Shown here piece after piece: positions 1-44,745 of a stretch of DNA of 44,745 bases (its first letter is position 1; each line of letters opens with the position of its first letter). Source of the stretch: an uncultured SAR116 cluster alpha proteobacterium (GTDB lineage Bacteria; Pseudomonadota; Alphaproteobacteria; Puniceispirillales; Marisalimonadaceae). Location of the stretch: NCBI GenBank assembly GCA_902623995.1, contig CACNWE010000013.1, forward strand, positions 1-44,745, in the 5' to 3' direction. The notes under the pieces are model-generated. The model was not told where the DNA came from. It worked only from the letters and a program-made list of their open reading frames with translations, and made no database searches. A program made the position numbers and the translations under genes.

Positions 1-65
1 ACAATACCCGCAAATATGTAATTTATAAGGGTTAATATTTGAAATGTAAATACTAACTTTATCAA
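1..65 (-). other. possible 5' end of a truncated membrane-protein gene (weak)
   Basis: Downstream of hemH on the same strand, a minus-strand frame opens with a TTG at 65 and stays open to the window edge. Its 21 codons are mostly hydrophobic (it begins I-K-L-V-F-T-F and continues with I, L and F), as in a first membrane helix. An ATG at 84 in another frame stops after seven codons. There is no convincing ribosome binding site and a second frame is also open here, so this is only a hint that another gene follows hemH. Confidence 0.15.
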
Positions 66-95
66 TTCTGAATTTGGTCTTTCATTTATTAAAAT

Positions 96-1127
96 TTAAT
101 TATCCCAACCTAATAGGTTTTGTTTGACTAAATTATTTAAAAATTTAATTGAATATTCGTTATCATTTAAACAAGGTATATATTGAAAAGTTTGTCCACC
201 ATTCTCTAAAAACAACTCTCTTGCCTCAACATTTAATTCTTCAAGTGTTTCTAAACAATCAGAAATAAAACCTGGAGCGATCAAAGCAATATTTTTAGAT
301 CCTTGTTTAGCTAGTTCTATAATTGTTTCGTCAGTATAAGGTTGAAGCCATGGTTCAGGGCCAAATCTAGATTGAAAAGTAACTAAAATTTTATTTTCTG
401 GCCATTTTAATTCTTCTTTAAGTAATCTAGCAGTTTTTATACAATGGCAATGATAAGGATCACCAGCCATGAAATATCTCTTTGGTATACCATGAAAAGA
501 TATCACTAATTTATCGACTTTATTTCTATTTTTCATATGTTTTGTTATAGTTGAAGTTAGTGCTTTTATATAATTTTTATTATCAAACCAAGGAGGAACT
601 GTTCGTATGTCTGGCTGCCACCTTTGTTTTAACAACCATTTAAAGACTTCATCTTTTACAGTTGCAGTAGTGCTAGCTGCATACTGAGGATAAAGTGGAA
701 CCAAAAGAATTTTTGAACATCCATTTTTTGTCATTTTATTTAAAATTTTGTCTATTCCTGGGTTTCCATATCTCATTGCATAGTCTATGAAAATATTGGG
801 ATTTTTTTTAAAAGAATTCTGTATTTTGTTTGTTTGTTCAATTGTAAATCCTCTTAATGGTGATCCATGATTTTTTTCATCCCAAATTTTTTTATAAGCT
901 TTCCCAGATTTTGAAGGCCTGAATGTGAGTATAGGACCATTTAATATTAACCACCATAAAGGTCTAAAAAGATCTACAACTCTTTTGTCCATAAGAAATT
1001 GTTTTAAATATCTTCTCATAGACCAATAATCCGTGCCATCAGGGGTTCCTAGATTAACAAGTAATACTCCAATCTTATTTTTATCAGGAAAAACTGGGTG
1101 ATCATTAGGTTTTTTTATAATAGTCAA
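96..1127 (-). CDS. hemH: ferrochelatase
   Basis: Ferrochelatase inserts Fe2+ into protoporphyrin IX, the last step of haem synthesis. The 343-residue length is normal for the bacterial enzyme. The N-terminal V-N-L-G-T-P motif (about residues 24-29) and the signature S-F-H-G-I-P with the metal-site His212 are present, as is the acidic E-T-L-E-E-L stretch (about 293-298) that pairs with this histidine in known structures. The start is a TTG at 1127 with a poor Shine-Dalgarno site, so a few N-terminal residues are uncertain. It lies 20 bases downstream of hemA on the same strand; the two probably form one transcript joining the first and last enzymes of the pathway. The family assignment is secure. 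Confidence 0.95.
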   Translation of the reverse strand: MTIIKKPNDHPVFPDKNKIGVLLVNLGTPDGTDYWSMRRYLKQFLMDKRVVDLFRPLWWLILNGPILTFRPSKSGKAYKKIWDEKNHGSPLRGFTIEQTNKIQNSFKKNPNIFIDYAMRYGNPGIDKILNKMTKNGCSKILLVPLYPQYAASTTATVKDEVFKWLLKQRWQPDIRTVPPWFDNKNYIKALTSTITKHMKNRNKVDKLVISFHGIPKRYFMAGDPYHCHCIKTARLLKEELKWPENKILVTFQSRFGPEPWLQPYTDETIIELAKQGSKNIALIAPGFISDCLETLEELNVEARELFLENGGQTFQYIPCLNDNEYSIKFLNNLVKQNLLGWDN

Positions 1128-1147
1128 TTTAATATCTTTTAAAATTA

Positions 1148-2368
1148 TTATGCAATTTTTGAGTAATTATCTTTTTCAGTTTTTTTGAAAGCGTATTTAA
1201 GTGCAATAGTTAAATCAGAAATCATTTTTTCCGTATGGAAAGGGCCTGGTGTAATTCTTAATCTTTCTGTCCCAACTGGAACAGTTGGATAATTAATTGG
1301 TTGTATGTAATGTTTAAACTCATTTAACAGAATATTACTTATTTCTTTACATCTTACAGGGTTATTTACCATTATTGGTACTATATGGCTTTTATTATCC
1401 ATAAAATTAATATTTTCTTTCTTCAGATAAGTTTTGAGTGTAATCGTATTTTTTTGTTGTAGCTTTCTTTCTTTATCAGATTTTTTTAAATAACAGATAG
1501 ATGTACGTGCAGCACTTAAAAGAGCAGGTGGTAAAGCTGTTGTAAATATGAATCCACTGGCATAACTTCTTATAGCATCACAGATTACGTTTGAAGAAGC
1601 AATATATCCACCCATTGTTCCAAATGCTTTTCCTAATGTTCCTTGAATTATATCAATAGAATTTTGTAATCCTAATTCTTCAGTTACACCCGATCCTTTA
1701 TTTCCATACATACCAACAGCGTGAACTTCGTCTAAATAAGTTAATGCTTTATATTTTTTTGCTATTTTTGATATACCGCTGATATCTCCAAAATCACCAT
1801 CCATAGAGTAAATAGATTCAAAAATAATAACTTTAGGCTTTTTTTCTGGATATTTTTTTATTAAAGCTTCTAAATGGTTTAAATCGTTATGTTTAAAAAT
1901 TTCTTTTGATGCTTTTGATTTTTTTATACCTGAAATTATTGATGCATGATTTTTTTCGTCAGAAAAAACAACTACGTCCTTTAATAAATTTAAAAGGGTA
2001 CTTATAGTTGATTCATTTGCAACGTATCCAGATGAAAACACGATAGCTTTTTCTTTCGAATGAAGGTTAGCTATTTCATTTTCTAAATGTACAATAGAAC
2101 TACTGTTTCCAGATATATTACGTGTTCCACCTGAACCTGTTCCCATTTTTTTAATTGAATTTATCATTGAATTTATAACAAGTTTATTTTGACTCATGCC
2201 TAGATAATCATTTGAACACCAAATAATTACATCATTTTTTTTTGAATTTGTTATCCACGATGCATTTGGATGTTCACCAACTTTTCTTTCAATTTCGTTG
2301 AAATGTCTGTATCGACCCTCTATTTTAAGTTTATTTATTGATGTTTTAAAAATATCAGAATAATTCAA
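1148..2368 (-). CDS. hemA: 5-aminolevulinate synthase (ALAS)
   Basis: ALAS condenses glycine with succinyl-CoA to 5-aminolevulinate using PLP. This is the Shemin (C4) route, typical of alphaproteobacteria and mitochondria. All 406 residues align with the family by eye: the N-D-Y-L-G-M segment near 53-58, the glycine-rich G-T-G-S-G-G-T-R-N region (76-84), the cofactor aspartate in L-D-E-V-H-A-V-G (about 212-219) and the Schiff-base lysine K247 in Q-G-T-L-G-K-A-F-G. The start is TTG at 2368, supported by AGGT six bases upstream. hemH follows at once. No Cys-Pro haem-regulatory motif is visible near the N-terminus. This gene is the strongest metabolic marker that the organism is an alphaproteobacterium. 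Confidence 0.96.
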
Positions 2369-2482
2369 TGGTTTACCTACATGTTTATGACTTAAATAAT
2401 ACTATTTTCGAAATTTACAACGTATTATTTGTCAAATTATTAGCACAGATTTTAAGCAAAATTTAAATTTTTATTTTAGTAC

Positions 2483-2510
2483 TTGAACTTTTTTAAAGAT
2501 TTTATATAAC
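2483..2510 (+). promoter_or_regulatory. candidate sigma70 promoter of dksA
   Basis: TTGAAC at 2483-2488 and TATAAC at 2505-2510 are separated by 16 bases. Transcription would start near 2517, just upstream of the GGAAAG ribosome binding site at 2530. The match is good for such AT-rich DNA but remains a prediction. Confidence 0.4.
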
Positions 2511-2542
2511 AAGTCCTATTTAAATTTTTGGAAAGTGTAAAA

Positions 2543-3034
2543 GTGAGCTCGTCAAAAAAAATTAAAGTTACAACAGATTATTTTGAAAACGGTGCTGATC
2601 GAGGTGGCATACTTGGAAATAGAATTATTCTACCGGAAAATTATATGCCTTCTATTGATGAAGAATTTATGAATGACAACCAATTGGAGTATTTTAGACA
2701 AAAATTAATTAATTGGAAATCAGAACTACTGAGTGAGGCAACTGATACTAAAGGTACCCTTTCTTCTGAAGGTTTACAAAGGCCTGATATGGCTGATAGA
2801 GCCCAGGTAGAAGCAGACGCATCTATTCAGTTGCGAACTAGAGATAGAGAAAGAAAACTTATTAGCAAAATCGATGCTGCATTAAGAAGAATAGATTTAA
2901 AAACATATGGATTTTGTGAAGAAACAGGTGAGCCAATTGGATTAGGTCGTTTAAAAGCAAGGCCAATTGCTTCCTTAAGTGTAGATGCGCAAGAACGTCA
3001 CGAAAAAATGGAAAAAATTCACAAAGACGAATAA
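2543..3034 (+). CDS. dksA: DksA/TraR-family RNA polymerase-binding regulator, cysteine-poor alphaproteobacterial type
   Basis: DksA enters the RNA polymerase secondary channel and, with ppGpp, tunes rRNA and amino-acid gene promoters. The coiled-coil tip keeps the D-M-A-D-R-A form of the DxxDxA motif, which is essential in Escherichia coli. The C-terminal globular part has only one of the four zinc-finger cysteines, in G-F-C-E-E-T-G-E-P-I; the others are replaced (E-E-T for the first CxxC, S-L-S-V-D-A for the second). Alphaproteobacterial DksA proteins commonly look like this. I prefer the GTG at 2543 (163 residues), seven bases after GGAAAG, over the upstream in-frame TTG at 2528, which has no ribosome binding site and lies only about ten bases from the predicted transcription start. 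Confidence 0.88.
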   Translation: MSSSKKIKVTTDYFENGADRGGILGNRIILPENYMPSIDEEFMNDNQLEYFRQKLINWKSELLSEATDTKGTLSSEGLQRPDMADRAQVEADASIQLRTRDRERKLISKIDAALRRIDLKTYGFCEETGEPIGLGRLKARPIASLSVDAQERHEKMEKIHKDE

Positions 3035-3064
3035 TACTTATTAATCTGACTAATTACTAGTATA

Positions 3065-3079
3065 GAACAAAATAAGAAC
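3065..3079 (+). promoter_or_regulatory. LexA/SOS box of recA
   Basis: GAAC-N7-GAAC, the reverse complement of the alphaproteobacterial LexA operator GTTC-N7-GTTC, matches all eight conserved bases with exact 7-base spacing. It ends five bases upstream of the recA -35 element, so bound LexA would block polymerase access. LexA itself is not in this window. Confidence 0.8.
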
Positions 3080-3084
3080 ATTTA

Positions 3085-3113
3085 TTGACAAAAGAACAAA
3101 AGGTGAATATTAT
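3085..3113 (+). promoter_or_regulatory. sigma70 promoter of recA
   Basis: A perfect TTGACA (3085-3090) is followed after exactly 17 bases by TATTAT (3108-3113). The predicted start near 3120 gives a leader of about 50 bases with AAGGAG before the recA ATG. This is the strongest promoter seen in the window and sits next to the SOS box. Confidence 0.75.
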
Positions 3114-3169
3114 GTGCAATAATTATTAGTTGAAAGAATTGTAATCGTGTGTAAGTAAGGAGATAGAGA

Positions 3170-4234
3170 ATGAGTGCTGAGGTAATAAAAATGTCAAATC
3201 AAGATAAAGATAGAAACATAGCTTTAGAATCTGCTATTGGTCAGATAGAGAAAGCTTTTGGTAAAGGTTCTGTTATGAAATTAGGTACATCTGGAGAAAA
3301 TTTAGATGTACAAGCTATATCTACAGGTTCGCTAGGTTTGGATATAGCTCTTGGTATAGGTGGTTTACCTAAAGGAAGAATTGTAGAAATTTATGGACCT
3401 GAAAGTTCAGGTAAAACAACGCTAGCATTGCATGTTGTAGCTGAAGCGCAAAAAACAGGAGGGACTTGTGCGTTTATAGATGCGGAACATGCTCTTGATC
3501 CAGTATATGCAAAAAAATTAGGAGTAAATATTGACGATCTACTAATTTCTCAACCTGATGCAGGAGAACAGGCATTAGAAATAGCTGACACATTAGTTAG
3601 ATCAGGAGCTATATCTGTTTTAGTAGTTGATTCTGTAGCAGCATTAGTTCCTAGAGCTGAATTAGAAGGGGATATGGGTGACAGTCATATGGGTCTGCAA
3701 GCTAGGTTAATGAGTCAAGCTTTAAGAAAGTTAACCTCATCAATTTCTAAATCTAATTGTTTAGTAATATTTATAAATCAAATTAGACAAAAAATAGGAA
3801 TTATGTTTGGTAATCCAGAAACAACTTCTGGTGGAAATGCCCTTAAGTTTTATGCCTCTGTTAGATTGGATATAAGAAGAATAGGAGCAATTAAAGACAA
3901 AGATGATATAATAGGGAATCAAACCAGAGTAAAAGTTGTAAAAAATAAGGTTGCACCTCCATTTAGAACAGTTGAATTTGATATTATGTATGGTGAAGGT
4001 ATTTCTAAAAATGGGGAGATAGTTGATCTAGGAGTATCTGCAGATATAATTGAAAAATCTGGGTCATGGTTTTCATATAACGATCAAAGGATAGGTCAAG
4101 GCAGAGAAAATGTTAAAAACTTTCTTAATGAAAATTCTGAAATCGCTAAAGAAATAGAGGATAAAATTAAGGGAAACACAGTTCTAGTTGAAGAAATTTT
4201 AATGAATCCTGAACAACAAATACCTGAAGAATAA
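3170..4234 (+). CDS. recA: recombinase RecA
   Basis: RecA polymerises on single-stranded DNA, drives homologous strand exchange and stimulates LexA self-cleavage. The 354-residue protein has the usual length. Walker A G-P-E-S-S-G-K-T lies at 76-83, followed by the Walker B-like [11 protein letters not shown] and the L2-region segment [14 protein letters not shown]. The ATG at 3170 has AAGGAG seven bases upstream; the internal ATG at 3191 has none. A consensus SOS operator and promoter lie directly upstream, so damage induction is very likely. alaS follows on the same strand after 76 bases, an order common in alphaproteobacteria. Confidence 0.98.
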
Positions 4235-4310
4235 AAATAATTTTATTGAAGTTTTGTATTTTGTTAAATTGATGTTATCAAGGGATGTAGATAATAAGCT
4301 AGTTTAATAC

Positions 4311-6983
4311 ATGAATAAGACTAAAAATTCAGTAAATGCAATTCGTTCTAAGTTCATAAATTATTTTAATAAAAATGATCATGAGGTTATAACTTCGAGT
4401 AATCTTGTGCCGAACAATGATCCAACTCTACTTTTTACAAATGCTGGTATGGTTCAGTTTAAAAATGTTTTTACTGGATTAGAAATAAGAGACTACAGTA
4501 GAGCTGTAAGTTCGCAAAAGTGTCTGCGTGCTGGTGGAAAGCATAATGATCTTGAAAATGTAGGTAGAACAGCTAGACATCATACATTTTTTGAAATGTT
4601 AGGTAACTTTTCCTTTGGAGATTATTTTAAAGAGAAAGCAATATTCCAAGCTTGGGAACTTTTAACAAAAGAGTATGGTCTTCCAAAAGAAAAATTACTA
4701 GTGACAATTTTTCATGATGATACGGAGGCCGAAAATTTATGGAAAAAAATTTCTGGATTAAGTGATGAAAAAATAGTCAAAATTAGCACAAGTGATAATT
4801 TTTGGAGTATGGGCGACACAGGTCCTTGTGGTCCTTGCTCAGAAATATTTTATGATCATGGTCCTTTGATTGAAGGAGGACCTCCTGGTTCTAAGAATGA
4901 AGATGGTGATAGGTTTATTGAAATTTGGAATTTAGTGTTTATGCAATTTGAACAAATTTCTAAAGATGAAAGAGTTAATTTACCTAAGCCAAGTATTGAT
5001 ACAGGGATGGGTTTAGAAAGAATATCAGCCGTTCTACAAAACACTCATAATAATTATGAGACAGACATGATGAAAGATCTAGTTGAGGCTTCTTCATTAG
5101 TAACAGGTGTAGAAAAAACAAAAGATAATATTGTATCTCATAGAGTAGTAGCGGATCATTTAAGATCAATTTCTTTTTTAATTGCTGAGGGAGTTTTACC
5201 TAGTAATGAAGGTCGTGGATATGTCCTAAGAAGAATAATGAGAAGAGCAATGCGTCACACTCATCTTTTAGGCGCAAGTGATCCGGTGATATTCAAGTTA
5301 GTTAAATCTTTAATTGAACAAATGGGTGAGGCTTTTCCAGAATTAATAACTCAAAAATTGGCAATAGAAAACACAATAAAGGATGAAGAAATTAAATTTA
5401 AAGATACACTTGATAGAGGTATGAGTTTATTAGTGAATGAAATAGACAAGAAAGTTTCTCCAGGCGTACTTTCAGGTCAAAAAGCTTTTGAATTATATGA
5501 CACCTTCGGATTTCCATTAGATTTAACAGAAGATGTATTAAAGTCATATGGATGGAAGGTTGACCACCAGGGTTTTGAAAAATCTATGAATCAACAAAAA
5601 ATTAAAGCAAGACAGGCTTGGGCAGGTTCAGGTGATGATTCTTATAATCAAGATATTTTAAAATTATTATTAGAATTACCATCTACTAAGTTTAAAGGAT
5701 ATGATAAAAATACTTTTGAAACTAAAATTGATTTAATTATAAAGAACAATAAAATTTTAGATAATGTAATAGCTAATGAACAAGTAGAAATTATATTCAA
5801 TGAGACAATTTTTTATGCTGAATCTGGTGGCCAGATATCTGACAAAGGGGTTATCGTAGGAAAAAATTCTAAGGCAAATATTTTAAATTCTAAAAAAGTT
5901 ACTGTTGGAAACGGTAAAATTATATTTGTTTCAAAAATAGAAGTTATATCAGGAAGATTTACAGTTGGTGATATAATTAAACAAGTAATAGATTTAGATT
6001 TCAGAAAACAAATATGTTCACATCATTCAGCAACCCATCTTCTACATGAAGCATTAAGACAAAAATTAGGTTTGCATATTGCTCAAAAAGGTTCATTGGT
6101 TACAAATGAAAAACTAAGATTTGATTTTAGTCATCAAAAACCAATTTCTGCAGAATTAATTAGAGAAATTGAAGATGAAGTAAATTATAGAATATTTTGC
6201 AATGATAAAGTTATTACTAAAGTTATGTCTCCTGATAAGGCTATTAAAAAAGGAGCTATAGCTTTATTTGGAGAAAAATATGGAGATGAAGTTAGAGTAG
6301 TATCAATTGGAAAAAGTATAGATAATGAAAGAGGAGCTTGGTCAGTTGAATTATGTGGAGGCACACATGTAAAAAATACTTCTGAAATTTCAACCTTTAA
6401 AATATTATCAGAGACTGGTGTTTCATCTGGAGTTCGTAGAATTGAAGCTTTAACAAATACGGCTGCAATAAACTATTTTAACAATGAGATAGATAAAATT
6501 AGATATATATCTTCTTCTTTAAAAACAAATAGTACTCAAGTCACAAAAAAAATAGATCAATTAGTCTCAGAAAATCAAAAAATGAATAAAGAATTAAAAC
6601 TTCTTAAAAATAAATCTCATCTAAATTTTGATAATAATTTAACGAAAGAAACACTAAATGGAATAGTATTTGAGTATAAAATTTATGATGATTTAGTAGT
6701 TAAAGATTTAAAGCCAAACGCTGAAAATTTTATTAAAAACAATAATTCAAATATTGTTTGTTTAATTAGTAAAATTGACAATAAAGCTTCTATTGTAGTT
6801 GCTGTAGAAAAAAGACTCACCTCTAAATTTAGTGCAGTTGAAATAGTTAATGAAGTTTCAGCGATTTTAGGAGGTAAAGGAGGTGGTGGAAGACCGGATA
6901 TGGCTCAATCTGGAGGATCAGATCCTAAAAATAGCCAACAAGCTATTAATAAGATAAAAGATTACATCAAACTTAAAATTTAG
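4311..6983 (+). CDS. alaS: alanyl-tRNA synthetase
   Basis: AlaS charges tRNA-Ala and edits misactivated serine and glycine. All parts of the full-length bacterial enzyme (890 residues) are present: an N-terminal class II catalytic core (F-T-N-A-G-M-V-Q-F-K, then G-R-T-A-R-H-H-T-F-F-E-M-L-G-N-F), the editing domain with the H-S-A-T-H-L-L-H zinc-site motif and C-G-G-T-H, and a C-terminal oligomerisation and tRNA-elbow region ending in the glycine-rich G-G-K-G-G-G-G-R-P-D-M-A-Q-S-G-G. The gene starts with ATG 76 bases after recA; its own Shine-Dalgarno is weak. The aminotransferase downstream begins only eight bases after its stop, so the two are probably co-transcribed. Confidence 0.97.
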   Translation: MNKTKNSVNAIRSKFINYFNKNDHEVITSSNLVPNNDPTLLFTNAGMVQFKNVFTGLEIRDYSRAVSSQKCLRAGGKHNDLENVGRTARHHTFFEMLGNFSFGDYFKEKAIFQAWELLTKEYGLPKEKLLVTIFHDDTEAENLWKKISGLSDEKIVKISTSDNFWSMGDTGPCGPCSEIFYDHGPLIEGGPPGSKNEDGDRFIEIWNLVFMQFEQISKDERVNLPKPSIDTGMGLERISAVLQNTHNNYETDMMKDLVEASSLVTGVEKTKDNIVSHRVVADHLRSISFLIAEGVLPSNEGRGYVLRRIMRRAMRHTHLLGASDPVIFKLVKSLIEQMGEAFPELITQKLAIENTIKDEEIKFKDTLDRGMSLLVNEIDKKVSPGVLSGQKAFELYDTFGFPLDLTEDVLKSYGWKVDHQGFEKSMNQQKIKARQAWAGSGDDSYNQDILKLLLELPSTKFKGYDKNTFETKIDLIIKNNKILDNVIANEQVEIIFNETIFYAESGGQISDKGVIVGKNSKANILNSKKVTVGNGKIIFVSKIEVISGRFTVGDIIKQVIDLDFRKQICSHHSATHLLHEALRQKLGLHIAQKGSLVTNEKLRFDFSHQKPISAELIREIEDEVNYRIFCNDKVITKVMSPDKAIKKGAIALFGEKYGDEVRVVSIGKSIDNERGAWSVELCGGTHVKNTSEISTFKILSETGVSSGVRRIEALTNTAAINYFNNEIDKIRYISSSLKTNSTQVTKKIDQLVSENQKMNKELKLLKNKSHLNFDNNLTKETLNGIVFEYKIYDDLVVKDLKPNAENFIKNNNSNIVCLISKIDNKASIVVAVEKRLTSKFSAVEIVNEVSAILGGKGGGGRPDMAQSGGSDPKNSQQAINKIKDYIKLKI

Positions 6984-6991
6984 AGAATATA

Positions 6992-8161
6992 TTGTTAGAA
7001 AATTTAAACGAAGAAATAGTATCCTTTAAAGAAACTGCAATTATGCAAATTGCAAATTTTGGAAGAAAATACCAATTAGAGAGTGGAAATTATATCTATC
7101 CTGCTTGGTTTGGTGAAGGTGATACATCTACAAGTCATTTAATTAACAACAAAACTATTGAGGCTTTAAATCAAGGAAAAACATTTTATACATATCAAAA
7201 CGGTATACCTCAATTACGATCTGAAGTCTCAAAATATATGAATGAAGTTTTTAAAATCAATACGAAGCCTCAACATCATAGTATTGTCACAGGTGGAATG
7301 ATGGGACTTAGGTTGATTTGTGATTTAATTATTAGTGATGGTGATGAAGTTATAATGATTGGTCCTGTATGGCCTAACATAAGATCATCAGTTTTATTAA
7401 AAAAAGGTAACATAAAAGAAGTTTCACTAAGATTAAAAGATAGTCAATGGATATTAGATTTTGAAAAACTTTTGAACACAATTACGCATAAAACAAAAAT
7501 GGTTTTTGTTAATAGTCCTGGAAATCCAACAGGATGGGTGATGTCAAAAAAACAGCAAGAAATCCTATTAAATCATGTTCGAAAAATGGGTTGCTGGTTA
7601 ATTTCTGATGAAGTTTATCATCAAATAATGTTTAATGATGATGTATCACCAAGTTTTCTTCAATTATCTAAGCAAAATGATAAATTAATAGTCATAAACT
7701 CAGCTTCAAAGAGCTTCAATATGACAGGATGGAGAATAGGTTGGATAACACATCCTGAAGAGTTAGGTCCTCACATAGCTAAATTAGTCCAAATTACAAC
7801 AACGGGTGTTCCAGAGTTTCTCCAAACTGGTTTAATTTCAGCATTGCAAAACTACAAAACTCTTACCAAAGAAGTACGTCAAAATTTAAAAAAATCTAGA
7901 GATATTATGTTTGAAAGATTATTTGATTGGAAGCAAGTTGAGTGTAGTGTTCCGGAAGCTGCATTTTATGCTTTTTTTAAAGTAAAAGGCTTAAAAGATT
8001 CTTTAGAATTTGCAAAAAAATTAATCATTGATACTAATGTTGGTGTGGCACCAGGTATTGCATTTGGAGTGTCAGGTGAAGGTCATTTAAGAATATGTTT
8101 TGCAGCTCAGCAAAGCTTCATAAATGAAATTATGGACAGATTAGAGCCAGCCTTGAATTAA
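6992..8161 (+). CDS. PLP-dependent class I/II aminotransferase
   Basis: This is a fold-type I aminotransferase of about 390 residues. Typical elements are N-S-P-G-N-P-T-G (cofactor asparagine), S-D-E-V-Y (cofactor aspartate and tyrosine), the Schiff-base lysine K240 in S-A-S-K-S-F-N-M-T-G-W-R-I-G and the C-terminal arginine in H-L-R-I-C-F. It belongs to the broad aspartate/aromatic/arginine-pyruvate group; the donor amino acid cannot be read from sequence. It starts with a TTG eight bases after alaS, and the weak AGAG before it lies inside the alaS stop region, which suggests translational coupling. An internal ATG at residue 18 would remove conserved N-terminal sequence and is less likely. 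It converges on the next gene with a two-base gap. Confidence 0.85.
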   Translation: MLENLNEEIVSFKETAIMQIANFGRKYQLESGNYIYPAWFGEGDTSTSHLINNKTIEALNQGKTFYTYQNGIPQLRSEVSKYMNEVFKINTKPQHHSIVTGGMMGLRLICDLIISDGDEVIMIGPVWPNIRSSVLLKKGNIKEVSLRLKDSQWILDFEKLLNTITHKTKMVFVNSPGNPTGWVMSKKQQEILLNHVRKMGCWLISDEVYHQIMFNDDVSPSFLQLSKQNDKLIVINSASKSFNMTGWRIGWITHPEELGPHIAKLVQITTTGVPEFLQTGLISALQNYKTLTKEVRQNLKKSRDIMFERLFDWKQVECSVPEAAFYAFFKVKGLKDSLEFAKKLIIDTNVGVAPGIAFGVSGEGHLRICFAAQQSFINEIMDRLEPALN

Positions 8162-8163
8162 AT

Positions 8164-9528
8164 TCACCAAGGCTGAATAGCATTTTTGAGCGCTTTATAA
8201 CCTTCTATAAATCCAGGTCTATTATTACCATATATTCCATCAAATATATTTAGAACATTATCTAACCAATTTTTAAGTTCAACATTATCTGGATTAGCAT
8301 CCAAGTATGCGTCTCTAATCAAAACAAAATGAATTCTTGGATCGTATGGTTTTTTTGTTCCATCCATGGTTTCATCACCATCAAGAAGTCTTAAAAGCAT
8401 TGCATCAGCTGAACCTAGTGTTTGTTCATGAATAGGTGGTCCAGACATTCTATGCATTACCGAAGTCATGTCTCTTCCGTTACCAGTTGTATAACCCATA
8501 GACTTCCAAGCAGTATCAATATCAATATCACTATTAACATAATTAAGAATTTTTGATCCAAAATTTCTTAATGGGTCAGATATGTCTGCAAGTAAATCAG
8601 TTAATCTATCTCCATCTAAATCAGTTGCTAATACTACACATTCTTGTTTGTTAATTATATCCCACACTAATATTCCGTAATTTGTATCAGAGATATGTTG
8701 TTCTATTCTTCCAGACCAATTTTCCATACCATACTTAAAATCTTTAGGTAAAAGAGAAATTATTTTGTCAATGTTTGGCTTATGCTCTTCATAAGCATTA
8801 ACAGCCCATTTACGACCAACTGTAAATTTAGTTCCTTCAAGAAGCCAAATTAAAATACCAGCATTTATTCCATCTTCCATCGCTTGTGTAGGTTTAAAAG
8901 CAACTCTTCCTAATTTATTAGTATCATTGATCATCTTTAAAAATAGACGACAAGCATAAGCCATCTGAATTCCAGGAGTGTTCATTTCAGTGTGTACAAT
9001 ACCAGTTTTTTCATTAACACTAAATTTAGACTTATCTTGTGAATAAGGTAAACATGGCATACATCTAACAACAGTGATTGGACCGTATGGACGAACATTA
9101 CAAAAAACCCCAGCTTGTGTTCTTAAAGGTGCATTCCCAGATTTTCCCATTACAACAACTTTATTTCCTGATCCATCGTTAACATATGCATCGCCAGCAG
9201 TTGACCATTTTATAGATGTGTTTTGCATATTTCCAAACCAGCTTAATGCTTCAAGTTTTGTATCATGTCGCATTTGTGACCACATTGGAACGGCATAAAA
9301 GGGAAGATTTAAGATATCAGCGGCAGCAATAGTTCCTAATAATGCGTAAGCGTCTGTTAATGAATGGCAAACTGGATTTATAATTTCATCATGTTTTCCA
9401 CCTTTCCAAACAATAGCATTTGGATACCCATTTGGCCTTATGTCGGTTTTTTGGTAAAGTTGCCCAACAACAGTTTCTAAGTCACCGCCACTAGATTCCG
9501 TAACAGCTATTTTCATTAAATCTAACAT
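8164..9528 (-). CDS. unrecognised conserved-looking protein, 454 residues
   Basis: I do not recognise this family. The protein appears soluble: no signal peptide, membrane helix or repeats. Composition is that of a real globular enzyme, rich in W, G, D and C. Notable segments are an N-terminal V-T-E-S-S-G-G-D, a cysteine-bearing patch (F-C-N-V-R-P-Y-G-P then V-V-R-C-M-P-C-L-P) near the middle, an acidic A-T-D-L-D-G-D-R and a C-terminal G-P-P-I-H-E-Q-T-L-G-S-A-D-A. Clustered cysteines and acidic residues could bind a metal or make a thiol nucleophile, but this is speculation. The ATG at 9528 has AAGGAAA about four bases upstream. It stands alone on the minus strand, 72 bases downstream of the LOG-family gene. 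Confidence 0.75.
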   Translation of the reverse strand: MLDLMKIAVTESSGGDLETVVGQLYQKTDIRPNGYPNAIVWKGGKHDEIINPVCHSLTDAYALLGTIAAADILNLPFYAVPMWSQMRHDTKLEALSWFGNMQNTSIKWSTAGDAYVNDGSGNKVVVMGKSGNAPLRTQAGVFCNVRPYGPITVVRCMPCLPYSQDKSKFSVNEKTGIVHTEMNTPGIQMAYACRLFLKMINDTNKLGRVAFKPTQAMEDGINAGILIWLLEGTKFTVGRKWAVNAYEEHKPNIDKIISLLPKDFKYGMENWSGRIEQHISDTNYGILVWDIINKQECVVLATDLDGDRLTDLLADISDPLRNFGSKILNYVNSDIDIDTAWKSMGYTTGNGRDMTSVMHRMSGPPIHEQTLGSADAMLLRLLDGDETMDGTKKPYDPRIHFVLIRDAYLDANPDNVELKNWLDNVLNIFDGIYGNNRPGFIEGYKALKNAIQPW

Positions 9529-9600
9529 TTTATTTCCTTGTATTTTTAAGATAGGTTTAACCTAAAAGTATATCTATACATACATAAATAAATACAATTT

Positions 9601-10161
9601 TTAAATATTTTTTAGAAAAATTTTTAAAGAATTTATGTTTCCCAATTCCTCAAAATAATTTAAATTGTGTATTCCCATATATTCTTCTTTAATAAGATGA
9701 TTAATCAAAGATATAAGAGGATCCCAAAAATTATTGAAATTGATAATTCCAACTTTTTTGTTTACAATTTGATTTAATTGACACCAAGTTAAAACCTCAA
9801 AACATTCATCAAGTGTTCCTACACCACCTGGCAAAATCAAGAAGGCATCTGATGTTTCGTACATTATTTGTTTTCTTTGATGCATATTATCAGTAGTTAT
9901 AAAGCAAGTATTATGTTTTTTTGAATGTTTTGTGTCTTGTATGTCTTTTTTAACTAAAAATTTAGGTATTATACCTGTTGTTTTAGAACCATACTTAATA
10001 GCTGTTTCTGATACTGATCCCATTATGCCATTTTCACCACCACCAAAAACAATGTCAAAATTATTTTCAGCAATGATTTGACCAACAGTTCTAGCAGATT
10101 TTATGTTCTCACTATTTTTACCTGATTTAGAGCCACCAAATACACATATTTTTTTTTTCAA
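9601..10161 (-). CDS. LOG-family (TIGR00730) nucleoside-5'-monophosphate phosphoribohydrolase
   Basis: LOG-family proteins cleave the N-glycosidic bond of (cytokinin) nucleoside 5'-monophosphates, releasing the base and ribose 5-phosphate; in most bacteria the physiological substrate is unsettled. The Rossmann-like fold shows an N-terminal I-C-V-F-G-G-S, the central F-G-G-G-E-N-G-I-M-G phosphate loop, M-H-Q-R-K (the usual M-x-x-R-K) and the family signature P-G-G-V-G-T-L-D-E at about 111-119. The reading frame extends to a TTG at 10176, but the TTG at 10161 has GAGG five bases upstream and yields M-K-K-K-I-C-V, the expected N-terminus; I use that start (186 residues). It diverges from the LysM gene. 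Confidence 0.85.
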   Translation of the reverse strand: MKKKICVFGGSKSGKNSENIKSARTVGQIIAENNFDIVFGGGENGIMGSVSETAIKYGSKTTGIIPKFLVKKDIQDTKHSKKHNTCFITTDNMHQRKQIMYETSDAFLILPGGVGTLDECFEVLTWCQLNQIVNKKVGIINFNNFWDPLISLINHLIKEEYMGIHNLNYFEELGNINSLKIFLKNI

Positions 10162-10254
10162 AACTACCTCGCACAAATAACAAACTTAAAAAATTTATAT
10201 ATTAATCTAATAATTTATCTTAAAATAAAATTTCGGTTTTTAACAAGGTTTTCT

Positions 10255-11283
10255 ATGAAGTCTTCAAAAGTAATATATTTTTTAATAACTGGTGCAATAA
10301 CAGCTATTTTAGCTCTGTTCGTAGCCTTTTATGAAACTGAAACTGCTGATGAAAAAGAGGTGGTTGTACCACTAGTAAATAAAGTAGTTGACGCTAAGAA
10401 AATTGAAATTAAACCAACAAGAGAAGAAACTGCTGAGACATTAAAATTAGAAGTTGTTAGGGTAAGACCAGATGGAAGCCTTGTTATTGCAGGGAAAGGA
10501 TTGCCTAACTCAAAGATAGAAATCATTTCTAATTCAGAAGTAATTGCTATTACAACTAGTGATAAAATTGGTGATTTTGTTGCTGTACCACAAAAGCAAT
10601 TAAATAGTGGAGAATATTTTCTATCTTTTAGGCAAACAACAAAAGATAGTAAAGTAGTAATTGCAAATAAATCTGTCGCAATAAATGTTACTGGAAAGAA
10701 AGATGATCTTCCAATTGTAGCTATTGTTGATAATCAAGGAAAATTAGGTGCCAAAGTGATTCAAGCTCCTGGCTTAGAAAAAAAAGAGCAGATTATAAAA
10801 AATAATAAACAAATAAACACGAAAACTATTCAAGAGCCTCAAATTAGAATCCTGGCATTAACACATGACTCAAAATCTGGACAACTTATACTATCAGGAA
10901 TAGCTCACAATGGCGTGCAAGTCAATGCTGGCTTTACAGGTAAAGAAACTTCCTCAACTAAAATTATTAATGATGAATGGACTTTATCTGTTCCAGGTAA
11001 TTTGATTGTAGGAAAACAAAAAGTTTTTGCGGTTCTTTTAGGAAAAAATGGTAAAGTATTAAGTGAAAATTCCATAATAATTAGTGGTAAAAGTATTGAA
11101 AATGCAAATGGGAAAACATTAATTATTGTTCAAAAAGGAGATGCCTTATGGAATATAGCATATCAAAGGCTAGGATTAGGTAATCGTTATATTGATATTG
11201 TTGAATTAAATAAAGATAAAATTAAAAATCCTGATCTGATTTATCCTAAACAACTTTTCATAATTCCAGATAAATTCAATTAA
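10255..11283 (+). CDS. membrane-anchored LysM-domain envelope protein
   Basis: The 342-residue protein has an uncleaved-looking N-terminal helix (about residues 6-25), then two extracytoplasmic beta-rich segments of Ig-like character (about 50-155 and 195-280, each with repeated hydrophobic strands and S-G or A-G turns), and a C-terminal LysM domain (about 288-342: V-Q-K-G-D-A-L-W-N-I-A, ending Y-P-K-Q-L-F-I-I-P). LysM binds N-acetylglucosamine in peptidoglycan, so it probably links the inner membrane to the wall. Similar proteins with Ig-like regions before LysM occur widely in alphaproteobacteria. The ATG has AAGG about six bases upstream. The CDP-alcohol transferase gene follows after 13 bases, probably in one operon. 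Confidence 0.8.
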   Translation: MKSSKVIYFLITGAITAILALFVAFYETETADEKEVVVPLVNKVVDAKKIEIKPTREETAETLKLEVVRVRPDGSLVIAGKGLPNSKIEIISNSEVIAITTSDKIGDFVAVPQKQLNSGEYFLSFRQTTKDSKVVIANKSVAINVTGKKDDLPIVAIVDNQGKLGAKVIQAPGLEKKEQIIKNNKQINTKTIQEPQIRILALTHDSKSGQLILSGIAHNGVQVNAGFTGKETSSTKIINDEWTLSVPGNLIVGKQKVFAVLLGKNGKVLSENSIIISGKSIENANGKTLIIVQKGDALWNIAYQRLGLGNRYIDIVELNKDKIKNPDLIYPKQLFIIPDKFN

Positions 11284-11296
11284 AAATTATATTTTA

Positions 11297-11902
11297 ATGT
11301 TTGATAAACAGATAAATAAAATTTTAAAACCAACTTTAGATGTTTTAGCGAAAAATTTATCACAATTTAAAATACAAGCAAATGCTGTAACTGCTGCAGG
11401 GTTCTTTTTTGGACTTTGTTGTTTTTATTTTATCGTAAACAATATGTTTATCTACGCATCTATTTTTTTATTTCTTAATAGATTTTGTGATGGATTGGAT
11501 GGAGCTTTAGCAAGATTAATTGGACAAACAGATATTGGCGCCTTTTATGATATTGTATCAGACTTTTTGTTTTATTCATTATTTCCTTTATCATTTATAC
11601 TTTTAGATATAGAAAACACTTACCCAATATGTTTTTTATTATTGAGTTTTGTTGCCACTCAAACAACGTTTCTTGCTTCAGCATGGATTATAGAAAAGAA
11701 TAAATTGTTAATTTCTGAAAACCAAAAAAAATCGTTTTTTTATATTGGTGGAATTACTGAGGGGTTTGAGACAATAATTTGTTTTATTATGATGATTATA
11801 TTTTATGACTACATAAATTATATAGCATATATTTTTGGGACATTATGTTGGATAACTTTTACAACAAGAGTAATTTTTATAAGAAAACTACTTAAAACAT
11901 AA
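11297..11902 (+). CDS. CDP-alcohol phosphatidyltransferase family membrane enzyme
   Basis: Members transfer a phosphatidyl group from a CDP-alcohol to an acceptor alcohol in phospholipid synthesis. The metal-binding signature is complete: D65-x2-D68-G-x2-A72-R73, then G81, D85 and D89. The 201-residue protein has several hydrophobic helices around and after this motif, as expected of a polytopic inner-membrane enzyme. Its acceptor (glycerol 3-phosphate, serine, inositol or other) cannot be told; the short form and neighbours do not point to PgsA or PssA with confidence. It starts 13 bases after the LysM gene with no strong Shine-Dalgarno, consistent with coupled translation. Confidence 0.85.
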   Translation: MFDKQINKILKPTLDVLAKNLSQFKIQANAVTAAGFFFGLCCFYFIVNNMFIYASIFLFLNRFCDGLDGALARLIGQTDIGAFYDIVSDFLFYSLFPLSFILLDIENTYPICFLLLSFVATQTTFLASAWIIEKNKLLISENQKKSFFYIGGITEGFETIICFIMMIIFYDYINYIAYIFGTLCWITFTTRVIFIRKLLKT

Positions 11903-11971
11903 AATACAAATTTATTTTGTTCTAAATTTATAATAAATTATTCATACAACGATTTATACGGTAATTATAAA

Positions 11972-12352
11972 ATGAGTAAAAATATTAAACATTTGACAGA
12001 TGAACAATATAGAATAACCCAACAACATGGAACAGAACCTGCATATTCTGGAGCATATTGGGATAAAAAAGATGTTGGTAACTATAAATGTATTTGTTGT
12101 AATACAGTCATTTTTTCTAGTGAAACAAAATATGATTCAGGAACGGGTTGGCCTTCTTTTTATAAACCAGTCTCAGAAGAAGTTCTTGGAAAATCAGTTG
12201 ATAATTCTTTTTTTATGAAAAGGACAGAGGTGCATTGTTCAAAATGCAATGCACATCTAGGGCATGTTTTTCCTGATGGACCAGAACCTACAGGTTTAAG
12301 ATATTGTATAAATTCTGCCTCTTTAAATTTTCAAAAAATTAATAATAATTAA
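11972..12352 (+). CDS. msrB: peptide-methionine (R)-S-oxide reductase MsrB
   Basis: MsrB reduces the R-diastereomer of methionine sulfoxide in proteins, repairing oxidative damage. At 126 residues it is a free-standing single-domain form. Zinc ligands are C40/C43 and C89/C92 (two CxxC pairs); the catalytic cysteine is C112 in [18 protein letters not shown] and the [10 protein letters not shown] motifs are intact. There is no signal peptide, so it is probably cytoplasmic. A resolving cysteine elsewhere is not obvious. Its stop is three bases from the start of the AroE-like gene, so these are co-transcribed. Confidence 0.95.
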
Positions 12353-12355
12353 TTT

Positions 12356-13153
12356 ATGTTAGGTTCCTCAAAAATTTATGGATGTCTTGCTGATCCAATT
12401 GATCATGTTAAAGCTCCAACTATTTTTACTTCAATTTTTAAAGAAAAAAATATTGATGCAGTAATGATTCCTATTCATGTAAATAAAGATAATTTAAAAA
12501 ATGTAATAGATTCTCTAAAAAATATAAAAAATTTTAAAGGAATGACAGTTACCATTCCTCATAAAACAAATGTTGCTAGTTTATGTGACCATCTTGAACA
12601 AGATGCTGAATTTACCCAATCTGTAAATTGGATTAAATTTGACAAAGATAGAAAATTAATTGGAAATAATTTTGATGGACAAGGATTTGTCACTGGTTTT
12701 TTATCACAAAATTTTTTAATAAAAAATAAAAAAGTTTGTATTTTTGGAGCTGGAGGCGCTGCAGTTTCTATAGCGTGTTCATTAGCAAAACAAAACATTA
12801 AATCTTTGAAAATAATTAACCGTAATTTTGAAAAAGCCAATGAATTGATGAAAAAAATAAAAGTTATTGATAAGGATTTATTTATAGAAGCAACTGGATA
12901 TAGGGATATATACTTTTTACAAAATTACGACATAATAATCAATGCTACTAGTTTAGGTTTACATAAAGACGATAAACTTCCTTTCGATGTAAGTAAAACT
13001 TCACCCACAACCGTTATTGCTGATATTATTATGCAACCTGTAGAAACTGAACTATTAAAACAAGCAAAAAATTTAAGTCGGCCTGTTCATTATGGAAAAT
13101 ATATGATAGAAAGTCAGATTGACTTAGCTGGTGAATTTTTAGATCTATGGTAG
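12356..13153 (+). CDS. shikimate dehydrogenase family protein (AroE-like, altered substrate site)
   Basis: Two-domain NAD(P)-dependent dehydrogenase of 265 residues, the AroE length. Catalytic K70 (T-I-P-H-K) and D107 (N-F-D-G-Q-G-F) are kept, and the dinucleotide loop is G-A-G-G-A-A at about 131-136. However, the N-terminal Ser-x-Ser that binds the shikimate carboxylate in classical AroE is Val-x-Ala here (D-H-V-K-A-P), and the usual N-T-D before the catalytic aspartate reads N-F-D. Such changes mark AroE-like paralogues that prefer quinate or other polyols, or have unknown substrates. I therefore do not assign aroE firmly. ATG at 12356 follows msrB after three bases; gcrA follows after 13. 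Confidence 0.8.
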   Translation: MLGSSKIYGCLADPIDHVKAPTIFTSIFKEKNIDAVMIPIHVNKDNLKNVIDSLKNIKNFKGMTVTIPHKTNVASLCDHLEQDAEFTQSVNWIKFDKDRKLIGNNFDGQGFVTGFLSQNFLIKNKKVCIFGAGGAAVSIACSLAKQNIKSLKIINRNFEKANELMKKIKVIDKDLFIEATGYRDIYFLQNYDIIINATSLGLHKDDKLPFDVSKTSPTTVIADIIMQPVETELLKQAKNLSRPVHYGKYMIESQIDLAGEFLDLW

Positions 13154-13166
13154 TGAAGGTAAATTA

Positions 13167-13565
13167 ATGGAAAACAACTTTGTTTGGGATGAAGATAAAT
13201 TAAATAAATTAAGAAAACTTTGGGATGATGGCTTGCCAATTACTAAAATTGGAAACGAACTTGGTGTATCTAGAAATGCAATTGCTGGTAAAGCTCATAG
13301 AATGGGTCTGCCAAAAAGAAATTCTCCTATTTCTAAGTCAGGAGATCCTAGAAAAAATCAGGAAACAATTTATTCAGATAAAAGCAGGGCATTACCTCTG
13401 AAAATTATGTTAAGAGATGTTGAATGGTCTAGAAACAGGTGTTGTTGGCCTATTGGAGATCCAAAATTACCTGGCTTTTCATTTTGTGGTACTTCAATAA
13501 TACCTGGAAGACCTTATTGTGAAGAACATTCAAATTTAGCATATACTAATACCAGAGAAAGCTAA
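13167..13565 (+). CDS. gcrA: GcrA cell-cycle regulator
   Basis: GcrA is an alphaproteobacterial transcription factor that binds sigma70-RNA polymerase and, in Caulobacter, acts at promoters with CcrM-methylated GANTC sites. The N-terminal helix-turn-helix reads W-D-E-D-K-L-N-K-L-R-K-L-W and then I-G-N-E-L-G-V-S-R-N-A-I-A-G-K-A-H-R-M-G-L (about 7-47). The C-terminal sigma-binding domain has the cysteine-rich C-C-W-P-I-G-D-P, F-C-G and R-P-Y-C-E-E-H pattern. At 132 residues it is shorter than the Caulobacter protein; most of the loss is in the linker. It sits between the aroE-like gene and pepN with gaps of 13 and 11 bases. ccrM is not in the window. Confidence 0.93.
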   Translation: MENNFVWDEDKLNKLRKLWDDGLPITKIGNELGVSRNAIAGKAHRMGLPKRNSPISKSGDPRKNQETIYSDKSRALPLKIMLRDVEWSRNRCCWPIGDPKLPGFSFCGTSIIPGRPYCEEHSNLAYTNTRES

Positions 13566-13576
13566 AATAATGTATT

Positions 13577-16192
13577 ATGAAACAAGTAGTTAAAAAAAGA
13601 TCTAATTATAAACCATTATTTTGGCTGACCAAGGATACATTTTTAGAGTTTTTAATATTTGATAAATATACCATAGTTAAATCTCAAATATTTTTTCAAA
13701 AAAATAATTCTCAGATCATAAGTCATTATAATTTAGAAAGTCATATAGAATTAAATGGGGTCGACTTAGTTACTACAAAGTTTGAACTAATGCTTGACGA
13801 TGATCAACCTAAAAATATTAAAATTGAAAGTCTAAAAAAACAAAATGAAGCCTTTATAATACCGGTACCTGTTAATAAAACTTTTGTTAAAATAATTACT
13901 GAAGTAAAAATATATCCTTCAACTAACAATTCCTTAGAAGGCTTATATCAAAGCAATGATATGCTATGTACTCAATGTGAAGCAGAGGGTTTTAGAAAAA
14001 TCACATGGTTTCCAGACCGACCTGATAACTTGAGCTTATTTACAGTAAGAATAGAGGTAAAAGATAAATTCAAAACAATCCTTAGTAACGGTAATTTAAT
14101 TGAAGAAGGTGTTATTACAGCTAAAAATGGAAAATGTAATAGGCTATTCAAAGTCTGGCATGACCCATTTCCAAAGCCATCCTACTTATTTGCGTTGATT
14201 GTTGGTAATCTAGAATGTAATAAATCTAAATATACAACATCATCAGAAAAAGAAATTAAAATCAATATTTTTAGCGAATTAGGAAAAAAAAAATTTACTA
14301 ATTACGCAATGAACAGTCTAAAAAAAGCTATGAAATGGGATGAGGAAAAATATGGATTAGAATACGATTTAGATACTTTTATGATAGTAGCTGTTAGTCA
14401 TTTCAATATGGGTGCTATGGAAAATAAAGGTCTAAATATCTTTAATTCAAAATTTATTTTAGCAGATAAAAAAACTGCTACTGATAAAGATTTACAAAAT
14501 ATAGAAAGTATCGTTGCTCACGAGTATTTTCATAACTGGACTGGGAATAGGATAACTTGTAGAGATTGGTTTCAACTAACTCTGAAAGAAGGACTAACTG
14601 TTTTTAGAGACCAAGAATTTTCAGCTGATATGAATAATAGAGGTGTAAAAAGAATAGAAGATGTTTCATTACTACGATCAGTTCAGTTTTCAGAAGACGC
14701 TGGATCAAATAGTCATCCTATAAGACCTGATGAATATAAGGAAATTAGCAATTTTTATACTCCAACAATCTATGAGAAGGGAGCGGAGGTTGTTAGAATG
14801 ATTTATAATTATCTCGGGGATTCTTTATATAAAAAAGGAATGAATTTATATTTTAAAAGATATGACGGCAAAGCAGTTACGTGCGAGGATTTTATAAAAG
14901 CATTAGCTGATGGTAGTAAATCAGATTTAAATATGTTTAAAAAATGGTATTCTCAATCTGGTACTCCTAATTTGAAAATTACAAGAAAACAGAATGATTT
15001 AGGATTAGAGCTCAAATTTTCTCAAAGCATCAATGATAAAATTAGTAATTTACCTATTCCAATAAAAATTGCTTTCTTAAATCAAAAGGGTTCCTTTGTT
15101 AAATTTAGTCTCAACAAATCAAAATTAAAATATGAACATGTTTATTTACTATCCAAAAGCAATGATAAGGTCTCTATAATTTGTAATAAAAAAGATATCA
15201 CTCCTTCATTAATGCGAGATTTCTCTGCCCCTGTACTTTTAAAAACAGATATCAAAATTGATGAGTATATTCATATACTTAAATTTGATGATGACTCTTT
15301 TAACAAATGGGACGCTGCTCAAAATTTATATCTACAATGTTTTTTAAAAAAATTTAGCTCAAATATTTTAATAAAATCACTAAGAGAATTAATTTTAGAA
15401 AAAAAAGTAAACCATTCATTAATGTCGTTACTTTTAGAATTACCATCTCGAACCACATTTGAAAATTTGTCAAATAATGTAGATCCAGTGTCAACATTCA
15501 AAAGTACAAAAAATTTTATAAAAATAATTGCTAAGGGCTTACAAGAAGTTTTTGAGATTAATGCTTTAAAACTTTACAATAAAAAAATTCAAGATGATAA
15601 ATGCTCTGGAGAAAGACTGTTATTAGAAAAAATATTAAAATATTTAATCATCATTGAGAGCTCAATAGGATTTAAGATTGCAAAAAAAATAACAGCAAGT
15701 AAAAATATGACTCTTTCAATTATTGGATTAAAATCACTTTGTTTGGCTAACAATAAGTTGGCATTAGATTACTTAAATGAATTTTACCAAAAATGGAAAA
15801 ATAATGAATTAGTTATTGAAAAATGGTTTGAAATGATGTCGACTTTATACATAAAATCACAGGGTTTAGATTTAATTAAAAATTTATTAAAACACAAAGA
15901 TTTTGATTATAAGAATCCAAATAAAATTAGATCTGTTTTAAGTACTTTTCAAAGAGAAAATGTATTGCTATTTCATGCAAACGACTCTTCTGGATATAAA
16001 TTTATCTCTGAACAAGTTGCAATTATAGATAAAATTAATCCTCAAGCTGCAGCTAGGTTAATTTTACCCCTTACAAGATTTAAAAATTACTCTAGTGATA
16101 GGAAAAATAAAATTAAAAATGTATTAAAAAGTATAAATAAACCCTATATCTCTAACGATTTGTCTGAAATAATTGAAAAAGCACTAATTTAA
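13577..16192 (+). CDS. pepN: aminopeptidase N (M1 family)
   Basis: Cytoplasmic zinc aminopeptidase that removes N-terminal residues from peptides. Of the PepN (alanyl aminopeptidase) subgroup with 871 residues and no signal peptide. The exopeptidase motif G-A-M-E-N is at 279-283; zinc ligands are H315 and H319 in H-E-Y-F-H-N-W plus E338 in K-E-G-L-T. A long C-terminal helical domain follows the catalytic part, more divergent and lysine-rich than in enterobacteria. It begins 11 bases after gcrA. Its TAA directly abuts the reverse-complement stop of the DEAD-box gene, leaving no intergenic base and no visible terminator. Confidence 0.94.
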   Translation: MKQVVKKRSNYKPLFWLTKDTFLEFLIFDKYTIVKSQIFFQKNNSQIISHYNLESHIELNGVDLVTTKFELMLDDDQPKNIKIESLKKQNEAFIIPVPVNKTFVKIITEVKIYPSTNNSLEGLYQSNDMLCTQCEAEGFRKITWFPDRPDNLSLFTVRIEVKDKFKTILSNGNLIEEGVITAKNGKCNRLFKVWHDPFPKPSYLFALIVGNLECNKSKYTTSSEKEIKINIFSELGKKKFTNYAMNSLKKAMKWDEEKYGLEYDLDTFMIVAVSHFNMGAMENKGLNIFNSKFILADKKTATDKDLQNIESIVAHEYFHNWTGNRITCRDWFQLTLKEGLTVFRDQEFSADMNNRGVKRIEDVSLLRSVQFSEDAGSNSHPIRPDEYKEISNFYTPTIYEKGAEVVRMIYNYLGDSLYKKGMNLYFKRYDGKAVTCEDFIKALADGSKSDLNMFKKWYSQSGTPNLKITRKQNDLGLELKFSQSINDKISNLPIPIKIAFLNQKGSFVKFSLNKSKLKYEHVYLLSKSNDKVSIICNKKDITPSLMRDFSAPVLLKTDIKIDEYIHILKFDDDSFNKWDAAQNLYLQCFLKKFSSNILIKSLRELILEKKVNHSLMSLLLELPSRTTFENLSNNVDPVSTFKSTKNFIKIIAKGLQEVFEINALKLYNKKIQDDKCSGERLLLEKILKYLIIIESSIGFKIAKKITASKNMTLSIIGLKSLCLANNKLALDYLNEFYQKWKNNELVIEKWFEMMSTLYIKSQGLDLIKNLLKHKDFDYKNPNKIRSVLSTFQRENVLLFHANDSSGYKFISEQVAIIDKINPQAAARLILPLTRFKNYSSDRKNKIKNVLKSINKPYISNDLSEIIEKALI

Positions 16193-17452
16193 TTATTTTA
16201 TTTTTAAAAAGTCTGGAATTTTGCCACTTTCTTTAAAATTTAAATAATTTTCCTTAGGTAAGAGAACATATTTAGGATTGTTTTTTTCTTTAACTTTATA
16301 AGTATTATTATGAGACGTTTCCTGTGAAGAAATTATCTTATCAAAGGTTGTTTTATTTACTTTTTTCATTATCAGTTTTTCAATTAATAAAATAGTTTTA
16401 TTGTCATTATCATCAAAAAGTGTATACGCCTTACCTTTTTTTCCTGCTCTTCCAGTACGACCTATACGATGAACATAATCTTCTGGATTATTTGGAACAT
16501 CATAATTAAAAACATGGCTTAACCCATCTATATCAATACCTCTTGCGGCCACATCAGAAGCGATGAGTAATTCAACAGATTTATCTTTAAATCTCTCAAG
16601 AGACTTAATTCTTGAGTTTTGGTCCATATTGCCATGAAGAGAAGTTGTATTGAAATTATTTTTTTTTAAAAATTTACTAACTTTGTCAATATCAGCTTTT
16701 TTATTACAAAAAATCACAGCACTTTTTATTTTATCAATACATAACAGTTTTATTAGATCATTCATTTTATTTTTACTATTTGTTTTAATAAAAGTACTAT
16801 CTATGTTTTCTGATGTTGAAGAATGCGGGTTTATAATGATTTCCTTTGGATTAATTAACAAATCTTTACCTATATTTATTATTTCATTTGAGAGAGTTGC
16901 GGAAAAAAATAATGTTTGTCTTATTTTAGGTAGCATCTTGTTAATTTTAATTATATCAGGAATAAAGCCCATATCTAACATTCTATCTGCTTCGTCTATG
17001 ATAAGTAATTTTACATCTTTTATTAGGACTTTACCTCTTTCTATATGGTCTAAAAGTCTACCAGGTGTGGCGATTAATACGTCTACACCTCTTGATAATT
17101 TATTTTCTTGTTCTAAAAATGAAATACCTCCAATCAACAATGCCATTTGAAGGTTTAGATATTGATTTACTTTATCAAATTCTTTAGATACTTGCATTGC
17201 TAATTCTCTAGTGGGAGCTAAAACAAGAGACCGTGGCATTCTAGATTTAGATTTTCCAGAATTTAAAATCTCAATTAAAGGTATTATAAATGACCCAGTT
17301 TTACCCGTACCTGTTTGTGCGCAACCTAATATATCTCTTCCTATTAAAATATCTGGTATAGCTTTTTTTTGTATCTCAGTTGGTACTTTATATCCTATGT
17401 TACTAATGGCTGACAAAATTTCTTTGCACAAACCTAGATGTTTGAATTTCAC
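16193..17452 (-). CDS. DEAD-box RNA helicase, RhlE-like
   Basis: ATP-dependent RNA helicase acting in RNA remodelling, ribosome assembly or decay. Two RecA-like domains are intact: Q-motif region (G-Y-K-V-P-T-E-I-Q), Walker A A-Q-T-G-T-G-K-T (45-52), P-T-R-E-L-A (80-85), D-E-A-D (153-156), S-A-T and the C-terminal H-R-I-G-R-T-G-R. A short basic tail follows, closest in layout to the RhlE group. The start is GTG at 17452, eight bases after GAGG. It lies 73 bases downstream of parE on the same strand and probably shares its transcript. It ends head-on against pepN. Confidence 0.92.
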   Translation of the reverse strand: MKFKHLGLCKEILSAISNIGYKVPTEIQKKAIPDILIGRDILGCAQTGTGKTGSFIIPLIEILNSGKSKSRMPRSLVLAPTRELAMQVSKEFDKVNQYLNLQMALLIGGISFLEQENKLSRGVDVLIATPGRLLDHIERGKVLIKDVKLLIIDEADRMLDMGFIPDIIKINKMLPKIRQTLFFSATLSNEIINIGKDLLINPKEIIINPHSSTSENIDSTFIKTNSKNKMNDLIKLLCIDKIKSAVIFCNKKADIDKVSKFLKKNNFNTTSLHGNMDQNSRIKSLERFKDKSVELLIASDVAARGIDIDGLSHVFNYDVPNNPEDYVHRIGRTGRAGKKGKAYTLFDDNDNKTILLIEKLIMKKVNKTTFDKIISSQETSHNNTYKVKEKNNPKYVLLPKENYLNFKESGKIPDFLKIK

Positions 17453-17525
17453 AATTATTACCTCATTTAAATACTATTTTTTTTAGTTTTACAAAAAGAA
17501 CCAACAGTTGATTGTACTATTAAAT

Positions 17526-19484
17526 TTAAATATCAAACTCATTTATACTACTAGCATTTTCTTGAATATACTTAAATCTAAGCTCAGGTTTTTTTCCCAT
17601 AAGAATAGTTACTAAATTATCAACTTCTCTTCTTTCGTCAGCCTCATTAATATCTCTTTTTGGAATGGTTACCTTAAGCAATTTTCTTGTTTTTGATGAC
17701 ATTGTTGTCTCTTTTAATTGGGCAGGTGGCATCTCACCCAATCCTTTAAAACGGCTTATTAATCCCTTACCATTTAATTTTTCATTTATAATTTTATTTT
17801 TATTTTCTTCAGTTTGAGCGTAAAAGGATTTATCATTAAAAGTAATCCTATATAGGGGTGGTTGAGCTAGGTATAGATGTCCTCTTTCAATGATTTCTGG
17901 ATAATGATTATAAAAAAAAGTTAACAATAAAGCCGCAATGTGAGCACCATCAACATCGGCATCAGTCATAATTATTATTTTATTATATCTAAGGTTATCT
18001 AAACTCTTAGATTTACTTTGATCTAGTCCTATAGCTTGTTTTAAATCGTTAATTTCTTTATTAAGTGACATTTTTTCACTTGTAGCACTTGCAACATTTA
18101 ATATTTTTCCTTTTAAAGGTAATACAGCCTGGGTTATTCTTTCTCTTGCTTGTTTTGCAGATCCTCCTGCACTGTCTCCCTCAACTATGAAAAGTTCAGA
18201 CTCTTCAAATTTATCACTTGAACAATCAGCTAACTTTCCAGGTAAACGTACTTTTTTTGAAATAGTTTTAAGTGAAACTTCTTTTTCTTTCTTTTTTCTT
18301 TTTCTTTCTTCATAGTTATTTATTGTTCTATTTAATAAATCTTCACCAACATCTTCAAAGTTTGATAACCAAGTCTCAAACCTGTCTTTGATTGCTGTTT
18401 CTACAATTTTCGAAGTAAAAGTATTAACGAGTTTTTCCTTTGTTTGGCCTTGGAATTGTGGTTCTTTGATAAAAACTGACAAAATTGATCCAGTAGACAC
18501 CATTAAATCATCATAAACTATTTCATTAGCTTTTTTGAAACCTTTTAGTTCAGCAAAATTTCTTATACCTTTTGTCATTGCTAATCTTAAACCAGTTTCA
18601 TGTGTTCCACCAAGTGGGGTATGAACAGTGTTGCAAAAAGTTTCAATAAAACTAGTTTCATGATCAGCTAACCAACTTACAACCCACTCAACCGTTTCTT
18701 GATCAATATTAACATTTCCATGGAATAAAGAAGAGGTAAAAAATGGAATTGAGGAAGTTTTTTGTTTCATATAGTCTAAAATTCCATCGGCGTAGCAAAA
18801 TTTTTTAGCAGATGGTAAAACAGTATTTGTTTTTAAAAGTGACGGATCACACTTCCAATTTATTTGAACTCCTTTAAAAAGATAAGCTTTGTTTTCCAAC
18901 ATATTAAAGATTTTAATAGGATTAAATAAATTATTTTCACCAAATATTTCAGCATCGGGTTTGAAAGTAATAGATGTACCATTATTTTTTTTTATTTTAT
19001 CTTTTTTTGAAAGTGTTGTAGTTGCTAAACCTCGTGAGAATTCTTGCACATATAAATATCCATCACGTATAACTTCTACTTTCATGAATGAAGAAAGTGC
19101 ATTTACAACTGAAGCACCAACGCCATGTAACCCTCCTGATGTTGTATAATTTTTATTTGTGAATTTTCCACCAGAATGGAGAGTAGTCATTATAATTTCT
19201 AAAGCAGATTTGTTCTTAAATCTGGGATGTTTATCTACGGGTATACCTCTGCCGTTATCTGAAATAATTATTGTATTATCACTAATAAGATTTACATTTA
19301 TAGTAGTAGCGTGATTAGCAACCACCTCATCCATAGAATTATCAATTATTTCAGTTGCAAGATGGTGTAAGGCATTATTGTCAGTGCCACCAATATACAT
19401 ACCTGGTCTATGACGAACAGGTTCTAAGCCTTCTAAGATTTCAATTTCAGAAGCATTGTAATTATCCAATAAATTTTTTTTCAT
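17526..19484 (-). CDS. parE: DNA topoisomerase IV subunit B
   Basis: ParE is the ATPase subunit of topoisomerase IV, which decatenates daughter chromosomes. The GHKL ATPase site shows E-I-I-D-N-S-M-D-E, D-N-G-R-G-I-P and G-G-L-H-G-V-G-A-S-V-V-N-A-L; the TOPRIM domain shows E-G-D-S-A-G-G-S-A and the metal site D-A-D-V-D-G-A-H-I. The N-terminal R-P-G-M-Y-I-G-G-T-D-x2-A-L-H-H-L form and the compact 652-residue length match ParE better than GyrB. The ATG at 19484 has no clear Shine-Dalgarno. The glnA terminator lies just upstream, so parE needs its own promoter in the short gap between them; I see no confident match. Confidence 0.92.
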   Translation of the reverse strand: MKKNLLDNYNASEIEILEGLEPVRHRPGMYIGGTDNNALHHLATEIIDNSMDEVVANHATTINVNLISDNTIIISDNGRGIPVDKHPRFKNKSALEIIMTTLHSGGKFTNKNYTTSGGLHGVGASVVNALSSFMKVEVIRDGYLYVQEFSRGLATTTLSKKDKIKKNNGTSITFKPDAEIFGENNLFNPIKIFNMLENKAYLFKGVQINWKCDPSLLKTNTVLPSAKKFCYADGILDYMKQKTSSIPFFTSSLFHGNVNIDQETVEWVVSWLADHETSFIETFCNTVHTPLGGTHETGLRLAMTKGIRNFAELKGFKKANEIVYDDLMVSTGSILSVFIKEPQFQGQTKEKLVNTFTSKIVETAIKDRFETWLSNFEDVGEDLLNRTINNYEERKRKKKEKEVSLKTISKKVRLPGKLADCSSDKFEESELFIVEGDSAGGSAKQARERITQAVLPLKGKILNVASATSEKMSLNKEINDLKQAIGLDQSKSKSLDNLRYNKIIIMTDADVDGAHIAALLLTFFYNHYPEIIERGHLYLAQPPLYRITFNDKSFYAQTEENKNKIINEKLNGKGLISRFKGLGEMPPAQLKETTMSSKTRKLLKVTIPKRDINEADERREVDNLVTILMGKKPELRFKYIQENASSINEFDI

Positions 19485-19562
19485 ATAAATTATTTAACTT
19501 TATTTTGTGTTTAAAAAAATTATACATACAATATCTAGCAATATTTAGAAAACTTTCCAATA

Positions 19563-19589
19563 AAAAACCCAACACATGGTTGGGTTTTT
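19563..19589 (-). terminator. intrinsic terminator of the glnB-glnA operon
   Basis: A perfect 11-bp inverted repeat (AAAAACCCAAC / GTTGGGTTTTT) with a 5-base loop lies 17 bases past the glnA stop. Read on the minus strand the stem is followed by a run of T residues. The A/T-flanked stem is nearly symmetrical and could also stop opposing transcription. Confidence 0.85.
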
Positions 19590-19606
19590 CTAATATTTAG
19601 TTAACT

Positions 19607-21016
19607 TTAACTAGAGTAATACATTTTAAACTCAACTGGATGTGGAGCATGTTCAAACTCAATAACTTCCTCCATTTTAAGGTCAATATAAGCTTCAATT
19701 TGGTCTTCTGTAAATACATCTCCTTTGGTTAGGAAAGACATATCACTTTTCAAAGCATCCACCGCTTCTCTCAATGAACCACAAACTGTGGGAATATCTT
19801 GTAATTCACTTTCGGGAAGTTCATAAAGGTCTTTATCCATTGGTTCACCAGGATGTATTTTATTTTGTATGCCATCTAGACCAGCCATTAACATAGCAGA
19901 AAATGCTAGATAAGGATTGGCAGTTGCATCTGGAAATCTTACCTCTACTCTCTTACCATTAGGACTTCCAACAAAGGGTATTCTACAAGAAGCTGATCTA
20001 TTTCTCGCGGAATATGCTAAGAGTACAGGAGCTTCAAAACCAGGAATTAATCTTTTGTATGAATTTGTTGATGGGTTAGTAAAACAATTAATTGCTTTTG
20101 CGTGTTTTATAATACCACCAATATAGTGTAAACATGTTTCTGATAGACCAGAATATTCGCCACCAGCAAAAACTGGTTTACCATTTTTCCAAATTGATTG
20201 ATGAGTATGCATCCCAGTACCGTTGTCTCCAGCTACAGGTTTTGGCATAAAAGTTGCTGTTTGACCAAATGAATGAGCTACATTATGAACTGCATATTTG
20301 TATAGTTGGACATTATCTGCGGTATCTATCAAAGTACCAAATTTTAATCCTAACTCATGTTGAGATGGAGCAACTTCATGGTGATGCTTTTCCATCGGAA
20401 CTCCCATATCAACTAATGACAATACCATTTCACTTCTCAAGTCCTGTGCAGAATCTACTGGTGGAACAGGAAAATAACCACCTTTGATACCAGGTCTATG
20501 ACCCATGTTACCTTCTTCAAAATCGCTACCCGAGTTATACGGACCTTCAGTCGAATTTATTTTATAGAATGATGAATTCATTTCAGCTTGGTATTTAACA
20601 TCGTCAAATACAAAAAACTCAGGTTCAGGACCAAAATAAGCAGTATCACCAACTCCTAAACTTTCCATATATTTTAAAGCTGCCTTAGCTGTTGATCTAG
20701 GGTCTCTTTCGTAAGGATTACCAGATATGGGGTCTAAAACATCGCAAAAAATTGATAGTGTTGGCTGTGAAAAGAATGGATCAACTATCGATCTTGAACA
20801 ATCAGGCATTAGTTTCATGTCAGATTCATTTATAGCTTTCCATCCAGCAATTGATGAACCATCAAACATAAAACCTTCCGCCAATGATTCTTCATCTATT
20901 GTACTTACGTGCTGGGATAAGTGTTGCATTTTGCCTCTTGGGTCAGTAAATCTTAAATCTACAAACTGGATTTCCTTTTCTTTTATTATATCCATGATTT
21001 TTTTTGCGTCAGACAT
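19607..21016 (-). CDS. glnA: glutamine synthetase type I
   Basis: Makes glutamine from glutamate, ammonia and ATP; the main route of ammonium assimilation. The 469-residue GSI dodecamer subunit has the D-G-S-S-I-A-G-W segment, the N-K-P-type ATP region represented by [14 protein letters not shown], and [10 protein letters not shown]. Tyr398 in K-D-L-Y-E-L-P is at the position of the adenylylated Tyr397 in E. coli, so GlnE control is likely. The ATG has GGAG eight bases upstream. It lies 21 bases downstream of glnB in the classic alphaproteobacterial glnB-glnA pair and ends at a strong terminator. Confidence 0.97.
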
Positions 21017-21037
21017 ATTATCTACTCCATATGTTAA

Positions 21038-21436
<399 letters not shown>

Positions 21437-21484
21437 TTAAATTATTGAATAATAAAAAAATGATTAAAAATTAAGCATAAATCT

Positions 21485-22660
21485 TCAGTTAAATAATTCT
21501 TTTATTCTTGAAATAGCTTCTTCAATTGCAGAATCTGAATTAGCACATGATAATCTTATATAACCTTCACCATATTTACCAAATGATGTACCCGCAACTG
21601 TGGCCACTCCTAATTTATCAAGTAAAATATTTTGAATTTCTGTAGAGTTTTTCCCTGTTCCAGTTATATTTGGAAAACAATAAAATGCTCCATTAGGTTT
21701 TTGACAAGTAAATCCGTTTATTTCATTTAATTTGCTAAACATTAAATTAGCACGTCTTTTAAAATGATTATTCATTTCTGAAACACAGTTTTGAGGACCA
21801 ATCAAAGCTTCTAATGCTGCATATTGAGAACTTGAATTAACACATGAATGAATATTAACAGCAAGTTTTTCAGCTATTTTATATAACTTATTTGGGAAAA
21901 TACCATAACCTAAACGCCATCCTGTCATAGCATAAGTTTTAGACCATCCATTTAAAATTATTAGTCTATCTCTAAGCTCAGGAAATTGTAACATTGATGT
22001 AAAATCATTTTCACCAAAACAAAATTGATCATAAATTTCGTCACTCATTAGAACAACATCTGGGTATTTTTTTAAACCTTCAACTAATTTTTCTAGTTCA
22101 CTTCTAGGAACAACTCCACCTGTTGGGTTTGCGGGACTATTAATAATAATTAAACTAGTTTTAGCATTAATTTTACTAAGTATGTCTTCAGCTGAAAATG
22201 AAAACCCTTTATCTTCTCTTAGTTGATAAGGTATTGATTTGGCGCCTGAATAATTTATCGCTGATTCATAAATTGGAAAACCTGGATTTGGATATAAAAT
22301 TTCTTTATTTTTTTCACCCATCAACATTGCTGAAAAAAATATTATTACTTTAGCTCCAGGTACAATCATAATATTTTCTGGTACAACATTTTGATTATAT
22401 CTTTTTTTAATATCAACTGAAACCGCTTCTCTTAGACTTGGAATACCAGTAGATTGTGTATAGCCATGATGTCCATCTCTTAAAGCCTTTATACCTGCCT
22501 CAACAATATGTTCTGGTGTTTTAAAGTCTGGCTGACCGATTCCCAGATTTATAATGTTACGTCCTTCAGAAGCTAGTTTATTTGCCTTTGCTAATACAGT
22601 GAATGCAGTTTCAGTTCCAAGATTGTAACTTCTAGATGCTAAATCATAATTACTTTTCAT
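21485..22660 (-). CDS. PLP-dependent aminotransferase (aspartate/alanine type)
   Basis: Fold-type I aminotransferase of 391 residues. N-L-G-I-G-Q-P-D-F at the N-terminus, N-S-P-A-N-P-T-G-G (174-182), S-D-E-I-Y and the Schiff-base lysine K241 in G-W-S-K-T-Y-A-M-T-G-W-R-L-G are present, with the substrate-carboxylate arginine in Y-I-R-L-S. It resembles the I-gamma type aspartate/alanine aminotransferases, but the amino-acid pair cannot be settled from sequence. ATG at 22660 has AAGG about eight bases upstream. It lies about 60 bases upstream of glnB on the same strand, which could tie its expression to nitrogen genes, though separate transcription is possible. Confidence 0.88.
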   Translation of the reverse strand: MKSNYDLASRSYNLGTETAFTVLAKANKLASEGRNIINLGIGQPDFKTPEHIVEAGIKALRDGHHGYTQSTGIPSLREAVSVDIKKRYNQNVVPENIMIVPGAKVIIFFSAMLMGEKNKEILYPNPGFPIYESAINYSGAKSIPYQLREDKGFSFSAEDILSKINAKTSLIIINSPANPTGGVVPRSELEKLVEGLKKYPDVVLMSDEIYDQFCFGENDFTSMLQFPELRDRLIILNGWSKTYAMTGWRLGYGIFPNKLYKIAEKLAVNIHSCVNSSSQYAALEALIGPQNCVSEMNNHFKRRANLMFSKLNEINGFTCQKPNGAFYCFPNITGTGKNSTEIQNILLDKLGVATVAGTSFGKYGEGYIRLSCANSDSAIEEAISRIKELFN

Positions 22661-22771
22661 TTAATAAACCTTGATTAATTCCAATTTATTAAATATTTAT
22701 ACCTAACTATATTTAAAATAAAAGTTTTATTGAATAATTTAAATTCTATGTAAATGTTAAGAAACTATTAT

Positions 22772-22849
22772 GGCGGGTGTAGCTCAGTTGGTTAGAGCGC
22801 GGGTTTGTGGTACCTGAGGTCGCCGGTTCGAAGCCGGTCACTCGCCCCA
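22772..22849 (+). tRNA. tRNA-His (GTG)
   Basis: A complete cloverleaf with the extra 5' G (-1) paired to C73, the tRNA-His identity element. Acceptor GCGGGTG pairs with CACTCGC; the anticodon loop TTGTGGT holds GTG; the T arm is GCCGG-TTCGAAG-CCGGT (one end mismatch-tolerant pair); CCA is encoded. Confidence 0.95.
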
Positions 22850-22866
22850 TTTTTGATCATTCTAAC

Positions 22867-22895
22867 TTGACCTTTGCGCTTTCCTAAGTTAGCTA
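22867..22895 (+). promoter_or_regulatory. candidate promoter of tRNA-Leu and possibly tig
   Basis: TTGACC (22867-22872), 17 bases, then TAGCTA (22890-22895), with the tRNA starting 27 bases downstream. A 7-bp inverted repeat (CTAACTT 22862-22868 / AAGTTAG 22886-22892) overlaps both elements. It shares the TTGACC -35 with the tRNA-Asp promoter candidate. Confidence 0.35.
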
Positions 22896-22921
22896 TTTGG
22901 TTAATACATGTGTTTTTATAT

Positions 22922-23006
22922 GCGGGCGTGGCGGAACTGGTAGACGCGCAAGATTTAGGTTCTTGTATCGAAAGGTGTGGGGGTTCAAGTCCCTTCGCCC
23001 GCACCA
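22922..23006 (+). tRNA. tRNA-Leu (TAG)
   Basis: Class II tRNA of 85 nt with a long variable arm. Acceptor GCGGGCG pairs with CGCCCGC, anticodon stem CAAGA/TCTTG encloses TTTAGGT with anticodon TAG (reads CUA-type leucine codons), and CCA is encoded. The tig start lies about 40 bases downstream. Confidence 0.95.
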
Positions 23007-23047
23007 AAAATTAAAAATGACTTTCAGTTTTAAGAGGTAAATTCAAA

Positions 23048-24481
23048 ATGACTGTTACGCAAACCTTATCAGAAGGACTAAAACGAGAATTTGAGGTAAT
23101 TATAACTAAGAAAGAAATTGAAAAATTAGTTAATCAAAAGCTTGAGAGCATAGCTAAAGAGGCTAATCTTCCAGGTTTCAGGCCCGGAAAAGTTCCTGTT
23201 TCAGTTGTTAAAAGCAGGTTTGGAAAACAAGTTCTTGGTGAAGTAGTAAAAGAATCGGTAGATATTGCTACTAAAGATACGATGGAAAAAAATAAATTAA
23301 CTCCATCTTCTCAACCTAAGATAGAAATATTGTCATTTGAAGAAGGAAAAGATTTAAAGGCAAAATTATTAATTGAAATAATGCCTAATTTTGAAATACC
23401 AGATTTATCATCTTTAAATGTAACCAAACCAGTCGTCAAGGTGAGTCAAAAAGAAATTAATGATGCAGTTGAAAAAATTGCAAAAGAAAATGTTGGCACA
23501 AAAGAAATTGACAAAGATAGACCTGCAAAAAAAGGTGATACACTTGTTATTGATTTTATTGGTAAAGTTGATGACAAACCATTTGAAGGTGGACAAGCTA
23601 AAGGTCACAACTTAAAGTTAGGATCCAACACATTTATTCCTGGATTTGAAGATGCATTAATTGGATCTTCAAAAGGAAAAACCATGAATGTTAAAGTTAC
23701 TTTTCCAAAAGATTACCAAGCTAAGAATTTGGCAGGCAAGGATGCTGTTTTTGAAACAAATGTGAATGAAATTAGAGAAGATGTTGATGTTAAAATAAAC
23801 GACGAATTTGCAAAAACATTAGGTATGAATGATTTAGAGGCTTTACAAAAAGCTGTATCAGAGCAGATTTCAAAACAGCATGAGCAACAAAGTCGTGATA
23901 GAGCAAAAAGACAAATATTAGATAAGTTAGCTGATGCATTGTCTTTTGATTTACCAGAAACTTTAGAAAAAGAAGAATATGATAATATATGCAAAGCTAT
24001 GAATCCTAATTCAAAACCGGATAACGATAAAAACCTCGAAGCAAATCCAGATCCCGATAAAGGCATGTCAAAAGAAGAAAAATTAGATGCCTCTGCAATA
24101 GCAAAAAGAAGGGTTAGGTTAGGATTGTTACTTTCGGAAATAGGAAGAAAAAATAATATTAAAGTTGAAGAAGAAGATACAAGAAATGCGATGATGAGAG
24201 AAATACAAAAGTATCCAGGCCAGGAAAAGCAAATCATGGACTATTTGAAGAACAATCCTGAAGCACAACAGCAATTATCAGGCCCAATATTCGAAGATAA
24301 AATCATTGATTTTATTTTAGAATTATCAAATGTTAAAGAAAAAATAGTGACTGTCGAAGAACTTTATAAAGAAGATGCAATTGATTTGAAAAAAGAAGCT
24401 AAAAAAGCAAAAAAATCAAATAAAGTTGTTGATAAAAATAAAACAAAACAACCAGGAAAAAAAATATCAAAAAAAGCCTAA
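23048..24481 (+). CDS. tig: trigger factor
   Basis: Ribosome-bound chaperone and peptidyl-prolyl isomerase that meets nascent chains at the exit tunnel. The N-terminal ribosome-binding domain has the signature G-F-R-P-G-K-V-P (about 43-50); the FKBP-like PPIase domain lies about 155-240 (G-D-T-L-V-I-D-F-I-G-K, then F-E-G-G-Q-A); the C-terminal helical chaperone arms follow. At 477 residues it is longer than usual (about 430) owing to an asparagine/proline/aspartate-rich insertion near 318-345 and a lysine-rich tail (about 445-477). Start ATG with GAGG upstream. It opens the tig-clpP-clpX-lon block. Confidence 0.93.
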   Translation: MTVTQTLSEGLKREFEVIITKKEIEKLVNQKLESIAKEANLPGFRPGKVPVSVVKSRFGKQVLGEVVKESVDIATKDTMEKNKLTPSSQPKIEILSFEEGKDLKAKLLIEIMPNFEIPDLSSLNVTKPVVKVSQKEINDAVEKIAKENVGTKEIDKDRPAKKGDTLVIDFIGKVDDKPFEGGQAKGHNLKLGSNTFIPGFEDALIGSSKGKTMNVKVTFPKDYQAKNLAGKDAVFETNVNEIREDVDVKINDEFAKTLGMNDLEALQKAVSEQISKQHEQQSRDRAKRQILDKLADALSFDLPETLEKEEYDNICKAMNPNSKPDNDKNLEANPDPDKGMSKEEKLDASAIAKRRVRLGLLLSEIGRKNNIKVEEEDTRNAMMREIQKYPGQEKQIMDYLKNNPEAQQQLSGPIFEDKIIDFILELSNVKEKIVTVEELYKEDAIDLKKEAKKAKKSNKVVDKNKTKQPGKKISKKA

Positions 24482-24520
24482 TCTAGATACAAAAAATTAT
24501 TATTCGAGGAGTTTAAAATT

Positions 24521-25159
24521 ATGATCAAAAAAAAATATGATCCGGTTTATTCAATAAATGAAATTGGTGCATTAGTTCCAATGGTAGTAGAACAAACAAA
24601 CCGAGGCGAAAGGTCGTATGATATTTACTCTAGACTTTTAAAGGAGAGGATCATTTTCCTTGTAGGTCCCGTTGATGATAATTTAGCTTCATTAGTTTGT
24701 GCTCAATTATTATTTTTAGAAGCAGAAAACCCAAAAAAAGATATTTCAATGTATATAAACTCACCTGGTGGAGTTGTTACTTCTGGATTGTCGATATATG
24801 ATACAATGGAGTATATTCGCCCCGATGTTTCAACAGTATGTATTGGTCAGGCAGCAAGCATGGGATCACTATTATTAACAGCTGGTGCCAAGAATAAGAG
24901 ATACTGTTTACCCAATGCAAGAATAATGACTCATCAACCCTCTGGAGGCTTTCAAGGTCAAGCAAGTGATATTGAAATTCACGCCAAAGAAATAATTAAT
25001 TTAAGATCAAGGCTAAATGGAATTTATGTTAAACATTCTGGCAAGAAAATTGCAGAAATTGAGACCTTAATGGATAGAGACACTTTTTTATCACCTGAAG
25101 ATGCTGTTAAGATTGGTTTAATAGATGAAGTTGTTGAGAAAAGACCTAATATTAAATAG
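24521..25159 (+). CDS. clpP: ATP-dependent Clp protease proteolytic subunit
   Basis: Serine peptidase forming the tetradecameric chamber used by ClpX (and ClpA). Catalytic triad S113 (G-Q-A-A-S-M-G), H138 (M-T-H-Q-P) and D187 (D-R-D-T-F) have the same 25- and 49-residue spacing as in E. coli. The 212-residue length is standard. A GAGGAG Shine-Dalgarno precedes the ATG. It lies 39 bases after tig and 77 bases before clpX, the conserved proteobacterial order. In alphaproteobacteria ClpXP degrades cell-cycle regulators such as CtrA. Confidence 0.97.
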
Positions 25160-25236
25160 ATATAATTATTATATTTATATTGCTTTTTAAGTAAACTTAT
25201 AGATTATTATAGAATAAAGACTTTAGAGGTGAAATT

Positions 25237-26505
25237 ATGGATGAGCAAAAGAATGAAGGAAAAAACAAAACAACTTTATATTGTTCATTTTGTGGAAAAA
25301 GTCAGCATGAGGTTAAAAAACTAATTGCTGGACCTACTGTTTTTATTTGTGACGAATGTGTTGAACTTTGTATGGATATCATTAAAGAAGAGCACCAATC
25401 TTCAATTACAAAAAATAAAGAAGGTATCCCTTCGCCTATAGAAATTTGTAAAATACTGGACGATTATGTTATTGGTCAAACAAAAGCAAAGAGAGTACTT
25501 TCAGTAGCAGTTCATAATCATTACAAACGATTAGCAAATACAACTGACGTCAATGATGTTGAAATATCAAAATCAAATATACTTTTGGTAGGTCCAACAG
25601 GGTGTGGTAAAACCTTGCTTGCACAAACTTTAGCAAAAATATTAGACGTACCTTTCACAATGGCTGATGCCACAACCCTAACAGAAGCTGGATATGTTGG
25701 TGAAGATGTTGAGAATATAATATTAAAATTATTACAAGCCTCTGATTATAATGTTGAAAGAGCTCAAAAAGGTATTGTTTACATAGATGAGGTTGATAAG
25801 ATTTCTAGAAAGTCTGAAAACCCTTCTATTACAAGAGATGTTAGTGGCGAAGGTGTGCAGCAAGCTTTACTTAAAATTATGGAAGGTACTATTGCAGCTG
25901 TTCCACCTCAAGGTGGAAGAAAGCATCCACAGCAAGAATTTCTTCAAGTAGATACCACGAACATCCTTTTTATTTGTGGTGGCGCCTTTGCAGGTTTAGA
26001 TAAATTAATTGCAAACAGAAATAAAGGGTCTTCTATTGGTTTTGGTGCCGAAATAATTAATGCACAAGAAACATCCACATCTGAAATGCTAAAAGATGTT
26101 GAGCCAGGTGATTTAGTTAAATATGGACTTATTCCCGAGTTTGTCGGAAGATTGCCTGTTCTAGCATCATTAGAAGATCTTGATGAAGATGCTTTAGTTA
26201 CAATTTTAACAAAACCTAAAAATGCCCTTCTAAAACAGTACCAAAAACTTTTTGAAATGGAAAATACTAACCTAGAATTCAGAGAAAATGCATTAAAAGC
26301 TATTGCTCAAAAAGCAATAAGTTTGAAGACTGGAGCTAGAGGCTTACGTTCTATAATTGAAAATATACTGATGGATACAATGTTTGAATTACCTTCTGAG
26401 ACTGACATTAATGAAGTTGTTATAAATGAAGAAGTAGTTACAAAAGGTACTAAGCCTATTTTAGTTCATGAAAAAAAGACAAAAGAAATAAAAAGTTCTA
26501 TTTAG
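25237..26505 (+). CDS. clpX: ClpX ATPase subunit of ClpXP
   Basis: AAA+ unfoldase that selects substrates and feeds them to ClpP. The N-terminal zinc-binding domain has C16-x2-C19 and C38-x2-C41; Walker A G-P-T-G-C-G-K-T is at 119-126; Walker B is I-V-Y-I-D-E-V-D-K; the pore loop G-Y-V-G-E-D and the ClpP-docking I-G-F loop (S-I-G-F-G-A) are present. At 422 residues it is full length. The ATG has AGAGG seven bases upstream. A possible heat-shock promoter for lon begins just after its stop. Confidence 0.97.
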
Positions 26506-26516
26506 TATTTTTTGAA

Positions 26517-26545
26517 CTTGAAGTTTAAAAAAAAATTCTCATTTA
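26517..26545 (+). promoter_or_regulatory. candidate heat-shock (RpoH) promoter of lon
   Basis: CTTGAA (26517-26522), a 15-base spacer, then CTCATTTA (26538-26545) resemble the sigma32 pattern CTTGAA ... CYTAT-T as used in alphaproteobacteria. It lies in the 59- to 71-base gap between clpX and lon. lon is a known RpoH target in proteobacteria. The -35 is part of a small palindrome (AACTT-G-AAGTT), so chance cannot be excluded. Confidence 0.4.
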
Positions 26546-26576
26546 TATCAATAGTAACGAAAAATTGTCAGAAATC

Positions 26577-28979
26577 ATGAGGGATATAATCTTGACTAGT
26601 ATAACATACCCAATCTTACCATTAAGAGACATCGTCATTTTCCCAAATATGATAGCTCCATTATTTGTAGGTAGGCTAAAGTCGATAAATGCTCTTGAAA
26701 GCGTTATGGAAGAAAACAAAGAAATAGTTTTACTAACTCAAAAAAAATCTTCAACAGAAGATCCTAGTGCTAAAGACCTATTCAACATGGGTACTTTAGG
26801 AACAATTTTACAAATGTTAAAGTTACCTGATGGTACGGTTAAAGTGTTAGTAGAAGGGAAATTCAGGTGTAAGATTGAAGAAATAATTTCGGCAGATGAT
26901 TATTTAAGCGCAAAATTAAACGTTATCAAAGCTGATATTTCACAAAAAAATAATGACCATAACATAATAAATAATTTAAAAAACACCTTTGAAAAATTTT
27001 CCAAACTCAATAGTAAAATTAACTCAGATATTTTATCAACAATATCTGAAATTAATAACGAAGATGTTTTATCCGATACAATTGTTAATCATCTAGTTTT
27101 TTCAATTAATGAAAAACAATCTTTTTTAGAAATGACTGATCCGGTCGAAAGGGTTAAAAATCTATCCTTAAAAATTGAAAAAGAAATTGAGATACTTAGC
27201 TCAGAAAGAAAGATTAGAAGTAATGTAAAAAAACAAATGGAAAAAACACAGAGGGAGTATTACTTAAACGAACAATTAAAAGCTATTCAAAAAGAACTTG
27301 GAACTTCTGAGGATGGCAAAAATGAATTTGACGAATTTGAAGATAAAATTAATAAAGCAAAGTTAAGTAAAGAAGCTAAAGACAAGGCTTTATCTGAGTT
27401 AAAAAAATTAAAAAATATGAGTCCAATGAGTGCTGAAGCTACAGTTGTTAGGTCATATATAGATTGGTTGATTTCTATTCCATGGAAGAAAACAAATAAA
27501 GTAAAATCTGATATTGTAAATGCTAGAAAAATTTTAGATGCTGATCACTATGGTCTAGATAAAGTTAAAGATAGAATTATTGAGTTCCTTGCTGTTCAAA
27601 AAAGAACAAATGAAATTAAAGGTCCAATTTTGTGTTTGGTTGGTCCACCAGGTGTTGGTAAAACTTCATTGGGAAAATCGATTGCAGAAGCTACTGGCAG
27701 ACAATATATCAGAATGGCTTTAGGTGGAGTTCGTGATGAGGCAGAAATAAGAGGACATAGAAGAACTTATATCGGATCATTACCAGGTAAAATAATACAT
27801 GGCATGAAAAAATCATCATCAGTTAACCCATTGTTTTTACTTGATGAAATAGATAAATTAGGTAATGATTATAGAGGAGATCCTTCTTCAGCTTTATTAG
27901 AAGTTTTAGATCCAGAACAAAACAAAACATTTCAAGATCATTACCTTGAAGTTGATTATGACTTATCAAAAGTTTTCTTTGTAACAACCGCTAACACACT
28001 AAATATGCCTCAAGCTTTGTTAGATAGGATGGAAGTTATTAGATTATCTGGGTACACGGAAGATGAAAAGCTAGAAATTGCTAAAAGGCACTTGTTAAAA
28101 AAACAAATGGATAATTGCAAACTTAAAAATACAGAATTTTCAATCAATGAAGAAGCTCTAAAAATGATTATTCAATCCTACACCAGAGAAGCAGGTGTTC
28201 GAAATTTAGAAAGACAATTAGCTAAATTAATAAGAAAAGTTGTAACCTTAATTGAAAAAAATGAAGCAAAATTAATTTCCGTAACTAAAAATAATTTGCC
28301 TGATTTACTTGGGATTCCCATTTATCAAAGACTTGAGATAGAAAAAGATGATTTAGTTGGAATTACAACTGGATTGGCATGGACCGAGGTTGGTGGCGAA
28401 CTTTTATCGATAGAGGCTGTAAAAGTTAAAGGTAAAGGTAAGGTGTCTGCAACTGGAAAACTTGGTGATGTTATGAAAGAGTCAGTTAAAGCTGCTGAAT
28501 TTTTTATTAGATCAAATGCTTTTTCTTTTGGTTTAGATCCTTTTGATATTGAAAAACTTGATGTTCATGTTCACGTTCCTGAAGGTGCAACCCCTAAGGA
28601 TGGTCCATCTGCAGGTGTTGCTATGGTTACAAGTATAGTATCAGCTTTGACAGATATAAAAGTTAAAAAATCTGTTGGTATGACTGGTGAAATCACTTTA
28701 AGAGGAAGGGTATTACCTATTGGTGGTTTAAAAGAAAAACTATTAGCAGCAAAAAGAGGTGGTATTGAAACAGTTATAATTCCAGAAGATAATAAAAAAG
28801 ATCTTATTGATATACCGGATAATATTAAAAATAAGTTAAAAATTATTCCAGTTAATTCTATAGACGAGGTCATTGAAAATGCTTTAGTTGATACTCCTCA
28901 AGAGTTAAGTGTATTAGATGCTAGTAAAATAAATAAAAATGATAGTAATAATCAAAATAAATCTAGCATTTCTCATTAA
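26577..28979 (+). CDS. lon: ATP-dependent Lon protease
   Basis: Single-chain AAA+ protease that removes misfolded and regulatory proteins. It has an N-terminal substrate domain (P-I-L-P-L-R-D-I-V-I-F-P near the start), a coiled-coil linker, Walker A G-P-P-G-V-G-K-T and Walker B F-L-L-D-E-I-D-K, and a C-terminal protease domain with a Ser-Lys dyad: Ser in P-K-D-G-P-S-A-G and Lys 43 residues later in G-L-K-E-K-L, the canonical spacing. The ATG at 26577 gives 800 residues; an in-frame TTG at 26565 would add four. Neither has a clear Shine-Dalgarno site. The C-terminus ends in a low-complexity N/S/K tail. hupB follows after about 105 bases. Confidence 0.96.
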   Translation: MRDIILTSITYPILPLRDIVIFPNMIAPLFVGRLKSINALESVMEENKEIVLLTQKKSSTEDPSAKDLFNMGTLGTILQMLKLPDGTVKVLVEGKFRCKIEEIISADDYLSAKLNVIKADISQKNNDHNIINNLKNTFEKFSKLNSKINSDILSTISEINNEDVLSDTIVNHLVFSINEKQSFLEMTDPVERVKNLSLKIEKEIEILSSERKIRSNVKKQMEKTQREYYLNEQLKAIQKELGTSEDGKNEFDEFEDKINKAKLSKEAKDKALSELKKLKNMSPMSAEATVVRSYIDWLISIPWKKTNKVKSDIVNARKILDADHYGLDKVKDRIIEFLAVQKRTNEIKGPILCLVGPPGVGKTSLGKSIAEATGRQYIRMALGGVRDEAEIRGHRRTYIGSLPGKIIHGMKKSSSVNPLFLLDEIDKLGNDYRGDPSSALLEVLDPEQNKTFQDHYLEVDYDLSKVFFVTTANTLNMPQALLDRMEVIRLSGYTEDEKLEIAKRHLLKKQMDNCKLKNTEFSINEEALKMIIQSYTREAGVRNLERQLAKLIRKVVTLIEKNEAKLISVTKNNLPDLLGIPIYQRLEIEKDDLVGITTGLAWTEVGGELLSIEAVKVKGKGKVSATGKLGDVMKESVKAAEFFIRSNAFSFGLDPFDIEKLDVHVHVPEGATPKDGPSAGVAMVTSIVSALTDIKVKKSVGMTGEITLRGRVLPIGGLKEKLLAAKRGGIETVIIPEDNKKDLIDIPDNIKNKLKIIPVNSIDEVIENALVDTPQELSVLDASKINKNDSNNQNKSSISH

Positions 28980-29084
28980 TTATCTGTTTTTTTTAATTCT
29001 TTACCACAATTAGCTTTATTTTCTAGTGTTATAAGGTAAAATCGGTTAGGTTAACTTAATTACTAACATAATACGGAGGTACGA

Positions 29085-29357
29085 ATGAATAAAAATGAAT
29101 TAGTTGCAAGTGTTGCTGACGCGTCAGGTCTTTCAAAAGTAGATGCTGCAAAAGCAGTTGATGGAGTTTTTGAGTCAATCACCAGTGCTTTAAAATCAGG
29201 TGGTGATGTGCGTATAGTTGGTTTTGGAACTTTTTCTGTTGCTAACCGTGCCGCTACAACAGGTAGAAATCCTAGAACAGGTGAAACAATTCAAATTAAA
29301 GCATCTAAGCAACCTAAATTCAAGGCTGGAAGTCCTTTAAAGGCTGCTGTTAATTAA
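29085..29357 (+). CDS. hupB: DNA-binding protein HU
   Basis: Small histone-like protein that bends and compacts DNA. At 90 residues it shows the full HU pattern: an N-terminal helical dimerisation half (M-N-K-N-E-L-V-A-S-V-A) and the signature G-F-G-T-F-S-V-A-N-R-A-A-T-T-G-R-N-P-R-T-G with its DNA-intercalating proline arm. GGAGGT lies five bases before the ATG, the best ribosome binding site in the window, as expected for an abundant protein. The position after lon is conserved in proteobacteria. Its terminator lies inside the 3' end of the convergent methyltransferase gene. Confidence 0.96.
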   Translation: MNKNELVASVADASGLSKVDAAKAVDGVFESITSALKSGGDVRIVGFGTFSVANRAATTGRNPRTGETIQIKASKQPKFKAGSPLKAAVN

Positions 29358-29358
29358 A

Positions 29359-29904
29359 TTAAACTTTAGTTTTATTAATAAGGCGTCTTTTTAAAGACGC
29401 CTTTTTAAAACTTGCCATTTGTTTTACAGATATATATTTACCCTTAATTTTACCGTCGTAAAAACTTAATGGTAAAAGTTTTTCTCCGAAAATATCTAAT
29501 AATTCTGCATCTTTAAGTAAGTAGTTTGGATTTTGAGGTGATCCGTATTTCTCATTTCCTAACGAAAAGGTTTCGTAAAATAAATAACCATCATTTTTAA
29601 TTAAACTTATTAATTTTTTAATTTTAGGTCTGTACAAATAGTTGACAACAATAATTACATCATAAAATTGATTAACTAATGGCCATTCTTCTGTGGTTTC
29701 GAGATCAAAGCATATTGTATTAATGTTATTTAAATTCTTATACTTATCTAATTTTTTTTGATCTTTATCGATAGCTGTTACAATAATGTTTTTGTTTAAT
29801 AGTGGAATGCAATTTCTACCATTTCCAGAAGCAAAGTCTAAAAGATTTATTTTTTTCTTAATCCTTAGAGCTTCTATTTGATTCAAAATCCATTCAGAGT
29901 GCAT
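29359..29904 (-). CDS. small class I SAM-dependent methyltransferase
   Basis: Rossmann-type methyltransferase of about 181 residues with the SAM-binding motif I L-L-D-F-A-S-G-N-G-R-N, an acidic ribose-binding end of strand 2 (A-I-D-K-D) and motif-like Y-D-V-I-I-V-V-N-Y-L. The layout resembles tellurite-resistance/TehB-like or small-molecule methyltransferases; the substrate is unknown. A TTG at 29925 also opens the frame, but the ATG at 29904 has AGGA nine bases upstream and is preferred. The stop is one base from the hupB stop, and the last codons (K-K-A-S-L-K-R-R-L-I) coincide with the hupB terminator hairpin on the opposite strand. Confidence 0.8.
   Translation of the reverse strand: MHSEWILNQIEALRIKKKINLLDFASGNGRNCIPLLNKNIIVTAIDKDQKKLDKYKNLNNINTICFDLETTEEWPLVNQFYDVIIVVNYLYRPKIKKLISLIKNDGYLFYETFSLGNEKYGSPQNPNYLLKDAELLDIFGEKLLPLSFYDGKIKGKYISVKQMASFKKASLKRRLINKTKV
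29380..29407 (+). terminator. intrinsic terminator of hupB, inside the opposing gene
   Basis: Perfect 11-bp stem AAGGCGTCTTT / AAAGACGCCTT (29380-29390 and 29393-29403) followed by T residues on the plus strand, 22 bases after the hupB stop. All of it lies within the coding sequence of the minus-strand methyltransferase. Confidence 0.85.
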
Positions 29905-29956
29905 TAAAAGAAATCCTATTTTCAAAATTTTATTTATTAAATATTTAAGTTACTTA

Positions 29957-29985
29957 TTGTCTTTGCTAAAAAAATTACGTATAAG
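29957..29985 (+). promoter_or_regulatory. promoter of tRNA-Val
   Basis: TTGTCT (29957-29962), exactly 17 bases, then TATAAG (29980-29985); transcription would start near 29992, six bases before the mature tRNA 5' end. Confidence 0.55.
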
Positions 29986-29997
29986 TTTTTTTGCAAA

Positions 29998-30073
29998 GGG
30001 CGGTTAGCTCAGTTGGTAGAGCATCTCGTTTACACCGAGAGGGTCGGCGGTTCGAGACCGTCACCGCCCACCA
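29998..30073 (+). tRNA. tRNA-Val (TAC)
   Basis: 76-nt cloverleaf: acceptor GGGCGGT pairs with ACCGCCC, anticodon stem TCTCG/CGAGA encloses TTTACAC with anticodon TAC, the T loop is TTCGAGA, and CCA is encoded. Confidence 0.95.
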
Positions 30074-30167
30074 AATTTTCACATTTTTAAAATAATTCTA
30101 TAATAGTTATTATATAGTTATTGTTGTTCATTCGTACTTAAATAATATTAATTAGTGGAGAAGATAA

Positions 30168-30887
30168 ATGTCAATTTCAAAAATGCCAATTTGTATGATT
30201 ACTGGTTTAGGTGAAGGTACAGGAGGGCATACTGCGAGGAGGTTTGCAAAGGCTGGATATAGATTAGCAATGATAGCAAGAACTGAGGAAAGATTAAGAA
30301 AATTTGAAAAAGAATTGCCTGGTTCTAAAGGATATGTCTGTGATGTATCTGATTTAAAACAATTAGAGGATGTATGTAAAAAAATTAAAAATGAAATGTC
30401 AGCTCCAGAAGTTCTAATTCATAATGCAGTAAAAGGTAACTTTGAATACTTATTAAAAGGTAAACCAGAGTGGTTAGAAAAAAATTTCAGAATTAATACA
30501 ACATCACTTATGTATTTATCCCACTTTTTGATACCAGACATGTTAGAAAATAAAAAAGGGGTTATTATTGTAACTGGTAATACTGCCGCACATAGAGGTG
30601 TAGCTATGACACCATATTTTGCTCCTACTAAAGCTGCCCAAAGAATACTTGCACAATCATTAGCTAGGGATTTTGGTCCTCAAGGTATTCATGTTGCTTA
30701 TATCACTATTGATGCATCAATTAATACTCCGTGGACTAGAGGTAGAATAGAGCACCAAAAAAATAAAAATGATATTGAATTTGTTCAACCACAAGATATA
30801 GCTGAAGAAATTTTTAGAATATCACAACAGAAGCGTTCTGCATGGTCGTTTGATGTAGAGTTAAGACCTGATATAGAAAAATGGTAA
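30168..30887 (+). CDS. SDR-family oxidoreductase lacking the usual catalytic tyrosine
   Basis: Short-chain dehydrogenase/reductase fold of 239 residues: glycine-rich cofactor loop T-G-L-G-E-G-T-G-G (12-20), an R-T-E segment after strand 2 (NADP preference likely) and the H-N-A motif (85-87, for N-A-G). At the active site the YxxxK motif reads F151-A-P-T-K155: the lysine is kept but the tyrosine is phenylalanine, with a tyrosine one residue earlier (Y150). Atypical SDRs with an F-A-x-x-K motif exist in proteobacteria with unknown function. The ATG has GGAG eight bases upstream. Convergent with the ferredoxin reductase, one base apart. Confidence 0.82.
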   Translation: MSISKMPICMITGLGEGTGGHTARRFAKAGYRLAMIARTEERLRKFEKELPGSKGYVCDVSDLKQLEDVCKKIKNEMSAPEVLIHNAVKGNFEYLLKGKPEWLEKNFRINTTSLMYLSHFLIPDMLENKKGVIIVTGNTAAHRGVAMTPYFAPTKAAQRILAQSLARDFGPQGIHVAYITIDASINTPWTRGRIEHQKNKNDIEFVQPQDIAEEIFRISQQKRSAWSFDVELRPDIEKW

Positions 30888-30888
30888 T

Positions 30889-31665
30889 TCAACCTACAAA
30901 AGCCTTCTCTAAAACAAATTCCCCAGGATGATTATTTGCACCTTCACGGAAATTATTTTCTAACATGATTTTTTTAAGGTCATTGTTTAACCCCATTGAC
31001 CCACAAAACATGAATCTATCATTAGATGAAATTGAATTTATTTTTAAGTCATTAAATAATTTATTTGATAATATAAGTTCTGTAATTCTGCCATTGAAAA
31101 TATAATCATCTCTTGTCGTAGAATGATAACTTAATAATTTATTATTTATAAATTCTTGAAGTAATTCATCATCCTTACATTCTTGAATTTTACTTTGACT
31201 ATAAGATAGTTCAGTAATCGTTCTACATGTATGTGTTACGATTATACTCTCAAATCTTTCATAAGTTTCAGGCTCTCTTATAAGTGCTGCAAATGGAGCA
31301 AACCCTGTTCCTGAGGAAAGTAAAAACAATCTTTTTCCAGGTCTTAATGCATCTAAAACTAATGTGCCTGTAGATTTCGGAATCACAATAACTTCATCAC
31401 CAATTTTTATATTTTTTAATTTTGAAGTTAGAGGTCCATCTTTTACAATAATTGAATAAAACTCTAACTCTTCAGACCAGCTTGGTGAGCAAATAGAATA
31501 AGCCCGTAATATTGGTTTATCATTACTATCAACAAGGCCTATCATGACAAACTCGCCTGATCTGAACTTAAAACCTTTTGGTCGGGTAATACAAAAAGAA
31601 AATAAATTTTCACTCCAATGTTTGATAAATGTAACTTTTTGAAAATTTTTTGAAAAATTTGACAA
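30889..31665 (-). CDS. fpr: ferredoxin--NADP+ reductase
   Basis: FAD enzyme passing electrons between NADPH and ferredoxin or flavodoxin; often linked to oxidative stress or Fe-S needs. The 258-residue protein has the FAD motif R-A-Y-S-I-C-S-P, the NADP-binding S-S-G-T-G-F-A-P-F and the bacterial subclass C-terminus ending in F-V-L-E-K-A-F-V-G. The start is TTG at 31665 with AGGA about six bases upstream. It is followed downstream by the convergent SDR gene and preceded, 20 bases upstream, by the epimerase-like gene on the same strand. Confidence 0.92.
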   Translation of the reverse strand: MSNFSKNFQKVTFIKHWSENLFSFCITRPKGFKFRSGEFVMIGLVDSNDKPILRAYSICSPSWSEELEFYSIIVKDGPLTSKLKNIKIGDEVIVIPKSTGTLVLDALRPGKRLFLLSSGTGFAPFAALIREPETYERFESIIVTHTCRTITELSYSQSKIQECKDDELLQEFINNKLLSYHSTTRDDYIFNGRITELILSNKLFNDLKINSISSNDRFMFCGSMGLNNDLKKIMLENNFREGANNHPGEFVLEKAFVG

Positions 31666-31685
31666 ATTTTTATCCTAGGTGAAAA

Positions 31686-32513
31686 TCAACCATTATCTAA
31701 TAATGATTTAGTCAAGCCAAGTAAAGCTAATTTATAATCAGGATATTTGAATTGATAACTAATCTTGTGATTAATAATATTACTTTTTACAGTCCTACTT
31801 ACTTCATAGAAGGTCTTTAATATTTTAGATACTTTTTTAGAATCATACCTTACAACTTTTGGTTCAACTAAATTTAATTCATTACAAACAAATTTTATAG
31901 CATCATAATTACTTATTTTTTTCTGATCACTTATATTTAAAATTTTTTCTTTGCAGTTGTTTTTAAAAAATTGAAGAGTTAATGAAGACAAGTCTTCTAC
32001 ATGTATTCTGTTTGAGATATAATCTTTTTTAACAATAATTTCATTATCTCCTTTGAGATATTTGATCATAGGATGTCTATCGGGACCATAAATACCTGAT
32101 ATTCTAAAAATTGACGTATTTGGATTTGCTTTAATCCATTCTTTCTCGCAACAAAGCCTTATTAAACCTCTTTTAAATTTTGGTGATGGTATTGAATTCT
32201 CATTTACTACACCACTTCCATAAACTGATGTGGCAGAGTAATAAATAATAACATTTTTATTTAAAGAAATTGATTCCCTATATTTTTTTAAAACAGGATC
32301 TAAACCTGCATCATTGAATGGCACAGTTGAAACAACATTCTCATTTGTTAATTTTTTTTCAACATTATTGGTATCAAAGAAATTTAGGTAATGTATATTT
32401 TTTTCGGGATTTGCAATATTTCTTGTAATAATTGAAACATCACAACCATATCTTAGGGCGTCTTTAGCTAAATATTGGGCACTATAGCCATTTCCAATAA
32501 TTGTTAATTTCAT
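31686..32513 (-). CDS. NAD(P)-binding epimerase-like protein (extended SDR, YeeZ-like)
   Basis: A 275-residue Rossmann protein with an N-terminal M-K-L-T-I-I-G-N-G-Y-S-A dinucleotide loop, a Y-Y-S-A-T-S-V-Y-G segment containing the active-site-like Ser/Tyr of extended SDRs, and F-R-I-S-G-I-Y-G-P typical of nucleotide-sugar epimerase relatives. The substrate is unknown; the glycine-poor loop resembles the YeeZ group. The ATG has no Shine-Dalgarno; a TATAAA about ten bases upstream suggests a very short or leaderless mRNA. It probably forms an operon with fpr. It diverges from the cobalamin riboswitch. Confidence 0.75.
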   Translation of the reverse strand: MKLTIIGNGYSAQYLAKDALRYGCDVSIITRNIANPEKNIHYLNFFDTNNVEKKLTNENVVSTVPFNDAGLDPVLKKYRESISLNKNVIIYYSATSVYGSGVVNENSIPSPKFKRGLIRLCCEKEWIKANPNTSIFRISGIYGPDRHPMIKYLKGDNEIIVKKDYISNRIHVEDLSSLTLQFFKNNCKEKILNISDQKKISNYDAIKFVCNELNLVEPKVVRYDSKKVSKILKTFYEVSRTVKSNIINHKISYQFKYPDYKLALLGLTKSLLDNG

Positions 32514-32529
32514 TATTAATTTTTTATAC

Positions 32530-32559
32530 TTGCATTTTTTGTGTAATTAAATCTAATAG
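32530..32559 (+). promoter_or_regulatory. candidate promoter of the B12 riboswitch transcript
   Basis: TTGCAT (32530-32535) and TAATAG (32554-32559) separated by 18 bases, placing the start near 32566, just before the first recognisable riboswitch stem. Confidence 0.35.
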
Positions 32560-32567
32560 TAACTGTT

Positions 32568-32810
32568 TATGGTGCTTCGAAGATTTCTTCAAGCTTAAAA
32601 TGGGAATTTGGTAATTCTATAAAGTTATAAGCCAAAGCTGTCCCCGCAACTGTAAATGCTGAGTAAGGGCTCTAATACCACTGGAAATTTTCTGGGAAGG
32701 TTGCCTAAACATTGAAGCATAAGCCAGGAGACCTGCCATAGACTGTCGCTTTGTCAACTTCCGGGTGAGTAGATGGCACGTGCAATATTAATCGTCTAGC
32801 GACTAAATTT
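32568..32810 (+). promoter_or_regulatory. cobalamin (AdoCbl) riboswitch
   Basis: The 339-base gap before the TonB receptor holds a classic B12 aptamer. In order: GGTGCTTCG near 32571, ATGGGAATTTGGT, the conserved CCCCGCAACTGTAA (32642-32655), ACCACTGG, CTGGGAAGGTTGCC, and the B12 box AGCCAGGAGACCTGCC (32722-32737). Past the box, GTCGCT (32745-32750) can pair with AGCGAC (32798-32803), which is followed by A/T-rich sequence with six T residues, a possible expression platform; the downstream ribosome binding site AGGGGG at 32842 could be an alternative target. Expected effect: cobalamin represses the downstream receptor and membrane protein. Confidence 0.93.
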
Positions 32811-32852
32811 TTTGAGTTTAAGCTCTATAACTTACTTTGCTAGGGGGTCAAT

Positions 32853-34820
32853 GTGGCATACGTAATTATCTTCTTAATTTCCATTTTGTTAAATATTTCA
32901 AATTCTTTTTCAAATAATGAAAAACCTATTCGCATTTCAATTTATCCTACAATTATTGAAAGAGGCATTGTTGGAAGTTCTACTAAAATAATAAATTACA
33001 AAACCATTAGTAATTCGTCATATAAAACACTTGGTGACTTATTATCAAAACATTCAGGCATTTTTTTTGAAAATTTATATTACGGAATGGACGCAAAATC
33101 GACTGTAAGAATGAGAGGTTTTGGTGAGCAAGCATCGAGAAATATTATGATACTTGTAGATGGCGTTCGATTATCTGATATGACTATTGCTGGTGCAAAT
33201 TTATCAAGAATACCAATTGACAATATTCACGAAATCCAAATTTTAAAAGGTGGGTCTTCCACTGTTATTCATGGAGATGGAGCTGTTGGAGGTTCAATTA
33301 ATATTATTACCAAAAATCCAAATTATTTAAAAGATGATGTTAAAATTAAATCATCTTTTAAATCCTTTAATACAAAAGAAAATTCTATTTCAATTAATAA
33401 AAATATAAACGATTTTATTCTACAGACATTTGCATCAACTACTGACAGTAAAGGTTACCGAGAAAACAATAAGTTTGAAAATGATACATTTCAATTTAAT
33501 TTATCTTATTTAAAAGATCCTCTGAACAGATACTCTACCATCATTAATTACTCTGACGAATATACTGGCTTACCTGGTAGTATAACATTAACTGATTTTT
33601 ATACTCGTCCTAGGTTTGTTAGATCAGGTTCTATCGACAGTTTTGCAGAAGAAAAAATTCAATCATGGAAATTAAATAATGAGAAAAAAATTACAAGAGG
33701 TAAAGCTCTAACAACAATTAAATATGAAGAAAAAGATCAAAAAACTTCATCGATGTATAGTGGAGTGAATATTAAAGCAAAAACTGACTTGAGCACTTAC
33801 ACTTTGAGCTCCAAATTAAACAAAAAATTTACATACAATAATCTTTACATGGATACTAACATAGGTTTTGACCATTATAATTCAACTTATAGAGCCATAG
33901 GTAATAATTGGGCTGGGACACCTTATCATAACATTGCTTCTCAAAAAATAGTTGAACCCTTTGGTTTGATAAAATTTTCAAATATAACTAACCCTAATAT
34001 TGAATATGAGGCTGGTTTTAGACAACACTATTACGATTTAGATGCTGACAATTATACAAACAAAAGTAGTTTATTGTCTAGAGGAAGACAAAATTATGCT
34101 TGGTCACTTGGTTTTAACTATAATTTAGACAATAATAAAAATTTTTTTGGTCATGTTGCAAGGTCATACAGATCACCGAGATTAGATGAAATAATTTCTC
34201 TAGTTAATCCTAACCCAACATCTACTGATATTAAACATCAATACTCTTATGATATTGAAATTGGTCATGAAATAAAATTGAATAACACAAATTATAGCAT
34301 AGCTTTATTTAGATCACTTATCAAAAATCAAATAGTCTATAATTCTGCTGCATTTGCTAACCAAAATTTTGATCCCTCTATTCATCAAGGTATCGAGTTA
34401 GAATTCGACAGATTAATTAACCCAAATCTTAAATTAGTTTCAAATTTGAATTATATTGACTCATATTTCACAAAAGGAGTTGAAAAAGGTAATCAGACAC
34501 CGTACGTGCCAAGAATATCTGGAAATTCTTCCATTTATTATAACTTTGACAACAAAACTGATTTCTCACTTGATTACAAATATATTGGTAAAAAAAGATC
34601 CGGTAATGACCCCAATTATATATTATCCAAATCTAAGTCTTATCAAGTTATAGATTTTAGCGTTAAACGTAAGACAAAAAATTTTATCATTAAAGGATCG
34701 ATTAACAATTTATTAGATAAAAGATATTATACAAACTTAATTAAAAGTTATGATGATAAATCGTATGTTTATCCGCAACCTGGAAGAACTTTATTTTTAG
34801 GTTTAGAGGTTAAATTTTAA
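32853..34820 (+). CDS. btuB: TonB-dependent outer-membrane receptor, probably for cobalamin
   Basis: Outer-membrane beta-barrel for energised uptake. GTG start at 32853, five bases after AGGGGG; an overlapping ATG at 32851 runs into a stop after four codons. A signal peptide (I-I-F-L-I-S-I-L-L-N core) is followed by the plug domain with V-R-M-R-G-F-G, I-L-V-D-G-V-R, the P-I-D-N-I-H-E-I-Q-I-L-K-G-G-S-S-T segment and G-G-S-I-N-I-I-T, then a long barrel ending in an aromatic F (L-E-V-K-F). At 655 residues the size fits BtuB. Substrate assignment rests on the upstream cobalamin riboswitch, not on sequence identity. I see no clear TonB box. No tonB, exbB or exbD is in the window. Confidence 0.88.
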   Translation: MAYVIIFLISILLNISNSFSNNEKPIRISIYPTIIERGIVGSSTKIINYKTISNSSYKTLGDLLSKHSGIFFENLYYGMDAKSTVRMRGFGEQASRNIMILVDGVRLSDMTIAGANLSRIPIDNIHEIQILKGGSSTVIHGDGAVGGSINIITKNPNYLKDDVKIKSSFKSFNTKENSISINKNINDFILQTFASTTDSKGYRENNKFENDTFQFNLSYLKDPLNRYSTIINYSDEYTGLPGSITLTDFYTRPRFVRSGSIDSFAEEKIQSWKLNNEKKITRGKALTTIKYEEKDQKTSSMYSGVNIKAKTDLSTYTLSSKLNKKFTYNNLYMDTNIGFDHYNSTYRAIGNNWAGTPYHNIASQKIVEPFGLIKFSNITNPNIEYEAGFRQHYYDLDADNYTNKSSLLSRGRQNYAWSLGFNYNLDNNKNFFGHVARSYRSPRLDEIISLVNPNPTSTDIKHQYSYDIEIGHEIKLNNTNYSIALFRSLIKNQIVYNSAAFANQNFDPSIHQGIELEFDRLINPNLKLVSNLNYIDSYFTKGVEKGNQTPYVPRISGNSSIYYNFDNKTDFSLDYKYIGKKRSGNDPNYILSKSKSYQVIDFSVKRKTKNFIIKGSINNLLDKRYYTNLIKSYDDKSYVYPQPGRTLFLGLEVKF

Positions 34821-34864
34821 CAAACATATTGTGTTTAATAACTTATTTGGTTTATATAGATAAT

Positions 34865-35377
34865 ATGAATAAAAGTTATATTGTTAGAAATTTTTTAATA
34901 TTTTTAGGCTGCGTAAGTTTTGTACTTATTTTTCGTTTAATTCCTCACCCACCAAATTTCACACCAGTAATTGCTCTTAGTTTATATCTGCCTTTTATGT
35001 TTGGTGTTTGGTCTATACCTTTTTGTATACTTGGTTTTGCTATAACCGACTATTTTATTGGATTTCACAACCTATTGATTTGGACGTGGGTTGCTTTAGC
35101 TTTTACAGGATATACTTCTAAATTTTGCAAAAAAATGTTTTCAAGAATAGTTTTAAGTTTTATTGGTGCCATTACTTTTTTTATTGTTTCTAATTTCGGT
35201 GTATGGATTTCTGGTTCATATTATGAAATTTCTACCCAAGGTTTATGGAACTGTTATGTAATGGCTATTCCATTTTTCACTAACACGTTATTAAGTACTT
35301 TCCTTTTTGCAGTAATTTTTGAATTATTTATTTCAAGTAAATTTTATTATTTAATTCCAAATTTCTACAAAAAATAA
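34865..35377 (+). CDS. small polytopic membrane protein (DUF6580-like), candidate B12 inner-membrane carrier
   Basis: A 170-residue protein with about five hydrophobic helices and a loop R-L-I-P-H-P-P-N-F-T-P-V near the N-terminus, a motif I associate with the DUF6580 family of putative transport proteins. Size and helix number resemble ECF S-components such as the solitary B12 carrier BtuM. The frame opens with a TTG at 34829, but the ATG at 34865 is preferred because it leaves the charged M-N-K-S before the first helix. It lies 44 bases downstream of the riboswitch-controlled receptor on the same strand, with no terminator between, so it should share B12 control. The transport role is inference from context. 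Confidence 0.7.
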   Translation: MNKSYIVRNFLIFLGCVSFVLIFRLIPHPPNFTPVIALSLYLPFMFGVWSIPFCILGFAITDYFIGFHNLLIWTWVALAFTGYTSKFCKKMFSRIVLSFIGAITFFIVSNFGVWISGSYYEISTQGLWNCYVMAIPFFTNTLLSTFLFAVIFELFISSKFYYLIPNFYKK

Positions 35378-35413
35378 TAAAACTTTTTCAAGCATAAATT
35401 AATTATTCTTTTC

Positions 35414-35442
35414 TTGACCAAAACTTTATCTACCTCTATCAA
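35414..35442 (+). promoter_or_regulatory. promoter of tRNA-Asp
   Basis: TTGACC (35414-35419), 17 bases, then TATCAA (35437-35442), with the tRNA 5' end 20 bases downstream. The -35 is identical to that proposed for tRNA-Leu. Confidence 0.45.
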
Positions 35443-35461
35443 GTATTTATAACCTTTTTTT

Positions 35462-35538
<77 letters not shown>

Positions 35539-35579
35539 TTTTATTAAGTTTTAAATCAAAAATAGAATAATATTAATTT

Positions 35580-36587
35580 TTAATATGATTTGTTCTTTAT
35601 AAAATAGTCCATTCTGTCTACTGACTTCACATTAAATTTAACTTTTTTCTTATCTCTAATTATTTCAAGTTGTATATTAACTCCTATATCTCCTGAATTC
35701 CAAATTGACTTATAAAATTTTTTTACACTACTTACATAATTTCCATTAACTGCATGTATTATATCATTCTTTCTTATGCCAGATATATCTGAAGGTCCAC
35801 CCTTACTTACTCTAGTGACAATAACTTGACCTGAAGAATCATTAGTTGAAATTCCTAAATATGGTTTCATACCTGATTTTGGACGACCATATTTTTTAAG
35901 ATCATTTAAAATTGGCTTTAGGAGGTTTATTGGCACAAACATATTTCCAGGTGTTATAGTACCGGGGGAGGCTGCGTCAGCAACAAAAAGGGAGCCTATA
36001 CCTAATATTTCCCCATCAGAATTAACAAGAGGAGCTCCAGCCCAAGATTGATTCATAGGTAGTGTATAAATTGGTTTTTTCAAGAAATATTCCCACCAAC
36101 CTACAAAAGGTCTTCTTGAGACCATTTTAGCCATTGATCCAATTCCTTTATTAGGTGAGGGAAGAATTAACAAAACATCATCTAATTCAATTTTATCTGA
36201 ATTACCAATTTTTAGCGGAATTAAATTGGCTTTAATTATAGGTGAAACTATTCCAAATCCCGATGAGTGGTCATATCCAGTCAATCTACCAGGTATTTTT
36301 TTCCCATTAGGCAGTCCTATTTTTATGTCGCTTGCTTCAATAACGATGTAACCGATAGTGAGAATATTATTTTGGTCAATTATGACACCGCTCCCTTGAC
36401 GAACTGTGCCAAGACTTTTTGACGTTCTTGCTTCATCAGGAATTATTGTGTCAATACTTACTACTCCATTATAAAAATTTTGAATTTTATCTTTTGTTAA
36501 AGATGATTGATCTGCATATACAATTGAAGATACAAAAAATAATGATATAAAAAAATATTTTTGACAAATACGAAATATATATACCAA
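35580..36587 (-). CDS. HtrA/S1C-like periplasmic protein with PDZ domain, catalytic triad apparently lost
   Basis: The 335-residue protein has a signal peptide (hydrophobic core about 11-23, likely cut after V-Y-A), a trypsin-like domain (about 40-230) and a C-terminal PDZ domain (about 245-325, P-Y-L-G-I-S and G-G-P-S-D-I-S-G-I-R-K-N-D-I-I). It aligns with DegP/DegS landmarks (G-S-G-V-I-I-D; M-N-Q-S-W-A-G-A-P-L-V-N against I-N-P-G-N-S-G-G-P-L-V-N), yet all three catalytic residues differ: His to Tyr80, Asp to Gly110 and Ser to Ala183. It is therefore probably a pseudoprotease: a scaffold, chaperone or sensor. The start is TTG at 36587, six bases after GGGGG. It stands alone. Confidence 0.82.
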   Translation of the reverse strand: MVYIFRICQKYFFISLFFVSSIVYADQSSLTKDKIQNFYNGVVSIDTIIPDEARTSKSLGTVRQGSGVIIDQNNILTIGYIVIEASDIKIGLPNGKKIPGRLTGYDHSSGFGIVSPIIKANLIPLKIGNSDKIELDDVLLILPSPNKGIGSMAKMVSRRPFVGWWEYFLKKPIYTLPMNQSWAGAPLVNSDGEILGIGSLFVADAASPGTITPGNMFVPINLLKPILNDLKKYGRPKSGMKPYLGISTNDSSGQVIVTRVSKGGPSDISGIRKNDIIHAVNGNYVSSVKKFYKSIWNSGDIGVNIQLEIIRDKKKVKFNVKSVDRMDYFIKNKSY

Positions 36588-36748
36588 ATTACACCCCCAT
36601 TAAGTATGATGTAATACAAAATCTACGAGTGGCTATTACAATTTGAATCATAAAATATATTTAATAAATAAAGCAAGGAATTTTAAATTTAATGAATTGC
36701 TTTTTAACTTGTTAATAACTAAAACTATTAAATCATAATTAACTTAAA

Positions 36749-37177
36749 ATGATGGCAAATATGAAGCTTCAATTACACCACATAAATTTGTCCACTGATA
36801 AAGTAGATGAAATGAATGAATTTTATTTAAATGTTATGAAACTTAAAACAGAAACTGAAGGATTACCTGTTTTAGAGAAGGAAAAAGGTTATTCTGGAGA
36901 CGTGGCTTTTGTATCAGACGGTAAAATACAAACACATTTGGCAGAAAAAGATTTAGATGTTTGTTTTAAAACTGGTCATACAATAAATCCACTTGAAAAA
37001 GGTCATATAGCTTATCGAACAGATGACTTAGAAGCTTTTAAAAAACATTTAAATGAATTAAACATCAATTTTTCAGATTGGGGTAAGACTGCAGTAGCAG
37101 GATGGAAACAAATATTTTTTCACGATCCAGATGGAAATGTAATTGAAGTTCACGAAATAGAACAAACACAACGTTAA
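36749..37177 (+). CDS. VOC-superfamily (glyoxalase/dioxygenase-like) protein
   Basis: A 142-residue vicinal-oxygen-chelate protein: paired beta-alpha-beta-beta-beta modules beginning L-H-H-I-N-L-S (first metal-ligand His) and ending F-F-H-D-P-D-G-N-V-I-E-V-H-E (last Glu ligand region). A second His lies in K-G-H-I-A-Y-R. The metal-site pattern fits a glyoxalase I-like or dioxygenase-like enzyme, but substrate is unknown. Three in-frame ATGs occur (36749, 36752, 36761) and no Shine-Dalgarno site is visible, so the exact start is open. It precedes the MFS gene by 39 bases and could be co-transcribed with it. Confidence 0.82.
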   Translation: MMANMKLQLHHINLSTDKVDEMNEFYLNVMKLKTETEGLPVLEKEKGYSGDVAFVSDGKIQTHLAEKDLDVCFKTGHTINPLEKGHIAYRTDDLEAFKKHLNELNINFSDWGKTAVAGWKQIFFHDPDGNVIEVHEIEQTQR

Positions 37178-37216
37178 ATCATAATTTTAAGATCATTATC
37201 AGAATGGCAGTCAAAT

Positions 37217-38398
37217 TTGAAAAAACCCAATATTAATTTGTTGGCAGTAATTGTTGCTTTACCAGTAATTGGAATGACAATTATAGCGCCTGCTTTAACT
37301 ATTATAAAGAATGATCTCAATATATCTTTTGAACATACACAATTAATTTTAACATTATATTTTACTTTCCTAGCTTTTGGTCAAATACTGTCTGGTCCTC
37401 TTTCTGATAAATATGGAAGAAAACCAATTTTAATCTTGGGAGCCTCCATCTACTCAATTTCTGCTTTTTTTGCATTTTTATCATCTAATATAGAAATTTT
37501 ATTAATACTTAGATGTTTTCAAGGATTTGGTGCTGCAGCATGTTTATCTGTTGGAAGAACTATTTTAAGTGATTGTTATGAGATAAAAGAGGCGGCAAAG
37601 GAAATGTCAAAAATGACAGCTATAATGGCAGTCATTCCAATTTCTTGTTTTATCTTTGGAGGATTTCTTGCCGAATTTTTAGGCTGGAGAACTAATTTAC
37701 TCGCTTTAGGATTAATAAGTCTAATTTTGATAATAGCTATGTCATTTTTATTAAATGAGACATTAATAAAAAAAGCTAAAAGTATAAGTTTTAAAAATAT
37801 GTTTATAGTTTATGAAAGATTATTAAGGAACTTTTCTTTTAATTTTTTTACGATAACTACTGCAATGCAGACTTCAATGTTCTTTGCAATGAATGGTTTC
37901 ATGCCATATGAGTTTGAAAGAAAAGGAGTTAGTATGTCAGAGTTTGGAATATGGTTTTCGTTTACATCTTTTGGATATATTTTTGGAAATATTATAAATA
38001 GCCAATTAAGTCCAAAAGTGGGTTTGGAAAGAATGTGTCTATTGGGAACAGTTTGCTCTTTTTGCACAGTATTAATATTTTTTGGGAATTATAATTTATT
38101 CCAAAATGGTCCTCTTGTTTTATCATTAATCTGTATGTTGTTTGGATGTTCAAATGGCTTCGCAGTAGCAAATAGTATGACTGGGGCAATAAATTCATCT
38201 AAACTAAACAAAGGTGCAGCCAGTGGTTTAATGGGTGCTTTTCAAGTTGGTTCGGGGGGGCTAGCTGGTTTCCTTATAATATATTTTGGAGGAGCTCAAA
38301 ATTTTAATATATGTCTATATGCATTATTTATTATGTCAGGTATTTCGATAATATCCTCTTATCTAATATTACAAATAAAAAAAATGAGTATTATATAA
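37217..38398 (+). CDS. MFS transporter, Bcr/CflA-like drug:H+ antiporter family
   Basis: A 393-residue inner-membrane protein with about 12 helices. MFS motif A is G-P-L-S-D-K-Y-G-R-K-P in the loop after helix 2, and the helix 4 region reads L-R-C-F-Q-G-F-G-A-A-A-C. This matches the Bcr/CflA branch of 12-helix efflux carriers; export of a metabolite rather than a drug is quite possible given its neighbours. The start is a TTG at 37217; a nearby ATG at 37204 is in another frame and stops early. The stop codon is immediately followed by the ATG of the amidohydrolase, so the two are translated together. Confidence 0.85.
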   Translation: MKKPNINLLAVIVALPVIGMTIIAPALTIIKNDLNISFEHTQLILTLYFTFLAFGQILSGPLSDKYGRKPILILGASIYSISAFFAFLSSNIEILLILRCFQGFGAAACLSVGRTILSDCYEIKEAAKEMSKMTAIMAVIPISCFIFGGFLAEFLGWRTNLLALGLISLILIIAMSFLLNETLIKKAKSISFKNMFIVYERLLRNFSFNFFTITTAMQTSMFFAMNGFMPYEFERKGVSMSEFGIWFSFTSFGYIFGNIINSQLSPKVGLERMCLLGTVCSFCTVLIFFGNYNLFQNGPLVLSLICMLFGCSNGFAVANSMTGAINSSKLNKGAASGLMGAFQVGSGGLAGFLIIYFGGAQNFNICLYALFIMSGISIISSYLILQIKKMSII

Positions 38399-39331
38399 AT
38401 GTCCGGTATTCAAAATATTGAAATAGTAGACTCACATCATCATTTCTGGGATTTAGATAAGAATTATTATCCTTTCTTATGTGACAAAATAGATCCAGAT
38501 TTTTTTTTGGGTAACTACGAAATAATTAGACAAAATTATCTTCCTGTTAATTATGAAAAGGACATAATAAATCATAATGTTATTGGCACTATTCATTGTG
38601 AAGCAGAGTGGGATAGGAATGACCAAGTTGGTGAGACAAAATGGATAGAGAATTTAGCTAAGAGAAATAAATTTCCAAATGCTATTATAGGTCATGCTTG
38701 GTTCCATACAAAAAATACAGAGACAATAATCGCTGAACAAGCAAGTTTTAATATGGTTAAGAGTATACGCTCAAAACCAAATGTAAAATTTGCAAAAAAT
38801 ACTACTGATTATAAATATGATGGTTCTATGCAAGATACGAAATGGAGAAACGGTTTAAAATTACTAGAAAAATATAATTTAAATTATGATTTAAGAGTTC
38901 CTTCATGGCATTTAGTAGAAGCAGTTGAAATTGTAAGGTTAATACCAAATACTAAAGTCATTATTAATCATTGTGGTTTTCCCTGGGATAGATCTGTTGA
39001 TGGAATGGAATTTTGGCGAAAAGGGATAAAAGCATTATCCTTAGAGCCTAATACATTTATAAAATTATCTGAATTTGGCGTAAAAGGAGAGGAGTGGAAT
39101 TTAAACGAGAATGCGAGTATAATTTACGAATTAATAGATTTGTTTAGTCCCAAAAGATGTATGTTTGCAAGCAATTTTCCTGTTAGTAAACTTAAAATAA
39201 CATTTAATAATTTATTTAATAATTATAAAAAAATTGTAGAAAAATTCTCAATAGATGAGAAGAAATATTTGTTTTCAGAAACTGCCATTGAGGCTTATAA
39301 TTTAGATAAATCATTGTTAAAGAAAAATTAA
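38399..39331 (+). CDS. amidohydrolase-2 family protein (lactonase-like, COG3618 type)
   Basis: A TIM-barrel metal-dependent hydrolase of 310 residues. The N-terminal D-S-H-H-H-F-W-D motif (about 11-18) is characteristic of the COG3618 group, which includes L-fucono- and L-rhamnonolactonases; I-I-N-H-C-G in the middle and F-A-S-N-F-P-V near the C-terminus match the later strand motifs. Usual members keep an Asn/Asp there as here. The substrate is unknown; a sugar lactone would suit the sugar-acid kinase gene (dgoK) at the window end. ATG begins directly after the MFS stop, so both belong to one operon. Confidence 0.85.
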   Translation: MSGIQNIEIVDSHHHFWDLDKNYYPFLCDKIDPDFFLGNYEIIRQNYLPVNYEKDIINHNVIGTIHCEAEWDRNDQVGETKWIENLAKRNKFPNAIIGHAWFHTKNTETIIAEQASFNMVKSIRSKPNVKFAKNTTDYKYDGSMQDTKWRNGLKLLEKYNLNYDLRVPSWHLVEAVEIVRLIPNTKVIINHCGFPWDRSVDGMEFWRKGIKALSLEPNTFIKLSEFGVKGEEWNLNENASIIYELIDLFSPKRCMFASNFPVSKLKITFNNLFNNYKKIVEKFSIDEKKYLFSETAIEAYNLDKSLLKKN

Positions 39332-39405
39332 TTTCATGCACATTACTCAATAATTTAATATTATTTTTTTTTGTGTTAATTATTATATTTCATATGGAGT
39401 TATGA

Positions 39406-40539
39406 TTGAGTATTCAATTTACTGATATTGTTAATAAATTGCCAGCCTCTGTACCTTTTGTAGGTCCGGAAGCTCAAGAAAGAAGTATTGATCAACTTTT
39501 CAAAGCACGTATTGGGGCTAATGAGAGTGTTTTTGGGCCTTCAGAAAAAGCAATTTCAGCTATGAAAAAATACTTAAGTGAAGTCTGGATGTATGGTGAT
39601 CCAGAGAACTTTGATTTAAAACATGCGCTGGCAAAAAAACATAAAGTAAATTTTGAAAACATTGTTGTAGGTGAAGGAATTGATGGTTTACTTGGATATT
39701 TAGTTAGACTGATAATAGAAAAAGGGGATAATGTTGTTACTACTGATGGCGCGTATCCAACTTTTAATTATCATGTAGAGGGATTTGGAGGAAATCTACA
39801 TAAGGTACCTTTCTGTAATAACACGGAGGACTTGCATAATTTACTTGATAAAGTTAAAGAAACGTCAGCAAAGATTTTATATGTATCGAATCCTAACAAT
39901 CCGATGGGAACAGTCAATAAACTATCAGATGTTCAAACATTAATCCAGAATCTTCCAAAGACCACCTTGTTATGCTTGGATGAAGCCTATATTGATTTTG
40001 TTGATGATAATTTTGTACCTAAAATTTCATTGGACACAAAAAATGTTATAAGAATGAGAACTTTTTCAAAAGCATATGGAATGGCTGGATTAAGGGTTGG
40101 GTACGCAATAGGAGAAAAAGACTTAATCCTGAATTTTGAAAAAATAAGAAACCATTTTGGCATGTCAAGAATTTCTCAAGTAGGCGCATTAGCTGCGCTA
40201 GAAGATTATGAGTTTATCAGTGATGTAATTAATAAAGTAAAATTATCGAGAAATAGAATTGCTGAAATTGCAAATAATAATAATTGTAAATTCATTCCTT
40301 CTTTTACAAATTTTGTAGCAATTGATTGTTTAAAAGATAGTAAATTTGCAAAAAAAGTACTAGAGCATTTAATTAATAACGGTGTTTTTGTAAGAATGCC
40401 ATATTCATATCCACAAAATAGGTGTATAAGAGTGTCAGTAGGATTAGATAAAGATATTGATTTATTTGAAAAATATTTTCCGGTAGCATTAAAAGAAAAC
40501 TATTTAAAACAATATTTCTCAAATCCTAAACTGTATTGA
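39406..40539 (+). CDS. HisC-like PLP-dependent aminotransferase
   Basis: A fold-type I enzyme of 377 residues close to histidinol-phosphate aminotransferase: G-A-N-E-S-V-F-G-P-S near the N-terminus, S-N-P-N-N-P-M-G (161-168), L-D-E-A-Y-I-D-F (191-198) and Schiff-base K222 in R-T-F-S-K-A-Y-G-M-A-G-L-R-V-G-Y. HisC paralogues often act on aromatic or other amino acids, and no other his gene is near, so the true substrate is open. The start is TTG at 39406 with GGAG six bases upstream; an overlapping ATG at 39402 is out of frame. It is followed by the aldehyde dehydrogenase after 29 bases. Confidence 0.83.
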   Translation: MSIQFTDIVNKLPASVPFVGPEAQERSIDQLFKARIGANESVFGPSEKAISAMKKYLSEVWMYGDPENFDLKHALAKKHKVNFENIVVGEGIDGLLGYLVRLIIEKGDNVVTTDGAYPTFNYHVEGFGGNLHKVPFCNNTEDLHNLLDKVKETSAKILYVSNPNNPMGTVNKLSDVQTLIQNLPKTTLLCLDEAYIDFVDDNFVPKISLDTKNVIRMRTFSKAYGMAGLRVGYAIGEKDLILNFEKIRNHFGMSRISQVGALAALEDYEFISDVINKVKLSRNRIAEIANNNNCKFIPSFTNFVAIDCLKDSKFAKKVLEHLINNGVFVRMPYSYPQNRCIRVSVGLDKDIDLFEKYFPVALKENYLKQYFSNPKLY

Positions 40540-40568
40540 TTAATTTAAATAAACTAGGGAGTTTTTAC

Positions 40569-42014
40569 ATGTCAACCAATTATCCAGATACCCATCTTTT
40601 TCTTAATGGAGAATGGAGAGAAGCTGTAGCAAAAGAGAGTCTTGAAATTATAAATCCAGCAACTGAAGAAGTTATTGGTAAAGTGTCGCATGCTAGAAAA
40701 GAAGATTTAAATATCGCTCTAACTGCTGCTGAAAAAGCTTTTGATAGTTGGAAAAATGTTTCTGCTTACGAAAGATCAAAAATTTTAAGAAAGGCAGCTG
40801 ACATAGTTCGAAGTAAGGCAGATCACATCGCTACACTTATGACTATGGAACAAGGTAAACCAGTCATTGAAGCCAAGATGGAAACAATGGGAGCAGCCGA
40901 TTCAATTGATTGGTATGCTGAAGAGGGAAGGCGTGCTTATGGAAGGATAATTCCTTCAAGAGCGCCTGAAGGAGTTTACCAATTTGTTTTCAAAGAACCA
41001 GTTGGTGTAGTAGCAGCTTTTACTCCTTGGAATTTTCCTTTAAATCAAGTTGTAAAAAAAGTCGCTGCGGCGTTTGCTGCTGGTTGTACTGCGATTGTAA
41101 AAGGACCTGAAGAAACACCAGCAAGTGTTGCTGAGTTGATTAAGGCTTTTGATGAAGCCGGAATGCCTAAGGGTTCAATAAATTTAGTATATGGTATACC
41201 CGCTGAAATTTCTGAATATTTAATTGCCCATCCTATTGTAAGAAAAGTTACCTTTACGGGCTCAACAGCAGTCGGAAAATTATTAGCTTCTCAAGCTGGA
41301 ACTCACATGAAAAGAGTTACTATGGAACTCGGTGGTCATTCTCCTGCTATTGTTTGTGAAGATGCAGATGTAAAGACAGCCGTAAAAATATTAAGTGCAA
41401 ATAAGTTTAGAAATGCAGGACAGGTCTGTATTTCACCAACCAGGTTTTTAGTGCATGATTCAGTTTATGATGAATTTGTTGACGGATTTGTCAAACAAGC
41501 TGAGACACTTAATGTTGGCAACGGACTTGAAGATGGAGTTAAAATGGGTCCTCTAGCTCATGACAGAAGACTAACTGCAATTGAGGGTTTTGTAGCTGAC
41601 GCAGTTGAGAACGGGGCAAAAATTTTAACTGGTGGTAAAAGAAAAGGTAATAAAGGTTACTTTTTTGAACCAACTGTAATGACTAATGTCAGTAAAGAAT
41701 CTAGGATCATGAATGAAGAACCTTTTGGCCCACTAGCGCCAATAAATTCATTTAGTTCAATTGATGAAGTTGTAGAAGAATCTAACCGTTTAAATTATGG
41801 TTTAGCTGCCTACGCATATACAAACTCTGCAAAAACTGCTCAAGATTTAGGTCAAAAAATTGAAAGTGGACAAGTATCAATTAACCACCATGGTTTAGGG
41901 TTAGTAGACACTCCATTTGGTGGTGTAAAAGATTCTGGATATGGATCAGAAGGTGGACCAGAAGGACTAGATGCCTACATGACTACAAAATTAGTTTCAC
42001 AAACTGGTTTATAA
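40569..42014 (+). CDS. NAD(P)-dependent aldehyde dehydrogenase, succinate-semialdehyde dehydrogenase type
   Basis: Oxidises an aldehyde to the acid. The 481-residue enzyme has all ALDH landmarks: T-P-W-N-F-P-L-N, F-T-G-S-T-A-V-G-K, general base E253 in M-E-L-G-G-H and catalytic C287 in G-Q-V-C-I-S-P, with the usual 34-residue spacing. Overall it looks like GabD or 2-oxoglutarate-semialdehyde dehydrogenase; these are not separable by eye. The ATG at 40569 has AGGGAG seven bases upstream, better than the TTG at 40536 that overlaps the preceding gene. A terminator follows, closing the unit. Confidence 0.9.
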   Translation: MSTNYPDTHLFLNGEWREAVAKESLEIINPATEEVIGKVSHARKEDLNIALTAAEKAFDSWKNVSAYERSKILRKAADIVRSKADHIATLMTMEQGKPVIEAKMETMGAADSIDWYAEEGRRAYGRIIPSRAPEGVYQFVFKEPVGVVAAFTPWNFPLNQVVKKVAAAFAAGCTAIVKGPEETPASVAELIKAFDEAGMPKGSINLVYGIPAEISEYLIAHPIVRKVTFTGSTAVGKLLASQAGTHMKRVTMELGGHSPAIVCEDADVKTAVKILSANKFRNAGQVCISPTRFLVHDSVYDEFVDGFVKQAETLNVGNGLEDGVKMGPLAHDRRLTAIEGFVADAVENGAKILTGGKRKGNKGYFFEPTVMTNVSKESRIMNEEPFGPLAPINSFSSIDEVVEESNRLNYGLAAYAYTNSAKTAQDLGQKIESGQVSINHHGLGLVDTPFGGVKDSGYGSEGGPEGLDAYMTTKLVSQTGL

Positions 42015-42036
42015 TTAGTTATAATATAAAATAATG

Positions 42037-42064
42037 AAAGTAGCCTTCCTAGGCTGCTTTTTTT
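42037..42064 (+). terminator. intrinsic terminator after the aldehyde dehydrogenase gene
   Basis: Stem AAAGTAGCCT / AGGCTGCTTT (one T-G wobble) with loop TCCT, followed by a run of T residues to 42064, 22 bases after the stop codon. Confidence 0.85.
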
Positions 42065-42145
42065 GTGTAAAAGAAAATTTTTTATTTAAAAATAATCAAA
42101 ATTAATTTAGCATTAAATTGCATATTTTTTATAGGAAATTAATTT

Positions 42146-42967
42146 ATGGAATGGGTACCCGCACCAACACCAATAAATGAAAACAGAAGAGCTCAAGCTA
42201 CTGAGAAAACTGGAATAATAGGGACTGACCAAGTCTATTTGTTCGACATTTATTTGGAAATAGCAAAAGATATTAGTGGTTATGAAGGTGGAAGTTTTAG
42301 CCTATATGATTCTAAAAATCAGTGTAGTATCTCGGCTATTGGCTTTGAAAAAGAACTTCATCAAAAAAATGACAAAGCAGATAGTATATGCTCATATGTT
42401 TTACTTGAAAAAAATCCTTTAGTTGTATTTGATCTAAAAAAACATGACATTTTTAAATATCATCCAGCTGCAACATCTGGAATGTGCCACAGTTATTGTG
42501 GTTTTCCAGTAAGGAATAAAGATGGATATGCATTAGGTACATTTTGCTTGCTTAATTTTACTGAAGTTAAAGAAATATCATCTGAAAAAATTGAATTAGT
42601 TGAAAAATTAGTTTCTAGATTAGCCCTTCAAATAGATACTCAAACCGAGCAGAAAGAATTGACATCACAAAAAATTTCAAAATCAATTGATGTTTTTCTT
42701 GATAGTAATTCAGAATTCCAAATTAATGATTATAAAAGCTTTATAGATATTTGTAGTGGTCTTAACTTACCTAAAGAAAATGCAGTCAATCTTATCAAAA
42801 ATGGTTTGTGTGAACTTAAAAATAATGCAGTTATTCTTTCATCTGCAGGTAATGAACTGCAGGAAAAAATGAATATATTTACTAAAGTTCATAATCAGAT
42901 AAAGGTTGAAGGTAATGAGGCTAATACGTTAATAGATAACGCACTTGATAAGTTAGGTGAATTATAA
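42146..42967 (+). CDS. GAF-domain sensory protein
   Basis: A 273-residue soluble protein. The N-terminal two-thirds (about 20-165) is a GAF domain: D-S-I-C-S-Y-V-L-L-E, then L-V-V-F-D-L-K-K-H, and C-G-F-P-V-R-N-K-D-G-Y-A-L-G-T-F-C-L-L-N, the usual end of the fold. Several cysteines and a histidine line the pocket (S-G-M-C-H-S-Y-C-G), which would allow redox, haem, metal or bilin-type ligand sensing, but nothing proves it. The C-terminal about 90 residues are helical with no known output domain. It overlaps the next gene by one base (stop TAA and start ATG share an A), implying coupled translation. Confidence 0.78.
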   Translation: MEWVPAPTPINENRRAQATEKTGIIGTDQVYLFDIYLEIAKDISGYEGGSFSLYDSKNQCSISAIGFEKELHQKNDKADSICSYVLLEKNPLVVFDLKKHDIFKYHPAATSGMCHSYCGFPVRNKDGYALGTFCLLNFTEVKEISSEKIELVEKLVSRLALQIDTQTEQKELTSQKISKSIDVFLDSNSEFQINDYKSFIDICSGLNLPKENAVNLIKNGLCELKNNAVILSSAGNELQEKMNIFTKVHNQIKVEGNEANTLIDNALDKLGEL

Positions 42968-43299
42968 TGTTTGCAAAGGTATATCAATATAAATTTGGAA
43001 CAGTCGCAGAAGCAAAAGTTGCAGCATCATTCTGTGCAGATAACTTAGGGAAGAAAATCAGTAAGTACAAATTTCAATCATTAAATGTAATGATTGGAAA
43101 AGAGGGTGACTTATCAATTTTCATAAAATTTGACACGATTGACAGACTCAAAAAATATGAATCTGAATCGGATGAGTTCATAAAAGAATTAAAACAAACA
43201 TTTGTGTTTAAAGAAAATCAATACGCTGGAGTTTTTGTTTATAACTATGAAGCTGAAGCGACTTCATCTGAAATTAAAATTACAACACCAGCTGCGTAA
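42967..43299 (+). CDS. unrecognised 110-residue protein coupled to the GAF gene
   Basis: No family recognised. The sequence alternates strands and helices (V-Y-Q-Y-K-F-G, then A-K-V-A-A-S-F-C-A-D-N-L, L-N-V-M-I-G, S-I-F-I-K-F-D, and a charged helix) and ends in a flexible S/T/A tail; the pattern suggests a small ferredoxin-like or dimeric alpha/beta-barrel fold of the ABM sort. No signal peptide or membrane segment. Its ATG overlaps the stop of the GAF gene by one base, so the two proteins are probably made in step and may interact. The double-CNB gene follows after about 80 bases. Confidence 0.7.
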   Translation: MFAKVYQYKFGTVAEAKVAASFCADNLGKKISKYKFQSLNVMIGKEGDLSIFIKFDTIDRLKKYESESDEFIKELKQTFVFKENQYAGVFVYNYEAEATSSEIKITTPAA

Positions 43300-43380
43300 A
43301 AATTTTTCAGATTAAATTTATTTACCAGAGATTTTTTCTAAATTTAATTATAAAAAATTATAAAATTGACTGAGGTTATC

Positions 43381-44163
43381 ATGGAAAAGGAAATAGAAAA
43401 GAAAAAAAAAGAAAATATTATATTAAAAAAATATATACCAATTCTTAAAAAGCATTATAAAATTCACGATTTAACAAAAGAACATCTTAAAGGTAATACT
43501 GATCATGACAAATGTTTTATAATCAAAGAAGGTTCAGTTTTAGCAAGAGATATAAGTGGTAAGACATTTACTCTAGAGCCAGGTCATCCTATTGGATTTG
43601 CTGAAGCAATGGTTTCCAGATCTTACGAACTAGAATATGTTTTAAAAGAAGATACGTCAGTTTATGCTTTTGAAAGTAGTTCAATAAGAAAGGCTTTAGC
43701 TACATCATCTTCTCTCACTAGAGGTATGGCTAAGTATTCTTTAGATAGAATTTTTAATACTAAAAAGAGTAAAACTTATCATTTAATAGATGATGGCTTT
43801 CTATCTAAACAGGATGAACGTTTTCCTATGAGAGAATTTGCCAACGATGAGACTATATTCATGAGAAATCAAAAACCAAAATTCTTTTTTTATGTTGAAT
43901 CAGGCAAGGTCGAACTTCATTCAAGAACGGATAAAGTAGTAGCGACTTATTATCCAGGGGACTCTTTTGGAGAAATGGCTTTATTTACTGATAGTTATAG
44001 ATCTGCAACTGCAAAGTCAGTTGGCAATTCAACATTACAAATGGTAAGTAGAGAATATATTAAAGAATATTTTGAAAATGAAGATCCACTTGTCAAGTTT
44101 AGCCTTGTATGTATTTTGGAGAGATTGCGGGCAATGAACAATCTTAGAAATTTGATTTTATAA
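43381..44163 (+). CDS. tandem cyclic-nucleotide-binding-fold protein (CRP-like sensor without DNA-binding domain)
   Basis: 260 residues with two successive beta-roll CNB domains. The second (about 150-245) has a clear phosphate-binding cassette: Y-P-G-D-S-F-G-E-M-A-L then R-S-A-T-A-K-S, with the Arg and Glu that hold the cyclic phosphate. The first (about 45-130, C-F-I-I-K-E-G-S-V then P-G-H-P-I-G-F-A-E-A-M) lacks the arginine and is probably structural or binds something else. No helix-turn-helix, kinase or transporter domain is attached. The ATG at 43381 has GAGG five bases upstream and is better than the TTG at 43366. It could sense cAMP or another nucleotide and act through partner proteins. 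Confidence 0.8.
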   Translation: MEKEIEKKKKENIILKKYIPILKKHYKIHDLTKEHLKGNTDHDKCFIIKEGSVLARDISGKTFTLEPGHPIGFAEAMVSRSYELEYVLKEDTSVYAFESSSIRKALATSSSLTRGMAKYSLDRIFNTKKSKTYHLIDDGFLSKQDERFPMREFANDETIFMRNQKPKFFFYVESGKVELHSRTDKVVATYYPGDSFGEMALFTDSYRSATAKSVGNSTLQMVSREYIKEYFENEDPLVKFSLVCILERLRAMNNLRNLIL

Positions 44164-44198
44164 TATCATTTTTATTATAATCATAGAATAAAATTCTA

Positions 44199-44745
44199 AT
44201 GGAAAAGTACTTGGACAAATGGATAGCAGTTGATTGGGGTACAAGTTATTTTCAAGCTTATTTAATGGAAAATGAAGAAGTTTTATGTTCAGTAAAAACA
44301 AATGATGGAATAAAATTTGTTCAAAATAATAATTTTGAAGAGACTTTGGTTAAGTCAATAGAGCCATGGCTAGACAACAAATATATAATAGAAGTTTTAG
44401 CAAGCGGCATGATTGGTTCAAAGCAAGGATGGATAGAAGCTCGTTACCAAAAAACACCATGTAATTTAAACAATATTGATTTTATAACTCCATGTGTTGA
44501 GGATGATCGATTTTCTATTAAAATTTTTTCAGGACTTTCACAGAGTAATAATCCAGACGTAATGCGAGGTGAAGAAACACAGATAGCAGGATTTCTTTAT
44601 GATAATCCAAATTTTGATGGTTCAATTTGTTTACCTGGAACACATAGCAAATGGGTTAAAATTGAAAATGGCAATATTATAAATTTTAAAACTTTTATGA
44701 CAGGTGAATTATTTGAGATAATTTCTAAAAATTCTGTATTAGTTC
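44199..44745 (+). CDS. dgoK: 2-dehydro-3-deoxygalactonokinase, 3' truncated by window edge
   Basis: Phosphorylates 2-dehydro-3-deoxy-D-galactonate, a step of the De Ley-Doudoroff (galactonate) pathway. The visible 182 codons carry the family's ATPase-like start W-I-A-V-D-W-G-T-S, then A-S-G-M-I-G-S-K-Q-G-W, M-R-G-E-E-T-Q-I-A-G and C-L-P-G-T-H-S-K-W-V, followed by F-M-T-G-E-L-F. The frame remains open to the last base, so it continues beyond the window. ATG at 44199 follows the double-CNB gene by 35 bases; no strong ribosome binding site is seen. The partner aldolase (dgoA) would be expected just beyond the edge. Confidence 0.9.
   Translation, partial: MEKYLDKWIAVDWGTSYFQAYLMENEEVLCSVKTNDGIKFVQNNNFEETLVKSIEPWLDNKYIIEVLASGMIGSKQGWIEARYQKTPCNLNNIDFITPCVEDDRFSIKIFSGLSQSNNPDVMRGEETQIAGFLYDNPNFDGSICLPGTHSKWVKIENGNIINFKTFMTGELFEIISKNSVLV

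Follow-up and report, generated by a model that had tools for sequence, protein, structure and literature searches.

How can a cobamide cross the inner membrane where a B12 uptake locus has no ABC transporter genes nearby? This question is raised by a locus of the window (the entire stretch of 44,745 nucleotides analysed here, from a SAR116 cluster alphaproteobacterium), in which a cobalamin riboswitch and a TonB-dependent receptor gene are followed by the gene of a small membrane protein. An initial annotation had proposed that this protein might be a BtuM-like carrier working without a motor. With a probability of roughly 0.8, we read the locus as a B12-repressible uptake operon in which the small protein, a member of the family DUF6580, serves as the solitary putative inner-membrane carrier of cobamides. 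Genomic evidence supports this role as a lone B12 carrier well, the transport of B12 being a prediction from it.

The riboswitch, the receptor and the gene behind it

The textbook cobalamin riboswitch annotated upstream of the receptor was recovered with cmscan as a full-length RF00174 match of 112.9 bits (gathering threshold 31.5; E 1.1e-27). A regex scan for the B12 box found a match without mismatches, starting at about position 32723 of the window (L001 1671). The host assembly (89% complete) contains one cobalamin riboswitch in total, and so showed no further operon controlled by such an element. In the predicted fold of the leader (Table 1) the AGGGGG in front of the receptor GTG is paired, and this pairing may exert translational control; the fold itself (-32.4 kcal/mol, z -1.29) is alone not significant. 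Promoter predictions were indistinguishable from chance (19 found vs 20.5 expected), and the repeat search returned nothing distinguishable from chance.

Table 1. Features of the putative B12 uptake locus and its left flank (window positions)
Feature	Position	Strand	Family or evidence
Divergent neighbour, 275 aa, left flank retained when riboswitch cargo changes	31686..32513	-	
Cobalamin riboswitch aptamer (RF00174)	32553..32754	+	cmscan, model 1-189 complete
Leader from aptamer to receptor start, presumed expression platform	32755..32852	+	sequence, fold
TonB-dependent receptor ORF, 655 aa, GTG start	32853..34820	+	PF00593, PF07715
44-base gap between receptor and DUF6580 gene	34821..34864	+	fold unremarkable, terminator-like sites absent
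DUF6580 protein (170 aa), candidate inner-membrane B12 carrier, S-component-like and solitary by prediction	34865..35377	+	PF20221

The receptor was recognized as such by Pfam (PF00593, E 7e-26; PF07715, E 3.9e-16). Its match to NCBIfam TIGR01779 (TonB-B12; E 9.8e-27) reached 93.7 bits, far under the cut-off of 599.7, and the top NCBIfam match, TIGR01783, was likewise under its cut-off; judged from these profiles, it is a TonB receptor and not a textbook BtuB. A B12 role is assigned to it because of the riboswitch. The nearest solved chains are YncD and a pyrroloquinoline quinone transporter. A function as pyrroloquinoline quinone receptor, considered from these chains, was dropped in view of the riboswitch and because DUF6580 and btuFCD replace each other, as described below.

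With ATG 34865 as its start, the small gene lies 44 bases 3' of the receptor gene, as initially annotated, and gives 170 aa ending at 35377; the mechanical start of the open reading frame is TTG 34829. Between the two genes there is no terminator-like site, the single one in all of 32400-35650 being about what chance yields (shuffled mean 0.9), and the fold of the gap is not unusual (z -0.03). Nor did inspection by eye reveal ABC genes among the open reading frames of 28000-40000, in agreement with the same annotation. The divergent neighbour has 58% identity to positions 8019-8846 of locus L039 in the congener G016, where a cob operon stands behind the riboswitch instead.

Family and predicted fold of the small protein

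A profile search against DUF6580, suggested at the outset as a check, placed the small protein in Pfam PF20221 (E 4.2e-27, 95.8 bits vs a cut-off of 27), a family listed there as of unknown function; DUF6580-like proteins carry the NCBI name putative transport proteins. The motif announced as R-x-I-P-H-P-P-N-F-T-P reads R-L-I-P-H-P-P-N-F-T-P. Candidate contact residues, picked by their conservation, are R24, H28, N31, D62, N110, W114 and Y120, with H68 and C130 as less conserved candidates. The best cysteine column of the family is that of C130, filled in 63 of the 81 members, and a cysteine aligns to C130 in 11/11 sequences of the order alignment. These 81 sequences constitute alignment A2, of which A3 retains 77, without L105, L119, L131 and L134, which have close counterparts among the 81. 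Plasmids searched with the L085 protein as query contained no DUF6580.

The model of the window protein (pLDDT 89.1, pTM 0.82) has seven helices, and a second DUF6580 model reached a pLDDT of 94.8. Structure prediction had also been proposed initially. The leading six and seven Foldseek matches of the two models, respectively, were ECF S-components (TM-score 0.36-0.61), with weak E-values of 0.2-1.2 and none at E 0.001. One match, 4huq_S, is titled just 'a transporter'. Among PDB chains, the A1 profile had no match, and the A2 profile, searched with E up to 10, matched solely 6fnp_A (ECF-CbrT; E 0.064), over profile positions 5-87 and with large composition bias; from its length and name this chain probably is CbrT. 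Neither profile found kinship to BtuM, the structure of which we assume to be among these chains; the name BtuM was thus not borne out by this check, nor was it by the cysteine column. Weak Pfam matches among the 81 members were to PF07155 (ECF-ribofla_trS; seven), PF12822 (two) and FUSC_2 (six). FUSC_2, matched weakly as well, is an unrelated membrane family. By sequence, DUF6580 is not BtuM, yet it may work like BtuM.

Genomic context and rival explanations

Among 136 genomes of the order, 94 have a cobalamin riboswitch, 49 have DUF6580 and 44 have cbiC. In 46 of the 49, the DUF6580 match follows a cobalamin riboswitch at a distance of 1,903-2,726 nt, 43 of these on the same strand; it is on the opposite strand in G003-G005, as it also is in the loci L066 and L068, so the riboswitch cannot control it there. 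Set apart were G065, whose contig starts inside the receptor (by eye), and G013, with DUF6580 at a contig edge and riboswitch and receptor on another contig. DUF6580 and cbiC occurred together in one genome only (Fisher p 7e-10, kinship ignored), G097, on a contaminant contig that has two neighbours 98-99% identical to those of another family. With this contig set aside, DUF6580 is found in 0/44 cbiC genomes. The 94 riboswitch genomes divide into 47 with DUF6580, 32 with cbiC, none with both and 15 with neither, and 11 of these 15 have a strong FecCD permease. Furthermore, the loci L051 and L035 share flanks (35-79% identity) but differ in what accompanies the receptor, one of the two carrying btuFCD and the other DUF6580.

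In a phylum sample of 378 genomes, the window's own genome and three more exceeded the DUF6580 cut-off. Each of these four has a match to the cobalamin riboswitch at 1.95-2.13 kb upstream, in one case with a sub-gathering score; two DUF6580 matches under the cut-off were left out (G410, internal stops; G259, partial). Across phyla, the counts that follow in this paragraph refer to the best 80 of 587 matches, which are not a random sample. A B12 riboswitch was detected in 33 of the 71 loci scanned for RNA, in 22 of them upstream, on the same strand and within 4 kb; the riboswitch matches in these 71 loci number 35, and seven lie more than 3 kb off, some of which may serve other genes. Nine loci were not scanned with Rfam (L055, L063, L080, L087, L094, L095, L104, L114, L128); L055 matches G066:C14 in length and place, where a riboswitch is present, but it was kept out of the 33/71. 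A specific B12 gene lies within 5 kb in 19/80 loci, and a riboswitch or such a gene is present in 41/80. The other 39, seven of them (L055 among these) unscanned for RNA, showed neither; they include all seven loci of the SAR86 clade and five with a TonB receptor. The co-occurrence with B12 riboswitches, named at the outset as a check, is borne out by 46/49 in the order, 4/4 in the phylum sample and about half of the loci across phyla. The 39 loci without a B12 signal speak against the reading as a B12 carrier.

Riboswitches were found in 8/8 Pelagibacteraceae-titled loci among the best 80 of 587. In Patescibacteria, DUF6580 lies near NrdJ (B12-dependent ribonucleotide reductase) and adenosyltransferase in 7/9 loci of the same set. 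The gene counts for Patescibacteria and for the 80 loci used seeds drawn from these very loci and therefore contain self-hits, and neighbours may be missed in L063, L070, L086, L092 and L098 (wrong ORF frames) and L122 (no ORF), where DUF6580 was read from the tblastn frame. These observations support a tie of DUF6580 to B12 regulation, uptake and use.

Could B12 instead cross the inner membrane via an ABC importer of the FecBCD type, encoded away from this locus, with DUF6580 as an accessory? We regard this as unlikely. In the host (G000), an ATPase (by eye), Peripla_BP_2 and a FecCD gene stand together on contig C5, and 13/49 DUF6580 genomes, the host included, have a strong FecCD permease elsewhere (E 3.7e-16 or better, a cut passed by 32 genomes). 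However, a strong FecCD was not found in the other 36, many of which are incomplete; no FecCD match at all was obtained for G063 (100% complete) and G009 (95%), and only weak ones for G049 (100%) and G066 (99%), all four with DUF6580. None of the 13 strong permeases is on the contig of the riboswitch. The initial annotation had named btuBFCD elsewhere with the same riboswitch as evidence against its proposal; none was seen in the assembly (89% complete), and the FecCD system of the host lies on another contig, around which (L045) no RF00174 was found.

Cobalt transporters are also among the genes under cobalamin riboswitches, and DUF6580 could supply B12 synthesis with imported cobalt or a corrin precursor and not import cobamides. 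Cobalt import was rejected because DUF6580 and cbiC exclude each other in the order, and the neighbours of DUF6580 elsewhere are receptors, adenosyltransferase, NrdJ and MetH. This is the least probable of the readings weighed here; cobinamide and like corrinoid precursors may be extra substrates. Only a little less improbable is an S-component of an ECF transporter with an overlooked motor. The fold and the weak sequence likeness to ECF S-components would fit, but EcfT (PF02361) was detected in 0/136 genomes of the order and in 3/51 DUF6580 genomes of other groups, against 10/14 control genomes. This search was lenient, not strict, because it matches E. coli, which encodes no ECF module (PMC6072759). 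A motor from an unrelated membrane protein is conceivable. The mutual exclusion with B12 synthesis in the order, the in-place exchange with btuFCD and the absence of EcfT are each supported.

Proposed import route and known systems

For the uptake operon with DUF6580 as solitary carrier, we propose that the riboswitch would sense cobalamin and reduce expression of both genes, as expected from its RNA family. The TonB-dependent receptor would move cobamides into the periplasm, where DUF6580, a six- to seven-helix protein with an S-component-like predicted fold, would bind them and, alone, carry them down the gradient over the inner membrane, probably by toppling, as proposed for BtuM. Inside, adenosyltransferase and B12 enzymes would trap the cobamide. 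Substrate, direction, toppling, trapping and the dispensability of other inner-membrane systems are what we infer for this route. A broader reading, to which we give slightly better than even odds, is that DUF6580 represents a widespread motorless S-component family and the missing inner-membrane B12 importer of many lineages, among them SAR116, SAR11, Ignavibacteria and Patescibacteria, a plug-in module swapping with btuFCD or an entire synthesis operon behind the same riboswitch, driven by metabolic trapping, and with a conserved histidine meeting the corrinoid in place of the cysteine of BtuM.

No mention of DUF6580 or PF20221 was found in the literature searched, and the passages accessible there named no DUF6580 protein as B12 transporter. 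Two papers, neither giving a sequence, use the name BtuN for a gene of B12 transport or reception, which may or may not be DUF6580. According to published work, about 10% of B12-uptaking organisms are without BtuFCD (PMC2667541), about a quarter of gut bacteria requiring cobamide have no identified system (PMC6977713), and the regulation of SAR11 btuB by B12 is termed unknown (PMC9296465). The riboswitches of the Pelagibacteraceae loci bear on the latter question. For the many B12-dependent bacteria without an identified inner-membrane importer, DUF6580 is a testable candidate, in marine clades as well as in Patescibacteria. It would be a second family of S-component-like motorless carriers, with no BtuM sequence match seen, and thus bears on how substrates move without ATP.

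BtuM of Thiobacillus denitrificans (PMC6072759) shares with DUF6580 the small size, the membrane location and, as far as the weak Foldseek matches suggest, the S-component-like fold; its gene also adjoins B12 uptake and adenosyltransferase genes, and it likewise occurs without an ECF module and is held to act alone. Of the BtuM-like motorless carrier initially proposed, the motorless part fits the lack of EcfT in the order, whereas the likeness to BtuM does not extend to sequence: the cysteine that serves BtuM as cobalt ligand is invariant (PMC6072759), in contrast to the C130 column. The hosts differ too, those of DUF6580 including Patescibacteria, Bacteroidota, Ignavibacteriota and Pelagibacteraceae among the best 80 of 587 matches. 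CbrT, the B12-specific S-component of ECF-CbrT (PDB 6FNP), shares the cobalamin context and the weak sequence likeness, but needs the ECF module and does not complement alone (PMC5997447), whereas the order with DUF6580 has no EcfT match. The ABC importer BtuFCD takes the same operon position after riboswitch and receptor; it consists of three genes, whereas DUF6580 is one protein of ~170 aa, with neither ATPase nor binding protein.

Cobalamin riboswitch loci in the host and its order

The initial annotation described a cobalamin riboswitch followed by a TonB-dependent receptor and, 44 bases after the end of the receptor gene and without a terminator, by a small membrane protein. This arrangement was borne out by RF00174, Pfam and a terminator scan, which found no terminator-like site between the two genes, and the small protein matched the DUF6580 profile (PF20221; see table). 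The host genome (2.08 Mb, 48 contigs, 89% complete) contains a single cobalamin riboswitch, the one at this locus. Because its contig C1 encodes a B12-binding-domain protein, read by eye as methylmalonyl-CoA mutase (cf. locus L104), and the synthesis marker cbiC (PF02570) was not found in this 89% complete genome, the host looks like a B12 user without B12 synthesis of its own.

Coordinates of the features discussed (L, extracted loci)
Feature	Sequence	Positions	Strand	Remarks
Cobalamin riboswitch RF00174	window	32553-32754	+	112.9 bits, E 1.1e-27, complete
TonB-dependent receptor, 655 aa	window	32853-34820	+	Pfam match
DUF6580 protein, 170 aa	window	34865 (ATG)-35377	+	Pfam 95.8 bits, cut-off 27
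Extra gene between receptor and DUF6580, family f2	L036	4457-5155		PF03544 match
Extra gene between receptor and DUF6580, family f2	L037	4176-4859
Extra gene between receptor and DUF6580, family f2	L038	3045-3662
Riboswitch with synthesis genes, G016	L039 (G016:C26)	1-10000
Host FecCD cluster	L045 (contig C5)	7056-10272
NrdJ, Levyibacteriota genome	L097	3146-6559
IMES-1 RNA, SAR86 genome	L057	9066-9258		RF02034, 123 bits
SAR86 clade of the tree	L057, L059, L065, L069, L075, L083, L093

All 136 genomes of the order Puniceispirillales returned by our search were scanned; RF00174 was present in 94 and DUF6580 in 49. The DUF6580 match sits 1,903–2,726 nt downstream of the riboswitch on the same contig in 46 of the 49 cases, 43 of them on the same strand. 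Genomes G003–G005 of family f2 carry DUF6580 on the opposite strand, with one extra gene between it and the receptor; in L036, the locus tested, this gene is TonB-type, as though the receptor carried its own energiser. The remaining three matches belong to G065, where the contig starts within a gene read as the receptor, to G013, where DUF6580 starts at a contig edge, and to G097. In G013, the riboswitch and receptor lie inverted on a different contig from DUF6580 (the two contigs are L044, G013:C3, and L043, G013:C34), adjoining genes that flank the window's locus on its opposite side; this points to a break between the receptor and DUF6580 genes, by rearrangement or misassembly.

cbiC was detected in 44 of the 136 genomes, and only G097 combines it with DUF6580. 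This DUF6580 fragment lies on a 3-kb contig, which we take as foreign because its two neighbours are 98–99% identical to their counterparts in G005 and the genome shows 7% contamination. Fisher's test of DUF6580 against cbiC gave p = 7e-10 (raw counts of 136 genomes, uncorrected for kinship). The 94 riboswitch genomes divide into 47 with DUF6580, 32 with cbiC, none with both and 15 with neither. Eleven of these 15 possess a strong FecCD permease match (E 3.7e-16 or better). In six of the eleven, all devoid of DUF6580, permease and riboswitch share a strand at a distance of 2.9–3.0 kb. Among the other four, the contig ends after or in the receptor in G067 and G069 and follows the receptor with an apparent BtuF start before ending in G086, while the G070 riboswitch lies among genes read by eye as B12 genes.

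Shared loci document the exchange in place. L051 (genome G107) contains, in order, TrxB, two genes, riboswitch, receptor, Peripla_BP_2 in the BtuF position, FecCD, ATPase, epimerase-like and aldolase genes (TrxB, ATPase, epimerase and aldolase named by eye). L035 has the same order, but DUF6580 replaces the Peripla_BP_2, FecCD and ATPase genes; flanking genes are 35–79% identical, the receptors 35%, and its genome G063 (100% complete) gave no FecCD match. The picture is similar for L142 (G094), also with DUF6580. Within the window's own genus, G016 has cbiC but gave no DUF6580 match; it retains the three left-flank genes of the window (91, 78 and 58% identity), and at the receptor/DUF6580 site its riboswitch is trailed by a CobN/Mg-chelatase gene, cbiC and further genes. 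Therefore, a single riboswitch locus can hold receptor and DUF6580, receptor and btuFCD, or synthesis genes.

DUF6580 loci beyond the order

In a sample of the phylum, DUF6580 exceeded the cut-off in four of 378 genomes, the host included, and each of the four had a same-strand riboswitch match 1.95–2.13 kb upstream, that of G494 (26.7 bits) falling below the gathering score. Across phyla, we considered the best 80 of at least 587 relatives from a pattern scan of genome contigs. A B12 riboswitch (RF00174 or AdoCbl-II, RF01689) occurred at 33 of the 71 loci scanned, with 28 matches within 3 kb of DUF6580 and seven farther; 19 of the 80 loci had a specific B12 gene (adenosyltransferase, NrdJ, MetH, mutase or BtuF-like) within 5 kb, and 41 of the 80 had either mark. 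Matches to the gene seeds, receptors included, amounted to 0.188 per kb within 2 kb of DUF6580 and 0.015 per kb beyond.

Within these best 80, all eight Pelagibacteraceae-titled loci (L066, L068, L081, L090, L109, L132–L134) have a B12 riboswitch, of the AdoCbl-II class in L109 and L133; DUF6580 lies on the opposite strand in L066 and L068. NrdJ and adenosyltransferase accompany DUF6580 in seven of nine Patescibacteria-titled loci. Five of these seven also carry an AdoCbl-II riboswitch, which precedes DUF6580 in L071, L117, L125 (barely above the gathering score) and L130 and lies downstream of it in L097. NCBIfam confirmed NrdJ and PduO of L097 and CobA of L118. Models that contain inteins also match the L097 NrdJ, in which a long insert spans about residues 293–650. 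Elsewhere, DUF6580 is preceded at 23 nt by an AdoCbl-II riboswitch (L061) and at 129 nt by RF00174 (L108), and receptor, DUF6580 and MetH follow in line (L112). A BtuF-like Peripla_BP_2 protein is encoded near DUF6580 in L085, L086, L100, L113, L116 and L121, and a Diphthami_syn_2-family ATP pyrophosphatase in L085, L086, L100, L113 and L115. As the binding domain of the L113 protein starts at residue 13, a signal peptide seems absent; such proteins are possibly cytoplasmic cobamide-binding partners.

What speaks most against one shared function is that 39 of the best 80 loci show neither B12 riboswitch nor specific B12 gene (seven of them unscanned for RNA, one of which, L055, has a riboswitch by the order-wide scan). 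A receptor lies no more than 2.5 kb away in five of the 39. The 39 also include a Bacteroidales group whose neighbours, judged by eye, resemble branching enzymes. A tree built by a quick method has many open forks and gives the window protein a long branch. In it, B12-linked rows are scattered widely and a seven-row SAR86 clade is entirely unlinked; neither B12 riboswitch nor specific B12 gene was found at its loci. Six of the seven place DUF6580 near GltX-like and alpha/beta-hydrolase-like genes (by-eye names), and an IMES-1 RNA lies near DUF6580 in L057.

Fold, motor genes and candidate mechanism

Predicted structures of the window protein (81 sequences; pLDDT 89.1, pTM 0.82) and of the L084 member (77 sequences; pLDDT 94.8, pTM 0.89) had ECF S-components as their first six (E 0.4–1.2, TM-score 0.56–0.61) and first seven (E 0.2–0.8, TM-score 0.36–0.58) Foldseek matches, respectively; no match of either model reached E 0.001. 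The family profile gave a single match against PDB sequences (E up to 10), 6fnp_A, with E 0.064 over profile positions 5–87 and a large bias term. 6FNP is the cobalamin transporter ECF-CbrT (PMC5997447); by size and name, chain A (182 aa) is presumably CbrT itself. Weak Pfam matches among the 81 sequences were to PF07155 (seven), PF12822 (two) and FUSC_2 (six). R24, N31, G66, F105, N110, W114, Y120, G126 and F137 are conserved in all 81, H28 and D62 in 80, H68 in 71 and C130 in 63.

EcfT (PF02361) had no match in the 136 genomes of the order, while the same search gave matches in 10 of 14 control genomes; outside the order it occurred in three of 51 DUF6580 genomes (48 from the 80 named loci and three others). 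Among DUF6580 genomes of 95–100% completeness, G063 and G009 gave no FecCD match and G049 and G066 gave weak ones, yet 13 of the 49 DUF6580 genomes of the order do have a strong one. The initial annotation named btuBFCD elsewhere under the same riboswitch as evidence against a solitary carrier; the host does possess FecCD on C5, together with Peripla_BP_2 and ATPase genes, but RF00174 was not found in L045 around this cluster. A small DUF1636-like gene also belongs to it, and Fur-like and CobW-like genes adjoin (these and the ATPase named by eye).

We propose that plentiful B12 would lower expression through the riboswitch, that the receptor would load the periplasm and that DUF6580 alone would move the cobamide through the inner membrane; substrate, transport direction and trapping are what we infer here. 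The names DUF6580 and PF20221 were not found in the literature searched. As the name BtuN is used without sequence in two papers, an unpublished or database-only assignment of the family is possible.

For BtuM, the solitary B12 carrier of Thiobacillus denitrificans, toppling, facilitated diffusion and trapping by a nearby-encoded adenosyltransferase were proposed by its authors (PMC6072759), and a parallel proposal for DUF6580 suggests itself from the adenosyltransferase genes near it in Patescibacteria. As to the BtuM-like carrier first suggested, the profile search of PDB sequences showed no match to BtuM, and the cysteine that is invariant in BtuM has no invariant counterpart in DUF6580 (C130 in 63 of 81), but the two may work in a similar way.
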